Made by a program: the position numbers and the translations under genes. Of a stretch of DNA of 64,000 bases, positions 1-64,000 are shown piece by piece. The DNA comes from Oscillospiraceae bacterium (lineage in GTDB: Bacteria > Bacillota > Clostridia > Oscillospirales > Ruminococcaceae), in contig JAGAJN010000031.1 in NCBI GenBank assembly GCA_017828975.1, positions 62,001 through 126,000 of the forward strand, in the 5' to 3' direction. The notes under the pieces were generated by a model that did no database searches, had not been told where the DNA came from, and was given only the letters and a program-made list of their open reading frames with translations. How positions within the stretch are numbered: the first letter of the stretch is position 1; every line of letters starts with the position of its first letter.

Positions 1-63
1 CAAAATGCTGAACGCTTCTTCCGCATGACCGTGGAAGGTGCCTATATATCCTAAAAATTCCAT
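1..63 (-). CDS. 5' end of an unidentified gene (partial)
   Basis: Reading leftwards, an ATG at 63 is preceded by AAGGAGT about seven bases upstream. It opens a frame that stays open for 21 codons to the window edge, beginning MEFLGYIGTFHGHAEEAF. The start signal is good, but the fragment is too short to assign to a family. It is divergent from guaA, and the 228-bp gap between them carries the guaA promoter. Confidence 0.5.
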   Translation of the reverse strand, partial: MEFLGYIGTFHGHAEEAFSIL

Positions 64-167
64 ATGTTACTCCTTAAAAATGTGTGTGTCCGGCGGGTTT
101 TTCGCCGCATTAAAATATTATAGCACATATCCACATATTTTTCAAGGATTTATTCAAAATTTTCTGC

Positions 168-196
168 TTGCTTTTTTGGGCGAAATGTGGCATAAT
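168..196 (+). promoter_or_regulatory. Candidate sigma-70 promoter of guaA
   Basis: TTGCTT (168-173) and CATAAT (191-196) are separated by 17 bases, about 95 bases upstream of the guaA start. I saw no purine-riboswitch-like aptamer in the leader. Confidence 0.5.
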
Positions 197-291
197 ATAC
201 TATGAACTGTTTTCGATTAAATGGAAAAAGCAATAAATTGTGACGTGTTTGAACGGCATATATCGAAATTATAAAGGAATGAGGAAAAAGA

Positions 292-1824
292 ATGGCTCAT
301 CAGTTAGTTATAGTTCTTGATTTCGGCGGACAGTACAATCAGCTTATCGCAAGGCGTGTCAGAGAATGTGGTGTTTACTGCGAGGTACATTCCTACAAGA
401 CACCTGTCAGCAAGCTTCGTGAAATGGATCCTGTGGGAATTATTTTCACGGGAGGTCCCAACAGCGTTTATCTGGAAACATCTCCTACGGTTTCAAAGGA
501 AATTTTTGAGTTGGGCGTTCCTGTTCTGGGACTTTGCTATGGCTGTCAGCTTATTGCGCATCTTTGCGGGGGAAAGGTTTCCACTGCTATTACAAGCGAA
601 TACGGAAAGACGGAAACTGTTTACGATACTTCGTCTTTGCTTTTCAAGGGACTTCCCGAGAAGAATATCTCTTGGATGAGTCATACGGATTATATCGAAA
701 AAATACCCGAGGGCTTCAAAAATGTTGCTTACACGGAAAATTGTCCTACGGCGGCAATGGAATGTCCCGAGCGTAAGCTTTACGGCATTCAGTTCCACCC
801 CGAGGTAAATCACACCGTTGACGGCACAAAGATGCTCCATAATTTCCTTTATGAAATATGCGGCTGCAAGGGCGACTGGTCTATGGGCGAGTACGCTCAG
901 ACGGCGATAAAGTCTATCCGTGAAAAGGTTGGCGACGGAAAGGTCCTGCTGGCACTTTCGGGCGGCGTGGATTCCTCCGTTGCGGCGGCTCTGCTGTCCA
1001 AGGCGGTGGGTGACAAGCTTACGTGTATTTTCGTAGACCACGGTTTTATGCGCAAAAACGAGGGCGACGAGGTAGAAGCTGCGTTTAAGGACTGGGACAT
1101 AAACTTTGTCAGGGTAAATGCCAAGGAGCAGTTCATGTCAAAGCTGAGAGGTGTTTCCGACCCCGAAACAAAGAGAAAGACCATAGGCGAGGAGTTTATC
1201 CGAGTTTTCGAGCAGGAAGCCAAGAAGATAGGCAAGGTGGACTTCCTTGTTCAGGGAACTATTTATCCCGATATTATTGAAAGCGGGGCAGGGGACGCTG
1301 CTGTTATCAAGTCACACCATAATGTCGGCGGTCTGCCCGATTATGTGGATTTCAAGGAGATAATCGAACCTCTCAGACTGCTGTTCAAGGACGAGGTAAG
1401 AAAGCTGGGCGAGGAGCTGGGACTGTCCCCCGTGCTGGTATGGCGTCAGCCGTTCCCCGGACCGGGACTTGCTATCAGAATTATCGGCGAGATAACCGAT
1501 GAAAAGCTTGAAATTCTCCAGGACGCTGACTGGATATTCCGTGAGGAGATCGCAAAGGCAGGTCTGGACAAGTCCATCAATCAGTATTTTGCTGTTCTCA
1601 CCAACAACCGTTCGGTAGGCGTTATGGGCGACGGAAGAACTTACGATTACACGCTTGCTCTGAGGGCAGTTACCACCACCGACTTTATGACTGCGGATTT
1701 TGCACGTATCCCGTATGACGTTCTGGAAACTGCGTCAAGCCGTATCGTAAATGAGGTCAAGTCTGTTAACAGGATAGTTTACGATGTTACTACAAAGCCC
1801 CCCGCAACTATTGAGTGGGAATAA
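292..1824 (+). CDS. guaA: GMP synthase (glutamine-hydrolysing)
   Basis: This enzyme converts XMP to GMP with ATP and glutamine in the cytoplasm, the last step of guanine nucleotide synthesis. The N-terminal class I amidotransferase domain shows the nucleophile motif GLCYGCQL and the His-Glu motif [11 protein letters not shown]-loop ATPase domain follows, with [11 protein letters not shown] near residue 223, and then the C-terminal dimerisation domain with [13 protein letters not shown]. The 510-aa length is normal. The last codons, GAG TGG GAA TAA, are the left copy of a 13-bp repeat that bounds a mobile element. The gene remains intact because the repeat rebuilds its 3' end. Confidence 0.97.
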
Positions 1825-1825
1825 T
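1813..1825 (+). repeat. attL core repeat of the guaA element
   Basis: GAGTGGGAATAAT forms the last three codons and stop of guaA plus one base. It is identical to the copy at 13490-13502, as expected for a tyrosine-recombinase core duplicated by integration. Confidence 0.85.
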
Positions 1826-1882
1826 AACAGACCCCACGCAAACGGTTTTACTACGCTATTTTCTGCTATCTGGGTAGCAAAA

Positions 1883-1900
1883 TGGCAACGTTTTGGCAAC
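1883..1900 (+). repeat. Candidate left arm-type integrase sites
   Basis: Two TGGCAAC copies start at 1883 and 1894, 11 bp apart. The right end has CGGCAAC at 13371 and TGGCAAC at 13382, also 11 bp apart. Matching pairs at both ends of an integrase element suggest arm-type binding sites. This is inferred from pattern only. Confidence 0.45.
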
Positions 1901-1921
1901 ATTTGAATTATTCTAAAATTA

Positions 1922-1960
1922 AGAGCTATCTGATTTTAAATCGGATAGCTCTTTTGTTTT
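1922..1960. terminator. Bidirectional hairpin terminator at the element's left end
   Basis: AGAGCTATC (1922-1930) pairs with GATAGCTCT (1944-1952). A T-rich run follows on the plus strand and a weaker one follows on the minus strand. It can stop guaA transcription, whose native terminator was displaced to 13526, and also the leftward transcript from 2376. Confidence 0.7.
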
Positions 1961-1980
1961 ATATTTCGCAATATATCAAG

Positions 1981-2376
1981 TTACTGTTTGAACTTAAATA
2001 CTTCATTTGCTTTTTTCGCAAATTCATCTGCGCCAGACCATGATTGACCAGGATAATGTCCGCCGAGATTTATCAGTTTCCCTGCTTCATCTAATGCCAT
2101 CTGTGTGTGAAATGTTTGATGTCCTCTATTAGATTTATGATGAAAAATCAAAAATCCCCATTCATCAATTGAGCAATAAATTCCATGATAAATCTGTTTA
2201 GCCAATTCCGTTAGTTTTGACAGTGGAACACCTTTGAAATATTTTTCAGGTTCTGGTGCAACTTTTGGAACTGCCTTGACTGTTTTTGATGATACACCGT
2301 TCCTAATCAATGCAGCTGTTAGAATGGCACCACCTATGCTAGCTACAGCTAAAACAATATTTTGAACTTTCACCAC
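1981..2376 (-). CDS. Hypothetical membrane-anchored protein of the guaA element
   Basis: This 131-aa protein has one N-terminal hydrophobic segment (about residues 5-25, IVLAVASIGGAILTAALI), which could be a signal anchor. A soluble part follows with aromatic residues and histidines (YHGIYCSIDEWGFLIFHHKS). I do not recognise the family. It lies downstream of the regulator gene on the same strand with a gap of only nine bases, so the two are probably co-transcribed. The role is unknown. Confidence 0.65.
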   Translation of the reverse strand: MVKVQNIVLAVASIGGAILTAALIRNGVSSKTVKAVPKVAPEPEKYFKGVPLSKLTELAKQIYHGIYCSIDEWGFLIFHHKSNRGHQTFHTQMALDEAGKLINLGGHYPGQSWSGADEFAKKANEVFKFKQ

Positions 2377-2385
2377 ACATCCTCC

Positions 2386-2919
2386 TCAATCATTGTCTGT
2401 TTCTTGTTTTATTTCATCCACTATCATATCACTCAACTCCTGCGACACACCAATCTTATGCCATTCACCGGAAGTATCAAGTTCAGGATAGTGATAACGC
2501 CAGCGGTCATATTCCTCTTTTGTGATTTCTTCATTTCGGAATTTATCAGCTTCTTTCTGCCACGCTGTAAAGAGCTTTACCATTTTAGGATATTCCATAC
2601 CGCTATTCTTATCAAGTCGGATACATACTTCATCATTGAGCGTATCAATACGGAAACCATATAAATCCTCAAGAGCAAAGAGCGTGTGCATAAGCCCGAT
2701 ATAGCTCTCTATGTTCGGAACATCAAGTGCTGCCGGAGAGACGTCAAGTGTTTTCGCTATTTCCTTTGTCAGCTCTGCCTTTGGTGTTCTTGTTCCCGAC
2801 TCATACTGTGCAAGTCTGATGTCTGCTGTTTTCTCTGGAAAGCCAACAGCCATACCAAGCCATTTCTGTGTCATTCCACGAAGATTGCGGATAAATCTAA
2901 TTCTTTCGCCGATAGCCAT
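2386..2919 (-). CDS. Xre-family transcriptional regulator of the element
   Basis: The N-terminal 60 residues form a Cro/CI-type helix-turn-helix (GERIRFIRNLRGMTQKWLG ... RLAQYESGTRTPKAE). The remaining part, about 110 residues, is acidic and helical and of unknown role. The gene is divergent from the excisionase/integrase operon. The 206-bp gap holds two face-to-face consensus promoters and three copies of TAAAC-N6-GTTTA. It is therefore the likely repressor of integration/excision genes and of itself (inference). There is no peptidase domain, so release from repression would not be by LexA-like self-cleavage. Confidence 0.88.
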   Translation of the reverse strand: MAIGERIRFIRNLRGMTQKWLGMAVGFPEKTADIRLAQYESGTRTPKAELTKEIAKTLDVSPAALDVPNIESYIGLMHTLFALEDLYGFRIDTLNDEVCIRLDKNSGMEYPKMVKLFTAWQKEADKFRNEEITKEEYDRWRYHYPELDTSGEWHKIGVSQELSDMIVDEIKQETDND

Positions 2920-2979
2920 ATTTTTTCACTCCTGTTTTGTTAATGGTCAGATGATAATGAAAACAATCACTTTACACAC

Positions 2980-3008
2980 ATTATAGCATATATGTTTAAG
3001 ATAGTCAA
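2980..3008 (-). promoter_or_regulatory. Promoter of the element regulator
   Basis: On the minus strand TTGACT (3008-3003) and TATAAT (2985-2980) are 17 bases apart, upstream of the regulator gene ending at 2386. A GTTTA half-site lies in the spacer. Confidence 0.7.
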
Positions 3009-3015
3009 GATAGTT

Positions 3016-3108
3016 TAAACAAAAAAGTTTAAGAAATTTTCAAAAAGGGGTTGACATAAACAAATATGTTTAGTATAATAGAGATACAGACTTAAACAAA
3101 ATAGTTTA
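3016..3108. promoter_or_regulatory. Operator array TAAAC-N6-GTTTA (three copies)
   Basis: Perfect copies of TAAAC-N6-GTTTA lie at 3016-3031, 3057-3072 and 3093-3108. The middle copy fills the spacer of the rightward promoter, so an occupied site would block RNA polymerase. The divergent Xre protein is the obvious candidate ligand. Confidence 0.7.
3051..3079 (+). promoter_or_regulatory. Promoter of the excisionase-integrase-mob operon
   Basis: A perfect TTGACA (3051-3056) and TATAAT (3074-3079) are separated by 17 bases. The spacer is an operator copy. Confidence 0.85.
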
Positions 3109-3131
3109 GATAACAGAAAGGAGGGTTGCGA

Positions 3132-3335
3132 ATGAGCAATAACACTTTTATGAAAGTGGAGGAAGTTGCAGAAATTCTCGGAATTTCAAAATCCTACGCT
3201 TACAAAATCGTTCAGAAGCTCAACGATGAGCTGAAAGAAAAAGGCTTCCTGACAATTTCAGGACGTGTAAACAAGAAGTATTTTATGGAAAGAGTGTACT
3301 ACGGTACACCTGACAGCACAGAAAGGAATGATTAA
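3132..3335 (+). CDS. Excisionase-like helix-turn-helix protein
   Basis: This 67-aa protein is mostly a MerR/excisionase-type winged helix (MKVEEVAEILGISKSYAYKI). I chose the ATG at 3132 because AAAGGAGG ends six bases before it; an in-frame TTG lies two codons upstream. It is followed directly by the integrase gene, the usual place of a recombination directionality factor. It could instead be a simple regulator, but position and size favour Xis. Confidence 0.75.
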   Translation: MSNNTFMKVEEVAEILGISKSYAYKIVQKLNDELKEKGFLTISGRVNKKYFMERVYYGTPDSTERND

Positions 3336-4427
3336 ATGTCAGTTTACAAGGATGGAAAAACAAACACTTGGCGTGTAATATACCGCTACACAGACTGGAA
3401 AGGAGAGAAAAAGCAAACGCAGAAGCGTGGTTTTCAGACCAAACGAGAAGCACAGGCTTGGGAGCGTGAGCAGCTTAACAAAATAGCAGGCGACCTTGAT
3501 ATGAACTTTGCAAGCTTCATTGAAACCTATTCTGCTGATATGAAAAGTAGAATAAAGGAAAACACCTGGCACACCAAAGAGCATATTATCCGCACGAAAA
3601 TCCTGCCCTATTTTTCAAGCCGACCTATCAATGAAATTCAGCCGAAAGATATTATCGCTTGGCAGAATGAAATGATAAATTCACTTGATAATCACGGAAA
3701 GCCTTACTCCCCTGTGTATCTGAAAACACTACACAATCAGCTCTCGGCAATCTTTAACCACGCTGTCAAGTTCTATGGCTTATCTTCAAATCCTGCCGCA
3801 AAGGTCGGTAATATGGGTAAAGCAAAATCAAAGGAAATGCAGTTCTGGACACAAGATGAATACAAGAAATTTTCCTATGAAATGATGGACAAGCCTGTTT
3901 CATTCTATGCCTTTGAAATGCTTTACTGGTGCGGTATCCGAGAGGGCGAGTTGTTGGCATTGACACCTGCTGATTTCGACTTTGAGCGTGGCACTGTATC
4001 AATCACGAAATCCTATCAACGAATTGAACGCCGTGATGTTATCACAGACCCTAAAACATCAAAGAGCAATCGAGTTATAAAAATGCCAGATTTTCTTGTT
4101 GAGGAAATTCAGGAATATATCTCGCAGCTTTATGGAATTAAAGACACGGACAGGCTTTTTGAGATTACAAAAAGCTACCTCAAACGTGAAATGGAACGTG
4201 GGTCAAAGGCGGCTGGAGTAAAGAAAATCCGTATACACGATTTACGCCACTCCCATATTTCCCTTTTAATCGAAATGGGATTTTCAGCAGTTGCAATCGC
4301 TGACCGAGTAGGGCACGAAAGTATTGACATCACCTATCGTTACGCACATCTTTTCCCCAGCACGCAAATCGAAATGGCAGACAAATTAAGTACAATCAGA
4401 AACGGAGGCATTAAAAATGTCAGCTAA
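3336..4427 (+). CDS. Tyrosine integrase
   Basis: This 363-aa site-specific recombinase should integrate and excise the element at the guaA 3' end. An N-terminal arm-binding domain (about 1-60, VYKDGKTNTWRVIYRY) is followed by a SAM-like core-binding domain and then the catalytic domain. Catalytic residues are visible: Arg in WCGIREGELL (about 190), the HxxR motif in HDLRHSH, and the His and nucleophile Tyr in GHESIDITYRYAHL. The length is typical of Tn916/ICE-type integrases. Its stop overlaps the start of the MobC-like gene. Confidence 0.95.
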   Translation: MSVYKDGKTNTWRVIYRYTDWKGEKKQTQKRGFQTKREAQAWEREQLNKIAGDLDMNFASFIETYSADMKSRIKENTWHTKEHIIRTKILPYFSSRPINEIQPKDIIAWQNEMINSLDNHGKPYSPVYLKTLHNQLSAIFNHAVKFYGLSSNPAAKVGNMGKAKSKEMQFWTQDEYKKFSYEMMDKPVSFYAFEMLYWCGIREGELLALTPADFDFERGTVSITKSYQRIERRDVITDPKTSKSNRVIKMPDFLVEEIQEYISQLYGIKDTDRLFEITKSYLKREMERGSKAAGVKKIRIHDLRHSHISLLIEMGFSAVAIADRVGHESIDITYRYAHLFPSTQIEMADKLSTIRNGGIKNVS

Positions 4428-4743
4428 AAATGTAGACAAATACAACCGCTTCAGAAGCATAACAGTAGGTTTCAGAGTATCGCCCGAAGAATTCGACGAA
4501 CTTAACCGTGCCGTTGCTTTATCGGGACTCCCAAAACAAGAGTACTGCTATCGCAAATGTATGAACCGTGATATTATCGTTCAGGGCAATCCGAGAGTTT
4601 ACAAGCAACTGAAAATCAATCTTGAAATGGTGCTGTCAGAGCTGAAACGTATTGAAAACGGTGCGGAAATTAACGCAGAACTGCTTGAAACGATACGGCT
4701 CATCAACACCACACTCTATGGCTTGAAAGGAGAATGCGAATGA
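4417..4743 (+). CDS. MobC-like mobilisation accessory protein
   Basis: This 108-aa protein begins with a ribbon-helix-helix-like stretch (ITVGFRVSPEEFDELNRAV) and continues as helices, as in MobC/relaxosome proteins that help relaxases open oriT. It overlaps the integrase by 11 bases, and its stop overlaps the next start as ATGA. The MobV relaxase about 1.8 kb downstream supports the assignment. Confidence 0.7.
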   Translation: MSAKNVDKYNRFRSITVGFRVSPEEFDELNRAVALSGLPKQEYCYRKCMNRDIIVQGNPRVYKQLKINLEMVLSELKRIENGAEINAELLETIRLINTTLYGLKGECE

Positions 4744-5876
4744 CTATAAAAGAAGAAATGACCACTCCCGTTGCACCTGTTGGCGCAGGTGCGGAGCAGT
4801 CATCTCAAAATCAATCTACAAGTATTATACCAGAAATCAACGAGGATTTCAATACCCCTGATGACTTTTTTCAGCAGATGATGAATCCTTACTACCTCAA
4901 AACCGTTTCAATGAACGAGCTTTACGAAACCGTGTTCCAGAGCAGACCGCCGATTATTGACGGTTTGCTCTATCCGGGCGTGTATCTTTTCGTTGGTGCA
5001 CCAAAGCTTGGCAAAAGTTTTCTTATGGCACAGCTTGCCTACCACGTCAGCAAGGGTGAGCCACTTTGGAACTACACCGTCCACAAAAGCGATGTGCTGT
5101 ATCTTGCTCTTGAGGATAACTACGAAAGAATTCAGAAGCGTTCCTACCGAATGTTCGGAACGGAAAGCATTGATAATCTTCGCTTCGCCGTTATGGCAAA
5201 TACAGTTGACGGCGGTCTTGAAAAGCAGTTGGAGGGATTTCTCCACCAGTATCCTGACACAAGACTTATCATCATAGATACCTTGCAGAAAGTCCGTGAG
5301 GCAAGCAACGAATGCAGTTATGGCAACGATTATCAGGTTATTACAAGGCTTAAACAGTTTGCCGACAGTCTAGGTATCTGTATGCTGATTGTTCATCACA
5401 CACGCAAGCAGAAAGCGGACGATTCCTTTGATATGATTTCGGGAACGAACGGTCTACTCGGTGCGGCAGACGGAGCGTTTCTACTGAAAAAAGAAAAGCG
5501 CACAGAAAATTCTGCAACGCTTGAAATTTCAGGACGTGACCAGCAAGACCAGAAACTGCACCTTATTCGTAACTCGGAGAAGCTTTCTTGGGAGTTGGAG
5601 CGTGTTGAAACGGAGTTATGGAAAGAACCGCCTGAGCCGATACTGGAAGCTGTGGCGGAGTTTATCTCAGCGGATAATCCTGATTGGGTCGGAACAGCGA
5701 CAGAGCTTACCGAGAAAATCGAGACAGATATTCCTGTAAACGCAATCACAAAAAAACTGAATGTCAACGCAAGTCGGCTTTTCAATGAGTACGGCATTGT
5801 TTACAAGAACAGTCGTACTCACGACGGACGCAGGATTGAACTTCACTTTCAAGCGGCTGTCCGTGACAGTTCGTGA
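4740..5876 (+). CDS. RepA-like hexameric-type ATPase (AAA_25)
   Basis: This is a RecA-fold ATPase related to plasmid RepA helicases and phage primase-helicase accessory proteins. Walker A is GAPKLGKSFL (about residue 85), and a Walker B-like LIIIDTLQKV and an IVHHTRK motif follow. The C-terminal about 80 residues resemble a winged helix. I chose the ATG at 4740, coupled to the previous stop (ATGA) with AAAGGAG seven bases upstream, over the ATG at 4734, which is too close to the ribosome site. Repeated CCGTCAC/GTGACGG motifs begin just after its stop. It may support replication of the excised circle (inference). Confidence 0.8.
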   Translation: MTIKEEMTTPVAPVGAGAEQSSQNQSTSIIPEINEDFNTPDDFFQQMMNPYYLKTVSMNELYETVFQSRPPIIDGLLYPGVYLFVGAPKLGKSFLMAQLAYHVSKGEPLWNYTVHKSDVLYLALEDNYERIQKRSYRMFGTESIDNLRFAVMANTVDGGLEKQLEGFLHQYPDTRLIIIDTLQKVREASNECSYGNDYQVITRLKQFADSLGICMLIVHHTRKQKADDSFDMISGTNGLLGAADGAFLLKKEKRTENSATLEISGRDQQDQKLHLIRNSEKLSWELERVETELWKEPPEPILEAVAEFISADNPDWVGTATELTEKIETDIPVNAITKKLNVNASRLFNEYGIVYKNSRTHDGRRIELHFQAAVRDSS

Positions 5877-5881
5877 CAGCT

Positions 5882-5946
5882 GTGACGGTTTTTATGATAG
5901 CGGTGACGGTGTCTAAATAACCGTCACAACCGTCACCAGCCGTCAC
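5882..5946. repeat. Iteron-like GTGACGG/CCGTCAC cluster
   Basis: GTGACGG occurs at 5882 and 5903, and its complement CCGTCAC at 5921, 5930 and 5940, so two inverted sets flank a short AT-rich spacer. A related CGTGACAG pair lies in the last codons of the ATPase gene. The position between a RepA-like gene and a relaxase fits a replication origin or control site. Confidence 0.5.
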
Positions 5947-5979
5947 GCAAGGGAGTGCAGAGGGAACGTCTGGCGCAAT

Positions 5980-6045
5980 GATACTTTTGATAGAAGCCTA
6001 AGCGTATGTCAAAAGTATCTTTGCGTTACTTTCGCAGAAAGTAAC
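5980..6045. other. Candidate oriT
   Basis: A perfect 11-bp inverted repeat GATACTTTTGA (5980-5990) / TCAAAAGTATC (6009-6019) is followed by a second dyad, GTTACTTT (6025-6032) / AAAGTAAC (6038-6045). Such paired dyads upstream of a MobV gene resemble mobilisation origins. The nick site cannot be told from sequence alone. Confidence 0.5.
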
Positions 6046-6076
6046 AAAGGCGAGGTTAGTTTGAACAGATATAAAG

Positions 6077-6487
6077 TTAGCCAAACAGTTTGCACAATGT
6101 ATTTTTTGCAACTATATTTACTTCTTCAGCTAATTCTCCGTTTGTAGGATATTCAGCAATACGATTTATTTCCGAAATAATTCTCTGAGAGGGTTTATCT
6201 GTCAGTTTTGGTATCAAATCTGAAATAATCCAGTATTTCCAAATATCATCATTTTGCTCTGGAGACAAAATATCAATAATATATGGCTCAAGAATCCTGC
6301 CTCTGTGGATAAGTACGTCAACAATTTTCACAGCGACAGGCCAATTCATATCCTGTGTCCATTTCAATAAACCAATAATAATCGGCTCCATTTCGTTATC
6401 GGATAAATCAAGCAGAGCATCTATATTTGAAGTGTCGAACTTATCTTTAGGAATAAGAGTGTATGGAAACCCGTTCATATTCTTCAC
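6077..6487 (-). CDS. DUF5071-like protein
   Basis: This 136-aa soluble helical protein has the pattern LLKWTQDMNWPVAVKIVDVL, which resembles DUF5071 proteins, often listed as possible immunity proteins of toxin systems. It is the only minus-strand gene between the RepA-like ATPase and the relaxase, so it looks like an inserted moron gene. No partner toxin is adjacent. The family match is from memory. Confidence 0.6.
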   Translation of the reverse strand: MKNMNGFPYTLIPKDKFDTSNIDALLDLSDNEMEPIIIGLLKWTQDMNWPVAVKIVDVLIHRGRILEPYIIDILSPEQNDDIWKYWIISDLIPKLTDKPSQRIISEINRIAEYPTNGELAEEVNIVAKNTLCKLFG

Positions 6488-6527
6488 CCCCTTTTAAAGT
6501 ATAGCATATTAAACATTATATTTCAAT

Positions 6528-7847
6528 ATGAAAGGAGCAATCCCTATCGAAAAAAGAACAATCAGCGGTCGTATCAGCAAGAAGCACAGCCTGCCTCACA
6601 ATAACCGTGAGTTCCTATGTGAAAATGTTGACCCGACCAGAACAAAAGACAACATCACCATTATCAAAGACGACATCGGGCAGGTCTATCACGAGCTGTT
6701 CGATAACGCTCTCATCGAGTACAACGCCAAGCAAAAACGCAAGGACAGGATTATCAAGGATTACCACGAGCATATCCGTCACAGCCGTCAGGAACAGGAG
6801 TATCACGAAGTCATTTTCCAAATTGGCAATCAGGATGATACGCCATGCGGCTCTGATATGGGCAAGGTTGCAACCGAGCTTCTTCGGGAGTTTGCCGACA
6901 GCTTTCAGGCACGAAATCCGCACCTGCGTGTATTCAATGCAGTCATCCATCTTGACGAAGCAACGCCGCATATTCATATCGACTTCATTCCCTTTGCAAC
7001 GGAGCAGAAGCGTGGACTTTCCACAAGAGTGTCGCTGACAAAGGCTCTGGAACAGCAAGGCTTCAAAGGCAAGGGCAAGTTCAATACCGCCTGCAAACTG
7101 TGGATTGACAACGAAAAGGAAGTCCTTGCACAGCTTATGCGTAACCGAAATATCGAATGGGAGCAGCTCGGCACGCACAATGAGCATTTATCCGTGCTGG
7201 ATTTCAAGAAACAACAGCGTAACCGTGAGGTTGCCGTGCTTGAAAATAAAATTGAATGTACGGACAGGCAGTTACAGCACCGTCAGGAGTTGCTGAATGA
7301 GGTCGAGGACACGATTGACAAGCTCGACAGCGAGTATCAAGAGAAAAAAGAAGCTGTCGGTCAGCTCGATGAGGACATTGCTGAAAAGGAAGCCACCCTT
7401 GCAGAGAATACAGCTCTCCTTGCAACAGCGACGAAGAAAACAAGCAAAATCAAGGACATTGACGATATTCAGGTTAAGAAAACGATGTTCGGCGGTAACG
7501 TTTCTGTTGCTCCCGATGATTTTAAAAAGCTTACCGACCTTGCGAAAAAGCAGATTGCGTCGGAGAGCAAGGAAAAGGAGCTGAACAGCAAAATTGCAAC
7601 GCTGAAAAACGAGAAGCAAGAGCTTGCCAATAAAAACGCACAACTTGAAAAGGAAAACGCTGCTCTGAAGCAGGAGAACAGCTCGTTGAAATCCGTCAGG
7701 GAGAAGCTGACGATTGCTTCACTGCAAAAGGAAATCAGCGAGTGGAAGAACAAGTATCAGAAGGTGCTTGATTTCATTGAGAAGCTTAATCTCACGAAGC
7801 AGTTGCAGGAGTTTTTGAAGCCGAGAAAGCATATGCTGCATCGGTAA
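6528..7847 (+). CDS. MobV-family relaxase (Mob/Pre)
   Basis: This 439-aa protein nicks oriT and pilots DNA during mobilisation. The MobV signature HLDEATPHIHIDFIP is near residue 145, and the N-terminus SGRISKKHSLPHNNR also fits the family. A long coiled coil covers about residues 225-420. The start is uncertain. The ATG at 6528 has no ribosome site before it, while AAAGGAG lies just inside, eight bases before an ATC codon at 6549. The true product may therefore begin seven codons later with a non-AUG start. A hairpin terminator follows at 7849. Confidence 0.9.
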   Translation: MKGAIPIEKRTISGRISKKHSLPHNNREFLCENVDPTRTKDNITIIKDDIGQVYHELFDNALIEYNAKQKRKDRIIKDYHEHIRHSRQEQEYHEVIFQIGNQDDTPCGSDMGKVATELLREFADSFQARNPHLRVFNAVIHLDEATPHIHIDFIPFATEQKRGLSTRVSLTKALEQQGFKGKGKFNTACKLWIDNEKEVLAQLMRNRNIEWEQLGTHNEHLSVLDFKKQQRNREVAVLENKIECTDRQLQHRQELLNEVEDTIDKLDSEYQEKKEAVGQLDEDIAEKEATLAENTALLATATKKTSKIKDIDDIQVKKTMFGGNVSVAPDDFKKLTDLAKKQIASESKEKELNSKIATLKNEKQELANKNAQLEKENAALKQENSSLKSVREKLTIASLQKEISEWKNKYQKVLDFIEKLNLTKQLQEFLKPRKHMLHR

Positions 7848-7848
7848 T

Positions 7849-7882
7849 AAGAAAGCGGCTCGTTCAGAGTCGCTTTTCTTGA
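7849..7882 (+). terminator. Terminator after the relaxase gene
   Basis: AAGAAAGCGGCTC and GAGTCGCTTTTCTT form a stem with a five-base loop and a T-rich 3' arm just after the stop codon. It separates the mobilisation operon from the cargo. Confidence 0.65.
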
Positions 7883-7900
7883 AAAAAATCCCATCGCCTA

Positions 7901-7929
7901 TTGACTTATTTCGTTTGAACGAATATAAT
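7901..7929 (+). promoter_or_regulatory. Promoter of the restriction cargo with palindrome in its spacer
   Basis: TTGACT (7901-7906) and TATAAT (7924-7929) are 17 bases apart. The spacer contains TTCGTTTGAACGAA (7910-7923), an inverted repeat with six-base arms touching the -10 element. It probably binds a repressor; the HTH-bearing methyltransferase encoded just downstream is the best candidate. Confidence 0.75.
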
Positions 7930-7965
7930 ATTTATAGGCATGCATTGATTTTGAGGTGATTTAAC

Positions 7966-9417
7966 TTGAATAATTATATAACAGTCCAAGAAGCAGCACA
8001 AAAATGGGATTTAACTCCAAGACGCATTCAAATACTTTGTAATGAAGGGCGTATTGATGGAGCTGTTAAAATAAGCAGAGTTTGGCTAATTCCAGCTTCT
8101 GCACCTAAGCCTGCTAAACAAACTAAAATAGCAAAAAATGAAAAGAGAAAGCCCAGTATTAATGTCCTTTCACTTTTCTCAGGCTGCGGCGGAATGGATT
8201 TAGGATTTGAGGGTAATTTTGAGGTTCTTGCAACGTCTGTAAACAAAAATGTAAACCCTCAATGGGACATTACAGAAATCGATGAAAATTGGGTTAAGTT
8301 GCCGAAAACTCGCTTTCACACTGTTTTTGCTAATGACATACGAGAAGATGCCAAAAAAGCTTGGACAAACTATTTTGGTAATAGAGGAATAAGCAGTTCA
8401 ACGTATTGTCTTGATAGTATTGTTGACCTTGTAAAGCTGCATAAGGAAAACGGGGTGAAAATATTTCCTAAAAACATTGATATTGTAACAGGTGGCTTCC
8501 CTTGCCAAGATTTTTCCATTGCGGGGAAAAGATTGGGTTTTGGTTCCGACAAAAGTCATAAAGGCAAGAAACTAAATGAAGATACTCCAAGCATTGAAAG
8601 CAGAGGACAGTTATATATGTGGATGCGTGAAGTCATAGCAATTACGCAACCTAAAATGTTTGTTGCTGAAAATGTAAAAGGTCTTGTCAATTTAGGAGAC
8701 GTGAAATCAATCATTGAACATGATTTTAGTACTATTGGTGGCGATGGATATCTTGTAGTTAGTGCGAGGGTTTTGCACGCTGCTGATTATGGTGTGCCAC
8801 AATCCAGAGAACGTGTTATTTTCTTTGGTTTCAAAAAATCTGCGTTGAATAAAGAAGCAATGATTGCACTTTCATCTGAGTGTATTCCTGAAGAGTACGA
8901 TCCATACCCTTTGGTCACCCACGCATACAATAACAATGGAAAATGTTTATTGCCTCCTGTAACATTAAGGCAAGCCTTTGTGGGGTTGGAAGAACCTCAA
9001 ATGTCAGCCGATATTTCACAGCAAAAATACTCGAAAGCCAAGTATATGGGAAAGCATTGTCAGGGACAAACCGAGGTTAAGCTAGACGGAATTGGACCAA
9101 CTATACGTTCAGAGCACCACGGAAATATAGAGTTCCGTCGATTAAGTGCAGAACACGGTGGAAAGAATATTGCTGAATTAAATAGCGGACAAGATGAAAG
9201 ACGACTTACAATTCGTGAATGCGCTCGTATTCAAACTTTCCCTGATAGTTATGATTTTGTTTTCAAAAATAAAAAAACAGGTGAAAGTGTATCGGCTTCT
9301 GAAGCATACAAACTAATAGGAAATGCTGTACCACCTTTGTTGGGATTTCATATAGCAAAACGACTTGAATTGCTATGGGATAAATATTTCGGAGGAGAAA
9401 ACGATGATAATTTCTGA
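7966..9417 (+). CDS. DNA (cytosine-5) methyltransferase with N-terminal HTH
   Basis: This 483-aa enzyme should methylate C5 of cytosine in the recognition site of the neighbouring nuclease. Residues 1-45 form a helix-turn-helix like those of excisionases (ITVQEAAQKWDLTPRRIQIL). The m5C core then follows: motif I NVLSLFSGCGGMD (about 66), motif IV GGFPCQDFS with catalytic Cys180, motif VI VAENVKGLV, motif VIII QSRERVIFFG, and motif X LIGNAVPP. The start is a TTG with GAGGTGA upstream. N-terminal HTH domains in this enzyme class are known to autoregulate expression, which fits the palindrome in its promoter. The next gene overlaps its end. Confidence 0.93.
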   Translation: MNNYITVQEAAQKWDLTPRRIQILCNEGRIDGAVKISRVWLIPASAPKPAKQTKIAKNEKRKPSINVLSLFSGCGGMDLGFEGNFEVLATSVNKNVNPQWDITEIDENWVKLPKTRFHTVFANDIREDAKKAWTNYFGNRGISSSTYCLDSIVDLVKLHKENGVKIFPKNIDIVTGGFPCQDFSIAGKRLGFGSDKSHKGKKLNEDTPSIESRGQLYMWMREVIAITQPKMFVAENVKGLVNLGDVKSIIEHDFSTIGGDGYLVVSARVLHAADYGVPQSRERVIFFGFKKSALNKEAMIALSSECIPEEYDPYPLVTHAYNNNGKCLLPPVTLRQAFVGLEEPQMSADISQQKYSKAKYMGKHCQGQTEVKLDGIGPTIRSEHHGNIEFRRLSAEHGGKNIAELNSGQDERRLTIRECARIQTFPDSYDFVFKNKKTGESVSASEAYKLIGNAVPPLLGFHIAKRLELLWDKYFGGENDDNF

Positions 9418-10477
9418 AAACAGAAAACCACCTCTTGAAGCGTTTCGTGAACTGATGATTAGAACGGATGAAACACTTAACGCTGAAGCAATTGGAAGAG
9501 AAAAGTATTATAGTGGTCGCAATGGTACACAGCTTGAAGAAGATGTATGCGATGCGTTAACCAGATGCGCCATAAATACGCCTTTTGAAGGAACGATCCA
9601 GTTGGTTTCAGGAGCTTCATTCCCTGATATTGTTGCAAGCAAGTATTATGGCGTTGAGGTTAAAAGCACAAACAAGAACCATTGGAAATCAATAGGAAGT
9701 AGCATATTGGAGTCAACAAGAAACCAAAGCGTAGAAAGAATATTCCTTACATTTGGAAAGCTTGGTGCACCTATCGCATTTAAAAGCCGTCCTTACGAAG
9801 AATGTTTATCAGGTATTTCCGTTACGCACTATCCAAGATATCAGATAGATATGGAGCTTGGTATCGGTGAAACCATTTTTGATAAAATGGGTGTTCCGTA
9901 TGATACGTTGCGTAAAATGGATAATCCCGTTGCCCCTGTTTCACAGTATTATAAAAAGCAACTAAAACCGGGTGAAAGTTTATGGTGGGCATCCGACGCA
10001 GATGTAGAAGAAACTGTTGCGCCACCCACAGTAAAGCTTTGGAGTGCCTTAACTCCAGAAGAAAAGAACATATACACAGTTAAAGGATATGCGTTATTTC
10101 CGGAAATACTTACTCCAAACAGCACAAAGAAATATCAACGCTATGCTCTTTGGCTGGCGACACATTGCGGTATTATAAACACCAATATTCGTGACCAATT
10201 TTCTGCAGGAGGGCGTGTTGATATTGTTACAGACAAAGGTGTGTATGAAAAAATGCCTGCTGCATTTGGACGCATCGCAAAACACAAAGATTTAATAATT
10301 GATACCATAATTACAGAGAATTCTGACCTTTTGAAAGAATATTGGGAACTGCTTGATAGTGTTCCCGAAAATCGTATTCTATATTGGTGTCAGCTTGTTG
10401 CATTAGCTGCAGGTAAAAACTCCAAAAGCGAATGTAAAAAGATATATTGTATGTTGAAGACTATTTTTAGTATATAA
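9404..10477 (+). CDS. Probable type II restriction endonuclease (PD-(D/E)xK)
   Basis: The protein has 357 residues from the ATG at 9404, which has GGAGGAGA eight bases upstream and overlaps the methyltransferase stop. The nuclease motif is visible as FPDIVASKYYGVEVKSTNK (D then E-x-K). The stretch before it (SGRNGTQLEEDVCDAL) carries the conserved acidic helix residue. Gene overlap with a cytosine methyltransferase makes a restriction-modification pair the best reading. The recognition sequence cannot be deduced. The C-terminal half is unfamiliar and may hold target recognition. Confidence 0.82.
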   Translation: MIISENRKPPLEAFRELMIRTDETLNAEAIGREKYYSGRNGTQLEEDVCDALTRCAINTPFEGTIQLVSGASFPDIVASKYYGVEVKSTNKNHWKSIGSSILESTRNQSVERIFLTFGKLGAPIAFKSRPYEECLSGISVTHYPRYQIDMELGIGETIFDKMGVPYDTLRKMDNPVAPVSQYYKKQLKPGESLWWASDADVEETVAPPTVKLWSALTPEEKNIYTVKGYALFPEILTPNSTKKYQRYALWLATHCGIINTNIRDQFSAGGRVDIVTDKGVYEKMPAAFGRIAKHKDLIIDTIITENSDLLKEYWELLDSVPENRILYWCQLVALAAGKNSKSECKKIYCMLKTIFSI

Positions 10478-10504
10478 GCTGAATTAATAAAAAGGAGTAT
10501 ATCA

Positions 10505-13078
10505 ATGTTTGAAACCGGACTGGAATTTATCAGAACAGACTTTCATTTACACACACGAAAAGATAAAGAATTTAAATATACAGATGCCGACGATGAATTT
10601 ATCAAGCGCTATGTTCAAGCGTTAAAAGAGGCGAATATTGGTATTGGCGTTATTACAAATCATAATAAATTTGACAGAGATGAATATAAGGCTATTCGTA
10701 AGGCTGCAAAAAAGCAAGATATATTCATACTGCCAGGGGTGGAACTGACTATCAAAGAAGGAGCAAACGGTATTCATGCTCTCATTGTGTTTAATCCAGA
10801 TGAATGGCTTGAGGATTGTAATAATTATATTCAAACGTTTCTAACAGCTGCGTTTGCAACTATCCCCAATCCTGAAAACCGCAATACCAAAAGTGTGTAT
10901 GACTTAAAAAATGTATTTGAGCAATTAGACGCTTACGGACGAGATTATTTTATAATATTTGCTCATGTAGATCAGAATAGTGGTCTATTTAGTGAATGTA
11001 AAGGTGGATTGCTTGAATCATTAGCAGGATTTGTACCTTTTAAAAATCGTGTTCTTGGCTTGCAAAAGTCCAGAACTCGTGATCATCTCAATCAGTTTGA
11101 GAGATGTTGCGGTTATTTGCCTGCTCTTGTTGAGGGTTCTGATCCTAAATCCATCGCAGACATAGGTAAGGGAGATAAATGCACATATTTGAAAATTGGT
11201 GAATTTTCTTATGCTTCAGTTAAATTTGCATTACAAGATCATAAAGACAGAGTGAATGAAACTGTTCCAGACAACAAGCATGGATATATAGAGTCAATAT
11301 CTTTCCAAGGTGGAAAGTTCGACGAACAAACAATAAAATTTTCTCGTGAGTTGAACACACTTATTGGCATAAGAGGTAGCGGAAAATCTTCTGTTTTGGA
11401 AGCTATCAGATATGTTTTAGGACTCTCTGCCCAAATGGACAAAGAATATAAGGAATCTCTCATTAAAAATGTCTTTGGGTCTGGCGGAAAAGCAACGTTA
11501 AAGGTAATAGATAAACACGGCAAACGATATTATGTTAGTCGGATATTGGGAGAACGAATTAACGTTCTTGATGAGAATGGCAATGATTTAAATATAAATC
11601 CGATCAATTTGTTCGATGGAGTACAATATTTTGGTCAAAAAGATCTATCTAGCAGTGCAGATCACGAAAATGGTTTGTTAGAAAAATTGATTAGTGGCAG
11701 AATTGGTCAACCCTCTAATTTAGATAGTTGTGTGAATGAATTGGTTAAAACAGTAGAACGTTTACTGGACGTGAGCAAAATTCCACAGCAAATGACTGAA
11801 GTTACAACACAACAAACCGAGCTTGAGCATAAACTCTCAATTTTTGAAGAAAAAGGTGTGGCAGACAAACTAAAAAAGCAAAGGGGATACGCTACCGATA
11901 CAACAAAGCTTGATGCGGTAAAAAATAGAATAGACGCTATTTTGCGTAGTGTTCGAAATGCGTATTCAGAGAACTCTATTGCGTCAAACGCTTTGGACGG
12001 ATACAGCAGTGATTTTAATAAGGACATATTTGAAGATGTTTCCGCAGTATTGTCGTTTATAGACGTTCAGCTCGCACAAATCGGTTCTTGCATTGCAGAA
12101 ATTGAAAAACAACGCAGTGGAATGGAAGATATCATATCCCGTCTGAAAGAGCGAACTGATAGTTTAGCAGATGAATTCGCTGAAATTAAAAGAGAAATCA
12201 AAGACGAAACTTTGGATGTTGATAGTTTTGTCAAGATGAGTGCTGAATTGCAAAAAACCAAAGAAAAACTAAAGCAATTAAGCGAAGAAGCTTCTTCCAA
12301 AGCAAAAATAGAAGCATCCTTTACTAAGGCAACAAGAGAACGTAACGATGCTTTGTTGACAACCTACAACGCTTATAAGGCTGAAACCGAACGTATTAAT
12401 CAAAATCAAACCGAACTACGAATTGAAATCACATTCAAAGGAGATCGAGAAGGTTTCAAATCTCAACTGAAAAATGATTTTAAGGGAACAGGAATCTCAG
12501 ATTCTAAATATCAAGTTATTTGTGATACTTTTACTGATTATGCGTCGATCATAGAAGATTGGATTATTTGTGATGGTAACAAATTAAAAAGCATTGTTTC
12601 TTCCAGCGAATATGTAAAATTGGAAGACAAGCTTCGTAATCAATATGAAGAATTGTTGAACAGACAAGTTGAAAATAAAGTAGATATTTATTATCATGGA
12701 AAACTGTTGCGGCAACACTCGATTGGACAACGAGCATCAGCACTTATACTGTTCATATTGACACAGGATGATAATGATATTATCTTTATTGATCAACCGG
12801 AAGATGATCTTGATAATAAGGTAATCTATGACGAAGTCATTACCGCAATTGTGCAGAAAAAGCCCTATATGCAATTTATATTTGCCACGCACAATGCAAA
12901 TATCCCTGTGCTTGGTGATTCCGAAAGAGTGTTAGTTGTTGAGTTTCAAGAAACCAAAATTGATATTGCACAGGGAAATATTGATTTAGATTCTACACAT
13001 AAACAGATTGTGGACATCATGGAAGGTGGTAAGGAGGCGTTTGATAAACGACAACTTATCTACACCTCATGGCAATGA
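10505..13078 (+). CDS. PHP-domain/SMC-like ATPase (Ppl/TrlF-type)
   Basis: This 857-aa protein starts with a polymerase-and-histidinol-phosphatase (PHP) metal-dependent hydrolase domain: HxH at 14-16 (DFHLHTR), VITNHNKF, LPGVELT and FAHVDQNSG. An ABC/SMC-type ATPase follows, with Walker A GIRGSGKSS (about 290), a coiled-coil insert (about 430-640), Walker B IIFIDQPEDD (about 760) and a FATHNANIPVLGD switch histidine. This arrangement matches the TrlF/Ppl class; Ppl proteins are reported antiphage genes. It follows the endonuclease by 27 bases with its own AAAGGAG site, so the three genes form one operon. Confidence 0.88.
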   Translation: MFETGLEFIRTDFHLHTRKDKEFKYTDADDEFIKRYVQALKEANIGIGVITNHNKFDRDEYKAIRKAAKKQDIFILPGVELTIKEGANGIHALIVFNPDEWLEDCNNYIQTFLTAAFATIPNPENRNTKSVYDLKNVFEQLDAYGRDYFIIFAHVDQNSGLFSECKGGLLESLAGFVPFKNRVLGLQKSRTRDHLNQFERCCGYLPALVEGSDPKSIADIGKGDKCTYLKIGEFSYASVKFALQDHKDRVNETVPDNKHGYIESISFQGGKFDEQTIKFSRELNTLIGIRGSGKSSVLEAIRYVLGLSAQMDKEYKESLIKNVFGSGGKATLKVIDKHGKRYYVSRILGERINVLDENGNDLNINPINLFDGVQYFGQKDLSSSADHENGLLEKLISGRIGQPSNLDSCVNELVKTVERLLDVSKIPQQMTEVTTQQTELEHKLSIFEEKGVADKLKKQRGYATDTTKLDAVKNRIDAILRSVRNAYSENSIASNALDGYSSDFNKDIFEDVSAVLSFIDVQLAQIGSCIAEIEKQRSGMEDIISRLKERTDSLADEFAEIKREIKDETLDVDSFVKMSAELQKTKEKLKQLSEEASSKAKIEASFTKATRERNDALLTTYNAYKAETERINQNQTELRIEITFKGDREGFKSQLKNDFKGTGISDSKYQVICDTFTDYASIIEDWIICDGNKLKSIVSSSEYVKLEDKLRNQYEELLNRQVENKVDIYYHGKLLRQHSIGQRASALILFILTQDDNDIIFIDQPEDDLDNKVIYDEVITAIVQKKPYMQFIFATHNANIPVLGDSERVLVVEFQETKIDIAQGNIDLDSTHKQIVDIMEGGKEAFDKRQLIYTSWQ

Positions 13079-13295
13079 TTTCGAAATTTAGCTGTATTTC
13101 AAAGCTAAGCAAATAAATTAGATATATCCATTTTTTACATATGATATGAAAGCATTAGGATTTGCAAGTGCTGATGAAACATCTCCCGAAAACAACCAAG
13201 AAGTGTCTAAGAAATGCATATTGAATTATTACAACAAAACAAGCGGTTAAAACAAAAAATATTTTGCATATTCCTTCAAAAATGAAATAATTCTA

Positions 13296-13345
13296 TTGAA
13301 ATTATGCAAAATGTGTGATATACTAACAGAGTTGAATAATTTCAA
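13296..13345 (+). promoter_or_regulatory. Outward promoter flanked by a 10-bp inverted repeat
   Basis: TTGAAA (13296-13301) and TATACT (13319-13324) are 17 bases apart. TTGAAATTAT (13296-13305) and ATAATTTCAA (13336-13345) form a perfect inverted repeat around the -10. The transcript would run through attR into the terminator at 13526, giving roughly a 230-base RNA without an obvious ORF. Confidence 0.5.
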
Positions 13346-13370
13346 TTGAAAAGAAGTTTCCCGAAATCCT

Positions 13371-13388
13371 CGGCAACAATATGGCAAC
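13371..13388 (+). repeat. Candidate right arm-type integrase sites
   Basis: CGGCAAC at 13371 and TGGCAAC at 13382 repeat the 11-bp-spaced pair found at the left end (1883 and 1894), in the same orientation. Confidence 0.45.
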
Positions 13389-13489
13389 ATAAAATCTGAT
13401 AGTCCATAATCTATGGATAATTCAAGTAATACAAATACTATAAGCTAAATCTCCTATACAGATTTGTTTAAGACAGGTTTGTCGGGAGC

Positions 13490-13502
13490 GAGTGGGAATA
13501 AT
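13490..13502 (+). repeat. attR core repeat of the guaA element
   Basis: GAGTGGGAATAAT is identical to the last codons of guaA at 1813-1825. Confidence 0.85.
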
Positions 13503-13525
13503 TTTGTATTGAGCTTATAATAAAA

Positions 13526-13564
13526 AGAGAGCTGACCTTTTTTGAATGGGTCAGCTCTTTTCAT
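13526..13564. terminator. Native guaA-side terminator displaced by the element
   Basis: GAGCTGACC and GGGTCAGCTC form a stem followed by TTTT, 24 bases after attR. In the uninterrupted chromosome this would lie directly behind guaA. Confidence 0.7.
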
Positions 13565-13744
13565 TTAATTCTCTGCATAATTCGGTCATAACTTCATATG
13601 CCGTGTCAAGTGAAGTCGATTTAGGTATGACAACTGTTATTCCGAAACAATCGTCCCATTGGAATATTAGTCCAAGCTTGTCATTGTCATTTGTAAAGAT
13701 GAATATCCATCGTTCTTTTTTTTTGACGGTTGAATTTCATACAT
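13551..13744 (-). pseudogene. Small gene with a frameshift in a nine-adenine run
   Basis: From the ATG at 13744 the frame reads MYEIQPSKKK and then runs out of phase at a run of nine A (T in the plus strand, about 13716-13724). One extra A would continue it as ERWIFIFTNDNDKLGLIFQW and on to a natural stop at 13553, giving a 64-aa protein. The downstream frame has no start of its own because a TGA precedes it. It may be a one-base deletion, a sequencing error at the homopolymer, or a product made by polymerase slippage. The family is unknown. Confidence 0.5.
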
Positions 13745-13775
13745 AAAATCACTTCTTTGTATAATATTGCGAAAC

Positions 13776-14288
13776 TTATTTATCAAAACTTTTCTCATAT
13801 CCAAATTCTCTCAGCGTCAGGTCGTCATCAATGATTTCATCGTAAACACCGTCTGCCTTCACAAAACCGTTCTTCTCATAAAGGCGCATTGCAGGCTTGT
13901 TTATGTCCACCACAAAAAGCCGCAGATTATCCGCGCCCTTTGCTTTTGCGGCTTCTTTCGCTTTTTCAAGCATAAGGCTGCCAATTCCTTTCCGAAGATA
14001 GTTTACATTTACCCCAAATCGGTCAAGATACAGCGAATTTTTGGCGGGGAGGTGCCATTTGACCGCATTTTCGCCCGAATTTGAGCTGCATAATGCGAAT
14101 GCGGAAACTATCACGCCGTTTTCAGTCAGGACATAAAGCTGCTCATTTTTTATGTCCTCCTCGAAAAATTCGCAGGGATATATATCGTCCCAGATAGGAA
14201 CATTATTATCGTTCATATTTTCGATAATTGCCTTAAATACCGACTTTAGCTGAGGCAGGTCGGTAAGCTTTGCTGTTCTGAAATCCAT
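13776..14288 (-). CDS. GNAT-family N-acetyltransferase
   Basis: This 170-aa acetyl-CoA-dependent transferase shows the acetyl-CoA-binding motif A as VNVNYLRKGIGSLMLEKAKE and a C-terminal motif B with NKPAMRLYEKNGFV. The N-terminus FRTAKLTDLPQLKSVF is also typical. The substrate cannot be predicted. It is transcribed away from the tRNA-Ala pair. Confidence 0.85.
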   Translation of the reverse strand: MDFRTAKLTDLPQLKSVFKAIIENMNDNNVPIWDDIYPCEFFEEDIKNEQLYVLTENGVIVSAFALCSSNSGENAVKWHLPAKNSLYLDRFGVNVNYLRKGIGSLMLEKAKEAAKAKGADNLRLFVVDINKPAMRLYEKNGFVKADGVYDEIIDDDLTLREFGYEKSFDK

Positions 14289-14300
14289 TGGTTCACCTCA

Positions 14301-14330
14301 AATAAAAAAGTGCCCGCAAAAGGCACTTTA
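14301..14330 (-). terminator. Terminator of the tRNA-Ala transcript
   Basis: On the minus strand AAAGTGCC and GGCACTTT form a stem with a seven-base loop followed by a T-rich tail, immediately after the CCA end of the distal tRNA. Confidence 0.75.
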
Positions 14331-14332
14331 AC

Positions 14333-14408
14333 TGGTGGAGATAAGGGGATTCGAACCCCTGACCTGTTACATGCGAAGCAACCGCTCTCCCAACTGAGCT
14401 ATACCCCC
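14333..14408 (-). tRNA. tRNA-Ala (anticodon CGC)
   Basis: This 76-base cloverleaf has an encoded CCA. The anticodon loop TTCGCAT gives CGC (codon GCG). The acceptor stem GGGGGTA/TATCTCC contains the G3-U70 wobble pair, the alanine identity element. The T-loop is GGTTCGAATCC. Confidence 0.93.
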
Positions 14409-14450
14409 GAGATATTAAAACCGCCGCTGCTTGTCAACGGCGGTTAATTT

Positions 14451-14526
14451 TGGTGGAGACGAAGGGGATCGAACCCTCGACCTTTTGAATGCCATTCAAA
14501 CGCGCTCCCAGCTGCGCCACGCCCCC
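14451..14526 (-). tRNA. tRNA-Ala (anticodon GGC)
   Basis: This 76-base cloverleaf has an encoded CCA. The loop ATGGCAT within stem TTTGA/TCAAA gives anticodon GGC. The G3-U70 pair in GGGGGCG/CGTCTCC confirms alanine. It is the promoter-proximal member of a two-tRNA operon; a CCGCCG/CGGCGG hairpin lies between the two. Confidence 0.93.
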
Positions 14527-14556
14527 ACGAGAGCAATCTTTTCCAATTGCAAAAAC

Positions 14557-14585
14557 ATTATAGCACAAAAAAAAGCCCTTGTCAA
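14557..14585 (-). promoter_or_regulatory. Promoter of the tRNA-Ala operon
   Basis: On the minus strand TTGACA (14585-14580) and TATAAT (14562-14557) are 17 bases apart, a consensus promoter 31 bases before the tRNA. Confidence 0.85.
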
Positions 14586-14620
14586 GATAAATTTTTATAT
14601 TTTTTTATAAGTTCGTTTGC

Positions 14621-14649
14621 TTTACAAAGTCATAGCAATATGGTATAAT
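14621..14649 (+). promoter_or_regulatory. Promoter of lepA
   Basis: TTTACA (14621-14626) and TATAAT (14644-14649) are 17 bases apart, 35 bases before the TTG start. Confidence 0.75.
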
Positions 14650-14684
14650 TACAATGTATGAATTGAATTGAAGGAGCGATCGAC

Positions 14685-16496
14685 TTGCCGATACCACAGG
14701 AAAATATACGAAATTTCTGCATTATTGCTCATATCGACCACGGAAAATCCACCCTTGCCGACCGAATTCTGGAGCTGACATCAACCGTTTCTCTCAGGGA
14801 TATGGAAGATCAGCTTCTCGATAATATGGATATTGAACGTGAAAGAGGAATCACCATAAAAGCGAGAGCCGTCCGTCTGAACTACACCGCAGACAACGGT
14901 CAGACCTACGTTTTCAACCTTATCGACACTCCGGGACACGTTGACTTCAACTATGAGGTTTCCCGTTCGCTGGCTGCCTGTGAGGGCGCAATTCTTGTAG
15001 TTGACGCATCTCAGGGAATTGAAGCGCAGACTCTGGCAAACACCTATCTTGCTATTGAGCACGACCTGGAAGTTGTTCCCGTTGTCAACAAGATAGACCT
15101 GCCGTCTGCCGAGCCTGAGAGGGTTTGCGCAGAGGTGGAGAACGTCATCGGAATCCCCGCTATGGACGCACCGAAGATTTCCGCAAAAATGGGAACAAAC
15201 ATCAAGGAGGTCTTAGAGCGGGTGATAACCGACATTCCCGCACCAAAGGGCGACGTTTCAAAGCCGCTGAGCGCACTTATTTTCGACTGCTATTATGACA
15301 GCTACAAAGGCGTTATCATCTATGTTCGTGTGAAAGAGGGCAGCGTCAAGCCGGGTGATACCATTCATCTGATGGCGACGGGTGCCGAGTTTACCGTTGT
15401 TGAGGCGGGATATATGGGCGCTACCGAGCTTGTTGCCAGCGCCGACGGAATTTCTGCGGGCGAGGTTGGCTACATTGCGGCTTCAATCAAGAGCATTGGC
15501 GACACAAAGGTGGGCGACACGGTGACAAATGCCGATGATCCCTGTTCCGAGCCGCTGCCCGGTTATCGTGAGGTAAATCCCATGGTGTTCTCGGGTATTT
15601 ACCCTGCGGACGGCGCACGTTACGGCGATCTCCGTGATGCGCTGGAAAAGCTGCGTCTGAACGATGCTTCGCTGTCCTTTGAGCCTGAAACTTCCATTGC
15701 GTTGGGATTTGGTTTCCGCTGCGGCTTTCTGGGACTTCTCCATATGGAGATAATTCAGGAGCGTCTGGAGAGAGAGTTTAATCTTGACCTGATAACTACC
15801 GCACCTTCCGTTGTTTACAAGGTCGATCTTACCAACGGGGAGACTGTTTTCATTGACAATCCCACCAATTTCCCCGATGTTTCCTTGATAAAATGCGCCG
15901 AGGAGCCGATGGTGAAGGCAAACATTCTCACACCCTCCGATTATGTCGGAAACATTATGGATCTGTGTCAGGACAGACGTGGAATATTCAAAGATATGAA
16001 ATATCTTGATGCCACAAGAGTTGAGCTTCACTATGAGCTGCCGCTGAATGAGATAGTTTACGACTTCTTCGATGCTCTGAAATCACGTACAAAGGGCTAT
16101 GCGTCCTTTGACTATGAGATGATGGGCTATGCACCTTCCAAGCTTGTCAAGCTGGATATTCTGCTCAACGGCGATATTGTGGACGCTCTGTCCTTTATTG
16201 TTCACGCAGACAAGGCATATCCCCGTGCAAGAAAAATGGCTGAAAAGCTTAAAGACAACATCCCCAGACAGATGTTTGAGATACCCATTCAGGCGGCGGT
16301 CGGAGGAAAAATTATTGCCCGTGAAACAGTAAAGGCGCTCCGAAAGGACGTACTAGCCAAGTGCTACGGCGGCGATATTACCCGAAAGAAAAAGCTGCTT
16401 GAAAAGCAGAAGGAAGGTAAAAAGCGTATGCGTCAGCTGGGTACGGTCGAGGTGCCGCAGGAGGCATTTATGTCCGTACTGAAGCTTGATGAATGA
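14685..16496 (+). CDS. lepA: Elongation factor 4 (LepA)
   Basis: This 603-aa translational GTPase back-translocates or remodels stalled ribosomes. G1 is AHIDHGKS (about 16-23), switch II is [11 protein letters not shown], and G4 is NKIDLPSA. The EF-G-like domains and the LepA-specific C-terminus ([19 protein letters not shown]) follow. The length is normal. The start is TTG with AAGGAG nine bases upstream. Confidence 0.97.
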
Positions 16497-16550
16497 CGTA
16501 TTTACGATGTTTTACAATGAGTCATAATATAATTTATATGGAGATGAAGC

Positions 16551-16784
16551 ATGATGACTCTTAATGAATTAAGGCCGGGACAGTCCGCTGTCATAACCTC
16601 CGTAGGCGGCGAGGGGGCACTTCGCTGCCGTCTGCTGGATATGGGACTTATCCCGAAAACCAAGGTGACTGTCCGCAAGGTCGCACCGCTTGGAGATCCC
16701 ATAGAACTGCATCTGCGGGGCTATGAACTGACGATTCGGCTTGATGACGCAAAGGAAATTTCCGTTGAGGAGGTATCCCAATGA
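16551..16784 (+). CDS. feoA: Ferrous iron transport protein A
   Basis: This 77-aa SH3-like cytoplasmic protein supports FeoB. The family pattern is clear: VGGEGALRCRLLDMGLIPKT and then GDPIELHLRGYELTIR. Two adjacent ATGs (16551 and 16554) are possible starts after GGAGATGA. The stop overlaps the feoB start, so the two are translationally coupled. Confidence 0.93.
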   Translation: MMTLNELRPGQSAVITSVGGEGALRCRLLDMGLIPKTKVTVRKVAPLGDPIELHLRGYELTIRLDDAKEISVEEVSQ

Positions 16785-18784
16785 TCATTGCATTGGCAGG
16801 CAATCAGAACTGCGGAAAAACTACCTTGTTCAATCAGCTGACAGGCTCAAATCAGCACGTGGGAAATTTCCCCGGCGTTACCGTTGAACAGAAAAGCGGA
16901 ACTATCAGAGGTCACGAGGATATGACGGTAGTCGATCTTCCCGGAATATACTCGATCAGACCTTACACCAATGAGGAGATTGTTACCCGAGATTTCCTTA
17001 TTAAGGAAAAACCCGGAGCAATCATCAATATCGTGGATGCGACAAATATTGAGCGAAATCTCTATCTTTCGCTGCAGCTTCTGGAGATGAATATCCCCAC
17101 GGTGCTGGCACTGAATATGATGGATGAGGTGCGCAACAACGGCGGAACGGTGAATGTTTCCAAGCTTTCGGAATGTTTGGGAATTCCCGTTGTGCCTATA
17201 AGTGCCGCAAAAAACGAGGGTATCGACGAACTTATACGAAGGCTGGAAAAGGTGGCAAAGGGGAAGATCCTCCCGAAAAAGACCGACTTCTGTTCGGGTG
17301 CCGTACATAGATGTATCCACGGCGTTACTCACCTTATCGAGGACCACGCCGATATGGTGGGAATATCGAGAAAATTTGCTGCTACCAAGCTTGTTGAGGG
17401 CGACCCCGACATCAGCGAGATGCTGGCTATCAACGACAACGAAAAGGACATGGTTGAGCACAGCATTACCGAAATGGAGCAGGAAATGGGGCTGGACAGA
17501 AACGCCGCTCTTGCCGAAATGCGCTATGATTTCATCGAAAAGCTCTGCGCCGAGGCGGTCGTAAAGCCAAAGGAAAGCAAGGAGCATATCCGAAGCGTTA
17601 AGATAGACAAAATTCTTACGGGAAAATACCTTGCGCTGCCCGTTTTTCTGCTGATAATGCTCACTATTTTCTGGCTGACATTTAATGTTATCGGTGCATT
17701 TTTAAGCGACCTGCTCAGCATCGGAATTGACAAGGTGACGGAGCTTGCGGACAATGCGCTGACGGTTTACGGACTGAACCCCGTAGTCCACAGCCTGATA
17801 ATTGACGGGATTTTTGCGGGTGTGGGAAGCATACTCAGCTTTCTGCCCACCATTGTGACGCTGTTTTTCTTCCTGTCCATTCTGGAGGACAGCGGTTATA
17901 TGGCGAGAGTGGCGTTTGTAATGGATAAGCTGCTCAGGAAAATCGGGCTTTCGGGACGAAGCTTTGTGCCGATGCTCATAGGTTTCGGCTGCACTGTCCC
18001 CGCTGTTATGGCGACAAGGACGCTGTCCAGCGAACGTGACAGGACCATGACCATCTTCCTGACGCCGTTTATGAGCTGTTCCGCTAAGCTGCCTATCTAT
18101 GCGGTTTTCACGGCGGCGTTCTTCCCGAAAAATGCGCCGATAATGATGCTGCTTATGTATGTTATGGGCATTGTCATCGGAATTGTCAGCGCTTCTATAA
18201 TGAGCAGGACTAAATTCAAGGGAAATCCCATACCATTTGTAATGGAGCTGCCGAATTACAGAATGCCCTCGGCGAAAAGTGTTGCCTATCTTATGTGGGA
18301 TAAGGCTAAGGATTTTATCACTAAGGCGTTTACAGTTATTTTTGCGGCAACGGTCATTATCTGGTTTTTGCAGACCTTTGACACACGTCTGAATGTTGTT
18401 TCCGACAGTTCAAACAGCCTGCTGGCGCTGATAGGAAAGCTTATCTCGCCGCTGTTTGCGCCTTTGGGATTTGGCGACTGGAGAGCGTCCACCGCACTTA
18501 TTACGGGATTTACCGCAAAGGAAACGGTAGTCAGCACCCTTGCCGTGCTGATGGGTACTTCTCCCGCAAATCTGCCAAATGCCCTTGGAGCGATGTTTAC
18601 TCCGCTTTCCGCATTCAGCTTTCTGACCTTTACGCTGCTGTATTCTCCCTGCGTTGCGGCAATTGCGGCGGTCAAGCGTGAGATGAATTCGGGGGTTTCC
18701 GCGGCATATGTTGCCGGGCTGCAATGTGCGGTGGCATGGGTATCGGCGTTCATTGTTTACACGGTAGGAGGATTATTTGTATGA
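16781..18784 (+). CDS. feoB: Ferrous iron transporter B
   Basis: This 667-aa inner-membrane Fe(II) transporter has an N-terminal G domain: G1 GNQNCGKTTLFNQLTG, switch GNFPGVTVE, G3 DLPGIYS and G4 NMMDE. A helical insert follows, then two Gate repeats and about eight membrane helices from residue about 285 (LALPVFLLIMLTIFWLTFNV). GFGCTVPAVMATRTL and FMSCSAKLPIYAVF are the conserved Cys-containing Gate motifs. It is flanked by feoA and a small Cys-rich partner, forming the feo operon of anaerobes. Confidence 0.97.
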   Translation: MIIALAGNQNCGKTTLFNQLTGSNQHVGNFPGVTVEQKSGTIRGHEDMTVVDLPGIYSIRPYTNEEIVTRDFLIKEKPGAIINIVDATNIERNLYLSLQLLEMNIPTVLALNMMDEVRNNGGTVNVSKLSECLGIPVVPISAAKNEGIDELIRRLEKVAKGKILPKKTDFCSGAVHRCIHGVTHLIEDHADMVGISRKFAATKLVEGDPDISEMLAINDNEKDMVEHSITEMEQEMGLDRNAALAEMRYDFIEKLCAEAVVKPKESKEHIRSVKIDKILTGKYLALPVFLLIMLTIFWLTFNVIGAFLSDLLSIGIDKVTELADNALTVYGLNPVVHSLIIDGIFAGVGSILSFLPTIVTLFFFLSILEDSGYMARVAFVMDKLLRKIGLSGRSFVPMLIGFGCTVPAVMATRTLSSERDRTMTIFLTPFMSCSAKLPIYAVFTAAFFPKNAPIMMLLMYVMGIVIGIVSASIMSRTKFKGNPIPFVMELPNYRMPSAKSVAYLMWDKAKDFITKAFTVIFAATVIIWFLQTFDTRLNVVSDSSNSLLALIGKLISPLFAPLGFGDWRASTALITGFTAKETVVSTLAVLMGTSPANLPNALGAMFTPLSAFSFLTFTLLYSPCVAAIAAVKREMNSGVSAAYVAGLQCAVAWVSAFIVYTVGGLFV

Positions 18785-18921
18785 GCCCTCTTGACATTAT
18801 TTTGATAGCTGCTATTGCCGTGTGGTTTGTTCTTGCGGTGAGAGCATCACGCAAGGGCTGCGGCGGCTGCAGCGGAGATTGTAAAAATTGCAGAAAAGGA
18901 TTGAAAAAATATGAGAAATAG
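18781..18921 (+). CDS. FeoB-associated Cys-rich membrane protein
   Basis: This 46-aa protein has one membrane helix (IILIAAIAVWFVLAV) and then a short Cys cluster (KGCGGCSGDCKNC). This is the layout of the small FeoB-associated proteins that replace FeoC in Firmicutes. The ATG at 18781 overlaps the feoB stop (ATGA). A longer frame from 18724 exists but would lie inside feoB. Confidence 0.88.
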   Translation: MSPLDIILIAAIAVWFVLAVRASRKGCGGCSGDCKNCRKGLKKYEK

Positions 18922-19753
18922 GATAGCAGCCTTGGCGGCTTCCGTACTGATACTTACAGGCTGCACAGCAATAGATGACGGGACAGCCGTTCCCGCAGAC
19001 GGCACAATGCCCACACTTCCGCCCTTGACCGAAACGACAACGGAGGAAACCACCACTGTCACGGAAACGGAAACTACCACCGAAACAACAACGGAAGCAG
19101 TTTCCGAAACCGACATTTCCGAAAGCGAGTCGGAAGCGGAGGAATCGGAAACTACCGCAGCGGCTTCAATGTCATCTTCTGAATATAAGGAGCATTTTTC
19201 CGATTCGCTCTTTATCGGAGATTCCATAACCGTAGGATTTTCCGCTTACGGATATATCGGAGAGAACAACGTTGCGGCAAAGGTGGGACTTAACCCGTCG
19301 TCCGCACTTACAAAGGAGATCGAAATGCCCGACGGCTCCGTGAAAACCGTATCTGCCAGAGCAGCCGAGCTTCAGCCGAAAAATGTTTACATAATGCTTG
19401 GCTCAAACGGCATACAGTGGCTTTCCAACGAGTCTATGCTGAGCAGCGTCAGCGAGCTTTCAGCCGAAATAAAGGCGGCAGACCCCGATTGTTCGGTGTA
19501 TTTGCTGTCTATCCCGCCTGTTACCGAGGTTTACAACAGCGAGAACGAGGGGGATATAATGTCCCGAATAAATGACTATAATGCGGAGCTGAAAAATATC
19601 GCCGCACAGAACGGCTGCGGATATATCGACATCACCACGCCCTTGCAGGACTCCTCGGGATATTTTATGCCCGAGCTTGCCGAAAAGGACGGTATCCATT
19701 TCAAGGGCAGATGCTATACGCTGGTACTTGATGAGATAATAAAGAACAGCTGA
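18911..19753 (+). CDS. SGNH/GDSL-type hydrolase lipoprotein
   Basis: This 280-aa exported lipoprotein has a signal peptide ending in lipobox LTGC (Cys18). A Thr/Glu-rich linker (about 35-85) is followed by an SGNH hydrolase domain. Block I is SLFIGDSITVGF with the nucleophile Ser, block III is MLGSNGIQW, and the C-terminal catalytic pair is DGIHFKG. Substrates of such surface esterases include cell-wall or polysaccharide acetyl groups. It overlaps the previous gene by 11 bases, but a role in iron uptake is not suggested by its content. Confidence 0.85.
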   Translation: MRNRIAALAASVLILTGCTAIDDGTAVPADGTMPTLPPLTETTTEETTTVTETETTTETTTEAVSETDISESESEAEESETTAAASMSSSEYKEHFSDSLFIGDSITVGFSAYGYIGENNVAAKVGLNPSSALTKEIEMPDGSVKTVSARAAELQPKNVYIMLGSNGIQWLSNESMLSSVSELSAEIKAADPDCSVYLLSIPPVTEVYNSENEGDIMSRINDYNAELKNIAAQNGCGYIDITTPLQDSSGYFMPELAEKDGIHFKGRCYTLVLDEIIKNS

Positions 19754-19779
19754 TAGTTTGCATTAAAATCAGAATAATT

Positions 19780-19814
19780 ATGCGGCAGTATTTTTACATA
19801 TTGCCGCATTTTTA
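19780..19814 (+). terminator. Terminator after the SGNH lipoprotein gene
   Basis: ATGCGGCA (19780-19787) pairs with TGCCGCAT (19802-19809), followed by TTTTAT. Confidence 0.75.
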
Positions 19815-19916
19815 TACTAAACACCATTTAAATCACGGAGAAGAAATCGGCGTAAAAAGCTTGCGTATATGGGCTTTCATGCCGGGAGATTCCCGTGATT
19901 AATGGGTGTTTAGTAT
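19814..19916. repeat. Palindromic interspersed repeat, copy A
   Basis: About 103 bp are bounded by ATACTAAACACCATT and its near-complement AATGGGTGTTTAGTAT. A second copy at 52746-52830 shares both ends and AAATCAC-GAGAAGAAAT inside. A partial relative at 52425-52543 shares TGATTAATGGGTGT. No transposase is present, so it behaves like a MITE or REP-type element. Confidence 0.7.
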
Positions 19917-20026
19917 TATTCTCCTGTTTATGCAATTTTACTGTATTTTTGAAGCGAAACAATTCGGAAACGGTGTTATAATGAGTTTGCCGAAAGAAAA
20001 TACAAGCAGGCAAGGAGGATAAAAAA

Positions 20027-23000
20027 ATGTACAGAGAAAAGCTTGACGAGATAATGTACAGCGTCAATAACAAAGCAATTTCAACCAAGATACTCCAGCA
20101 TATGGACAAGATCCGCAACAATGACGATGAGGGACAGGCACGCCGTTTTGTGTGGGAGCTTATCCAGAATGCAAAGGACGTTGCCCGGGAGGATATTCCG
20201 CTGAAAATATCCATGACATTGGATAAGGACAGGTTCACCTTTGCTCATAACGGCAAGGATTTCCGCCTGAAAAATCTGCTCTCCCTTATAAATCAGGTTT
20301 CGGGAAAGAATGCCGATGACGGTACAACGGGTAAATTCGGGACAGGCTTCATCACCACACATCTGCTGTCAGAGAAGGTAAATGTGAAGGGTATTTTGAA
20401 TGATTTCGGATTTGAACCGAGAAATTTTGAACTGCTTCTGGACAGGAGCGGACATTCAGATGAGGAGATAATCGGAGCTGTTGACAGGGCGATGGATTCG
20501 GTAAGATGCGTGGACGACAATGCTGCTGCGGTTTACAGCCGTGATATGCTCAACACCGAGTTTGAATATGCGCTCACTACCGATTACAGCCGAAGGGTTG
20601 CCGAAACGGGTATGAACGATGCTTGCTGCAATCTGTTTTACTGCATGGCTTTTGTACCGCAGATATACGAAATTACGCTTGTCAATAACGTAAGCGGAAC
20701 GAAAACCGTATATACAAGAGGCAGCCTTGAAAGGTCTGACGGAAATATCTCGGTTTTGACTATTATGGAAAACAGCACTGAGCATAAGGTGATTTTTGCG
20801 TCCGACGGTGAGGTACAGGTCGCAGCCGAGGTAAAGGACGGGGCGGCACTTGATATAAGCAGCAAGACCTCACGGCTTTTCTGCGATTTCCCGCTGATAG
20901 ACAATCAGCCTTTTCCGTTCCCAACAGCGGTGAACAGCTCCTCATTCCGTGTCAACGAGCCGAGAAGCTGCATAACACTTACCGATAATCCCAACAGCAC
21001 CGACAGCGAGCTGAACAAGCGTCTGATGAAGCAGGCGGTCGTTTTGTTCGGGGAGCTGCTGAAATATCTTGAGGAGAAAGGGTACAAGTCCCTGTATAAT
21101 CTGATAAACACGCCAAAGGTGTTCAAAAGAAGCGATATTTCCGACAGCTGGATAAGGGAAAACATTCTTGCGGGAATAGCGGAAAATGTTTTTCAAAGGA
21201 GGATACTTCCCGGAACGGAGGGGCTTTTTGCTGCTGCGGATACAAAGCTTATCCTTCCTAATGCAGAGCGTCCCGAACTGACAAATGAGCTTAACGGACT
21301 GCTTGGCGGTCTGTCAGAATACAGCGTTATTACGGAGGATATTGACAGCTGGAGTGCGGCGCTTAACAGTCTGAACAGCGGGGTATTTAAGTTTCTCGGC
21401 ATAAATGACCTTTTGGTAATGACCGACAAGGCGGCTGATATTGGCAATTTGCAGAATGCCATAAAGTCAGATGTATTTGTATGGCTCAGGCAGCTGCTAG
21501 ACTGTGCGGTGAAAGCAGAGGAGCTGAGAAACAACATTTATGCGGGAAATTACAAGCTTATCCCGACTCAGAGCGGCTGTCTGAAGCCTATAACAGAGGT
21601 GTTTTCCGAAGATACTATTATCGACGAATACTACAAGGATATTTGCGAGCTAATTGACAGATATGTGGACATTACAAGCAGCCTTTCTGTCCGCAGCAGG
21701 CTTATCTCCAAGGCTTACGACATTTCGGGAATTGACGGAATAACCGAATATGATGTGTCAAAGGTCGGTGCGCATATACGGCTGGGAACAAAGAGCGTGC
21801 ATACCGATTATTATGAAGATGCAAAAGCAGTCGTAAAGCTTATGGGCGCATGCTGTCCCGATGATAGGATCTACAAGACATACAGCTGCGTTTTGGATAT
21901 GCCCGAGCGATATGTTCCCGTACTGAAGTTCAATAACAGTATCTGGGATAACACATATCTTGCACTTACCTTTACATTTCAGAGTTACATTTATAAGCTT
22001 GCAAAGCTGTCCGACGGATTTGAACAGCTGACAGATGCCTGCGGGGGAGTGGAAAATGCGATAGATACGATAAACTGTTTTCATGAGCTGTGGGATAAGC
22101 ATTGTCAGCCGTCAAATTACTATGCGCCTGTTCTTATTGAAGCCGCTGACGGTAAGGTCATAATGAAAAATGCCAGACCGTACAGCATTGATTATGTCAT
22201 AAACGACGGCATTGACGACCGTTTGAAGGATATTTACCGAAGGATAGTTACCGACGGTGCCGCTATTATCGACAAGCGGATAAATGTGGGAAAGAATATG
22301 AATATCAAGTCAATGGACGAGCTGAATGCCGCAAGCCTTATAGGAAACAGGATTACAGCAGAGCTGAAGGACGGTTCGATATTCAATAAACCGAAGGATT
22401 TTCAGCTGGCGTGTTCGCTGCTTATGCGATGGATAAATGCTAACGAGGAAAAGGCGTATGAGTTGTTTCCCGCTTACGCTTCCAGGGAGGACAGAATGCA
22501 GCTTATGACTCCCGAGGCGGCGGCAGAAATAAGCGATCAGCTGGACAGATTCAATGAGATCATCAAGGAAAACGGCTGCTGCTCCATCGAAGACCTTGTG
22601 CAGAAGCTTTCGGAGCTGCCAAAGCCGTATGATCCTACTGCTGATTACATTGACTGGTACGGCGATTTCGGCTATGATCCCCGCAGAAATAACCTTGATG
22701 ATGTTCTGAAGGCAATAGGCGATGCAGGCGAGAGATTCGCATTGGAGCTTCTCAGGCATCAGTACGGCGAGAATGCGGAGATAATTCTCTGCAACACCGA
22801 TTCCTACAAGCAGCAGGGCTATGACATAATCGTGAATTCAGACGGCGAGACCTATTATTATGAGGTCAAGACACGCACACAGACAAGTATGTACCGTCAT
22901 TCACTCAATTTCAGCCGTTCACAGGCGGCACTTTTCCGCAGCAAAAACTACCGTGTGCTGCTTGTTGTCTTAAACAGAAATTACGAGCTTTCAAGCAGTG

Positions 23001-23077
23001 TGGAATTCAGCGATATATTTGACTGCTTTGAACACGGCAGCTTCACAAGAACCGACGGTTACAGAGTTACCGTTTAA
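20027..23077 (+). CDS. GHKL (Hsp90/sacsin-like) ATPase with C-terminal DUF3883 nuclease-like domain
   Basis: This is a 1016-aa protein. Residues about 25-130 carry a GHKL ATP-binding fold: the N-box WELIQNAKD (Glu44, Asn48), FTFAHNGKDF, and the glycine motif GTTGKFGTGF (about 100-109). The long middle is unfamiliar. The last 110 residues match the DUF3883/NOV type, with GERFALELL, GYDIIV and YYEVKTRT, the residues of a PD-(D/E)xK nuclease fold. Sacsin-like ATPases with restriction-type domains are known from conflict systems, so an antiphage role is plausible but not shown. The gene stands alone, preceded by AAGGAGG and a palindromic repeat. Confidence 0.8.
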   Translation: MYREKLDEIMYSVNNKAISTKILQHMDKIRNNDDEGQARRFVWELIQNAKDVAREDIPLKISMTLDKDRFTFAHNGKDFRLKNLLSLINQVSGKNADDGTTGKFGTGFITTHLLSEKVNVKGILNDFGFEPRNFELLLDRSGHSDEEIIGAVDRAMDSVRCVDDNAAAVYSRDMLNTEFEYALTTDYSRRVAETGMNDACCNLFYCMAFVPQIYEITLVNNVSGTKTVYTRGSLERSDGNISVLTIMENSTEHKVIFASDGEVQVAAEVKDGAALDISSKTSRLFCDFPLIDNQPFPFPTAVNSSSFRVNEPRSCITLTDNPNSTDSELNKRLMKQAVVLFGELLKYLEEKGYKSLYNLINTPKVFKRSDISDSWIRENILAGIAENVFQRRILPGTEGLFAAADTKLILPNAERPELTNELNGLLGGLSEYSVITEDIDSWSAALNSLNSGVFKFLGINDLLVMTDKAADIGNLQNAIKSDVFVWLRQLLDCAVKAEELRNNIYAGNYKLIPTQSGCLKPITEVFSEDTIIDEYYKDICELIDRYVDITSSLSVRSRLISKAYDISGIDGITEYDVSKVGAHIRLGTKSVHTDYYEDAKAVVKLMGACCPDDRIYKTYSCVLDMPERYVPVLKFNNSIWDNTYLALTFTFQSYIYKLAKLSDGFEQLTDACGGVENAIDTINCFHELWDKHCQPSNYYAPVLIEAADGKVIMKNARPYSIDYVINDGIDDRLKDIYRRIVTDGAAIIDKRINVGKNMNIKSMDELNAASLIGNRITAELKDGSIFNKPKDFQLACSLLMRWINANEEKAYELFPAYASREDRMQLMTPEAAAEISDQLDRFNEIIKENGCCSIEDLVQKLSELPKPYDPTADYIDWYGDFGYDPRRNNLDDVLKAIGDAGERFALELLRHQYGENAEIILCNTDSYKQQGYDIIVNSDGETYYYEVKTRTQTSMYRHSLNFSRSQAALFRSKNYRVLLVVLNRNYELSSSVEFSDIFDCFEHGSFTRTDGYRVTV

Positions 23078-23096
23078 TAATAAAAATGAACGCCCC

Positions 23097-23125
23097 GATA
23101 CTTATGACTTTCATAGGTATCGGGT
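23097..23125. terminator. Hairpin between convergent genes
   Basis: CCGATACTTATG and CATAGGTATCGG pair around a five-base loop. The T-rich side favours termination of the minus-strand gene, which ends 18 bases away. Confidence 0.5.
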
Positions 23126-23142
23126 GCCGTCATTATGGAATT

Positions 23143-23730
23143 TTAGCGCAGTCTGTATCTGAACAAACCGTGCTCCGAGCAGCCGATGTAGAGAAATCCG
23201 CTGCCCCTTGCCCTGATGCGGAAGGCTGCGTCCTGTTCGGGATACAGCTTGATATAGGTCATAGTGTCCGCAGAAACGTATGCCGCAAAGGTGAGATAAT
23301 GCGCTTTGGTCATCTCATGGTCAAGGGTGATGTAAAGCTCGTCCTCAACGGGTTCAATCGTAATTTTATGGGCATCGTCCGCCTCGGATATTGCCAGAGG
23401 TGACATTTTCCGTCCGCAGCAGGACAGTTCGAATTTTTTTGATGAAGCCATTGTTTCTCCGCATACGGGACAGCGGTAAAATACTGTGTTTCTCATATTT
23501 CCTCCTGATTTTTCGTTAATTTTCTGTTCGCCCGAAAGCAGCACGTCCGTGCCGACGCCGAAGATGTCCGCAAGCTCCGTCAGCAGGGAAACATCGGGGC
23601 AGCCAAGCCCGCGCTCCCATTTTGACACCGCCTTGTCGCTGATGTTCATCATATCTGCCAGCTGCTTTTGGGTAAGTCCCATTTCCTTTCGCAGACTGCA
23701 TATGAGTCTGCCTGTCTTTTCATTGTCCAT
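23143..23730 (-). CDS. Xre regulator fused to a zinc-site and desulfoferrodoxin-like domain
   Basis: The 195-aa protein begins with a clear helix-turn-helix (LRKEMGLTQKQLADMMNISD, then SKWERG). A four-cysteine site follows (YRCPVCGETM ... LSCCGRKM). The end resembles the iron site of superoxide reductase/desulfoferrodoxin (YITLDHEMTKAHYLTFAAYV ... GCSEHGLF). It may sense oxygen, superoxide or metals (inference). It is convergent with the GHKL gene. Confidence 0.8.
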   Translation of the reverse strand: MDNEKTGRLICSLRKEMGLTQKQLADMMNISDKAVSKWERGLGCPDVSLLTELADIFGVGTDVLLSGEQKINEKSGGNMRNTVFYRCPVCGETMASSKKFELSCCGRKMSPLAISEADDAHKITIEPVEDELYITLDHEMTKAHYLTFAAYVSADTMTYIKLYPEQDAAFRIRARGSGFLYIGCSEHGLFRYRLR

Positions 23731-23837
23731 ATTTTTGCCTCCCTGATGATATTATAAGATATATTTACGGAAAAAGCAATAAACGTATCGTAGATATGCC
23801 GAAAAATAAATTTTGTCAGCCTTTTTTCAAAAAATGA

Positions 23838-23866
23838 TAGACAAATCGGGAAAAATGTAGTATAAT
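23838..23866 (+). promoter_or_regulatory. Promoter of the Lrp-aminotransferase-ispE operon
   Basis: TAGACA (23838-23843) and TATAAT (23861-23866) are 17 bases apart. Confidence 0.65.
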
Positions 23867-23934
23867 ATAATTCAGCTTCATTTGGAGCGAATTTTTTAAG
23901 GCAGCCCGTCAGGCTGTCGGAAAGGCTGATCTAT

Positions 23935-24414
23935 ATGGATTCTTTGCTTAAGCTTCTGAAACAAAACGCCCGTCTTTCCAACGGAGAGCTGGCAACCATG
24001 CTCGGAACGACCGAGCAGGACGTCGCCGCCCGTATAGCCGATTATGAAAAACGAGGAATTATCAAGGGTTACAGCGTTATCGTCAACGAAGAGCTTGCCG
24101 ATGTTAACGCCGTTACCGCATATATTGAATTGAAGGTCACCCCCAAGGCCGATTACGGCTTTGACGAGCTTGCTTCAAAGATCGCTAGTCTGGACGATGT
24201 CGAGTCGGTTTCCCTTATGTCGGGTGCGTACGACTTAGGCGTTACCATCAGCGGGAAAAATTACAAGGAAATAGCTATGTTCGTTGCTCAGAGATTGTCT
24301 ACCATTGACGGTGTTCTGTCCACAGCAACTCATTTTATCCTGAAACGCTACAAGGAAAAGGGAATTATGATAGAGGACGAGGCTTCCGACGAAAGGAGCT
24401 TAGTTGCTCCATGA
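23935..24414 (+). CDS. Lrp/AsnC-family regulator
   Basis: This 159-aa protein has an N-terminal helix-turn-helix (LLKLLKQNARLSNGELATML) and a C-terminal RAM ligand-binding domain (TAYIELKVTPKADYGFDEL). Such proteins sense amino acids. Its stop overlaps the start of an aminotransferase gene, so it probably tunes that gene in response to an amino acid (inference). Confidence 0.9.
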   Translation: MDSLLKLLKQNARLSNGELATMLGTTEQDVAARIADYEKRGIIKGYSVIVNEELADVNAVTAYIELKVTPKADYGFDELASKIASLDDVESVSLMSGAYDLGVTISGKNYKEIAMFVAQRLSTIDGVLSTATHFILKRYKEKGIMIEDEASDERSLVAP

Positions 24415-25586
24415 TGGACTATGAAAAACTGATCTCCAAAAAATGCGCAAAGCTCAAGCCCTCGGGCATCAGAAAGTTTTTCGATGTTGCGGCAATGATG
24501 GAGGGTGTTATCTCTCTCGGTGTCGGTGAACCCGATTTCCAGACGCCCTGGGCTATCAGAAAGACTGCCATCACCGCTCTGGAAAAGGGCAAGACTGTTT
24601 ACACGGCAAATCCGGGACTTATCGAGCTGCGTACGGAGGTTGCAAACTATCTGAACAGAACTCAGGGCATTACCTACGACCCCGCACATGAGATAATCAT
24701 TACCGTCGGCGGCTCCGAGGCTATCGACCTTGGTATCAGGTCGCTTATTGACCCCGGGGACGAGGTGCTGGTGGTTGAACCCAGCTTTGTTTGCTATGCT
24801 CCTATCGTTGAGCTGACAGGCGGCGTTGCTGTTCCCATTGAAACGAAGGTTGAGGATAAATTTAAGCTGACTGCCAAGGCTTTGAGGGAGAAGATAACCG
24901 ACAAGACCAAGCTGCTTATCCTGCCGTTCCCCAACAATCCCACAGGCGGAGTTATGACGAAATCCGATCTGGAGGAAATTGCGGAGGTTCTTCGTGATAC
25001 AAATATTATGGTGCTGTCCGACGAGATATATGCCGAGCTTACATACACGGGTGAACCCCACTGCTCAATTGCTTCGCTGCCGGGTATGCAGGAGAGAACT
25101 CTGCTGGTAAACGGCTTCTCCAAGGCTTACGCTATGACAGGCTGGAGAATGGGCTATCTTGCAGGACCTGCGCCCCTTATTGCGCAGATGCTCAAGGTGC
25201 ATCAGTATGCGATTATGTGTTCGCCCACCGTATCTCAGTATGCGGCGATAGAGGCTCTGCGCAGCTGCGATGACGAGGTAAAGAAGATGACAAACGAGTA
25301 CAATATCCGCCGCAGATGGCTTGTTAATGCGCTTAATGAGATAGGTCTGGAGTGCTTTGAGCCTGAGGGTGCGTTCTATGTGTTCCCGTCCATAAAGTCT
25401 ACGGGACTTTCCAGCGAGGAGTTCTGCGAGCGTCTGCTTTATGAGCACAAGGTGGCTGTTGTTCCCGGAAATGCGTTCGGCGAGAGTGGCGAGGGATTTA
25501 TCAGAATTTCCTATGCGTACTCATTGAAGCATTTGAAGGAAGCTGTTGAGCGAATCAAGGAGTTTCTCAATGACATTAAGAAATGA
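24411..25586 (+). CDS. Class I/II PLP-dependent aminotransferase
   Basis: This 391-aa enzyme belongs to the aspartate/aromatic aminotransferase fold I group. The motifs PNPTG-like FPNNPTGGVM, the lysine site NGFSKAYAMTGWRMGY (Schiff-base Lys), and FIRISYAYS (carboxylate-binding Arg) are present. Pairing with an Lrp-type regulator supports an amino-acid role. Exact substrate is not evident. The start overlaps the lrp-like stop by four bases. Confidence 0.93.
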   Translation: MMDYEKLISKKCAKLKPSGIRKFFDVAAMMEGVISLGVGEPDFQTPWAIRKTAITALEKGKTVYTANPGLIELRTEVANYLNRTQGITYDPAHEIIITVGGSEAIDLGIRSLIDPGDEVLVVEPSFVCYAPIVELTGGVAVPIETKVEDKFKLTAKALREKITDKTKLLILPFPNNPTGGVMTKSDLEEIAEVLRDTNIMVLSDEIYAELTYTGEPHCSIASLPGMQERTLLVNGFSKAYAMTGWRMGYLAGPAPLIAQMLKVHQYAIMCSPTVSQYAAIEALRSCDDEVKKMTNEYNIRRRWLVNALNEIGLECFEPEGAFYVFPSIKSTGLSSEEFCERLLYEHKVAVVPGNAFGESGEGFIRISYAYSLKHLKEAVERIKEFLNDIKK

Positions 25587-26433
25587 TATTAGCGTAAAAG
25601 CGTACGCGAAGATCAATCTTTATCTGGATATAACGGGCAGGCGGGGCGACGGCTACCACCTGCTCGAAACAATAATGCAGACGGTTTCCCTCTGCGACGA
25701 TCTGTCGATTTCCCTGCGTAACAACGGGGAAATCGTTTTATATGCGGATAATGATTTTTCGGGAGATATTCCCTGCGATGAACGAAATATCGCAGTAAGG
25801 GCGGCAAAACGGTTTTACGAAAATACTCCCGGGCTGTTTTCGGGATTGGAAATTCATCTGACGAAAAATATCCCGTCACAGGCGGGGCTTGGGGGCGGAA
25901 GTGCCGATGCTGCGGCGGTTTTGCGGGGGCTGTATGAGCTTCACGAAAAGCCCTTTGAGGAGGATCGGCTGTATAATATTGCCCTTTCTCTGGGTGCGGA
26001 CGTGCCTTTCTGCCTTTTGGGCGGTGCGGCAATTTGTCACGGAATAGGCGAGGAAATGACGGCTGTTGCGTCCATAGACGAGGGGCTGTCTATCCTAATT
26101 GCAAAGGGCGGCTGCGGCATATCTACGGCGGCTGCTTTTAGTGAGATAGACCGTGTTGGCTTTGCGGAAAACCGTACTGACGAGATTCTGGAACTGTACC
26201 ATAAAGGGGACTATTCCTCCCTCTGCTTCAATCGCTTTGAACAGGTCACGGCACTTGACGAGATACGCAGTCTAAAGGAGAAAATGCTGGGATTCGGTGC
26301 AAAAGCGGCTTGCATGAGCGGGTCGGGTTCGGCGGTTTTCGGTATTTTCAAAAATGCGGACAATGCTGACAGGCTGTCTGCCGAACTTCGCAAAAACGGC
26401 TTCTTTGCGGAGGTTTGCAGGGCGAAAGGGTGA
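25570..26433 (+). CDS. ispE: 4-diphosphocytidyl-2-C-methyl-D-erythritol kinase
   Basis: This is a GHMP kinase of the MEP isoprenoid pathway that phosphorylates CDP-ME. Family signatures are KAYAKINLYLDITGRRGDGY at the start, the ATP loop PSQAGLGGGSADAAAVL, and CMSGSGSAVFG near the end. I chose the ATG at 25570 because AAGGAG lies seven bases before it. This gives 287 aa and overlaps the aminotransferase by 17 bases. Confidence 0.95.
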   Translation: MTLRNDISVKAYAKINLYLDITGRRGDGYHLLETIMQTVSLCDDLSISLRNNGEIVLYADNDFSGDIPCDERNIAVRAAKRFYENTPGLFSGLEIHLTKNIPSQAGLGGGSADAAAVLRGLYELHEKPFEEDRLYNIALSLGADVPFCLLGGAAICHGIGEEMTAVASIDEGLSILIAKGGCGISTAAAFSEIDRVGFAENRTDEILELYHKGDYSSLCFNRFEQVTALDEIRSLKEKMLGFGAKAACMSGSGSAVFGIFKNADNADRLSAELRKNGFFAEVCRAKG

Positions 26434-26437
26434 TTTT

Positions 26438-27241
26438 TTGGACATTACACATTATAATATATTCCGAAAATGCTTCCCGAAGATCGAGATGACGTTTGAA
26501 CAGCTGAAAGCTTCTCTCGGCAATTCGGATATAATTTCAGACGGCGAAAAAGGCTTTGCGGCGGTATTCGGGGACTGTATCCGCCTGCTTTGCGTATCTC
26601 CCGAATATCAGGGGCAGGGGATAGGAAGAAAGCTGATTTCCGACTGCGAGCGGCGCATTTCCGAAGGCGGACATTCCGAAGCAGTTCTCGGCGGTTTTGA
26701 CTCGGTGCTGTTTATCGGTGCAGCGGAAGAGAATGCGGGATTTTTTGAGAAGAATGGGTATACTTTTGACGGCGGCTGTGCGGAGATGACGCTTGATCTT
26801 GCGGATTTTGACATTTGCAGGCTGGAAATTCCCATCTATCCCGAGGGGGTAAGCTTCGGCTTTTATTCGGGGGACAGGGAACCGCTGTATGCTGCCGTGC
26901 GCTCGGTGGACGAGGAGTGGGAGCAGTATTTCAGGAATGACGAGCCTGTTTTCTGCGCCTTTGAAGATGGTGTTCCCGTGGGATTTATCATTGTTGACTA
27001 TGACGCTTTGTGTATTCTGGGCGGCGAGGGACAGAAGGTGGGGTCTATCGGCTGTGTGGGAACTGTTCCCGCTGCAAGGCGTCGGGGGATAGGGCTTGCT
27101 ATGGCTGCACACGCCTGCACGGAGCTAAAAAAGAGCGGCTGCACAAGGCTGTTCGTTCACTATACTCATTTGGAAAAATGGTATGCCAAAATTGGCTGCC
27201 GAACATTTATGAGGTATCGTTTCGGACGAAAAATAATATAG
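26438..27241 (+). CDS. Tandem GNAT acetyltransferase
   Basis: From the TTG at 26438, just after the ispE stop and preceded by GAAAGGGTG, the protein has 267 residues and two GNAT-like modules. The first has LLCVSPEYQGQGIGRKLISD and the second GTVPAARRRGIGLAMAAHAC followed by WYAKIGCRTF. In such duplicated proteins usually only one half binds acetyl-CoA. The substrate is unknown. Confidence 0.85.
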   Translation: MDITHYNIFRKCFPKIEMTFEQLKASLGNSDIISDGEKGFAAVFGDCIRLLCVSPEYQGQGIGRKLISDCERRISEGGHSEAVLGGFDSVLFIGAAEENAGFFEKNGYTFDGGCAEMTLDLADFDICRLEIPIYPEGVSFGFYSGDREPLYAAVRSVDEEWEQYFRNDEPVFCAFEDGVPVGFIIVDYDALCILGGEGQKVGSIGCVGTVPAARRRGIGLAMAAHACTELKKSGCTRLFVHYTHLEKWYAKIGCRTFMRYRFGRKII

Positions 27242-27256
27242 AACGGAGGAATAAAA

Positions 27257-27649
27257 ATGACCGATACCGAACTGGTAAAAGCGGCGCAGGAGATGCTGAA
27301 ATACGCTTATGCGCCCTATTCAAAATTCCTTGTGGGAGCTGCCCTTCTGGGACGTGACGGCAGAGTTTTCACAGGCTGCAATGTTGAGAATGCGTCCTAC
27401 GGTGCCACCAACTGCGCCGAGAGAACAGCGGTGTTCAAGGCGGTTTCCGAGGGCTGCCGTGAGTTTCTGGCTATTGCTGTTGTCAGCAGCTCGGGAAAAT
27501 ACACCTATCCATGCGGAATTTGCAGACAGGTGCTTTCCGAGTTTGCACCCGGTATCACTGTAATACTTTACGACGATGAAAAGGGAATTCTGACAGCCGA
27601 ATTGGAGGAGCTTTTCCCCGACAGCTTCGGCGGCTCGGATATGAACTGA
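27257..27649 (+). CDS. cdd: Cytidine deaminase
   Basis: This 130-aa zinc enzyme deaminates (deoxy)cytidine to (deoxy)uridine in pyrimidine salvage. The zinc site is complete: CNVENASYGATNCAERTAV (Cys-Ala-Glu) and PCGICRQVL. The size fits the small homotetrameric type. GGAGG lies in front of the ATG. Confidence 0.95.
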   Translation: MTDTELVKAAQEMLKYAYAPYSKFLVGAALLGRDGRVFTGCNVENASYGATNCAERTAVFKAVSEGCREFLAIAVVSSSGKYTYPCGICRQVLSEFAPGITVILYDDEKGILTAELEELFPDSFGGSDMN

Positions 27650-27730
27650 GTTTATCTGTAACAGTAAAACCCGATTTGTAAATAGGCAAACCCACCAAAT
27701 ATTTTGACGGCTTTATGGTGAAATCCACAG

Positions 27731-27808
27731 TTGCATTTTGTCGGTTTGTATGGTATGATTAATACACGATGTTGTTTAATATTTTTTTACTGCCACAATA
27801 TATAGTGG
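27731..27808 (+). promoter_or_regulatory. nrdD promoter with candidate NrdR box
   Basis: TTGCAT (27731-27736) and TATGAT (27754-27759) are 17 bases apart. CCACAATATATAGTGG (27793-27808) resembles the NrdR operator (core ACA-N-TATATA-GT) and lies downstream of the start region. NrdR boxes usually occur in pairs and I see only one convincing copy. Confidence 0.5.
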
Positions 27809-27832
27809 TGACCTACGAAAGGATTTGATCGT

Positions 27833-29953
27833 TTGATTAGGATTATCAAGAAAGACGGCACTAAAGAGGATTTCAACATACAAAAGGTTGTGGTGGCTGT
27901 CAACAAGTCTGCCAATCGGGCACTGATAAAATTTACCGAGGACGATATTGACTTTATCTGTACCTTCGTGTCCGAGAGAGTAGAGGCTATGCACAAGGAC
28001 GAGGTCGCTATCTGGGAGATGCACAATATTGTTGAAAGTGCTCTCGACAGAGTAAATCCCGTTGTGGCAAAATCTTACAGAGATTACCGTAACTACAAGC
28101 AGGATTTCGTTCATATGCTGGACGAGGTTTATCAGAAGAGCCAGTCAATTATGTATATCGGCGACAAGGAAAATTCCAACTCCGATTCCGCACTTGTTTC
28201 CACAAAGAGAAGCCTTATCTTCAATCAGCTGAATAAGGAGCTTTATCAGAAATTTTTCCTGACTACCGAGGAAATTCAGGCGTGCCGTGACGGTTATATC
28301 TATATCCACGATATGTCCGCAAGACGTGACACTATGAACTGCTGCCTGTTTGACGTAAAGACCGTTCTCAGCGGCGGCTTTGAGATGGGCAATATCTGGT
28401 ATAATGAGCCTAAGTCGCTGGACGTTGCTTTTGATGTTATCGGAGATATTGTACTGTCTGCGGCAAGTCAGCAGTACGGCGGATTTACCGTTCCCTGTGT
28501 CGATGAGATACTTGAACCCTATGCCGAAAAGAGCTATGCCGCAAAGACCGAGCGTTACAAGGAAATGGGACTGTCCGACGAGGTCGCAGAAGCCGAGGCT
28601 ATGAAGGACATTACCCGTGATTTCGAGCAGGGCTTCCAGGGCTGGGAGTATAAGTTCAACACTGTTGCTTCAAGCCGAGGCGACTATCCCTTCATTACCA
28701 TGACAGCGGGCGTTGCTCAGGGACGTTTCGCAAGGCTTGCGACCATCTCCATGCTCAAAGTGAGAAAGGGCGGACAGGGCAAGGCTAGCTGCAAGAAGCC
28801 TGTTCTTTTCCCGAAGATAGTTTTCCTTTACGATGAAAATCTTCACGGCGAGGGCAAGCCCATGGCAGACGTTTTCGAGGCTGCCGTTGAGTGTTCCGCA
28901 AAGACCATGTACCCCGACTGGCTCAGCCTTACGGGCGAGGGTTATGTTGCGGATATGTACAAGCGTTACGGAAGAATTGTCAGTCCTATGGGCTGCAGAG
29001 CGTTTCTGTCCCCGTGGTATGAGAGGGGCGGCATGAAGCCTGCCGATGAGGACGACAAGCCAATTTTCGTGGGACGCTTCAACATCGGTGCGGTAAGTCT
29101 GCATCTGCCCATGATACTTGCAAAGGCAAGAAAGGAAAGCAGAGATTTCTACGAGGTGCTGGACTATTATCTGGAGCTTATCAGACAGCTTCACATCAGG
29201 ACCTACGATTATCTCGGCGAAATGAGAGCGTCCACAAATCCGCTGGCATACTGCGAGGGCGGTTTCTTAGGCGGTCATCTCGGAATCCACGATAAGATAA
29301 AGCCGCTGCTTAAATCGGCTACGGCTTCCTTCGGAATTACTGCGCTTAACGAGCTTCAGCAGCTTTACAACAAGAAATCAATTGCCGAGGACGGAGAGTT
29401 CGCACTTGAAGTAATGCGCCATATTAACGAAAAGGTGGCGGAGTTTAAGGAGGCAGACGGCAACCTGTACGCTCTTTACGGCACTCCCGCTGAGAGCCTT
29501 TGCGGTCTGCAGGTTCAGCAGTTCCGCAAGAAATACGGCATTATCGAGAATGTTTCCGACAGGGAGTATGTTTCCAACAGCTTCCATTGTCACGTTTCCG
29601 AGGACATTTCTCCTATCCGCAAGCAGGACCTTGAAAAGCGTTTCTGGGACCTGATGAACGGCGGAAAGATACAGTATGTAAAATATCCCATCGACTACAA
29701 TCTTGATGCTGTCAAGACCCTTATCAGACGTGCTATGGACATGGGCTTCTATGAGGGCGTTAATCTTTCGCTGGCATACTGCGACGACTGCGGTCATCAG
29801 GAGCTGGAAATGGACGTTTGCCCCAAGTGTGGAAGCAAAAATCTCACTAAAATAGAGCGAATGAACGGCTATCTTTCCTATTCGAGAGTTAAGGGAGATA
29901 CAAGGCTCAATGCCGCTAAAATGGCGGAAATTGCCGAGAGAAAGAGTATGTGA
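27833..29953 (+). CDS. nrdD: Anaerobic ribonucleoside-triphosphate reductase
   Basis: This 706-aa class III reductase makes dNTPs under anaerobic conditions using a glycyl radical. It has an N-terminal ATP-cone (IRIIKKDGTKEDFNIQKV), active-site cysteine regions, a C-terminal zinc site (CDDCGHQE ... CPKCGSKN), and the glycyl radical loop MNGYLSYSRVKGD. The start is TTG with AAAGGA upstream. It is followed by its activase nrdG. Confidence 0.97.
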   Translation: MIRIIKKDGTKEDFNIQKVVVAVNKSANRALIKFTEDDIDFICTFVSERVEAMHKDEVAIWEMHNIVESALDRVNPVVAKSYRDYRNYKQDFVHMLDEVYQKSQSIMYIGDKENSNSDSALVSTKRSLIFNQLNKELYQKFFLTTEEIQACRDGYIYIHDMSARRDTMNCCLFDVKTVLSGGFEMGNIWYNEPKSLDVAFDVIGDIVLSAASQQYGGFTVPCVDEILEPYAEKSYAAKTERYKEMGLSDEVAEAEAMKDITRDFEQGFQGWEYKFNTVASSRGDYPFITMTAGVAQGRFARLATISMLKVRKGGQGKASCKKPVLFPKIVFLYDENLHGEGKPMADVFEAAVECSAKTMYPDWLSLTGEGYVADMYKRYGRIVSPMGCRAFLSPWYERGGMKPADEDDKPIFVGRFNIGAVSLHLPMILAKARKESRDFYEVLDYYLELIRQLHIRTYDYLGEMRASTNPLAYCEGGFLGGHLGIHDKIKPLLKSATASFGITALNELQQLYNKKSIAEDGEFALEVMRHINEKVAEFKEADGNLYALYGTPAESLCGLQVQQFRKKYGIIENVSDREYVSNSFHCHVSEDISPIRKQDLEKRFWDLMNGGKIQYVKYPIDYNLDAVKTLIRRAMDMGFYEGVNLSLAYCDDCGHQELEMDVCPKCGSKNLTKIERMNGYLSYSRVKGDTRLNAAKMAEIAERKSM

Positions 29954-29998
29954 TCTTCGGCGTAAAAAGGATTAAAAAATATCAGGCAGGTATCATTA

Positions 29999-30490
29999 AT
30001 GAATTATCACAATATAACAACGGACGATATGTTAAACGGTGACGGACTGAGGACAGTGCTTTGGGTGGCAGGGTGCAGCCATCACTGCAAGGGCTGTCAG
30101 AACCCCATCACCTGGGACGAAAACGGCGGACTGCCTTTCGATGAAGCGGCGGAAAAGGAGCTTTTCGAGAAGCTGTCCAAGCCCTACATTTCTGGGATAA
30201 CCTTTAGCGGCGGCGACCCGCTGTTTGAGGGCAACCGTGCAGAAATTCGCAGGCTGGTGAAGCGATGTGCCTCGGAATTTCCGAACAAGACCATCTGGCT
30301 TTACACGGGCTTTATCTGGGAGGACATTTTCGATCTTCCCTTTCTGAAATATGTGGACGTGCTGGTGGACGGACGCTTTGAGCAGGCGCTTTTTGACAAG
30401 AAGCTTCATTGGAAGGGCAGTTCTAATCAGCGTGTCATTGACGTAAAAAAGAGCCTTGCAGAGGACAAGGTGATACTTCACAATACGTGA
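29999..30490 (+). CDS. nrdG: Anaerobic ribonucleotide reductase activating protein
   Basis: This 163-aa radical-SAM enzyme installs the glycyl radical on NrdD. The cluster motif CSHHCKGC gives the CxxxCxxC set, and TFSGGDPL is the SAM-binding GGE-like motif. It lies 45 bases downstream of nrdD in the same operon. Confidence 0.96.
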   Translation: MNYHNITTDDMLNGDGLRTVLWVAGCSHHCKGCQNPITWDENGGLPFDEAAEKELFEKLSKPYISGITFSGGDPLFEGNRAEIRRLVKRCASEFPNKTIWLYTGFIWEDIFDLPFLKYVDVLVDGRFEQALFDKKLHWKGSSNQRVIDVKKSLAEDKVILHNT

Positions 30491-30496
30491 GTTTGG

Positions 30497-30533
30497 GTGT
30501 GTTTTCCCCCGCCGAAGGCGGGGGAAAACACAC
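30497..30533. terminator. 17-bp perfect hairpin after nrdG
   Basis: Two 17-base arms (GTGTGTTTTCCCCCGCC and its complement) close on a GAA loop directly behind the nrdG stop. There is little T-run, so it could act as a terminator or as an mRNA 3'-end stabiliser. A similar but weaker CCCGCC-TTCG hairpin lies at 52443-52476. Confidence 0.6.
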
Positions 30534-30578
30534 TATTTGATAACTATAAAAAGTGGGAAGATGATAGAGGAGGATACT

Positions 30579-31088
30579 ATGCAGAGAATAGCAAAATTTC
30601 ACAAGGTAAGCCACGAACAGTTTGAAAAGGACTGGCTGGACACCTTCCCTCAGTCCACAGCTGCGGAGGCAGCGGAGATATACGAAAGCATCAAGCTGCC
30701 CAAGCGTGCAACTTCCGGTTCTGCGGGATATGACTTTTTCGCCCCTAAGACCTTTACTCTTGCGCCTTCGGAAACTATAAAAATTCCCACAGGCATAAAG
30801 GCGGAAATCGCTGACGGCTGGGTGCTGAAATGCTATCCCCGAAGCGGTTTGGGATTTAAGTTTAGATTACAGCTGAATAACACTGTCGGAATTATAGACA
30901 GCGATTATTTCAAGTCGGACAATGAGGGGCACATCTTCGCAAAGCTGACTAACGATTCCAACGAGGGTAAGACCCTTGAGGTGACCGGCGGTTCGGGCTT
31001 TATGCAGGGCATTTTCGTTGAATACGGAATTACCGTTGATGATGAGGTCACGGCGGAAAGAAACGGCGGATTCGGCAGTACGGGCTAA
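30579..31088 (+). CDS. dut: dUTP diphosphatase
   Basis: The trimeric dUTPase hydrolyses dUTP to dUMP, keeping uracil out of DNA. The motifs appear in order: SGSAGYDFFAP (1), PRSGLGFK (2), NTVGIIDSDYF (3), and a final GGFGSTG (5). I chose the ATG at 30579, preceded by GAGGAGG, giving 169 aa. The N-terminal about 40 residues are extra relative to short bacterial enzymes. Confidence 0.9.
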   Translation: MQRIAKFHKVSHEQFEKDWLDTFPQSTAAEAAEIYESIKLPKRATSGSAGYDFFAPKTFTLAPSETIKIPTGIKAEIADGWVLKCYPRSGLGFKFRLQLNNTVGIIDSDYFKSDNEGHIFAKLTNDSNEGKTLEVTGGSGFMQGIFVEYGITVDDEVTAERNGGFGSTG

Positions 31089-31132
31089 ATCTTACAGGAC
31101 GATTACAGCTTGTTTACGAATCGGAAATTCTA

Positions 31133-31161
31133 TTGAAATATTATCCTCTCTGTGGTATGAT
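31133..31161 (+). promoter_or_regulatory. Promoter of the DUF4846/lipoprotein operon
   Basis: TTGAAA (31133-31138) and TATGAT (31156-31161) are 17 bases apart. TATGAT-N6-ATCATA overlaps the -10 as a short dyad. Confidence 0.65.
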
Positions 31162-31191
31162 GATTATATCATAACACAGGGAGGATTTTTT

Positions 31192-32124
31192 ATGAAGTGC
31201 GCCGAACGGTCAAGGAAAGGCGGAATTATTGCGGTGATAGTGACGGTTGTGCTGTCAGTTGTGCTTGCTGCTTACGCCGTTTTGGGGAAAAGCTGGATTT
31301 TCTATGACCTGTCGGGGGCTGCACCTATTGAGCGGGCTGTTCCCAACATTATTGAGGGAAAATCGGGCGTTATCAGTTCGGTGGGAAACTGCATTGCGGA
31401 CAGATTTTATCCTCCCGAGGGTTACAAGCGCACAGAAGCTTCGGCGGGCAGTTTTGCGGAATATTTCAGAGAAATTAAGCTGAAACCATACGGCTCCGAC
31501 CTGCTTTTTTATGACGGAAAGCTAAGCGGAACGCTCCACAGTGCCGTTTTCGATTTTGATGTGGGAAATGCCGATTTGCAGCAGTGCGCCGACAGCATTA
31601 TCCGTGTTTACGCCGAATATTACTATTCTCGGGGAGAATTTGAAAAGATAAGCTTTCAACTGACAAACGGCGAGGTCGTTTCCTATTCCGACTGGATAAA
31701 CGGCAAGCGTCTGTTTGCGGCGGGAAATTTTGCGAAAATGGTAATGGCTGCCCCAAAGGGCGAATCCTACGAAAGCTTTCGGAAATATCTGGCGGCGGTC
31801 ATGAACTATGCGGGGACAAAGTCACTTTATGCGGAGAGTGTTTCCATTTCTGTCGGGGAATTTACCGTGGGGGATATTCTCATAAATCCGGGCAGCCCGG
31901 GACACGTTGTTGTTGCCGCCGATGAAGCGGTAAACGAGGACGGAGAACGCTGTTTTCTCCTTGCACAGGGTTATATGCCCGCACAGGAATTTCACATTTT
32001 GGTAAATCCTCTGCACCCCGACGACCCGTGGTATTACGAAAGCGAAATGACGGGTGAGATAAGAACAGCACCCTGCACATTTAACCAAAACAGTATCAGA
32101 AGATGGAGGAATTTCGATGAATAA
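31192..32124 (+). CDS. DUF4846 family exported protein
   Basis: From the ATG at 31192, with GGGAGGA upstream, this 310-aa protein has one N-terminal membrane anchor (IIAVIVTVVLSVVLAAYAVL). An extracytoplasmic domain follows that I recognise as DUF4846-like (GNCIADRFYPPEGYKR, SFAEYFREIKLKPYGS, SPGHVVVAADEAVNEDGERC). The conserved His, Asp and Cys in the last part suggest an enzyme, but the activity is unknown. It overlaps the following lipoprotein gene by eight bases. Confidence 0.8.
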   Translation: MKCAERSRKGGIIAVIVTVVLSVVLAAYAVLGKSWIFYDLSGAAPIERAVPNIIEGKSGVISSVGNCIADRFYPPEGYKRTEASAGSFAEYFREIKLKPYGSDLLFYDGKLSGTLHSAVFDFDVGNADLQQCADSIIRVYAEYYYSRGEFEKISFQLTNGEVVSYSDWINGKRLFAAGNFAKMVMAAPKGESYESFRKYLAAVMNYAGTKSLYAESVSISVGEFTVGDILINPGSPGHVVVAADEAVNEDGERCFLLAQGYMPAQEFHILVNPLHPDDPWYYESEMTGEIRTAPCTFNQNSIRRWRNFDE

Positions 32125-33199
32125 GAAAGTTATTGCAATGGCGGCAGCTGTTATGTTGGGATTTTCGGGCTGTTCGTCAAGCGTTTCGGAGGGTGAACAG
32201 ATAACCGTTTCCGAGGCTTTGAGCAGTCTGACAGAAACGGAAGCACCCGTTACCGAAATCATTGCCGAAACGACAACCGAAGCACCTTCCGAAATTACCG
32301 AAACAACAGAGGAAACAACAGCCGAAACATCTGAAACAACAGCCGAGGAAACCGCCGAAGCCGAACCCGTTGACGAGAAGAGAGCTTCCTATGACAGCGG
32401 TGCGGAGCGTTTTCTTGAAGCACTGGGAAACGGAACAGCAGGAGAATTAATCTATGCGGATTATGATTTTCTGAAAAATATAAAGCTTAGTGATCATTCT
32501 TTTGAACTTCTGAATTCAGATGACTATGAAGCACAGTATGCCGTTACCATAGACGTTTCCGAAAGCACCGATGAATATATTCCTCGGGGAAAATCGGAGT
32601 GGCTGCTTACTATTGGTTACAGTATCCCCACAGGCTATGTTACCGGCTTTTATCCCTCCGACAGATACCCCGAGGGCTGGGACGGCGGCACCATTTATGA
32701 CACCTTTGAAGAAGGCTCGGCTATGTCGGAAGCTGCAAACATAGCATATAACATTAGCTTTTTAGCGGGAATTTTCGACACTAATGAAACGCCCTTGGAG
32801 GATTGGGTGCCCGATGATTCGTCGGGGCATAGGTTCTTTCATACCATTGACCTTGATTATGAAAACGGCGTTACTCCCGAGCAGCTTTCCGAAGCTGTTA
32901 AAAAGGAATACGGCTTGACGCTGCCCGCCGACAAAATAAATATGAAAATCGATGAAGACGGTTTTCTTCCCAAAGACTGCACTCACGGCTGGATATGGAC
33001 ATTGTATGATATTGTGAACTATTCCTCCGATGATAATGAAATTATGATTGAGCTGGTTTTTTACGGAGATGAAGCAAGGTTCTATCCTGTAAAGCAGTCA
33101 AAGTATTATTTCGATATCAATGAGGATAATTCAGTTTCCCTTAGGTCAGTCGAAAAGGTTTTTGATAAGGGGTATGATATTGTTCAGCTGTCGGTGTGA
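32117..33199 (+). CDS. Thr/Glu-rich lipoprotein, paralogue 1
   Basis: This 360-aa protein has a signal peptide ending in lipobox FSGC. A low-complexity Thr/Glu linker of about 65 residues follows, then a globular domain. It is closely related to the next gene: identical MLGFSGCSSSVSEG-like starts, shared SESTDEYIP/TESTDDYIP, shared ETPL(E/D)(D/E)W and a near-identical KVFDKG end. The pair is a tandem duplication. The family is not recognised. It is exposed on the outer face of the membrane. Confidence 0.8.
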   Translation: MNKKVIAMAAAVMLGFSGCSSSVSEGEQITVSEALSSLTETEAPVTEIIAETTTEAPSEITETTEETTAETSETTAEETAEAEPVDEKRASYDSGAERFLEALGNGTAGELIYADYDFLKNIKLSDHSFELLNSDDYEAQYAVTIDVSESTDEYIPRGKSEWLLTIGYSIPTGYVTGFYPSDRYPEGWDGGTIYDTFEEGSAMSEAANIAYNISFLAGIFDTNETPLEDWVPDDSSGHRFFHTIDLDYENGVTPEQLSEAVKKEYGLTLPADKINMKIDEDGFLPKDCTHGWIWTLYDIVNYSSDDNEIMIELVFYGDEARFYPVKQSKYYFDINEDNSVSLRSVEKVFDKGYDIVQLSV

Positions 33200-33223
33200 G
33201 AATATTTTTAATGGGGGATAGAG

Positions 33224-34249
33224 ATGAACAGGAAGGCAATTGCAATTTCGGCGGTGATTCTTATGGGATTTTCGGGCTGTTCGTCGAGCGTTTCGGAGGG
33301 TGACGGGATAACCGTTTCCGAGGTATCCGTCAGTCTGACCGAAACAGAAGCGACCGTTACCGAAACGACAACCGAAGCACCGCCCGAAACAACTGCGGAA
33401 ACAACCGAAGAAACGACTACGGAGGAAACAACGGAAATTGACGCTTGGGAGTGGAACAGAGAGTCATTTGACAGCTATGCGGAGAATTTCCTTGAAGCGT
33501 TGTCAAGCGGAAACGGAAATGTGGAGCTTGACACGGATTATGAGTTTCTGAACGATCTGCGTCTATCCGATTATTCCATTGAATTTGTGGAGCAGAATGA
33601 TTGGAGTGCCACTTATAATGTGACTGTCAATGTCACCGAAAGCACCGATGACTATATTCCCGTGGGAGAATCCGTGTGGCATTTGGTGACAGCCAATGGC
33701 GAGTTCGGATATGTAATGGAGTTTTATCCGAAAAAGTATTATGAAATACAGACCGAAAAAATGAGCGAAAAGGTCAGCTCGGCTTGTCGGCTGGCATACA
33801 ATACGGCGTTTATTGCAGAGATATTTGACACGGAGGAAACTCCCCTTGACGAGTGGCAGCCCGATGGGTTTTCGCGGCATATGTTTTATCACGCCGTCAA
33901 TCTTGATTTTTGGAACGGTGTAACTCGCAAAGAGTTTGTTGACGAGGTGAAAAAGGTATACGGACTTGACCTGACGAGCGGCAAAGATTACTCTAAAACG
34001 GACGAGGACGCTTTAATGCGAAGAGATTGTGGTCACGGCGCTACTTGGGTGGATCACAGGATAACGAACGTTTCCGAGGAAAACGGCGAAATTATGGTGC
34101 AGCTTCAAGTTTTCGGCGATTATACGGCATTTTACCCCGTAAAGGAATCAAAGTACTATTTCTCCGAGAGAGAGGACGGTACACTTTATCTTTTGCGGGC
34201 GGAAAAGGTTTTTGACAAGGGTCTGCCTGTTTATGTAAAAACTGTCTGA
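33224..34249 (+). CDS. Thr/Glu-rich lipoprotein, paralogue 2
   Basis: This 341-aa paralogue of the preceding gene lies 24 bases downstream with its own GGGGGA site. It has the lipobox FSGC, a shorter Thr/Glu linker, and the same globular domain (DCGHGATWVDHR aligns with DCTHGWIWTLYD in the first copy). Divergence outside these blocks is considerable, so the duplication is old. Function unknown. Confidence 0.8.
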   Translation: MNRKAIAISAVILMGFSGCSSSVSEGDGITVSEVSVSLTETEATVTETTTEAPPETTAETTEETTTEETTEIDAWEWNRESFDSYAENFLEALSSGNGNVELDTDYEFLNDLRLSDYSIEFVEQNDWSATYNVTVNVTESTDDYIPVGESVWHLVTANGEFGYVMEFYPKKYYEIQTEKMSEKVSSACRLAYNTAFIAEIFDTEETPLDEWQPDGFSRHMFYHAVNLDFWNGVTRKEFVDEVKKVYGLDLTSGKDYSKTDEDALMRRDCGHGATWVDHRITNVSEENGEIMVQLQVFGDYTAFYPVKESKYYFSEREDGTLYLLRAEKVFDKGLPVYVKTV

Positions 34250-34278
34250 GCAAATTAGCGGAAATTTTTCGGCAATAC

Positions 34279-34307
34279 TTGACAAATCCCCTTTATCATA
34301 GTACAAT
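34279..34307 (+). promoter_or_regulatory. Promoter of ilvD
   Basis: TTGACA (34279-34284) and TACAAT (34302-34307) are 17 bases apart, 36 bases before the ATG. There is no room for a T-box or long leader. Confidence 0.75.
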
Positions 34308-34343
34308 AAAAGTATATACTTTTGAAAAAAGAGGTTAGCTGAT

Positions 34344-36017
34344 ATGGAATGTAAGGATTGTAACTTTTTCTGCGAAGGCGTTGACAAGGCGCCTCAGCGT
34401 TCGCTTTTCAATGCCCTCGGTATGACTAAGGAGGAAATGGAAAGACCTCTCGTTGGTATCGTTTCCTCGTATAATGAGATCGTCCCCGGTCATATGAACA
34501 TTGACAAGATCGTTGAAGCCGTAAAGTTGGGCGTTGCTATGGCGGGCGGTACTCCCGTTGTTTTTCCCGCAATTGCTGTCTGCGACGGTATTGCTATGGG
34601 TCATCAGGGAATGAAGTATTCTCTCGTTACCCGTGACCTTATTGCGGATTCCACCGAATGTATGGCTCTGGCACATCACTTTGACGCTCTCGTTATGGTT
34701 CCCAACTGCGACAAGAACGTTCCCGGTCTGCTGATGGCGGCTGCAAGGGTGAATGTCCCCACCGTTTTCGTTTCGGGCGGTCCTATGCTGGCAGGTCACG
34801 TTAAGGGAAGAAAGACTTCTCTTTCCAGTATGTTCGAGGCTGTCGGTACTTACAAGGCGGGCAAGTTCGGCATTGAGGACGTTGAGGAGTTTGAGAACAA
34901 GGCTTGTCCTACCTGCGGCTCCTGCTCGGGTATGTACACAGCAAACTCTATGAACTGTCTTACCGAAGTCCTCGGAATGGGTCTTGGCGGAAACGGTACG
35001 ATCCCCGCCGTTTATTCCGACAGAATCAAGCTTGCAAAGCGTGCAGGTATGGCTGTTATGGAGCTTTACAGAAAGAATATCCGTCCCAGAGATATTATGA
35101 CCGAAGCTGCATTCAAGAACGCTATTGCTGCTGATATGGCTCTTGGCTGCTCCACAAACTCTATGCTTCATCTCCCTGCGATTGCTCACGAGTGCGGCAT
35201 TGAGCTTGACCTTGAGCTGGTAAACGAGATCTCCGAGAGAACTCCCAACCTTTGTCATCTTGCTCCTGCAGGTCCTACATATATGGAGGATCTCAACGAA
35301 GCGGGCGGAGTTTATGCTGTTCTGGCGGAGCTGGCTAAGAAAAATCTTATTGACACTTCCTGCATGACCTGCACGGGCAAGACTGTTGCTGAGAATATTT
35401 CCTCTGCTGTAAACAAGGACACTGAGGTTATCAGAACTATCGACAACCCTTATATGCCCAACGGCGGTATTGCCGTGCTCAGGGGAAATCTTGCTCCGGA
35501 TACCTGCGTTGTTAAGCGTTCCGCAGTTGCTCCCGAGATGCTCAGCCATTCGGGTCCCGCAAAGGTATTCGACTGCGAGGAGGACGCTCTTGCTGCTATC
35601 AACGGCGGAAAGATCATTGAGGGCGATGTTGTTGTTATCCGCTACGAGGGACCCAAGGGCGGCCCCGGAATGAGAGAGATGCTCAACCCCACTTCCGCTA
35701 TCGTCGGAAGAGGTCTTGGCAGCACGGTTGCACTTATTACCGACGGACGCTTCTCAGGTGCTACCAGAGGTGCGGCTATCGGTCACGTTTCTCCCGAAGC
35801 GGCAGTTGGCGGTCCTATTGCTCTTGTTCGTGACGGAGATATTATCGACATTGACATTAATAATCACAGCATAAGCATTCGTGTTAGCGACGAGGAAATG
35901 GCAAAGCGCCGTTCCGAGTGGACACCCCGCAAGCCAGCTATCACAACAGGCTATCTTGCAAGATATGCTTCTCTTGTCACCTCCGCAAACAGAGGTGCAG
36001 TTCTGGAAATCAAGTAA
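34344..36017 (+). CDS. ilvD: Dihydroxy-acid dehydratase
   Basis: This 557-aa Fe-S enzyme makes the 2-oxo acids of valine and isoleucine synthesis. The cluster cysteines are visible in NCDKNVPG and [20 protein letters not shown], and [11 protein letters not shown] is the conserved C-terminal motif. No other ilv genes are adjacent, so this is a stand-alone copy. A bidirectional terminator follows. Confidence 0.96.
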
Positions 36018-36036
36018 TTTCCGAATATTAATGCAA

Positions 36037-36082
36037 AAAAATACGCCGTCTGTCCTTTATTTGGGACAGACGGTGTTATTTT
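36037..36082. terminator. Bidirectional terminator between ilvD and the uridine-kinase-like gene
   Basis: CGCCGTCTGTCC and GGGACAGACGGTG form a 12-bp stem with A-rich and T-rich flanks on both sides. Confidence 0.85.
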
Positions 36083-37014
36083 TAATAGGAATATTCGCTT
36101 CCGCCGACAAACTCTCTTACAAGGGAATTTTTCGGGGAAAACTCGGCGTTCAATGCTTCAAGCTCGTTCATAAATCGGCAGATGGTCTTGTAGTCCTCAT
36201 TGTCCGAAAGCCGGGCGCAAATTTTCAGCTGGTCGTAGACAGCTCCCTTGTAAACCGAAGCTTCATAGGGCAGGAAGGTGTCAATTTCGATGGACGCACG
36301 GTGCTTGTGGGGCATAATGTAGAGGTCTTCACCTCGGGAAACGCTTTCAAAGAGGGTGAATATCTCCTCAATTTTTCGCCCTCTGAACAGCTTGTCACGG
36401 TTCACACGGCGCATAAGACGGATAAGTCTTGGGTGGAGCAGGTCGCCGTTGTCCGCTCTTATTCTTGTTCGGACGCTGACGTAAACGCCCTTTGCAAATG
36501 CGGAAACCTGTCCCGTTACCTCGGGATTCAAGGCGTGAATTCCTTCGATGATCACCACTTCGCCCTCGTTTCGCTTCATGGGAACGGAGCTTGGACGGGA
36601 CTGTGTTGCAAAGTCAAACTGCGGAACGTCCACGGCTTCGCAGCGGTTTATCATATTTATCTGTTCGTTCAAAAGCGGAATATCAAGGCGGTAGGGGGAC
36701 TCCAGATCGACGGAACCGTCCTCGCAGACAGGCAAATTCTTTGTATCTCCCGGCAGAAAATAGTTATCCATGGACAGGATATGAGATGGTATGCCCATAC
36801 TGCTGAGAATGCTGCCTATGCGCATAGCAGTCGTTGTCTTGCCCGAACCGGAAGGTCCCGACAGCAGGACAATGGGGAAATCCGCCGCACCCTTGGCTAT
36901 CTCGTCCGCAGCGTCATAAAGCTGTCGGTTATATGCACTTTCGCTGACGGCAACGAAGTCGTTGGGATAATGTCTGACATTTTTATTTATATCCGAAATA
37001 TCAATGAAATTCAA
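36082..37014 (-). CDS. Uridine kinase-like nucleoside kinase
   Basis: This 310-aa P-loop kinase of the uridine kinase/phosphoribulokinase family shows Walker A LSGPSGSGKTTTAMRIG, the substrate loop MDNYFLPGDT, and VVIIEGIHALNPEV. The length exceeds classical Udk, resembling the longer kinases that Firmicutes couple to a TGS-like N-terminus, although that part is short here. I prefer the TTG at 37014, preceded by AAAGGTG, over the ATG at 37047, which has no ribosome site. Confidence 0.85.
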   Translation of the reverse strand: MNFIDISDINKNVRHYPNDFVAVSESAYNRQLYDAADEIAKGAADFPIVLLSGPSGSGKTTTAMRIGSILSSMGIPSHILSMDNYFLPGDTKNLPVCEDGSVDLESPYRLDIPLLNEQINMINRCEAVDVPQFDFATQSRPSSVPMKRNEGEVVIIEGIHALNPEVTGQVSAFAKGVYVSVRTRIRADNGDLLHPRLIRLMRRVNRDKLFRGRKIEEIFTLFESVSRGEDLYIMPHKHRASIEIDTFLPYEASVYKGAVYDQLKICARLSDNEDYKTICRFMNELEALNAEFSPKNSLVREFVGGSEYSY

Positions 37015-37081
37015 GACGTACACACCTTTCGGGCAGAGTTTATACAAAATAGTATGCTGCTATTGGGTTTTGTATACTATT

Positions 37082-37110
37082 ATTTTATAATATTTGCACC
37101 TATTTGTCAA
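37082..37110 (-). promoter_or_regulatory. Promoter of the uridine-kinase-like gene
   Basis: On the minus strand TTGACA (37110-37105) and TAAAAT (37087-37082) are 17 bases apart. Downstream, the inverted repeats ATAGTAT/ATACTAT and TACAAAA/TTTTGTA lie in the leader. Confidence 0.65.
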
Positions 37111-37192
37111 CTGTTTTTCGATTTATATTGTGCGTTTTGTATAGTATTAACAAAAAATTACTGAAAAAATTTAACTGCGAAATTTCATTTGG

Positions 37193-37221
37193 TTGACATT
37201 CGGCACGGGCAGTGGTATAAT
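37193..37221 (+). promoter_or_regulatory. Promoter of the FliB-like operon
   Basis: TTGACA (37193-37198) and TATAAT (37216-37221) are 17 bases apart, an exact consensus match 39 bases before the first start. Confidence 0.85.
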
Positions 37222-37259
37222 ATCCTTGAAAAATCATAGTTGGTTTGTTTTTATAAGGA

Positions 37260-37802
37260 ATGATGAATATGTTTGATGAAAACAAGGCACTTGCAAGTAT
37301 ATACAGCGGAGATTCGGAAAGAGTTACGGAATTTGTCCGCAGCTGCGATGAACCGGAAGCGGCAAAGGAATGGCTGTCGGAACGTATTTTGTGTTTGCAC
37401 ACCGAGCAGGCATATTGTGTTATAGCGGAAGCGTTGGCGGAATTAGAGTATAATGCTGCGGTAAAAAACATATTTAAGCTTGCCTTTCGCTGTCTGAATA
37501 ATAATTGGCAGCACTCATACAGTCGTGTGATACGGGCGCTTTCTTTTCTGGATTTTGCCGCTTATTCGCAGGATTGTGTCGAAGTATGCAGGAATTATGT
37601 TTCGGAGATCAAGCAGTCGGCAGATGAATTGGAAAAAGCCAAGGAACAGCATATTTACATCAACTTGAATGAACAGATGGAAGAAGTCAGACGCCATATG
37701 TCATTGGTGGAGGATTTTTTATCCGTTCTCGAACAGGTAATTGAGGATACGGCAGCTGTTTACAGACGCAGAAATATCGGTTTTACGGGGAATGTGAAAT
37801 GA
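37260..37802 (+). CDS. Hypothetical helical protein of the FliB-like operon
   Basis: This 180-aa soluble protein is predicted mostly helical, with a heptad-like segment (about 117-160, IKQSADELEKAKEQHIYINL). The N-terminal half has HEAT/TPR-like helices. I do not recognise the family. Its stop overlaps the FliB-like start as ATGA, so the two proteins are likely made together. A start at 37263 or 37269 is equally possible. Confidence 0.7.
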   Translation: MMNMFDENKALASIYSGDSERVTEFVRSCDEPEAAKEWLSERILCLHTEQAYCVIAEALAELEYNAAVKNIFKLAFRCLNNNWQHSYSRVIRALSFLDFAAYSQDCVEVCRNYVSEIKQSADELEKAKEQHIYINLNEQMEEVRRHMSLVEDFLSVLEQVIEDTAAVYRRRNIGFTGNVK

Positions 37803-38824
37803 ATGGTGTTGTTTATCCCGATTATTACAGGAAATTCAAGTGCATTGCCGACCGCTGCACAGACAGCTGCTGTATCGGCTGGGAGATAGACATTGACAGC
37901 GAAAGTATGGAGCGTTACAAGAATTGCGGCGGTGAGTTGGGCAGGCGGCTTTCGGAGAATATCGCCCTGTCCGAGGACGGTACGCTAAGCTTTATCCTCG
38001 GCGAAAATGAACGCTGTCCGTTTCTGAACAGCCGAAATCTTTGCGACATTTATGCAGAGTTGGGGGAGGACGCACTTTGCAAAATCTGTGCCGACCACCC
38101 ACGTTTCAGAAGCTTTTTTTCGGACAGAACGGAGGTAGGTCTTGGGCTTTGCTGTGAAGCGGCGGCGAAGATAATTCTCAGTCGTCGGGGGATATTTTCC
38201 TTTGAAAATCCCGAAGAGCCGTGGTCGGACAGCTTTGAAAATGCTTTGCTGGATATTCGGCGGGAGGCGTTCAGGATAGTTTCCGCAGATGGAGATGTGT
38301 TTGAAAATCTTGGCAGACTTCTGAATTTTTCCGAAGCGGCGCAGTATGCTTTGGATAACGGTGAAGCGGTGTCGGCTGACAATATTTTCGGCGGTGAACT
38401 TCCTTTCTTAAAAGGCGGACGGCTTGCCGAAAATGCTGTCAGTCTTCTCGGGAAAATGGAAAGCATATCCGCCGAATGGGACAATATGCTTGCGGAAATC
38501 ATCTCGGGGAATTACGAAACTGCATTTCCCGAAAGAGTCCGCTTTGACATTAATGAGGAGCTGGAACAGGCGGCGCAGTACTTCATTTTCAGGCATTTCC
38601 CCGAAGCTATCGATGACGGAGATGTGCTGTCAAAGGCGTATTTTGCGGCGTTCGGGTGTGCTGTTATTTATGTTATGGAGGGCGTTTATTTGCGAAAAAA
38701 CGGCGGATTGTCATTCACCGACAGGATAAACGCCGCAAAGCTTTTTTCAAAGCAGGCAGAGTATTCTGAGGAGAATATGGAGATGTTTTTTGAGTGGGTT
38801 TGGGATATGAAAGGCGGCAGTTAA
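37799..38824 (+). CDS. FliB-family (flagellin lysine N-methylase-like) protein
   Basis: This 341-aa protein has the Cys-rich N-terminus of the FliB family: YRKFKCIADRCTDSCCIGW, then RCPFLNSRNLCDIYAELGE and LCKICADHPRF, which probably bind an Fe-S cluster or zinc. The founding member methylates flagellin lysines. No flagellar genes are visible here, so its target may be different. Confidence 0.8.
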   Translation: MNGVVYPDYYRKFKCIADRCTDSCCIGWEIDIDSESMERYKNCGGELGRRLSENIALSEDGTLSFILGENERCPFLNSRNLCDIYAELGEDALCKICADHPRFRSFFSDRTEVGLGLCCEAAAKIILSRRGIFSFENPEEPWSDSFENALLDIRREAFRIVSADGDVFENLGRLLNFSEAAQYALDNGEAVSADNIFGGELPFLKGGRLAENAVSLLGKMESISAEWDNMLAEIISGNYETAFPERVRFDINEELEQAAQYFIFRHFPEAIDDGDVLSKAYFAAFGCAVIYVMEGVYLRKNGGLSFTDRINAAKLFSKQAEYSEENMEMFFEWVWDMKGGS

Positions 38825-39496
38825 ATGACAAGAGAACAACATAAAGCAATCAGTATCAACAGGAAAAATCTTGAGTCAGCAGTAAAAATATCGGCAAAAA
38901 AGCTGGGATATAAATCAGTTCGGGGTTATTATTACAAGTATAATCAACCGGTCATTGCAAGTGTGTATATTTATCTTGCGGTTGACCGAGGGGATTTAGA
39001 TATTGTTACAGAAGTGGAATTAATAGTGCCTGAACTCAATGAGATCATATGGCGGCTTCTCGGCATTGAAGCTGAAAATCTCGCAAAGCCGTTCAGCCGG
39101 CATGTATGCGATGATTTTACAATGCCTGCAGTTGAAATGCTTTTTGTACGAACTGCAGTCCCTGAAAATACGGTAACGCAGGAATTGATTGACAATGAAT
39201 TTGAAAATGCGGATAAGGCAGTTGCCGAGCTTTTTTGCAGAATTAAATCGGTTTCGGATTTTGAAAATGAAGTTATAAAGCTGCTTGATGAAGATAACTG
39301 TCGAAAGCGTTATCTTGAAACGGTTCGCATAATTTGTCGGCTGTATGCAAACGATAATGACACGGCGTATAAACTTGTGTGTGATGCGATTTCAAGGGGC
39401 GAAAACGGTAATATGTTTGTGGTATTGCCGGGTGGAGAAAAGAGCCTGTACGATTTCATCAGGGAACAATGCGAAATCTGTCAAAAAAATCCTTGA
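38825..39496 (+). CDS. Hypothetical protein downstream of the FliB-like gene
   Basis: This 223-aa soluble protein starts immediately after the FliB-like stop. The N-terminal 120 residues (KLGYKSVRGYYYKYNQPVI) look like an alpha/beta domain and the rest is helical. I do not recognise it. The -35 element of the serS promoter overlaps its stop codon. Confidence 0.65.
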   Translation: MTREQHKAISINRKNLESAVKISAKKLGYKSVRGYYYKYNQPVIASVYIYLAVDRGDLDIVTEVELIVPELNEIIWRLLGIEAENLAKPFSRHVCDDFTMPAVEMLFVRTAVPENTVTQELIDNEFENADKAVAELFCRIKSVSDFENEVIKLLDEDNCRKRYLETVRIICRLYANDNDTAYKLVCDAISRGENGNMFVVLPGGEKSLYDFIREQCEICQKNP

Positions 39497-39521
39497 CATT
39501 TCAACATTAAGGTGATATAAT
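39493..39521 (+). promoter_or_regulatory. Promoter of the serS T-box leader
   Basis: TTGACA (39493-39498) and TATAAT (39516-39521) are 17 bases apart. The -35 overlaps the previous stop codon. Confidence 0.85.
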
Positions 39522-39527
39522 AAAAAA

Positions 39528-39745
39528 GTCAAAAGGCTGTGACGAAGAAAAGAAGTATTTTGTCCGATGTCAGAGAGGGAACGGTCGGTGAAAGTTCCTG
39601 CGGACGGATATGTATATTCCGCTTCCGAGCCGTGCGTGATGAGCGTGCCGTTTCCTGCGTTAAGGGGCTGAGTTAAACACAAGGTGGTACCGTGCGTATA
39701 TTCGCACCCTTGCGGCGTTTGCCGTTTGGGTGCTTTTTTATTTTT
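39528..39745 (+). promoter_or_regulatory. T-box riboswitch of serS
   Basis: The leader contains the conserved T-box sequence AAGGTGGTACCGTGCG (39681-39696), an AGTA motif near the base of stem I (about 39554), and an AGAGAGGGAA apical segment. A terminator (GCACCC 39704-39709 / GGGTGC 39728-39733, then a T-run) follows. Uncharged tRNA binding should stabilise the antiterminator and allow serS expression. I could not place the specifier codon with certainty; the downstream gene implies serine. Confidence 0.9.
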
Positions 39746-39761
39746 TAAGGAGGATATTAAA

Positions 39762-41042
39762 ATGCTGGATATGAAATTTTTAAGGGAAAATCCCGACGTT
39801 GTTAAGCAGAATATCAAGAACAAGTTTCAGGACGATAAGCTTCCCCTCGTTGACGAGGTAATCGACCTGGACGCAAAGGCGAGAAAGGCTAAACAGGACG
39901 CCGACGCTCTCCGTTCCGAGCGCAACAAGTATTCCAAGCAGATTGGCGGTTTGATGGCTCAGGGCAAGAAGGACGAAGCCGAGGAGATGAAGAAAAAGGT
40001 CACTGCCGAGTCGGAGCGTCTTGCAGAGCTGGAAGCCCTTGAAAGCGAGCTTAATGAGAAGGTCAAGAAGATAATGATGACTATCCCCAACATTATTGAC
40101 CCCAGCGTTCCTATCGGTAAGGACGACAGCGAAAATGTTGAGGTGGAGCGTTTCGGTGAGCCTAAGGTGCCCGATTTTGAGATCCCCTACCACACCGAAA
40201 TTATGGAAAAGCTGAACGGCATTGACCTTGACAGTGCAAGAAAGGTTGCGGGAAACGGCTTCTATTATCTTATGGGCGACATTGCCAGACTTCATTCCGC
40301 TGTAATTTCCTACGCAAGAGATTTTATGATAGACAGGGGCTTTACCTACTGCGTTCCTCCGTTTATGATAAGGAGCGAGGTCGTTACGGGCGTTATGAGC
40401 TTTGCGGAAATGGACGCTATGATGTATAAGATCGAGGGCGAGGATCTCTATCTTATCGGCACAAGTGAACACTCCATGATAGGAAAGTTCATCGACACTA
40501 TCATTCCCGAGGAGCAGCTTCCGCTGACTCTCACAAGCTATTCTCCCTGCTTCCGCAAGGAAAAGGGTGCACACGGCTTGGAGGAGAGAGGCGTTTACCG
40601 TATCCATCAGTTTGAAAAGCAGGAAATGATCGTTGTCTGTGAGCCTGAGGACGCTATGGAGTGGTACAACAAGCTTTGGAGAAACACGGTTGACCTGTTC
40701 CGTTCGCTGGATATTCCCGTAAGAACGCTTGAATGCTGCTCGGGCGATCTGGCAGACCTTAAGGTTAAATCCGTTGATGTTGAGGCTTGGTCGCCACGTC
40801 AGAAGAAATATTTCGAGGTAGGAAGCTGTTCAAATCTCGGCGACGCTCAGGCAAGACGTCTGAAGATAAGAGTAAACGGCAAGAACGGCAAGCATCTTGC
40901 AAACACACTGAATAACACCGTTGTCGCTCCTCCCAGAATGCTTATTGCGTTCCTTGAAAACAATCTGAATGCTGATGGCTCCGTAAATATCCCCGTTGCC
41001 CTCAGACCTTATATGGGCGGCAAAGAGGTTATTGGAAGATAA
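39762..41042 (+). CDS. serS: Seryl-tRNA synthetase
   Basis: This class II synthetase charges tRNA-Ser. The N-terminal coiled-coil arm (about 30-105, KARKAKQDADALRSERNKYS) is followed by the catalytic core: motif 2 SPCFRKEKGAHGLEERGVYR and motif 3 NTVVAPPRMLIAFLENN. I chose the ATG at 39762 with AAGGAGG upstream, giving 426 aa, the usual length. Confidence 0.97.
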   Translation: MLDMKFLRENPDVVKQNIKNKFQDDKLPLVDEVIDLDAKARKAKQDADALRSERNKYSKQIGGLMAQGKKDEAEEMKKKVTAESERLAELEALESELNEKVKKIMMTIPNIIDPSVPIGKDDSENVEVERFGEPKVPDFEIPYHTEIMEKLNGIDLDSARKVAGNGFYYLMGDIARLHSAVISYARDFMIDRGFTYCVPPFMIRSEVVTGVMSFAEMDAMMYKIEGEDLYLIGTSEHSMIGKFIDTIIPEEQLPLTLTSYSPCFRKEKGAHGLEERGVYRIHQFEKQEMIVVCEPEDAMEWYNKLWRNTVDLFRSLDIPVRTLECCSGDLADLKVKSVDVEAWSPRQKKYFEVGSCSNLGDAQARRLKIRVNGKNGKHLANTLNNTVVAPPRMLIAFLENNLNADGSVNIPVALRPYMGGKEVIGR

Positions 41043-41060
41043 TTTTTGAACATTCTCAGA

Positions 41061-41098
41061 ATGTCCGGTGCAAAATATTTGCGCCGGGCATTTTTTTA
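41061..41098 (+). terminator. Terminator of serS
   Basis: TGTCCGGTGC and GCGCCGGGCA form a stem followed by seven T. Confidence 0.85.
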
Positions 41099-41099
41099 C

Positions 41100-41155
41100 T
41101 TGACAAATCTAACTTTATTTGCTATAATACTAATCAGATTAGGAAAATAGCAAAT
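41100..41155 (+). promoter_or_regulatory. Promoter and nested operators of the TetR-like gene
   Basis: TTGACA (41100-41105) and TATAAT (41123-41128) are 17 bases apart. Two nested dyads share one axis: CTAATCAGATTAG (41130-41142) and ATTTGCTAT (41117-41125) / ATAGCAAAT (41147-41155). These fit autorepression by the TetR-like protein encoded next. Confidence 0.75.
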
Positions 41156-41178
41156 TAAATTTGAAAGGGGTGACAGCG

Positions 41179-41748
41179 ATGGCAAAAGCTGGGCTTGACA
41201 AGTCGGCGGTCATAGCAAAAGCGGCAGAGATGGCAAATTCCGAGGGACTTGATGCGGTCACGTTGAAATCATTGGCGGAGGTATTAGGCATACAGTCACC
41301 GTCGCTTTACAACTATGTGGGCAGCCTGTCCGAGCTGAAAAAGGAGCTGATGCTTTACGGCTGGCGGCAGCTGGAGGAGCGTATGCTGCGGGCTTCGGCG
41401 GGTATTTCGGGATATAAGGCACTTCGGGAAATGAGCCGAGCGTTCTACAACTATGCCCGTGAAAACAAGGGTGTTTTTGATGCTGCGCTGAGATACAACA
41501 AGTTTGCGGACGGCGAAGCTATGGCGGTCACGGCGGGACTTTTTGATGTTGTTTACAGAATATTTGAGGGGTTGAACATTTCCCGTGAAAACTCCGAGCA
41601 TCTCATTCGCACTATGCGGGGATTTCTGGAGGGATTTGCCCTGCTGGTGAACAACGACGCTTTCGGAAATCCCGTTTCGGTGGAAAAAAGCTTTGAACTG
41701 TCCCTAGACGTGCTTATTGAGGGAATAAAGACTTTGGAGGGAAAATGA
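41179..41748 (+). CDS. TetR-family regulator
   Basis: From the ATG at 41179, with AAAGGGGTGA before it, this 189-aa protein has a TetR helix-turn-helix (DAVTLKSLAEVLGIQSPSLY, then NYVGS). The C-terminal domain resembles the WHG type (FYNYARENKGVFDAALRYNK). It heads a run of five genes with overlaps or very short gaps, so it may control the acetyltransferase and APH-like genes downstream. Confidence 0.9.
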   Translation: MAKAGLDKSAVIAKAAEMANSEGLDAVTLKSLAEVLGIQSPSLYNYVGSLSELKKELMLYGWRQLEERMLRASAGISGYKALREMSRAFYNYARENKGVFDAALRYNKFADGEAMAVTAGLFDVVYRIFEGLNISRENSEHLIRTMRGFLEGFALLVNNDAFGNPVSVEKSFELSLDVLIEGIKTLEGK

Positions 41749-41749
41749 C

Positions 41750-42505
41750 ATGGAGTACATCAGACTTACGCATGAAAATATCGAAAAAGAGCATATCTGC
41801 TGTGCAATTTCCAACAACAAGGACATACAGGTAAAGTCCAAAAAAGAGTGGCTTTCCGAAAGGCTGGACGAGGGTCTGGTGTTTCTGAAAGCCGATGCAA
41901 GGGGTAAATGCTTTATCGAGTATATCCCCGCAGAAAAGGCTTGGGTGCCAGTTGATGCGGACGGTTATATGTTCATAAACTGCTTCTGGGTTTCGGGGCA
42001 CTTCAAGGGGAAGGGTTATTCAAACGACCTGCTTCGCCTGTGCATTGAGGATAGCAGGGCAAAGGGCAAAAAGGGGCTTTGTGTTATATCCTCGGAAAAG
42101 AAGCTGCCGTTTTTGTCCGACCCGAAATATTTGGCGCACAAGGGTTTTCAGCTTGCAGACAGCGCAAAGCCGAATTTTACGCTGATGTATCTGCCCTTTG
42201 AGTACAATGCGGATATTCCGAAATTCAAGGAATGTGCAAGGTCGGCGCATATTGACGAGGACGGCTTTGTGCTGTTTTACACACACGGCTGCCCCTTTAC
42301 GGCGAAGTATGTTCCCGTTATTGAAAATGTGGCTTCTGAGCGGAATATCCCGTTTAGATCGGTATTCGTTGACAGCGGCGAAAAGGCTCGGAATTCGCCT
42401 GTATGCGTTACAAATTATGCGCTTTTCTATGACGGCGAATTTGTGACAAATGAGATATTATCGGATAAAAAATTTATCGTACTCGCAGAAAAATTATGCA
42501 AATGA
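41750..42505 (+). CDS. GNAT/YoaP-like acetyltransferase
   Basis: This 251-aa protein begins with a GNAT domain (FWVSGHFKGKGYSNDLLRLC is the CoA-binding motif). The last about 50 residues resemble the YoaP C-terminal region. TCGCPF-like HGCPFTAKYVPVIENVA followed by a short redox-like fold suggests a thioredoxin-related tail. Substrate unknown. It starts two bases after the TetR-like stop. Confidence 0.8.
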   Translation: MEYIRLTHENIEKEHICCAISNNKDIQVKSKKEWLSERLDEGLVFLKADARGKCFIEYIPAEKAWVPVDADGYMFINCFWVSGHFKGKGYSNDLLRLCIEDSRAKGKKGLCVISSEKKLPFLSDPKYLAHKGFQLADSAKPNFTLMYLPFEYNADIPKFKECARSAHIDEDGFVLFYTHGCPFTAKYVPVIENVASERNIPFRSVFVDSGEKARNSPVCVTNYALFYDGEFVTNEILSDKKFIVLAEKLCK

Positions 42506-42516
42506 AAGGAACGCTT

Positions 42517-43044
42517 ATGGAGATAAAAGAATTGACCGAAAATGAGATCACCTTGGAGCTTTTTAAGGGATTTCGCAGGCATCAGAAGGTCGAACAAAGT
42601 ATGCGAAAAATTGACGGAAAATGGGTAGCAGTTGACACTGTTTTTGTTGATGACTGGGGTGCTGCGGAGTTTGAAGAATTGGTCAGGTGTCTGAAAAATA
42701 CAGTTAATACGGGCGGTGTTGTTTATGCTGCATTTGAGGGGGAAAGGCTTCTGGGATTTTCTTCGGTGGAATCGGAATTTCTCGGCAGTAATAAGCAGTA
42801 TCTGGAACTGTCAAGCATGCACGTTTCGGAGGAAATGCGTGGAAAAGGCATAGGAAAGCAGCTGTTTTACAGCGCAAGGGATTGGGCGAAAGATCATGGC
42901 GCAAAAAAGCTGTACATATCCTCGCAGTCATCGGTGGAAACACAGGGCTTTTACAGGTCTATGGGTTGCCGAGAGGCGGAGGAATACAGCATGATTCACG
43001 TTGAAAAGGAGCCTTGTGACTGTCAGCTGGAGGCAGATGTTTGA
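42517..43044 (+). CDS. GNAT-family N-acetyltransferase
   Basis: From the ATG at 42517, with AAAGGA upstream, this 175-aa protein has motif A as MHVSEEMRGKGIGKQLFYSA and motif B as SVETQGFYRSMGCREAEEYS. It resembles streptothricin-type and general GNAT enzymes only in these motifs. Substrate unknown. The next gene starts one base after its stop. Confidence 0.85.
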   Translation: MEIKELTENEITLELFKGFRRHQKVEQSMRKIDGKWVAVDTVFVDDWGAAEFEELVRCLKNTVNTGGVVYAAFEGERLLGFSSVESEFLGSNKQYLELSSMHVSEEMRGKGIGKQLFYSARDWAKDHGAKKLYISSQSSVETQGFYRSMGCREAEEYSMIHVEKEPCDCQLEADV

Positions 43045-43045
43045 T

Positions 43046-43801
43046 ATGGAAAATGAGTTTAAAATTGTTAAGCTTCGGGAGAATTCCGAGATAAACAGTG
43101 CGGCTGCGGAATGGTTTCACGGCAAATGGGGCGTGCCCGCCGACACATATTTGCAAAGCATTGAGGAGTGCCGGCAGCGGAAAAATAAGGTTCCGCAGTG
43201 GTATGTTGTTATGGACGGCAGCAGAATAATTGCGGGTATGGGCGTTATAGAAAATGATTTTCACGAACGCAGGGACCTTACACCGAATGTCTGCGCCGTT
43301 TACACGGAGGAGGAATATCGGGGCAGGGGACTTGCAAAAATGCTGCTTGATTTTGTCTGTGATGATATGGCGGAAATGGGCTTTCCCGTGCTTTATCTTA
43401 TCACGTCGCATAAATCGTTTTATGAAAAATGCGGCTGGGAATTTTTCTGTGATGTTAAGGAGGACTGCGGAAAAACTGCGAGAATGTACCGTCACATCTC
43501 ATATAGGACGCTGCTGAAAAGCTTTCTCGACTCCGACGGACGTTTGACAGCATATCCCGCAAAGCGTAAAATGAAGCTGTATGCGCTGATATATCTATCA
43601 ACATTTATTGAGAAAAACAGGGTTTACAGCGAAAGGAAACTCAACGAACTTTTGAATGAACGGCACACATTTGCCGACCCCGCAACGCTTCGACGTGAAC
43701 TTTACAACCACCGATTTATTGACAGAAGCGCTGACGGCAGCGAATACCGACTTGAAGAAATTCAGCCGACGCTTGAAGAATTGGAGAAAAAATATGGTTG
43801 A
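43046..43801 (+). CDS. GNAT domain fused to DUF2087
   Basis: This 251-aa protein starts with a GNAT domain (CAVYTEEEYRGRGLAKMLLD; FYEKCGWEFF). A second domain from about residue 160 (FLDSDGRLTAYPAKRKMKLY) has the pattern of DUF2087, a small winged-helix-like domain often attached to regulators. A start at 43037 is possible, but 43046 avoids overlap with the previous stop. It may be a self-regulating transferase (inference). Confidence 0.8.
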   Translation: MENEFKIVKLRENSEINSAAAEWFHGKWGVPADTYLQSIEECRQRKNKVPQWYVVMDGSRIIAGMGVIENDFHERRDLTPNVCAVYTEEEYRGRGLAKMLLDFVCDDMAEMGFPVLYLITSHKSFYEKCGWEFFCDVKEDCGKTARMYRHISYRTLLKSFLDSDGRLTAYPAKRKMKLYALIYLSTFIEKNRVYSERKLNELLNERHTFADPATLRRELYNHRFIDRSADGSEYRLEEIQPTLEELEKKYG

Positions 43802-44786
43802 TATTCTGCTGAAAAGGCTTTACGGGCTAAACGCTCTTAAGATAGAAAAATCCGTCGTCGGAGCGGGTTCGGACACATATTTTGCCGATTGTGCCGAGGG
43901 AAAATTCGTGGTAAAATTTCCGTCGGTAAGCGAGATGAACAATCCCGAAACGGAGCCTAAGCTTTGCGAATTTCTGCTTGAAAAGGGCGTTAATGTATGC
44001 GAATTTATCAGAAATAAGGACGGAAATTTTCTTTCGGCAGATGACTTCGGACGGGTATTTCACGTTCAGAAATTTATCGACGGAAAGGTTTACGATATGA
44101 ACACCGCTCCCGATTGGCTGCTCTTAAAATCGGCGGAAATGCTTGGGAAGATACACACGGCTTTGAAGGCTTATGAGGGGCTTCCCGTTGGTATAGGCGC
44201 TGATTTTTTCAGGTTTATGACGCCCGAAAATGCGCTGCATTCTTACGAAAATTCTCTGCGAATTGCACGGGAAAACGGTGACAGGGAAATTGAAGCCGAT
44301 CTGCTTTATCGCATTGGACTTATGAAAAATTTCCCGAAATATCAGTTTGAGATTGAAAAGCTTACCTGTGCAAACACTCACGGAGATTACTTCATCAGTC
44401 AGCTTATCTGCGGCGAGGACAGGATAAATGCGGTTATTGATTGGACAACAGCCTGCGTTCACCCCGCTGTCTGGGAGGTAGTCCGTTCCTATGCTTACGC
44501 CGCTCCCGAATGTGCCGACGGAGTAATAAACGCCGAAAAATTAGCTGATTATTTCAAGGCGTATCTCAGGTTTTCAAGCTTGAATAAATATGATATTGAA
44601 GCGGCGGCGAGTCTGTTTTACTATCAAATTTCGGTCTGTGATTATTACGGACAATATTATTCGTCGGCTGCTGATAATCGGGAGATATATCTGCATCAGG
44701 CGGTGTTTTCCACAAGGCTGATGAAGTGGTTTGAACATAATATCGGTGGGATAACCGAGGATTTATTGAATATTTCCGATAGATAA
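43794..44786 (+). CDS. Aminoglycoside phosphotransferase-family kinase
   Basis: This 330-aa APH-fold protein shows GKFVVKFPS (ATP lysine), the catalytic loop NTHGDYFISQLIC (His-Gly-Asp), and the metal-binding IDWTTACVHPAVWE. The family includes antibiotic, choline and other small-molecule kinases, so resistance is only one option. GGAGAA precedes the ATG at 43794, and the start overlaps the previous gene by eight bases. Confidence 0.85.
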   Translation: MVDILLKRLYGLNALKIEKSVVGAGSDTYFADCAEGKFVVKFPSVSEMNNPETEPKLCEFLLEKGVNVCEFIRNKDGNFLSADDFGRVFHVQKFIDGKVYDMNTAPDWLLLKSAEMLGKIHTALKAYEGLPVGIGADFFRFMTPENALHSYENSLRIARENGDREIEADLLYRIGLMKNFPKYQFEIEKLTCANTHGDYFISQLICGEDRINAVIDWTTACVHPAVWEVVRSYAYAAPECADGVINAEKLADYFKAYLRFSSLNKYDIEAAASLFYYQISVCDYYGQYYSSAADNREIYLHQAVFSTRLMKWFEHNIGGITEDLLNISDR

Positions 44787-44832
44787 AAACGCCCGTTCAT
44801 CTGTGAAATTGCAGATGAACGGGCGAATTTTA
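44786..44832. terminator. Bidirectional terminator
   Basis: CGCCCGTTCATCTG and CAGATGAACGGGCG make a 14-bp perfect stem with A-rich and T-rich flanks between two convergent genes. Confidence 0.88.
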
Positions 44833-47121
44833 ATGCTTCATAATATCGGGATTTTTGTTTTTCTTATCGGCATAAAGTGCGGCATCGGCTTTGTCCATAT
44901 ACGCCTGAACGCTGCTGTTCGGGCTGCAGTCCAGCTCGTAAATTCCTATGCTGACAGTGACATTATAGGGCTTGTCGCTTTTCAGATTATGCTCGGCGGC
45001 AATGCCCTTGATACGGTCGGGGATAGTTTTGATTATCGTCGCATTGTCGCAAAGGGCAAAGGCGGCAAATTCATCTCCGCCGATACGGGCGACAATATCC
45101 GTGTTGCGCAGACCGCTTCTGATAAAGTCAGCGGCAGATTTGATGGAATAATCTCCGTCATCATGACCGTAATTGTCGTTAATTTTTTTGAGATTGTCAA
45201 GGTCGGCGAAAATGAGAACAGCGTGTTTCCCTTCATTTTCGGGAGCCTTGAAAACACGGTTGGTGAACTCGTAGAAGCCTCTTCTGTTGTAAACGCCTGT
45301 CAGCTCGTCCAGCATTGACATACGGTTCAGCTGACTGTTCCTGAACTGCGCAGCATCAAGGGAGGTTTCCAGCTGTGAAACCAGCTTTGTCAGCTTTATC
45401 GCCGTACAAATTTGCGGAGTAATGGAATAGATGTATGTGAAATACTCAAATTTGGGCTCGCTTACGATAATTCCGTAATGCTCCTCGTTCATAAACAGGG
45501 GAGAGATTATGGCTGTGCGGCGGCGGGTGGGAGTAAATCCGTTGCAGAAGAAATCGTCGGCATTCATATTCTGCGCATTGCCCGTAAGTGCCGCAAGGCT
45601 TTCGCCGTCGTGGTAGGACTTGAGCATTATGGTGTTCGGGCGCTTCCATTCCATAGTGTTTGTATGAATGATAGGCTCGGCATAGGTGTAAATAAAGCTG
45701 CTTGACATATGTATGCGGTAAAGATTGTTGACGATAGAGAAATAGCATTTTTCCTCGTCGCTGCCGTAAATAGTCATATCCTTGGTGATATTGTTTATGA
45801 GAAAATGGGTGAACGTCAGGTCGTCCATCTGATTGTAGTGAATGGAAACGATCTTTGAGATCACTGCTTCAAGGCAGCGCTCCATTATCTCGTAAACAGC
45901 GGACTTCATTGCGGAATTGTCGCTGCATATATTCGCTGCGGCGGTGCGCAGGGTTTTCAGAATTTCAACGGTCTTTTCGGCACCGATATGCAGAATGACC
46001 TGTTTTTCGGAAAGCTGTCCGATAGCGTTCAGACATTTTCCGACAGCCTCTCTTGAAGCATCTCCCTTGACGGTAAATTCAAGCACCTCGGCGATAAAGC
46101 TTCTGATAGCTTCGATTGCTGCTTCGGCATCGTTTCCCATGGGAGATTGGTCCACATATTCGGAGATGATGTGCGCCGCAAGCTTGTCTGCGGAGAATGT
46201 GCCTGCAAGTGCGCCGAGTGCTGCATTTCCCGAAGTTCTTTGACAGCCGCAGGAGTTTCTGATAACGGGGGCAGAGCCAAGGCTTGTCAGTTCGTCGATA
46301 CAGCCTGTTTTCGCAAGCTTTACAGCTTCCTTTACCGCACGGTAGCCCAGCCTTGAAGCGTCTGCACGGACGGTCGTCAGCGGGGGAACAAGTGCGGCGG
46401 CAACCTCCGAATCGTCATAGCCTGTAACGGAAATATCCTTGCCCACACGCAGTCCGCGGCTTTCTATCGCCTTATATCCGCCCTTGCACATCATATCGTT
46501 GGCAAAGCAGATGGCGTCAATTTTTCCCTCGTTCCTGTCGATAAGGTCGCCCACAAGATCGACGCAGTATTCGGAAAATCTGCCGTAAGCGACCATTTCG
46601 GGATCGTATACCAGACCGTTTTCTTCCAGGGCTTCTTTGTAATATGCAAGGCGTTCGTCGGCATCGGCATTGCCCTTTGGTCCCGAAACAAAGGCAATGT
46701 GTTTTCTGCCGTGTTCCTTGACAAGGTGGGAAATAACGTCCTTTATGCCGCTGCCGCAAAGGCGCACGCAGGGATAGCCTCTGACGATATTCTCGGTGGT
46801 GACGATGGGCAGTCCCTCAAAGCCGTCGAGAAACGCCTTGAATTCCTCCTTGGTGACAAAGGAGCCGATGGTTCCCGCAGAAACCACGGCTGCGTCCAGC
46901 GCATTGGCGGAAACGTAGCTGTATACCACATTATGCTGATATTCAAAGGCGGTGTATTTCCTGTCCTGCAGCTGGCAGTTCAGGGAACGTCCGGGATAGA
47001 TCACAAGGTTTACGTCAGATTCAGCCGCCGCCGCTGCCGCACCTTTTAGCAGGGCTTTGGAATAGTCGTTATCAAGATGATGTATCAAAAATCCGATGGT
47101 GAGTCTGTATTTATCTTTCAT
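44830..47121 (-). CDS. LacI-type sensor fused to a GGDEF diguanylate cyclase
   Basis: The 763-aa protein begins directly with a LacI/periplasmic-binding-protein type ligand domain (LTIGFLIHHLDNDYSKALL to about residue 290) without the usual DNA-binding HTH. A helical and GAF-like middle follows, then a GGDEF domain (LIFADLDNLKKINDNYGHDD; ARIGGDEFAAF near 680). It should synthesise cyclic di-GMP in response to a small molecule, probably in the cytoplasm since no signal peptide is seen. No RxxD inhibitory site is obvious. Confidence 0.9.
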   Translation of the reverse strand: MKDKYRLTIGFLIHHLDNDYSKALLKGAAAAAAESDVNLVIYPGRSLNCQLQDRKYTAFEYQHNVVYSYVSANALDAAVVSAGTIGSFVTKEEFKAFLDGFEGLPIVTTENIVRGYPCVRLCGSGIKDVISHLVKEHGRKHIAFVSGPKGNADADERLAYYKEALEENGLVYDPEMVAYGRFSEYCVDLVGDLIDRNEGKIDAICFANDMMCKGGYKAIESRGLRVGKDISVTGYDDSEVAAALVPPLTTVRADASRLGYRAVKEAVKLAKTGCIDELTSLGSAPVIRNSCGCQRTSGNAALGALAGTFSADKLAAHIISEYVDQSPMGNDAEAAIEAIRSFIAEVLEFTVKGDASREAVGKCLNAIGQLSEKQVILHIGAEKTVEILKTLRTAAANICSDNSAMKSAVYEIMERCLEAVISKIVSIHYNQMDDLTFTHFLINNITKDMTIYGSDEEKCYFSIVNNLYRIHMSSSFIYTYAEPIIHTNTMEWKRPNTIMLKSYHDGESLAALTGNAQNMNADDFFCNGFTPTRRRTAIISPLFMNEEHYGIIVSEPKFEYFTYIYSITPQICTAIKLTKLVSQLETSLDAAQFRNSQLNRMSMLDELTGVYNRRGFYEFTNRVFKAPENEGKHAVLIFADLDNLKKINDNYGHDDGDYSIKSAADFIRSGLRNTDIVARIGGDEFAAFALCDNATIIKTIPDRIKGIAAEHNLKSDKPYNVTVSIGIYELDCSPNSSVQAYMDKADAALYADKKNKNPDIMKH

Positions 47122-47158
47122 TTCAGCTGCCTCCCCAAATAAATCTACACCTATTTAA

Positions 47159-47187
47159 AGTATATCACTTTAAACAATATATTTCAA
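47159..47187 (-). promoter_or_regulatory. Promoter of the LacI-GGDEF gene
   Basis: On the minus strand TTGAAA (47187-47182) and TATACT (47164-47159) are 17 bases apart. Confidence 0.7.
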
Positions 47188-47270
47188 CTATTTTCTAAGA
47201 TTTCAGGCAATTTTATCATAGAATTTTCGGGATGATTTTTGTTGATTTTTTAGGGTAAACGGTGCGTTTA

Positions 47271-47299
47271 TTGATTTCGGGAAAAAATGGTGTTATCAT
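47271..47299 (+). promoter_or_regulatory. Promoter of the CAT-like gene
   Basis: TTGATT (47271-47276) and TATCAT (47294-47299) are 17 bases apart. Confidence 0.6.
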
Positions 47300-47321
47300 A
47301 GATATGAAAGGGGAGATCAAA

Positions 47322-47978
47322 ATGAATTTTACACCTATTGATCTTAACACTTGGAACAGATGTCAGATGTTTTACTATTTTTCCAAAATGGCACCTACGG
47401 GATATTCGCTGACGGTGAATGTTGATGTTACGAAGCTGAAAGCTGTCTGCAAGGAAAACGGCATAAAATTTTTCCCTGCCTATCTCTGGCTGACAACGAA
47501 AAATCTTAACCGTCAGACGGAATTCAAGGTCGCAGAAAAGGACGGAATATTGGGCTTTTACGACAGCTTGACACCGCTTTATGCTGCATTTCACGAGGAC
47601 GACAGGACCATTTCCTTTATGTGGACCGAGTACAGCGAGGACTTTATGACATTTTACGGTCGTTACTTGGAAAATCAGCGGCTTTACGGAGCAAATCACG
47701 GTGTTCTCTGTCAGCCGCAGACACCTCCGCCGCCGAATGCTTATACGGTTTCCTGTCTGCCGTGGGTGAGCTTTTCGCATTTTTCGGTGGCAAGCTTTGA
47801 GAACAAGCCCTATTATTTCCCGTCGGTGGAGGCGGGAAAATATTTCACGGAGGGCGACAGGCTGATGATGCCTCTGTCCCTGACCTGTCATCATGCGACA
47901 ACAGACGGTTACCATGTTAACCGTTTCCTTGAAGATTTTTGCCGTGAAGCTGACAATTTTGCGGAATTTATCAGATAA
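47322..47978 (+). CDS. Chloramphenicol acetyltransferase-like protein
   Basis: This 218-aa protein has the CatA fold. The catalytic motif HHATTDGYHVNRFLED (His-His-x-x-x-Asp-Gly) lies near the C-terminus, and a conserved SCLPWVSFSHF precedes it. Chromosomal CAT-like proteins often do not confer chloramphenicol resistance, so activity on the drug is uncertain. The ATG at 47322 follows AAAGGGGAG. Confidence 0.88.
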   Translation: MNFTPIDLNTWNRCQMFYYFSKMAPTGYSLTVNVDVTKLKAVCKENGIKFFPAYLWLTTKNLNRQTEFKVAEKDGILGFYDSLTPLYAAFHEDDRTISFMWTEYSEDFMTFYGRYLENQRLYGANHGVLCQPQTPPPPNAYTVSCLPWVSFSHFSVASFENKPYYFPSVEAGKYFTEGDRLMMPLSLTCHHATTDGYHVNRFLEDFCREADNFAEFIR

Positions 47979-47980
47979 TA

Positions 47981-48009
47981 TTGTCATAACAGGAAAAATG
48001 TGCTATAAT
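47981..48009 (+). promoter_or_regulatory. Promoter of the 445-aa hypothetical gene
   Basis: TTGTCA (47981-47986) and TATAAT (48004-48009) are 17 bases apart. The predicted transcript start (about 48016) is almost at the ribosome site AAAAGGGGGA. Confidence 0.7.
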
Positions 48010-48041
48010 ATTCCCGAAAAGGGGGAATATTTATCAAAAGC

Positions 48042-49379
48042 TTGATCGGCAAAATGAAGGACATTGTTTTACAGACGGAAAAGGATATACAAGCAATCAA
48101 TAAAAGTCTTGACAAAGCCATCGGAACGGATAATCTGAAATATTATTATGACGAGGAAGGCGACCTTTGCAGCGTCAGCGATTTTCGGGAGAATTTCAAG
48201 GATATTCTGAAACGATACGGGATAGACCCTTCCCGAAGGTCAGCCGCCTGTCGGGAAATATGCGAGCTTATAAACCGTAAAAACGACTCCGAGCTTACAT
48301 ACCTGTGGATACTGCTGTTTCTGGACGAGGGGGTTATTTATCCGTACAGGGACGAAGATGCCGACAAAGTGTCGAAAGCGGACAAGCGGGCACTCATAGT
48401 TTCGGCGGATATTTTTGAGGATTACTGTAATACCGAAGCGGAATATGCAAGGCGTTTTGAACGGCTTCGTGACACGGTTTCAAAAAAGCACGGTAAGGTC
48501 AAATGCAATTCAAAGGTCCCGACGGCTGCTTTTAAGGTAACGAGAGATCATCTTCTCGGCACACGGCGGGACGGCTTTGAGAAGGACATTATGGAAAATA
48601 TGAAGCGGATCCAGGATATGTCGGGGCAGTATGAGGGCTTGAATGTGATACTTCCGCTGATAATGTTTACTGCGGTGACGAGAAATGCGAAGTCCTTTGC
48701 AGACAATTCAAACAATGTTCTGACGGTGGATATACGCAAGCTTTTAAACCGCAAGCCGTACAAAATCGACAGGGACAACGGCAAGAATTTCGACAAGTTT
48801 GAAAGGGACATAAAGTTCTTTATGGAGCTGACAAGGGCGTATTCAAAGCAGTTTGCGGTGGATACGGGGTTTTGTTATTACTGCTTCGGGCGGGTGACAA
48901 ATCTTCCCGAATGGGCGGCTGCATATCCGCTGGGAAATGACTTTGCGTCCGCATATCTGACTGCGCCGAAAATTGCGGAGGATATGCGTCCGTTTTCCGA
49001 TGATGAGGAGGAATATTGCTGCAAAAAGAGGGAAGTTGACCCCGAGCTTTTGGGGGAGTGCTTTTTTAATTCTCGGTTTGGTGAGATAGTCGGCGGCAGC
49101 GATAGTCTTTATGACAAATTATTTCACTATTGCGAGAAAAATCCCGCAGTCAGGGGGAAGATGCACCGCTGTTTTCTGGACGGCGATTTTGACAAGGCGT
49201 GCGAGATTTCCGAGAAGATTGGCACTACGCTTTCGGACAGCTGTGTTACGCTGAACAAGGAAAATTTCGATTACGGCGTTTGCTATATTTACGAATATTT
49301 TTTGACCGATGAAATTGTTGAAATAAGAAAGCTGATGCTTGATACTCTTAACAAAAGCATTCTCTTGATAGATGACTGA
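48042..49379 (+). CDS. Hypothetical 445-aa protein
   Basis: I do not recognise this soluble, charged, mostly helical protein. It contains scattered Cys (FCYYCFGRV near 275, EEYCCKKR near 315). The TTG at 48042 is 16 bases from the AAAAGGGGGA site, which is too far. The real start may be a non-AUG codon closer to the site, or the ATG at 48054. It is transcribed alone with its own promoter and terminator. Confidence 0.65.
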   Translation: MIGKMKDIVLQTEKDIQAINKSLDKAIGTDNLKYYYDEEGDLCSVSDFRENFKDILKRYGIDPSRRSAACREICELINRKNDSELTYLWILLFLDEGVIYPYRDEDADKVSKADKRALIVSADIFEDYCNTEAEYARRFERLRDTVSKKHGKVKCNSKVPTAAFKVTRDHLLGTRRDGFEKDIMENMKRIQDMSGQYEGLNVILPLIMFTAVTRNAKSFADNSNNVLTVDIRKLLNRKPYKIDRDNGKNFDKFERDIKFFMELTRAYSKQFAVDTGFCYYCFGRVTNLPEWAAAYPLGNDFASAYLTAPKIAEDMRPFSDDEEEYCCKKREVDPELLGECFFNSRFGEIVGGSDSLYDKLFHYCEKNPAVRGKMHRCFLDGDFDKACEISEKIGTTLSDSCVTLNKENFDYGVCYIYEYFLTDEIVEIRKLMLDTLNKSILLIDD

Positions 49380-49385
49380 CAAATA

Positions 49386-49424
49386 AAACCCGCTTCGTGA
49401 AATTCACACACGAAAGCGGGTTCG
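49386..49424. terminator. Bidirectional terminator
   Basis: AACCCGCTTCGTG and CACGAAAGCGGGTT pair between convergent genes with A-rich and T-rich flanks. Confidence 0.82.
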
Positions 49425-49426
49425 TT

Positions 49427-50713
49427 TTATTTTCTGTTTCCGATTTTTGCGTTGGCGGTGGAAAGCATAAGCTTTATGCGGTTTTCCTGATTTACCTTTG
49501 TTGCTCCGGGGTCGTAGTCGATGGCAACGATGTTTGCTTCGGGATATTTGGTCTTGATGCTTCGTATCATACCTTTTCCGACGATATGATTGGGCAGGCA
49601 GCCGAAGGGCTGTGCGCAGATAACGTTTTTGCAGCCGCTGTGGATAAGCTCGCTCATTTCAGCGGTAAGCAGCCAGCCTTCGCCCATTTTGTTGGCATGG
49701 GAAACGAACTCGGAGGCGTATTCCTTTATCTTCTCAAAATGCTCGGGCGTTCTGAAGCGTGTGCCGCTTACTGCCTTGATTATCTTGTTCTGAAGTCCGA
49801 GGAAAAACGCTTTCATTGCGCCGGACGCAACGTATTTTTTGTATCTGACGTGATAAATCTGCGTATCGACAATGTGATGGTCGCACATGAAAAGCAGGAA
49901 GTCCATCAATCCCGGAAGAACGACCTCTGCGCCTTCGTTACGTAAGAATTCCTCAAGGCAGTTGTTTCCGAGAGGTGCAAATTTTACGTAAATTTCGCCG
50001 ACGATTCCAACTCTTATTTTGTCTGCGGGGGTGTAGGGTATTTTCTCAAAATCCTCGCAGATGAGCTTTGCGTTTTTGTCAAAATCCTTCAGCTTGAAGC
50101 CTGATTTTGCCGTTCCTTCAACGCCCATTCCGCCGTTTACGAGGAACTCCGTCCACTTGTCAATGACCTTGTCGGTATCTCCCTTGTTGTTTTCATAGGG
50201 ACGCACCTGATTGCCCACCCACATGAGCAGGTCACCGTACGCAACAGCCGTTACCAGCTGCATAAGCAGCTTGGGGGACAGCTTGAAGCCGGGGTTTTTC
50301 TCCATATTTGACAGGTTCAGGGAAACAACGGGGACATACTCCATTCCGTTGCGCTCCAGTGCCTTTCTCAGTAGATGGATATAGTTGGACGCACGGCAGC
50401 CGCCGCCTGTCTGAGTTATCATCAGGGCGGTCTTGTGAAGGTCGTACTTGCCCGATTTCAGAGCGTCAAGCATCTGTCCGATAACCAGCAGAGCGGGATA
50501 ACAGGTGTCGTTATGGACATTTTTCAGTCCCTCGTCAACTATCTGTCTGCCTGTGGTTTTCAGCAGCTCAACCTTGTAGCCGTGGTTATTGAATATTTTT
50601 TCGAGAAATGTAAAATGTATAGGAAGCATCATAGGAATAAGGATAGTATATTCCTTGCGCATTTCCTCGGTAAAGAGCAGTCGTCCCTGCTCGTTGTAAA
50701 CAAGTTCAGCCAT
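49427..50713 (-). CDS. 2-hydroxyacyl-CoA dehydratase/activase C-terminal-like protein
   Basis: This 428-aa protein is of the 2-hydroxyglutaryl-CoA dehydratase D-component type. Cysteines that could hold an Fe-S cluster are in NVHNDTCYPALLVI, QTGGGCRASNY and CAQPFGCLPNHIVGKGM. In many Clostridia this module is the C-terminal part of a much larger fused activase-dehydratase protein; here it stands alone, and its N-terminal partner must lie elsewhere. I chose the ATG at 50713 with GAAAGGA upstream; a longer frame runs into the ldh region and has no start signal. Confidence 0.82.
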   Translation of the reverse strand: MAELVYNEQGRLLFTEEMRKEYTILIPMMLPIHFTFLEKIFNNHGYKVELLKTTGRQIVDEGLKNVHNDTCYPALLVIGQMLDALKSGKYDLHKTALMITQTGGGCRASNYIHLLRKALERNGMEYVPVVSLNLSNMEKNPGFKLSPKLLMQLVTAVAYGDLLMWVGNQVRPYENNKGDTDKVIDKWTEFLVNGGMGVEGTAKSGFKLKDFDKNAKLICEDFEKIPYTPADKIRVGIVGEIYVKFAPLGNNCLEEFLRNEGAEVVLPGLMDFLLFMCDHHIVDTQIYHVRYKKYVASGAMKAFFLGLQNKIIKAVSGTRFRTPEHFEKIKEYASEFVSHANKMGEGWLLTAEMSELIHSGCKNVICAQPFGCLPNHIVGKGMIRSIKTKYPEANIVAIDYDPGATKVNQENRIKLMLSTANAKIGNRK

Positions 50714-50747
50714 ATTTTTAGATTCCTTTCGGATAAATATCATATAT

Positions 50748-50776
50748 ATTATATCATATCCACAAAACAAATTCAA
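50748..50776 (-). promoter_or_regulatory. Promoter of the dehydratase-like gene
   Basis: On the minus strand TTGAAT (50776-50771) and TATAAT (50753-50748) are 17 bases apart. Confidence 0.7.
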
Positions 50777-50849
50777 CAGCATTTTGAGAATATTTTTGAC
50801 ATCACCGCAAATAATATTTTCAAAATAACTGTAAAGGCAGGTTTTTCTA

Positions 50850-51803
50850 ATGAGTAGTAATTGCGGAGTGGATATTCGGAAATGTGCCATAATCGGCTGC
50901 GGATTTGTGGGGGCGTCCATTGCTTTCAGATTTTTGGAAAGCGGTCTGTTTTCGGAGATGGTGCTTATTGATGTGAACAAGGATAAGTCGGAGGGAGAAG
51001 CGCTTGACCTTGCCCACGGAATACCGTTCACCCGTCCAATGTCCATATATTCGGGAAGCTATGACGACCTTGAGGACTGTGCGGTGGTCGTCATAACGGC
51101 AGGCGGTGCGCAGAAGCCGGGGCAGACACGAACCGACCTTGTAGATATGAACATCGGCATTTTCAAGAAGATAATCCCCGAAATTACCAAGCGCAACAAG
51201 GACTGCATACTGCTTGTAGTGTCAAATCCCTGCGACGTGCTGACCTATGCGGCGCTGAAAATCTCTGGATTTCCCGCAAACCGTGTTATCGGCTCGGGGA
51301 CTGTTCTGGACACGGCAAGGCTCAAATATCTTTTGGGAAATCATCTGGACGTTGACCCGAGAAATGTTCACGCATTTATCATCGGCGAACACGGGGACAG
51401 CGAGCTGGCGGTCTGGAGCAGCGCCAGCGTTTCGGGCGTTGACCTGAGGGAGTTCTGCCGTATTTTCGGGAAATCCTCCGACGAAAGCGTTTTCCGCGGT
51501 ATCTACGAGGACGTGCGGGACAGTGCCTATGAAATTATCCGAAAAAAATCGGCGACCTACTATGCCATTGCGATGGCGGTGGAACGTATCTGCGAATGTA
51601 TTGTCAGAGATGAACATTCCGTGCTGACGGTTTCTTCCCTTTCAAACGGGCACTACGGCATTGACGATATTTGTCTGGGACTTCCTGCCGTTGTCGGTCG
51701 TGAAGGAGTGGAAAAGCTGCTGGATATTCCGCTTTCACCCGAGGAACAGTCTGCGCTGGAAAACTCCGCTTCGGAAATGCGGCAGTATCTTTCCAAAATA
51801 TAA
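50850..51803 (+). CDS. ldh: L-lactate dehydrogenase
   Basis: This 317-aa NAD-dependent enzyme reduces pyruvate to lactate and regenerates NAD in fermentation. It has the Rossmann loop IIGCGFVGASIAF, the substrate loop GGAQKPGQTRTDLV with the active-site Arg, VSNPCDVLTY, and the catalytic His in IGEHGDSELAVW. The GQTR loop favours lactate over malate dehydrogenase. Its promoter is not clear to me; a TTGACA at about 50798 lacks a good -10. Confidence 0.93.
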   Translation: MSSNCGVDIRKCAIIGCGFVGASIAFRFLESGLFSEMVLIDVNKDKSEGEALDLAHGIPFTRPMSIYSGSYDDLEDCAVVVITAGGAQKPGQTRTDLVDMNIGIFKKIIPEITKRNKDCILLVVSNPCDVLTYAALKISGFPANRVIGSGTVLDTARLKYLLGNHLDVDPRNVHAFIIGEHGDSELAVWSSASVSGVDLREFCRIFGKSSDESVFRGIYEDVRDSAYEIIRKKSATYYAIAMAVERICECIVRDEHSVLTVSSLSNGHYGIDDICLGLPAVVGREGVEKLLDIPLSPEEQSALENSASEMRQYLSKI

Positions 51804-51811
51804 TTTACGAA

Positions 51812-51850
51812 AAAAGAACGGGACAGCTAATCAAAAGCTGCCCCGTTTTT
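51812..51850. terminator. Terminator between ldh and tRNA-Arg
   Basis: AACGGGACAGCT and AGCTGCCCCGTT pair around a short loop, with A-rich and T-rich flanks. It can end both ldh and the convergent tRNA transcript. Confidence 0.8.
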
Positions 51851-51859
51851 GTTGTAGAA

Positions 51860-51936
51860 TGGTGCGTCCGGCCGGATTCGAACCGGCGGCACATAGCGTC
51901 GGAGGCTATTGCTCTATCCAGCTGAGCTACGGGCGC
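51860..51936 (-). tRNA. tRNA-Arg (anticodon CCG)
   Basis: This 77-base cloverleaf has an encoded CCA. The loop CTCCGAC within ATAGC/GCTAT gives anticodon CCG (codon CGG). The acceptor stem GCGCCCG/CGGACGC has one mismatch (C4 opposite A69). The T-arm GCCGG-TTCGAAT-CCGGC is perfect. Confidence 0.92.
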
Positions 51937-51971
51937 TTACCAATACAACAAATATATTATATCACATTAAG

Positions 51972-52370
51972 TTACATTTGTAAAGGGGAAATTTGTAAAT
52001 TATTGTTCAGTATTTTCAGACAATGGTCAAAAAGAATATCCAAGTCGTAGGGCTTCATAAATAGGCTAACATTCCGAAGCTGACGTATTTTCGACCGAAC
52101 ATTGCTGTCGGGGCAGGGGGTGGTGATGATGACGTACGGTTTTGCGGTGCTGTCTGTGCGAACGGCGTCTATTATATCGTAAACGGTCATATCACGCAGT
52201 ATCTCGTCGCAGATAAGTATTTTCGGTGACAGACGCTTTGCCGCTTCTATGACAGCGGTCCCGAGATGAGGGCATATTTCGGAGGGCAGATAATTATCGG
52301 TCATATATCTTTGAATTTGTCTGCCGTATTCGATAGAATCATCACCAATTAAAATTTGCACCATCGACAT
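51972..52370 (-). CDS. Stand-alone response-regulator receiver-like protein
   Basis: This 132-aa protein starts at the ATG at 52370, with GGAGG about seven bases upstream. The fold follows a receiver domain: acidic pair in ILIGDDSIEYG, a phospho-acceptor region PKILICDEIL (Asp), VIITTP (Thr) and the Lys in SLFMKPYD. No output domain or kinase is adjacent. It resembles the Spo0A receiver only generally. Its position next to the cotJ operon hints at a sporulation link, which is speculative. Confidence 0.75.
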   Translation of the reverse strand: MSMVQILIGDDSIEYGRQIQRYMTDNYLPSEICPHLGTAVIEAAKRLSPKILICDEILRDMTVYDIIDAVRTDSTAKPYVIITTPCPDSNVRSKIRQLRNVSLFMKPYDLDILFDHCLKILNNNLQISPLQM

Positions 52371-52424
52371 AGCACAGCCTCCGTTTATCAAGATGTTTCC
52401 ATGATCTCATGTGGAATAATACTA

Positions 52425-52543
52425 AGGAAATACTGATTAATGGGTGTCCCCCCCGCCTTCGTCGAGGGAACACCCACCTAAGTACGTCACTTAGGGAACA
52501 GCAAAAAAAAGAATTATTGATTAAATCAGTACTTCCCTAATTA
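52425..52543. repeat. Palindromic repeat unit, copy C (divergent)
   Basis: AGGAAATACTGATTAAT and its near-complement (52523-52543) bound about 119 bp with two inner hairpins. One is GGGTGT...ACACCC with a CCCGCCTTCG core, and the other is CCTAAGT-ACTTAGG-like. TGATTAATGGGTGT (52434-52447) is shared with copy A. Confidence 0.55.
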
Positions 52544-52745
52544 TAGCATAGCCTTATACGAAAATCAATAAAATTCGGCAAAATTTTTGCTAATACATAC
52601 TTTTTCGTAAAAATGTGACATTTTTCACAGGCAGTAACAGTGTCATAATATGCAAAATTGCATAGAATAATACTGAACAGCAGGCGCACACTCTCTGTTG
52701 ACTTTTGTTTTCAGTGAGAAAGACTGCTGTTCGGTTCAACATTTT

Positions 52746-52830
52746 ATACTAACACCATTTAAATCACAGAGAAGAAATAGGCGTTGCTTTTTTCGCCGAG
52801 AGATTTCCGTGAACAATGGGTGTTTAGTAT
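52746..52830. repeat. Palindromic interspersed repeat, copy B
   Basis: This 85-bp version of copy A (19814-19916) has the same ends (ATACTAACACCATTTAAATC and CAATGGGTGTTTAGTAT) and a shorter centre. It lies 46 bases before cotJA. Confidence 0.7.
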
Positions 52831-52875
52831 TACGCTTATGCCAATGACCGATTGGCATTATGAAAGGAACTTGCT

Positions 52876-53076
52876 ATGAATGACAACAATATGGGCTGTC
52901 TTTTTACAAGCGTGACGAGCGCATTTCCGCCCGAAACGCCCCTCGGAATGGCATACGTGCCTTTTCAGCAATGGGAAGAGCCGCTCCCCGAAAATACTGC
53001 GCTGGAAAACGGAACTATCTTTCCGAGTTTGGTGCTTCCTTTTGTAGGAAAGGAGGTCCCGTATAATGACCGCTGA
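52876..53076 (+). CDS. cotJA: Spore coat-associated protein CotJA
   Basis: This 66-aa protein has the CotJA pattern: LGMAYVPFQQWEEPL, followed by a Pro-rich stretch ending at PFVGKEVPYND. The operon cotJABC encodes inner spore-coat proteins made in the mother cell. AAAGGAA precedes the ATG, and the end overlaps cotJB. Confidence 0.9.
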   Translation: MNDNNMGCLFTSVTSAFPPETPLGMAYVPFQQWEEPLPENTALENGTIFPSLVLPFVGKEVPYNDR

Positions 53077-53329
53077 ACAGAGAAATCTCCTTAACGCTAT
53101 CAGAATGTACGATTTCTATATCACAGAGCTGACCCTTTATCTGGATACTCATCCCAGATGCAGACGTGCGCTGGACAAATTCAGCAAATACACCGAGCTT
53201 CGCCAAAAGGCATATGACGCTTATGCGGAGAAATACGGTCCTGTTACCGCCGTTCAGTCCCTTGCGTCGGGCGGCGATTGCTTCAAATGGGTCGAGGACC
53301 CCTTCCCATGGGAAAGGAGTGCTAATTAA
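53066..53329 (+). CDS. cotJB: Spore coat protein CotJB
   Basis: This 87-aa protein shows the CotJB signature: IRMYDFYITELTLYLDTHP, then YAEKYGPVTA and FKWVEDPFPWE. The start overlaps the cotJA end and has AAAGGAGG upstream. The last base of its stop is the first base of the cotJC start. Confidence 0.92.
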   Translation: MTAEQRNLLNAIRMYDFYITELTLYLDTHPRCRRALDKFSKYTELRQKAYDAYAEKYGPVTAVQSLASGGDCFKWVEDPFPWERSAN

Positions 53330-53535
53330 TGTGGAAATATGAGAAAAAGTTACAATACCCCGTAAATATCAAGAACCCCAATCCCAAGGCGGCTAAGTTT
53401 ATCATAAGTCAGCTTGGAGGTCCAGACGGTGAACTGGCTGCCTCTCTTCGTTATCTCAATCAGCGGTTCAGTATGCCTTATTCGCAGCTGAAAGGTCTGC
53501 TTACGGATATTGGCACCGAGGAACTGGCACAATAA
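53329..53535 (+). CDS. cotJC: CotJC, 5' part of an interrupted gene
   Basis: CotJC is a coat protein of the manganese-catalase family, normally about 190 residues. This frame matches it for 67 residues (MWKYEKKLQYPVN ... GPDGELAASLRYLNQR ... DIGTEELA) and then reads Gln and a stop because an element begins here. The first metal ligand (Glu35 in GELAA) and Glu65 of EExxH are present; His68 is supplied by the other half at 63689. Joining TGGCACA at 53525 with TGGCACA at 63682 restores the frame. Confidence 0.92.
   Translation: MWKYEKKLQYPVNIKNPNPKAAKFIISQLGGPDGELAASLRYLNQRFSMPYSQLKGLLTDIGTEELAQ
53525..53531 (+). repeat. Left core of the cotJC element
   Basis: TGGCACA lies within CTG GCA CAA of the 5' cotJC part; the same heptamer is at 63682-63688. 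The wider context GAA(C/T)TGGCACA is shared. Confidence 0.8.
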
Positions 53536-53544
53536 ACATATACA

Positions 53545-53590
53545 CAAAAAAAGCCGCCCCGAGGAGCAAAACCCTCCCCAAGGCGGCACT
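53545..53590 (-). terminator. Terminator of the leftward phage transcript
   Basis: On the minus strand GCCGCC and GGCGGC close a long GC-rich stem with an inner pair, followed by seven T. It protects cotJ from antisense transcription by phage genes. Confidence 0.85.
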
Positions 53591-53592
53591 TA

Positions 53593-53985
53593 TTATTCGT
53601 CCCTATTTTTAAGCTGCTCCAGAACGTCAAGCAGCTTCTTCGGCACAGGCACCCCAATGCGCCCTGCGTTTTCAATCAGGCTGATACACTCATTGCAAAT
53701 ATAAAACACAACGGTAACGGTTTTGAGCACATGCCCGTCCCCGATGACATTAATGTCCACTATATTTGCCAGCGCAACTATCAGGAGCATAAATATCTTT
53801 TTTGCTATACCCTTAGCGCCCACCGCCGATGACAGCCGCTTCTCCACAGCCGCAGCAATAACGCCCGAAATATAGTCGAGGATAATCAAAGCTATTAACG
53901 CCACCATCAGCCCCTCCATATCTCCGAAGAGAAAGCTCAGAATCGTGCAGATACCCGCCATGATATTTTTAAAAACGTTATCCAT
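53593..53985 (-). CDS. Phage holin
   Basis: This 130-aa protein has three or four hydrophobic segments (LMVALIALIILDYISGVIAA; MLLIVALANIVDI; VFYICNECISLIENAG). This is the pattern of the phage_holin_4_1/TcdE-type family, with the conserved DYISG and NE-SLIENAG motifs. It would form membrane lesions for endolysin release. It overlaps the GH25 fragment by eight bases. Confidence 0.88.
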   Translation of the reverse strand: MDNVFKNIMAGICTILSFLFGDMEGLMVALIALIILDYISGVIAAAVEKRLSSAVGAKGIAKKIFMLLIVALANIVDINVIGDGHVLKTVTVVFYICNECISLIENAGRIGVPVPKKLLDVLEQLKNRDE

Positions 53986-54680
53986 CCGATTTCCTCCTAA
54001 CCACAGTCATACCCAGCTCAGAGCATTCCCGCATAATCATGTCCGCCTGCTCCTCCGTGAGATTGTCGGCGATAGCTGATACCTGAAATCTCTGCTTATC
54101 CTCCGCCGAAAATCCATTCAATCCCTTTTTCTTGATAAATGCGGGATAATCCGTATTGGAAATATTCATATCCACATCACCCGAAATTCCGGGGATATTT
54201 CCCTTCCAAGAATACTGATGCATTCCATACGGCGAATATCTCGGTTCTCCGCCGATGCGGGCTATCCACATAGCATATCGCTTTTTCGTCTTGTCCGTGA
54301 GATTTGTGTAGGCGAATGAGTCAAACGTGTAAACGCCGACAAAATACCCTGCCGCTTCAAGCTTGTCGCAAAATGCCTTTGCAATGTCGTCGCAATTGCC
54401 CCTGTCGACCTGACTTTTCTCTTCAATATCATACCACACAGGGAACGCAAGCTTCTTGCCCTTGATAAGCTTCAGGCAGAATTCTGCTTCCTTCTCAGCT
54501 TCCTCGGGCGAAATAGCATAACTGTAATGGTACACCCCGACAGGGATACCCATACGAACACATTCGGCATAATTTTTCTCAAACTGCCGATCTATCTGCC
54601 TGGAATTTTCCCTGCCGAAACCACATCTCAGAATGACGAATTCCACCTGCCCCGAAGCCTTGACCTTGCTCCAGTCTATC
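53978..54680 (-). pseudogene. GH25 lysozyme-like endolysin lacking its N-terminus
   Basis: The frame matches GH25 endolysins from IDWSKVKASG through FVILRCGFG, GVYHYSYA, VWYDIEEKS (catalytic acidic pair) and HQYSWKG. A C-terminal tail of about 60 residues follows. The normal first strand with its catalytic Asp (GIDVS-type) is missing: upstream of about 54680 the DNA belongs to an AAA gene. The open frame can start only at a GTG (54646). The enzyme is therefore probably inactive. Confidence 0.85.
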
Positions 54681-55226
54681 AGCCCACTCTTTTACAAGCG
54701 GAGCTGTTTGAGAGCTTGTTTTCTTTCCAAGCTTCAACTCATAGCGATCATATGAGCCTGCTTCATCGGGCTGTTCAAACTTTTTTAGATGTGAATGGCA
54801 GTTAAGCACGACATTGCATATATCCTTGTCGATAAGCTCCTGAAGGAGATTCAGAAAACGTCCTATTGCTTCAAACACATATACATATCCGTTGCCATAT
54901 CCGAAATCCTCAATGCCCTTTTTCCCGTGAGTGCTCAGTACATCTTCGACACAAAGCCTTTCCGCCCAGTCCATGGTATCAATAACAAGAGTTTCGCACA
55001 CCTGTGGATTATTCTTAACGAACTCTATGTAATTGAGAAGCATGCTCCAAGATGTGGGCTTATCCTCAAAACGATTCACATCAAGATTCCCTGTGCTGCC
55101 CTCTGTATCAATAAAAAGGGGAGCTGGGAAATTCGCAGCAAGGGTTGACTTGCCAACACCCTCGGGACCATAGATAACGACCTTTTGTCTCTTGCGGACT
55201 ATTCCGCCCGAAATTCTTACATTCAT
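54579..55226 (-). pseudogene. Sak4-like AAA ATPase truncated at its C-terminus
   Basis: From the ATG at 55226, with AAAGGAG before it, the protein shows VVIYGPEGVGKSTLAANF (Walker A), LVIDTMDWAE (Walker B) and VVLNCHSH, typical of phage AAA_24/Sak4 single-strand annealing partners. It matches up to APLVKEWAD. The remaining codons (RLEQGQGFGAGG...) are out-of-frame GH25 sequence. A deletion joined the two genes near 54677-54682. Confidence 0.83.
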
Positions 55227-55239
55227 AATCGATTCTCCT

Positions 55240-55479
55240 TTATACAACCAGATTTATTATATCGGAAACCTTGACCCTTGTTCCGTCATATTTTTCAACC
55301 ATAGAATTTTCAAGTGCATAGTCAATAAGTTCATTGAAAATGTCCTGAGCAGGCTTGTTTGTAGCACTTTTAAGTGCAAGGATCTTTACATAGGAGCTGT
55401 TTGAAATTTTGCAGTTGGTAAAGCCGTCCTCGGGGAAATCTCTTGAGGTGCTTTTGAATATAAGCTTTTCGTCTGTCAT
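55240..55479 (-). CDS. Small phage protein of the recombination region
   Basis: This 79-aa protein starts at the ATG at 55479, overlapping the preceding stop. It is acidic and partly helical (ALKSATNKPAQDIFNELIDY). I do not recognise it. Its place between an SbcC-like and a Sak4-like gene suggests a role in phage recombination or replication. Confidence 0.65.
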   Translation of the reverse strand: MTDEKLIFKSTSRDFPEDGFTNCKISNSSYVKILALKSATNKPAQDIFNELIDYALENSMVEKYDGTRVKVSDIINLVV

Positions 55480-56777
55480 CAGAACATACCTGCCTTCCAT
55501 GTTTTATTTGTTGTGATGGTTTCGCTGACGGGCTGTTCTTCGGATTTAACATATCCGTCCTCGATAATTATACTGCATTCGCTTCCTGTGTAAACTCGTG
55601 TGGCAATTGCCTGTAAACCTTCGGCTTCAAGCCATTCACCAAACTCATTAAGCGTGTCAATATCCATCTGCTCCAGCTTATCCATAAGGACAAAGCCACA
55701 TTCGGGATTAAGCTTGCGGACGATAGCAGCAGCAACTCTGAGCTGTTCCGAACCGCTCATGTAGTCCCATTTCTGCCCCTTATAGGTCAGCTCGCCGTTT
55801 TCAACAGACAGTCCAGGCAAGGGAAGTTCGGCATTATCGAGGAGCTTGCGCCTTGTTGTGCGTATATCTTCAATCTCAGATGTGAGAGAATCATATTCGT
55901 CCTTGTAATGCTTGGCTTCAATCTCGGCTTTTTCCTTGTCGAGGTTGCTGCGAATTTTAATGTTTACAGCTTCAATGTTGCGGATATTGCTTTCAAGCTC
56001 GTCCGTGCTTTCATCGTAAAGTTCTGCCGCCGACAGCTCAGCTATCCTCAAATCCTCGGCAATATCAGACTGCTGTTTCTCCAACTCTGCAAGCTGAGAG
56101 CGGAGTATTTCGATTCTGCTTGTAATATTTGAATATGTTGCTCTGAGCTGTTCTGCTCGGTCACGCTTGCGCTGATTTTCGCCGTTTCGTGCAAGGATCT
56201 CCTGCTGCTGACTGATAAGCTCCGAAACAGATACAGGCTCTTTCGGAATACCCTCGTATTCGGGAAGCTCGGCAGCGTATTTGGCTTTCTGCTCGGCAAT
56301 ACGTCCGATTTCAAGCCTGCGGTTATACAGCTTGTTCTCCTCATTGTCAAGCTCATACAGCTTGTCGCCTACACCGATTATCTGCAAAAGAACGTTTGCT
56401 TTTTCTTTTGAGGAGGATTCCATAAACTTTGGAAGATCCAGCGCAAAACTGCTGATGAAAGCATTCAGGAGCTGTTGACCCGCTCTTTTACCGCTTGCAT
56501 CGGTCACTTTGAGGTCGCTGTTTTTACCGCATCTCTCAACGACTATACCGTTGCTGAGTTTAACCTTCAGATGAGGGGGAACGGCAGAACCGTTGCGAAC
56601 AGCGTCCGAGGGACGGAACTTTTCACCGCCGAGTGCCCAGGCAATGGCATCAAGCACCGATGTTTTGCCCTGGTTATTTTTACCGCCTACAATAGTAAGA
56701 CCATTGGCAGCGGGAGCAAGCTTCACCGCTCTTATACGTTTGACATCATCGAGTTCAAGACTGTTTATTTTGATCAT
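55479..56777 (-). CDS. Phage SbcC/RecF-like ATPase
   Basis: This 432-aa protein has Walker A IVGGKNNQGKTSVLDAIAWA at its start, a central coiled coil (about 170-310), then a signature-like SGSEQLRVAAAIVR and the Walker B GFVLMDKLEQMD. Such short SMC-type proteins often sit beside Sak4-type ATPases in phages of Firmicutes. The Walker B lacks the usual DEP, which may reduce ATPase activity. Confidence 0.87.
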   Translation of the reverse strand: MIKINSLELDDVKRIRAVKLAPAANGLTIVGGKNNQGKTSVLDAIAWALGGEKFRPSDAVRNGSAVPPHLKVKLSNGIVVERCGKNSDLKVTDASGKRAGQQLLNAFISSFALDLPKFMESSSKEKANVLLQIIGVGDKLYELDNEENKLYNRRLEIGRIAEQKAKYAAELPEYEGIPKEPVSVSELISQQQEILARNGENQRKRDRAEQLRATYSNITSRIEILRSQLAELEKQQSDIAEDLRIAELSAAELYDESTDELESNIRNIEAVNIKIRSNLDKEKAEIEAKHYKDEYDSLTSEIEDIRTTRRKLLDNAELPLPGLSVENGELTYKGQKWDYMSGSEQLRVAAAIVRKLNPECGFVLMDKLEQMDIDTLNEFGEWLEAEGLQAIATRVYTGSECSIIIEDGYVKSEEQPVSETITTNKTWKAGMF

Positions 56778-56795
56778 GTTGAGTTTCTCCTTTCA

Positions 56796-57992
56796 TTAGA
56801 ACAAAGTCAATTGTTCGGGCATTTCCTCGGGAATATCCTCCCAAGGCACACCGATATAGTCAAGAACACGTCCCCAGCCATACTCTGTCCCGTCAGCGTC
56901 CTTGCAGATATGTTTCATCCAATATTCCCATGCCTTTGGGTTGGTCTGCCTTAATCGGTCAAACCTGTGTGGACGTGCTTCAATATGTATTCCAAAGCCG
57001 CACATAGTACAGCCTGTCCTCTGCGCCTTAGTCGTGTACAGCGTACCATCAGGCAGACGTTTGATTTCCCCGTATATCTCTGGCACGGGAACGTTAAGGT
57101 CAAGAGCAAGCTGCAAGAGATCCTGTCGATTAAAAATCGCAAACGGGGCAGATCGGATAGAATTTTTGCCGTAATAATTACAGCCGTGCATTTTCAAAGC
57201 CTTCTCACGTCTGCCGCCCTCGGAAGCCATCAGTCCAAGGAAAGGATAACTGTTATGCTCCTTCGCCCAATCATCACAAGGCTTTTCTTTCAGCCAATAA
57301 CAACACTGCGAAGATACCTTGAACTGCGGTATTCGATAGTTAACGCCTTCGTTCTCGTTCTCATAGCCGCCGAATAGGTCAAGCCATTTCTGCGGCAGCT
57401 TCATTCGGCTGTTTTTCCGATAACCTCCATATGCTCCTGTTTCGCCTGTTATAATCGCATGTCTGATAGTGGCATTGTTTTCAGTCGGACTCTGCAAATG
57501 TTCAATTTTAGCGGCTTTTTCCTTCGATATAACAGGAAATCCGAACTCCTGAATAATTCTGTGCTTTGTCCAAGGTCTGCCGTCCTTGTCACGTGCAGGC
57601 TTTAGCGAGATAACGCCTATTTCCTTATGTATTCGCTGAATGCTTTCGTCCTCCAAAGATGATACAGATATTGCAGGAACATCAATGCCAATGCTTTGGA
57701 GAAAGAACAGCAGCGTTATACTGTCCAGCCCGCCCACAGAAACGTGACAATTTGCATAATAGTCACCGACAGGCGAAGTAATGCTGTTGTAAAAATCCCT
57801 AGCCATAACCGTCGCATGCGAAACCTTCGCATCATACGGCATTATCTGCATTTGCTGAAAACGCTCAATGTTTTCTGTGATATGTTCACGCTCGGAACGT
57901 TCTATGCAGTTTTCCTTGTACTGCTTGCCCGAGCGGTCTATCGGAACAGTATCATCATCAATGAATGATAACTGTTCATTTTCAAAATCCAT
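56796..57992 (-). CDS. Phage PAPS-reductase-like PP-loop protein
   Basis: This 398-aa protein starts at the ATG at 57992 with AAAGGA upstream. The PP-loop reads VSVGGLDSITLLFFL, close to the canonical SGGxDS, with Val for Gly. A Cys-rich end (RTGCTMCGFGIHIEARPHRF) resembles phage PAPS-reductase-family proteins. These may act on sulfur or nucleotide chemistry, with unknown substrates. A longer frame to 58106 has no start signal. Confidence 0.82.
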   Translation of the reverse strand: MDFENEQLSFIDDDTVPIDRSGKQYKENCIERSEREHITENIERFQQMQIMPYDAKVSHATVMARDFYNSITSPVGDYYANCHVSVGGLDSITLLFFLQSIGIDVPAISVSSLEDESIQRIHKEIGVISLKPARDKDGRPWTKHRIIQEFGFPVISKEKAAKIEHLQSPTENNATIRHAIITGETGAYGGYRKNSRMKLPQKWLDLFGGYENENEGVNYRIPQFKVSSQCCYWLKEKPCDDWAKEHNSYPFLGLMASEGGRREKALKMHGCNYYGKNSIRSAPFAIFNRQDLLQLALDLNVPVPEIYGEIKRLPDGTLYTTKAQRTGCTMCGFGIHIEARPHRFDRLRQTNPKAWEYWMKHICKDADGTEYGWGRVLDYIGVPWEDIPEEMPEQLTLF

Positions 57993-58068
57993 ACTTGACA
58001 ATCCTTTCAAAACCCTGTATAATAAGGGTGTCCACATTGTGTTTTGAGCCGTTGTACAGTGCCAGCTG

Positions 58069-58257
58069 TCACGGCTCTTTCTTTTTGTCCTCAATAATCG
58101 CAGCAATATCCCTGCACAGCCCGCCGATGAAATCGGGTGCCATGATCAGCAGACCCGTCAGGAATTCCACCTCGATGAACCGCCAGTCCGATTCAATGTT
58201 TATCACCGTGATTATCGACAGCAGTATCAGCGACAGAATGAAATACAGCTTTTCCAT
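58069..58257 (-). CDS. Small membrane protein of the phage remnant
   Basis: This 62-aa protein has two hydrophobic stretches (LYFILSLILLSIITVINI and FLTGLLIMAPDFIGGL). The ATG at 58257 follows GGTGG. Family unknown. Confidence 0.6.
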   Translation of the reverse strand: MEKLYFILSLILLSIITVINIESDWRFIEVEFLTGLLIMAPDFIGGLCRDIAAIIEDKKKEP

Positions 58258-58272
58258 TTTTCTCACCACCTT

Positions 58273-58506
58273 TCAAAACGTCAGAGCCTTGAATGCTGCG
58301 ATGGCACTGTCCTTTTCATGGTATACTCTGATAAGGGCTGCTGTTACGAATTGCCCGGCTATACTCATCCGTGTATACAGGATGTACCATACCTGCCCGT
58401 GCGAATGTTCAACAGTCAGCCCAAAGCCGTATGTATCGTCTGTCATCAGGATAGTTTCATTACTGATTGTTTTTTTCATCAGATCCTGCATTGTGATTTC
58501 AATCAT
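58273..58506 (-). CDS. Hypothetical phage protein (77 aa)
   Basis: This soluble small protein has beta-rich content (ILMTDDTYGFGLTVEHSHGQ) and a GGAGG site before the ATG. Not recognised. It belongs to the leftward early operon. Confidence 0.6.
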   Translation of the reverse strand: MIEITMQDLMKKTISNETILMTDDTYGFGLTVEHSHGQVWYILYTRMSIAGQFVTAALIRVYHEKDSAIAAFKALTF

Positions 58507-58520
58507 TTAATTTTTACCTC

Positions 58521-58790
58521 CTATGTTTTCTGCCCCTCTTTCAGCCAAAACGGCTCAGATCTGAAAATCGACCGCCATAGCTCTTCGGCTTCCTTGTCCT
58601 CGCCCCTGTCGAGCATTCTCCTGCACTGATTGGAATAGACTCTCAGTGCCGTGTCAGCGATATTCTGCAAACGACGCTGATATTCCTCTTCGGTGATGTC
58701 CACACCGACCTCAGGGCGTTCCCATCTGACCTTTGCGACTGTTCCTGTGGATAATACGAAAGTTTCTTCACCTGTTAACATATACAGCAC
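58521..58790 (-). CDS. Hypothetical phage protein (89 aa)
   Basis: This acidic, helical protein has a conserved-looking start (YMLTGEETFVLSTGTVAKVR). The AAAGGAGG site favours the first ATG at 58790. Not recognised. Confidence 0.6.
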   Translation of the reverse strand: MLYMLTGEETFVLSTGTVAKVRWERPEVGVDITEEEYQRRLQNIADTALRVYSNQCRRMLDRGEDKEAEELWRSIFRSEPFWLKEGQKT

Positions 58791-58842
58791 CTCCTTTATA
58801 TGCTATGCGTTTACGGGCTTGTTTGGTGCAAGTCCATTCATG

Positions 58843-59061
58843 TCACAATTCAATTATGTGGTTCACTCCTTCACTTTCCTCTCTGAGAACGACGTACTTT
58901 TTGCCGTTGTAATCTGTGAATTGACCTAAAAAAGTAAGGTTGCACAGAAGTCTTGGCGGCTTTCTTGATGAGGTTGCGTTCGCTGTTTCCCAGCTTGATG
59001 CTGTTCCCCAAATGCAGCCGCCTTCCTTAGTGTTGATACAGATTTTATTAGGATCTATCAT
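58843..59061 (-). CDS. Hypothetical phage protein (72 aa)
   Basis: This basic small protein has three cysteines (Cys8, Cys16, Cys40) and a beta-rich C-terminus (LGQFTDYNGKKYVVLREE). AAAGGAGG lies upstream, and an operator palindrome (59085-59100) lies 24 bases before its start, so it may have its own regulation. Not recognised. Confidence 0.6.
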   Translation of the reverse strand: MIDPNKICINTKEGGCIWGTASSWETANATSSRKPPRLLCNLTFLGQFTDYNGKKYVVLREESEGVNHIIEL

Positions 59062-59084
59062 TCTTCTTTCACCTCCTTTGCGAC

Positions 59085-59100
59085 GTTTCCTTTAGGAAAC
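59085..59100. promoter_or_regulatory. Phage operator O1
   Basis: GTTTCCTTTAGGAAAC is a dyad with seven-base arms and a two-base centre, in the gap between two early genes. Confidence 0.65.
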
Positions 59101-59103
59101 TTA

Positions 59104-59304
59104 TTAAGCAAAAAAAATAGTCAGTAATCGGTCGTCTGTGATATGCAAAGCATCACGAATGGCACATATTTCATTGTGCTTAAACTCACTATCGCCACGC
59201 AAACGGCTATAAATAGTTGCCTTATCCATACCGATCATCTTTGCCAGCTCGGGAACAGTCAAGTTATTTCTTAACAGTTCAATTTTAAACTCAGATGCGT
59301 TCAT
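59104..59304 (-). CDS. Cro-like helix-turn-helix protein
   Basis: This 66-aa protein is essentially one helix-turn-helix domain (LTVPELAKMIGMDKATIYSR). It is the first leftward gene opposite the repressor, the position of a Cro protein. It probably binds the GTTTCCT-N2-AGGAAAC sites. Confidence 0.82.
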   Translation of the reverse strand: MNASEFKIELLRNNLTVPELAKMIGMDKATIYSRLRGDSEFKHNEICAIRDALHITDDRLLTIFFA

Positions 59305-59323
59305 TTGATGTTTTCACCTCCTC

Positions 59324-59339
59324 GTTTCCTTTAGGACAC
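59324..59339. promoter_or_regulatory. Phage operator O2
   Basis: GTTTCCTTTAGGACAC has one mismatch to O1. A half-site AGGAAAC follows at 59381-59387. Confidence 0.65.
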
Positions 59340-59343
59340 TTAC

Positions 59344-59372
59344 AGTATAGCACAGTAACAAAAATTTGTCAA
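59344..59372 (-). promoter_or_regulatory. Leftward early promoter of the remnant
   Basis: On the minus strand TTGACA (59372-59367) and TATACT (59349-59344) are 17 bases apart. O2 lies just downstream of the -10 and the half-site just upstream of the -35. Confidence 0.82.
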
Positions 59373-59413
59373 TAGCTTTTAGGAAACTTTTTTAGTATTT
59401 TTCAAAAAAAGAG

Positions 59414-59442
59414 TTGCTTTTCTGAAACAAGTGTGGTATAAT
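59414..59442 (+). promoter_or_regulatory. Promoter of the phage repressor
   Basis: TTGCTT (59414-59419) and TATAAT (59437-59442) are 17 bases apart, and AGGAGGTG follows before the ATG. Confidence 0.78.
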
Positions 59443-59462
59443 CTCTAGCAGGAGGTGATAAA

Positions 59463-59792
59463 ATGACTACAAGTGAATTTATAGCTCAAAGACGGCGTGA
59501 ACTTGGCTTGACACTTGATGAAGTCGGGAAAGCCTGTGGAGTAGGGAAAAGCACCGTCAAGAAATGGGAAGACGGTTTTATCTCTAATATGAAACGTGAT
59601 AAAATAGCAGCTTTAGCGAAAGTGCTTCAGGTTAATCCGTTACAGCTGATAGGAGATGCTTCCGAAGAAACGCAAAAAAAGTCTGCCCCCGAGTTATCGG
59701 AAGCAGATAGAGAAATATTGGATTTGTTCAATCAGCTTAAAACAGATGATAAGGAAATGGTATTGAAGATTATTCGTAATTCTCTAAAATAG
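59463..59792 (+). CDS. Phage repressor (Xre type, no autoprotease domain)
   Basis: The N-terminal 65 residues are a Cro/CI helix-turn-helix (RRRELGLTLDEVGKACGVGK, then STVKKWEDG). The tail (about 76-109, SEADREILDLFNQLKTDDKE and on) is a helical oligomerisation-type segment. At 109 aa it lacks the LexA-type peptidase domain, so it cannot self-cleave in the SOS response. A convergent 35-aa ORF that resembles its tail overlaps its last 23 bases. Confidence 0.88.
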   Translation: MTTSEFIAQRRRELGLTLDEVGKACGVGKSTVKKWEDGFISNMKRDKIAALAKVLQVNPLQLIGDASEETQKKSAPELSEADREILDLFNQLKTDDKEMVLKIIRNSLK

Positions 59793-59877
59793 CCCTTATC
59801 ATATCAGCAATGGATTGTTTCTCCTCTGCTCCACAAGAGGAGAGCAATTCAAGAAGTTCCTTTTCATAATCGATCAA
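59770..59877 (-). CDS. 35-aa ORF resembling the repressor tail (candidate antirepressor)
   Basis: A TTG start at 59877 has a strong AAAGGAG six bases upstream. The product (starting MIDYEKELLELLSSCGAEEK) aligns without gaps to the repressor tail: YEKELLELL with ADREILDLF, AEEKQSI with TDDKEMV, and MIRAIL with IIRNSL. It is driven by a perfect promoter bearing a LexA-type box. I infer that it forms mixed dimers with the repressor and inactivates it. The ORF is too short for standard gene finders. It could also be a remnant of a duplicated repressor. Confidence 0.6.
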   Translation of the reverse strand: MIDYEKELLELLSSCGAEEKQSIADMIRAILENYE

Positions 59878-59922
59878 TTTTAACTCCTTTCTGCACAAGC
59901 CCGAACGAAATTCCTTAATCGC

Positions 59923-59951
59923 ATTATAGAACATTAGTTCGATAATGTCAA
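59923..59951 (-). promoter_or_regulatory. Consensus promoter with LexA/DinR-type box
   Basis: On the minus strand TTGACA (59951-59946) and TATAAT (59928-59923) are exactly 17 bases apart. The spacer holds GAAC-N4-GTTC (59929-59940), the core of the Gram-positive SOS box CGAAC-N4-GTTCG, with one outer mismatch. It directly abuts the -10 element. Confidence 0.72.
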
Positions 59952-60023
59952 TGTATAATATGCACAAAAATATATTTTGTATTTTTATATGTCCTAAAAT
60001 TTGCACATTCGCAACTTGTAGTA

Positions 60024-60052
60024 TTGACTTTTGCACTATTAAGGTGTATTAT
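60024..60052 (+). promoter_or_regulatory. Promoter of the TPR/DUF4236 pair
   Basis: TTGACT (60024-60029) and TATTAT (60047-60052) are 17 bases apart. The 311-base gap between the repressor and the TPR gene holds only this promoter, the SOS-type promoter and the 35-aa ORF. Confidence 0.65.
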
Positions 60053-60103
60053 AGTAACAGATGTACAATTTTACATACACCAATACATTTGAGAGGTAAA
60101 GAT

Positions 60104-60781
60104 ATGTCACTATTAGAGTCAATCTTTAAAAAAGCTTGCGTTTCAAACGAGGACATAGCATTAGAACTGTTTGAATCTGAGAATGTTGGCGGAAACGTCA
60201 GCTCAGAGGCAAAACGCATTTTGAAATCATGCAGCGGCAGGCAAGAAGTACTGTTGAAGGCTATAGAACTATGTGGTTCCGAACCCGATACCCCAAAAAA
60301 GCTATACATAGTGTCACATTGTTATGTTTATCTTGGTGCTGCGTATCGAAAGCAGGCTATAAAATATCTTGAAGAATATATCTTAAAGGGAGCAGTTTGG
60401 GAAGGAACTCCGGCTGCCAGAATAAGAGAAGATGGTTATATTCTTGACCAGCTGAAAGCAAATCAGGCATCTGTGTACAGTTATCTCGGAAAAGCATATG
60501 AGGGTGAATATGAATTTGAAAAAGCTGAAACGGCATATAAAAGTGCAGAAAGCCTAGCACCGTATTTCGCTGCATATGCAGTGCAGACTGCGGAAACATA
60601 CATAAAACGCAATAATCTGCAAACAGCATTGAACTATCTTGAAAAGTATAAGAAAAGCACTTATTATAAGAAAAATGTAAATGATTATAAGCTGCTTTTG
60701 GACAATGCAATATCCGATATAAATTCAAAGATAAGCAAAGGGTATGTATATAGGCCACGAAAAAAATCAGAAGAGGTGTAA
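60104..60781 (+). CDS. TPR-like helical protein
   Basis: From the ATG at 60104, with GAGAGG upstream, this 225-aa protein has repeated helix pairs: AYRKQAIKYLEEYILKGA, SVYSYLGKAYEGEYEFEKAE, TAETYIKRNNLQTALNYLEK. These look like tetratricopeptide repeats, which bind partner proteins. It lies three bases before the DUF4236 gene, so the two probably act together. Function unknown. A longer frame from 59945 lacks a ribosome site. Confidence 0.75.
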   Translation: MSLLESIFKKACVSNEDIALELFESENVGGNVSSEAKRILKSCSGRQEVLLKAIELCGSEPDTPKKLYIVSHCYVYLGAAYRKQAIKYLEEYILKGAVWEGTPAARIREDGYILDQLKANQASVYSYLGKAYEGEYEFEKAETAYKSAESLAPYFAAYAVQTAETYIKRNNLQTALNYLEKYKKSTYYKKNVNDYKLLLDNAISDINSKISKGYVYRPRKKSEEV

Positions 60782-60784
60782 TAT

Positions 60785-62056
60785 ATGGCAAGACGACGCA
60801 GAAGTATAAGAATAGCAAAAGGAGTTCGGCTTAATCTCGGAAGTACGGGAACGAGCATGACATTTAGCCATCGGGGATTGTTCGGAGGAACAAAAAGCTC
60901 TACTGTTCGATTGACAGGAGGAAGCTCGTCTTCTAAACCAAGAGGAATTGTATTACAGGGAGCTTATAATTTTAATATTAATGATGATGGTACAGTGGAA
61001 TTTTTCGATTCCAGAGGAAATCGAGTGCTCGATGAGAGCCTTATCCGTAAATTGAAATCTACGGAACAATTCAGAATAAAAAAATCGCAGATACTTGAAC
61101 AGCGAAAGATAGAGAAACAGCAGAAATTCCAAGAGGAACAGGATGCTAAGTTTAAAGAGATACAAGGTGAAACCGAAAGCGTTATTTCCATACATAAACA
61201 TACACCAAGAGTTATTACTCAGGACGAGTGCCTTGATGCTATTACTCATATATTCCCGAAAGAATATGTAAAGGAGGAATATACGGCTCTCGTTCCTATG
61301 AAGGATCATATAATAAAAATCCTTTCCAAAGAAGCAGAAAACAACGTAAAAGCTCCTTTTTGGAAAAGAAAGAAGGCAATTGAGGAATACATAGAGCTAC
61401 GAGCAAATGATTTATATAATTTGAGATTAAACGAGTATGAGGAAAACAAGGCAGCTTTTGAACGTAATGAGGAATTAAAAGCTGTTGAAATGAATAAGAA
61501 ATATATTCAAGAGGCAGAAGAACGCAAAGAAGAAATCCGCTGCCTGATGAAAAATGATGAAAACTATATTGAAAGTAAGATAACTAATTGGCTTAAAAAT
61601 ATAGTTCTCACAGTAGACTTTAGTGTTGACTTTGAGTACCGTTCACAGCAAAAGACAATGTATATTGATTTGCTGCTCCCGCCGATAAGTGATATGCCAA
61701 CCGAAAAAGCTGTATGTTTATCAAGCGGAACTGTTAAAGCAAAGTCCAAAACTCAGAAGGAAATCAAGCAAGATTACATACAGTGCGTATTCGGTCTGGC
61801 AGAATATGTTTGCGGTAATACATTTAATTTTAGCACTGCTATTCGGAATATTGTTATTTCAGGATATAATGAAGTACGAGATGACAGAACTGGCAAAATG
61901 GTGGAGAACTGTGTTTATTCGTTGAAGGTTCCAAGAGAAGTGTTTGAAGAAAATGATGTATCTTCAAGAGATCCGCAGGAGTTTTGTCTGTCCTTAGAAA
62001 GCAGATGCAATATTACTGCTTCTTTAGTAATGAAACCTGTTGAACCGTTTGAATAA
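60785..62056 (+). CDS. DUF4236-domain protein
   Basis: This 423-aa protein begins with the DUF4236 pattern (SIRIAKGVRLNLGSTGTSMT, then FSHRGLFGGTKSS). A linker, a coiled coil (about 95-125) and a second charged helical region (about 195-265) follow. The C-terminal part is alpha/beta (IDLLLPPISDM ... FNFSTAIRNIVISGYNEV). DUF4236 is a small beta domain of unknown function, found in many phage and accessory genes. It forms a two-gene unit with the TPR-like protein. Confidence 0.78.
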   Translation: MARRRRSIRIAKGVRLNLGSTGTSMTFSHRGLFGGTKSSTVRLTGGSSSSKPRGIVLQGAYNFNINDDGTVEFFDSRGNRVLDESLIRKLKSTEQFRIKKSQILEQRKIEKQQKFQEEQDAKFKEIQGETESVISIHKHTPRVITQDECLDAITHIFPKEYVKEEYTALVPMKDHIIKILSKEAENNVKAPFWKRKKAIEEYIELRANDLYNLRLNEYEENKAAFERNEELKAVEMNKKYIQEAEERKEEIRCLMKNDENYIESKITNWLKNIVLTVDFSVDFEYRSQQKTMYIDLLLPPISDMPTEKAVCLSSGTVKAKSKTQKEIKQDYIQCVFGLAEYVCGNTFNFSTAIRNIVISGYNEVRDDRTGKMVENCVYSLKVPREVFEENDVSSRDPQEFCLSLESRCNITASLVMKPVEPFE

Positions 62057-62086
62057 ATCTTTCATCTAAAATTCCGACTATAAAAA

Positions 62087-62118
62087 TTCCCGTTCGGTGA
62101 TAAATAACCGAACGGGAA
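62087..62118. terminator. Hairpin between DUF4236 gene and recombinase
   Basis: TTCCCGTTCGGT and ACCGAACGGGAA form a 12-bp perfect stem with an eight-base loop. The T-run lies on the minus-strand side, so rightward termination may be weak. Confidence 0.55.
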
Positions 62119-62137
62119 CAAGAAACGAGGTGTTATA

Positions 62138-63643
62138 ATGGGCTATGCAATCTATCTAAGAAAATCCCGTGCCGACATGGAAGCCGAAGCCAGGGGAGAA
62201 GGGGAAACCCTTGCACGTCACCGCTCACAGCTCCTGGAGCTTGCCCGCCGTCAGAACCTTAACATCACGCAGATTTACGAGGAAATAGTCAGCGGCGAGA
62301 GCATAGCCGCACGTCCTCAGATGCAGCAGCTCCTGTCTGCGGTAAACGAAGGTGTTTTCGACGGCGTTCTGGTTATGGAAATAGAACGTCTTGCTCGTGG
62401 CGATACAATGGATCAGGGCATAGTATCACAGGCATTTAAATTCAGCGGGACGAAAATAATCACCCCCACAAAAACATACGACCCCGCAAACGAATTTGAC
62501 GAGGAATACTTTGAGTTTAACCTGTTTATGTCCCGCCGTGAATACAAGACTATCCGCAGAAGAATGCAGGCGGGCAGAATGGCATCGGTCAAAGAAGGAA
62601 ACTATATCGGATCGCTCCCGCCTTACGGTTACAAGAAAATCAGAAATTATGAGGATAAAGCCTATACTTTGGAACCTATACCCGAAGAAGCGGAAACTAT
62701 CCGCCTGATGTATGAGCTTTATACCACAAAGGAGATGGGATTTTCAAAGATAGCTACCTATCTGAATAAAGCAGGCATACCGCCGAAAGTCACCGATACC
62801 TGGAATACTGCCAGTGTTAAGGGCATTATCCAAAATCCGATATACAGCGGATATCTCCGATGGGATTGGAGAAAAACGCAGAAAAAGCTTGTAGACGGAA
62901 AAGTGGTAACGTCCAGACCAAAATCGGAAGGCACCATTTACAAAGGGAAACACCCCGCCATTATTTCCGAGGAAACATGGCAGGCTGCAAAAGCAATCTG
63001 GGAAGCAGGGGAGCATTTGAATACCAGCTTCGACCGACCCTTGCAGAACTGCTTCGCAGGCTTGATGTACTGCGAGATTTGTGGTCATGCAATGGTAAGA
63101 CGGCCATATTCAAACAATAGGGCAGCACATTATTACTGCGGACACAAAGGCTGTACATGTATGTCGGCATCGGAAACCGAGATTAATGAGATTGTGCTGT
63201 CGTCCCTGAGAAGTCAGCTGCAAAAAGTCAGGGAAATCATAGTAAGCGGGGAAAAATATAATCCCGACGAGTCCAATTCCAAGACCAGGGCGAAGCTTTC
63301 AGCCGAAATTGAAAAGTTGAAAAAGCAGAAGGAAAAGCTCTTTGACCTTCTGGAGCAGGGTGTATACACTACTCAGGTGTTTTTGGAACGTTCAGAAAAT
63401 ATCGAGAGCCGTATTTCTGAGCTGAATAGAATGATCGCCGAGATACCCGACCGTCCGAAGAACACTCCCGAAGAAGCCGCAATCGCTTTGGAATATGCAA
63501 TTAACCGGTATGACGTTGTGGAAACAGCAGCCGAAAAACGTGATATGCTAAAAACTGTGATAAAACGTATCGACTACATCAAAACCACAGGCGGACGCTG
63601 GAAGCCCTCAGACCTAGCCCTTAAAATCACATTCAACGTTTAA
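62138..63643 (+). CDS. Large serine recombinase of the cotJC element
   Basis: This 501-aa enzyme has an N-terminal resolvase domain with catalytic Ser10 in YLRKSRAD, and MEIERLARGDTMDQG with the conserved Arg. A recombinase domain (RMQAGRMASVKEGNYIGSLP and PPYGYKK) follows, then a zinc ribbon (CEICGHAMVRR ... YYCGHKGC) and a coiled-coil motif (about 370-430). The size matches SpoIVCA, the enzyme that excises the skin element. The gene ends 38 bases from the right cotJC junction, as expected for the element's own integrase. I saw no clear sporulation sigma promoter. Confidence 0.95.
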   Translation: MGYAIYLRKSRADMEAEARGEGETLARHRSQLLELARRQNLNITQIYEEIVSGESIAARPQMQQLLSAVNEGVFDGVLVMEIERLARGDTMDQGIVSQAFKFSGTKIITPTKTYDPANEFDEEYFEFNLFMSRREYKTIRRRMQAGRMASVKEGNYIGSLPPYGYKKIRNYEDKAYTLEPIPEEAETIRLMYELYTTKEMGFSKIATYLNKAGIPPKVTDTWNTASVKGIIQNPIYSGYLRWDWRKTQKKLVDGKVVTSRPKSEGTIYKGKHPAIISEETWQAAKAIWEAGEHLNTSFDRPLQNCFAGLMYCEICGHAMVRRPYSNNRAAHYYCGHKGCTCMSASETEINEIVLSSLRSQLQKVREIIVSGEKYNPDESNSKTRAKLSAEIEKLKKQKEKLFDLLEQGVYTTQVFLERSENIESRISELNRMIAEIPDRPKNTPEEAAIALEYAINRYDVVETAAEKRDMLKTVIKRIDYIKTTGGRWKPSDLALKITFNV

Positions 63644-63680
63644 GCATGCCTTTCGTACATATATTTGGTGTGCAAATGAA

Positions 63681-64000
63681 TTGGCACACGTCGAGATGAT
63701 CTCCGCCATACTTTACCAGCTCACCAGAAATTTAAGCATTGACGAGATAAAAAAGAGCGGGTTTGACACCTACTTTGTTGACCACACGACAGGCATCTAT
63801 CCCCAGGCGGCCTCGGGAGCACCCTTTACTGCGGCATATTTCCAGAGCAAGGGCGACCCTATCACCGATTTAACGGAAAATCTTGCAGCAGAGCAGAAAG
63901 CCCGCACCACCTATGACAATATTCTGCGAATGGTAGATGACCCCGACATTATTGACCCCATTAGATTCCTCAGACAGCGCGAGATCGTTCATTTCCAAAG
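63681..64000 (+). pseudogene. cotJC: CotJC, 3' part of an interrupted gene (runs off the window)
   Basis: The frame TTG GCA CAC GTC GAG ATG continues CotJC from residue 66: LAHVEMISAILYQLTRN, GAPFTAAYFQSKGDPITDL, AAEQKARTTYDNIL and RFLRQREIVHFQ. These are the conserved manganese-catalase blocks, including His68 and the EQKAR and REIVH ligands. It has no start signal of its own and depends on excision of the element. It is open to the window end and still lacks about 15 residues of a typical CotJC. Confidence 0.92.
63682..63688 (+). repeat. Right core of the cotJC element
   Basis: TGGCACA starts the 3' part of cotJC and repeats the left core at 53525-53531. Confidence 0.8.

Follow-up and report, generated by a model that had tools for sequence, protein, structure and literature searches.

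The spore-coat gene cotJC of this Ruminococcus-like Oscillospiraceae bacterium is split by two elements, each with its own large serine recombinase (LSR) gene, and both elements are probably excised at sporulation, a prediction from sequence under which whole CotJC would be made only at that stage. CotJC is established as a spore-coat protein in B. subtilis. The first element lies in the window (the whole 64,000-nucleotide stretch analysed). An initial annotation had placed cotJA, cotJB and two parts of cotJC here, with the break inside EExxH, TGGCACA at both junctions of an intervening phage-like block of 10.16 kb, and an LSR at the right end of that block; each of these readings is borne out by the profile matches and junction positions of the following features.

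52876..53076, + strand: cotJA, intact (PF11007, E 5.9e-17)
53066..53329, + strand: cotJB, intact (PF12652, E 2.3e-26)
53329..53535, + strand: cotJC piece 1, 67 codons and split codon 68, then TAA (PF05067, profile 1-68)
53525..53531, + strand: TGGCACA, left copy, attL side (sequence)
53532..63681, no strand assigned: element 1, 10,157 bp including one core copy (junction sequences and congener G001)
53593..53985, - strand: holin (PF05105, phrog_199)
53978..54646, - strand: GH25 endolysin without the first 30 domain positions (PF01183 positions 31-180 of 180, phrog_291)
54579..55247, - strand: Sak4-like single-strand annealing ATPase (PF13479, phrog_124)
55479..56777, - strand: SMC/SbcC-like AAA protein (PF13476, phrog_1499)
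56796..57992, - strand: PAPS-reductase-like phage protein (phrog_424)
59104..59304, - strand: repressor-like HTH protein (phrog_4583)
59463..59792, + strand: repressor-like HTH protein (PF01381, phrog_8)
62138..63643, + strand: int1, LSR of element 1 (PF00239, PF07508, PF13408)
63682..63688, + strand: TGGCACA, right copy, attR side (sequence)
63684..64000, + strand: cotJC piece 2, codons 67 to ~172 within the window (PF05067, profile 67-183)
L003 11503-17390: element 2 (int2, PocR histidine kinase and response regulator)
L003 17391-17465: cotJC last piece, outside the window

The TGGCACA copies at 53525-53531 and 63682-63688 are spaced by 10,157 bp. This heptamer occurs six times in the 64-kb window and is thus weak evidence by itself; the weight falls on relatives, on the LSRs, and on its in-register place at the two junctions, where the left and right sides agree at 10 of 11 bases. 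Codon 68, the His of EExxH, reads CAA (Gln) and then TAA on the left side and CAC on the right, and joining pieces 1 and 2 in sequence gives ...GTEELAHVEMI..., free of stops. The Mn ligands of the L. plantarum manganese catalase, which we take to be E35, E66, H69, E148 and H181, align through 1jku with positions kept in the joined CotJC as E35, E65, H68, E136 and H169. His 68, a Mn-ligand position, is present only in the joined protein.

The expectation that this join would restore the full frame holds in that it is in frame and free of stops, but cotJC is still not whole after it. The frame of piece 2 leaves homology at codon 175, about 10 bases past the window, where element 2 (5,888 bp) cuts the gene at codons 173-175, leaving cotJC in three pieces with the last 23 codons 5.9 kb downstream of the second break. 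Because element 2 cuts the 3′ end of cotJC, one excision is insufficient. The ends of element 2 match over TTCGGYGAA. The LSR gene of each element adjoins a junction, with int1 stopping some 40 bp short of the right one. Both int1 and int2 combine Resolvase, Recombinase and zinc-ribbon domains in approximately 500 residues, as expected of LSRs, and the two are unrelated, coming from separate LSR clades.

Pfam and phrog matches give element 1 a prophage-like content, with no structural phage gene among the ORFs scanned, and none of the three large ORFs of element 2 is a phage gene. Such content has not been required of sporulation gene-intervening elements since gin was described, and three other hallmarks of this class are found here, namely insertion in a sporulation gene, an own recombinase with matching ends, and a sequence join that restores the frame. 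Upstream of int1 lies a hairpin, followed by about 20 bp to the start, and no sporulation-type promoter was identified in that region. Defence cargo was considered for element 1 and rejected, as PADLOC run on four proteins gave weak ATPase-type matches for one and no match for the other three.

A second intact cotJC elsewhere in the genome, which the initial annotation had named as the observation that would speak against it, was not found in this assembly, rated 94.67% complete. The genome carries spoIVA, and its single CotJB match is the one at 53066..53329. Congener G001 has the same insertion as element 1 (approximately 94% identity over 4.9 kb); codons 32-65 of cotJC were not found in that genome, and its cotJC may thus be incomplete.

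The proposal that this locus is a cotJC counterpart of skin stands insofar as a phage-derived element splits the gene, but this is not a lone case, as cotJC is a hotspot with several insertion sites and many examples. Of the family genomes, 276 matched cotJC, and among these we re-examined those with a weak best E-value or several matches; the others were taken as near full-length by E-value alone, a criterion by which sites A and E, with their long pieces, are undercounted. Sixteen rows (most at profile ~11-92, in frames of 171-259 aa) were dropped because we took them to be other proteins; G195 and G263 fell out with them, reducing the set from 96 genomes to 94, while six genomes with one weak match (G035, G070, G071, G217, G284 and G364) fell outside the re-search. 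Full-length cotJC was absent from 92 of the 94 counted genomes. Abutting pieces were present in 64 of these 92, and in 24 of the 64 they share a contig and are correctly ordered; some of the 28 genomes that lack an abutting pair may reflect assembly gaps, and 14 of the 92 hold a single piece only. By our reading, spoIVA is present in 83 of the 92. The breaks fall at six sites, several of them at metal-ligand codons, with up to three elements stacked in one copy. A site-A insert is present in the named strain Ruminococcus flavefaciens MA2007 (L049), in which cotJC begins at 2679 and picks up again at 10001, with an LSR at 8506-9981. The same breaks were found in genomes of 11 further families, in a class-wide table from which we excluded G621 and G453 (adjacent pieces), G606 and G665 (overlapping fragments with frame breaks, not insertions) and the ambiguous G511. 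No report of an interrupted cotJC was found in the open-access literature searched.

Many of these assemblies are fragmented, and 40 of the 64 genomes with abutting pieces lack a same-contig, correctly ordered arrangement, as would be expected if the splits were assembly artefacts or the gene a plain pseudogene. However, 186 of 201 internal boundaries are concentrated within three zones comprising 28% of positions, the 24 collinear genomes have their pieces on the same contig, G337 carries three pieces in a one-contig genome, the joins are in frame, and a SpoIVA control showed weakened matches in 7 of 338 cases by our reading. An assembly artefact is thus disfavoured as the cause of the split, and artefact or simple decay together seem hardly credible. 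Some arrangements speak against rebuilding by excision: the pieces are 675 kb apart and in the wrong order in the one-contig genome G132, in the wrong order in G145, and on opposite strands in G101.

Joining at a short shared core, by script and with 14 anchors shifted or trimmed by hand, gave an in-frame join in 30 of 32 junctions. The joined frame is open in all 30, differing from the reference span by at most 3 residues in 27 and exceeding it by 4-9 residues in G383, G373 and G294. For G238_C and G367_D no shared-core join was obtained, probably because the ends of the match extended beyond a stop; both were open in a first automatic, tblastn-anchored join. An LSR lies within about 0.3 kb of a cotJC piece in 28 of the 32 and within 1.7 kb in 31. 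On a tree of 37 LSRs, built without two frames (L050, far from cotJC, and L085, a duplicate), the break-site labels that we assigned from the junctions require five changes, the minimum possible.

It might be argued that cotJC is merely a safe harbour for parasites, in which insertion is harmless to growing cells, elements depart solely to transfer themselves, and the spores of lysogens go without CotJC. Elements do appear to move, since the LSRs of G046 and G238 share 80% identity even though their hosts belong to different genera and cotJC is saturated; cotJC pieces adjoin an LSR in 12 of 80 kept IMG/VR loci; and some gaps between pieces span tens of kb (up to 81.5 kb), so that active phages or larger elements could occupy them. 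Were the gene useless, however, it would decay, and the pieces have kept a dN/dS of about 0.02 or below in three species pairs that share an orthologous element. Synonymous and non-synonymous changes number 27 and 1 over codons 68-174 and 6 and 0 in the tail for G000 versus G001, 20 and 2 and 72.5 and 4.5 for G140 versus G349, and 28 and 2 for G179 versus G238; intact control pairs number three. Seven pairs with saturated synonymous sites and dN of 0.04-0.26 were left out (G094-G289, G094-G331, G289-G331, G295-G337, G039-G148, G136-G297 and G046-G238), as were G213-G145 and G162-G007 (dN/dS 0.039 and 0.083), which have dS > 2 and lack an LSR pair. Split cotJC is thus still selected as a protein, which argues for its regular rebuilding, and, as the scanned ORFs of element 1 include no structural gene, no means of self-transfer is apparent in it. 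Pure parasitism of this kind is therefore unlikely.

The split is best explained by regular excision, most probably in the mother cell at sporulation, as with skin, SP-beta and gin. Described sporulation gene-intervening elements comprise skin (sigK), SP-beta (spsM), vfbin (spoVFB), gin (gerE), yin (yabG) and phi3T (kamA), and, in the sections of the reports drawn on here, those in sigK, spsM and gerE are excised in sporulation and under sporulation control (PMC10747680, PMC5595907, PMC4191935, PMC6957869). In C. botulinum, yin is instead described as excised at all time points (PMC10747680). This behaviour, and the phage-type repressor genes of element 1, would suit a scheme in which cotJC is rebuilt by infrequent switching during growth, outside the sporulation programme. 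Such switching seems distinctly improbable given the control of the characterised sigK, spsM and gerE elements, and a whole gene would seldom result if two or three stacked elements each left rarely and independently.

As far as these systems are described in the same sections, the cotJC elements share with all six a serine recombinase, insertion in a sporulation gene, a short shared end sequence and a frame restored by joining. They differ in the gene, the six sites, stacks of two or three elements, several LSR lineages and spread over many families. The gin element of Bacillus cereus gerE carries no phage gene, and the three large ORFs of element 2 likewise include none, whereas gin is given as 28.6 kb with three recombinases and element 2 has 5.9 kb, one LSR and a two-component system. 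Convergence of diverse LSR lineages on one conserved target gene has been described for prolyl isomerase and Mg chelatase (Durrant et al. 2022, PMC10083194), and distantly related LSRs share cotJC in the same manner. The prolyl isomerase target is presented there as one conserved site, in contrast to six sites and stacked elements in a developmental gene, and the main text of that paper has no mention of catalase or cotJ. C. difficile prophage phi027 likewise adjoins a CotJC-like gene, CDR20291_1465 / cotG, but in the account used here it is described as adjacent, whereas element 1 lies inside cotJC.

Under programmed excision, int1 and int2 would each recombine their own attL and attR with a putative directionality factor in the mother cell, after which whole CotJC could be made. 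Because the mother-cell genome is discarded, the germ line would keep both elements. The gene is silent in growing B. subtilis cells, and we propose that this silence, together with DNA conserved around metal-ligand codons, may have made cotJC a landing pad for elements. Extending this to the class, we lean towards a reading in which cotJC is a developmental landing pad throughout Clostridia. Five or more deep LSR lineages would each have become specialised, independently, for its six sites, with up to three elements stacked in one copy, and strong selection would maintain the shattered gene as species diverge because every mother cell that sporulates removes the elements. Such removal would be the bacterial counterpart, in DNA, of obligate splicing.

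So far, developmental excision is known among spore-forming bacteria from a handful of isolated examples. If the class-wide reading is true, one gene would commonly exist in such a state throughout Clostridia, and many genome annotations may list cotJC as missing or truncated. The clean correspondence between site specificity and the LSR tree makes this set of enzymes useful for studies of DNA target choice. Moreover, there would be dozens of natural replicates with which to ask why such elements end up in sporulation genes, what sets the timing of excision, and whether the host profits.

Domain search of the window showed an intact cotJA and cotJB followed, in the customary order, by the intact start of cotJC. 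The initial annotation held that a block splits cotJC, and this was borne out: the gene breaks within codon 68, a 10,157-bp element (element 1) intervenes, and past a second TGGCACA, at 63682, cotJC continues in the correct frame. Its further claim that joining the halves restores a full frame holds across this first break, but the 3′ end is interrupted by a second insert (element 2) past the window. Element 1 carries a large serine recombinase (LSR), int1, at its right end, together with a lysis pair, recombination-type ATPases, a PAPS-reductase-like protein and repressors; no structural or packaging family was matched when 16 of its ORFs were compared with Pfam and nine at least once with PHROGs (ten proteins, of which two had no PHROGs match). 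At 53978-55247, an endolysin whose domain lacks positions 1-30 overlaps a Sak4-like gene, and the missing domain start and the overlap suggest that an internal deletion took out the middle of the element 1 phage.

The contig runs on beyond the window edge, and the second break lies in this fetched continuation (L003). In several relatives CotJC continues as ...HFQRFGEALRITQ... up to about residue 200, and the frame in the window genome departs from homology at HFQRFGE and then reaches a second LSR, int2. The lost end, EGLRIVQDNLNSKNFYAFNPSFD, is found 5.9 kb further on and is uninterrupted in the congener G001. BLAST comparison with G001 resolves the break to an overlap of 9 bases, TTCGGYGAA, which gives element 2 a length of 5,888 bp.

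Content of element 2 (L003)
Minus strand: int2, an LSR in a separate clade from int1 in the LSR tree
13428-17092: PocR-type (PocR-domain) hybrid histidine kinase and response regulator, an unusual cargo in a 5.9-kb LSR element

A second intact cotJC, named in the initial annotation as grounds for refutation, did not appear when the window genome was searched with the CotJC/manganese-catalase profile PF05067, which returned two pieces; a query across the first break recovered the same locations.

Similar arrangements are widespread in the family. PF05067 matched 276 of 396 family genomes, and the 96 with weak or multiple matches were searched again; after 16 rows resembling other proteins were dropped, 94 genomes were kept, 92 of them with no full-length cotJC match. 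At least one pair of abutting pieces occurs in 64 of the 92, on one contig and strand and in the right order in 24 genomes, and three or more pieces occur in 10. In the other 28, there is only one piece or the pieces fail to meet, and some of these cases may therefore be assembly gaps. Internal piece boundaries are concentrated, with 186 of 201 in three zones that make up 28% of positions 11-184; 58 genomes have a break near profile position 66, 35 near 31 and 22 near 148. As a control from the same draw, SpoIVA was matched in 338 of 396 genomes, seven of which have so weak a best match that the gene looks broken or shortened (read by eye), and is present in 83 of the 92 split-cotJC genomes (also read by eye) and in the window genome.

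We fetched 40 break-flanking regions from 27 genomes, which with the window genome gave 32 junction pairs. In 28 of the 32, the cotJC piece has an LSR no more than about 0.3 kb away, and in three more the distance is at most 1.7 kb; no LSR was present in the fetched DNA of G145. By script, 30 junctions join in frame with a short shared core, and the other two were open in an earlier automatic join. The insertions occupy six sites.

Insertion sites in cotJC
Site A: codon 7; LSRs in regions L049, L050, L061 and L066, 5′ piece recovered in three of these regions; join judged by eye
Site B: codons 30-33
Site C1: codons 62-65
Site C2: codons 65-68; window
Site D: codons 134-136
Site E: codons 173-175; window genome, G238 and region L026, where the cotJC end turns up again after 8 kb, closing an LSR frame

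By alignment to 1jku, we take the CotJC ligands to be E35, E65, H68, E136 and H169, and sites B to E hence coincide with ligand positions or come within about five codons of one. Across 73 intact sequences, nucleotide conservation of 24-bp windows at the six sites ranks between the 80th and 98th percentiles. The densest stacking seen is in L104 (G238:C55:24500-44200), where one cotJC has three junctions (sites B, C1 and E) and three LSRs in about 17 kb. Four Ruminococcus regions, mostly from R. flavefaciens (L009, L012, L015 and L019), encode a CotJC that stops soon after HYQRFGE with no LSR nearby; these are either natural short ends or distant further site E breaks.

On a tree of 37 LSRs, the site labels require five changes, the minimum for six labels (shuffled mean 21.5). 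Sites A, B, C1, D and E each form one side of a branch, and C2 requires two changes because A is nested among C2 enzymes. The deep joins are unsure, since long branches come together at the base. Elements move between hosts, as LSRs of G046 and G238, from different genera, are 80% identical despite saturated cotJC. Diverse LSRs are described by Durrant et al. (PMC10083194) as targeting other genes.

The pattern extends beyond the family. A class-wide draw matched 257 of 393 genomes, and identical break positions recur among the 45 with weak or multiple matches that were re-searched. Of 16 regions fetched from 11 of these genomes, representing 11 other families, 11 have a cotJC piece and an LSR no more than 600 bp apart, and all 11 genomes have an LSR in the fetched DNA; G515, G770 and G548 each have three collinear pieces on a single contig. 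An int1-like LSR is present in all 80 IMG/VR loci that were kept; 13 of these contain a cotJC piece, adjoined by the LSR in 12. Searching IMG/VR with cotJC itself gave eight loci, each with a piece or, in L214, the gene in full, and in four of them an LSR adjoins it. In L152, L206 and L213, all predicted viral contigs, an LSR lies on either side of the piece, so that two elements are neighbours there.

In G001, int1 is located as in the window genome, element 2 is absent from the 3′ end, and cotJC has an additional break after codon 31. The DNA that follows this break (L088, G001:C30, 10071-16234) encodes Cas3, Cas5c, Cas8c and Cas7c, which make up a type I-C set; a CRISPR-Cas system may be carried here by an element that sits in a spore gene. 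A genome search found no match to codons 32-65, so the G001 gene is not fully accounted for.

Four of the 32 junction pairs are irregular: those of G132, G145 and G101, and one of G131, whose pieces are on two contigs. The pieces in the one-contig genome G132 are 675 kb apart and in the wrong order (L111/L112), those of G145 (L106) are also in the wrong order, and those of G101 (L107) are on opposite strands; given this order and orientation, simple excision would not be able to rebuild cotJC in these three. Also counting against the excision reading, the gap in some carriers measures tens of kilobases (81.5 kb at most); the inserts there may be active phages or elements of larger size, and for these safe-harbour parasitism is explanation enough. 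The split gene has accumulated many synonymous and few non-synonymous differences in three species pairs that share an orthologous element. Between the window genome and G001, synonymous/non-synonymous counts are 27/1 for codons 68-174, 12.5/2.5 for codons 1-31 and 6/0 for the tail; between G140 and G349 they are 20/2 for the 5′ piece and 72.5/4.5 for the 3′ piece (synonymous sites saturated), and between G179 and G238, 28/2. A further pair, G078 and G233, with no LSR in the fetched DNA, gives 20/1. Compared with intact pairs (dN/dS 0.029, 0.045 and 0.251, a small control of three), split copies show no relaxation. Synonymous divergence between the window genome and G001 is 0.345 for int1, comparable with that of the flanks (cotJA 0.255, cotJB 0.495, lysR 0.472, yeiH 0.484), and element 1 was therefore probably inserted at about the time when the two species diverged.

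Our search of the open-access full-text literature found no report of an interrupted cotJC. Phage phi027 of C. difficile lies beside a CotJC-like gene and is described as adjacent, whereas the window element lies inside cotJC. The main argument for excision is purifying selection on later pieces that have no start of their own, which is expected only if the gene is regularly rebuilt. Excision would thus be expected to occur and regularly make the gene whole, with its timing outside this argument. Sporulation would be the natural occasion: in B. subtilis cotJC is a coat gene of the mother cell, and the elements known in sigK, spsM and gerE are excised under sporulation control. The elements in cotJC join a known kind: elements that reside inside sporulation genes.
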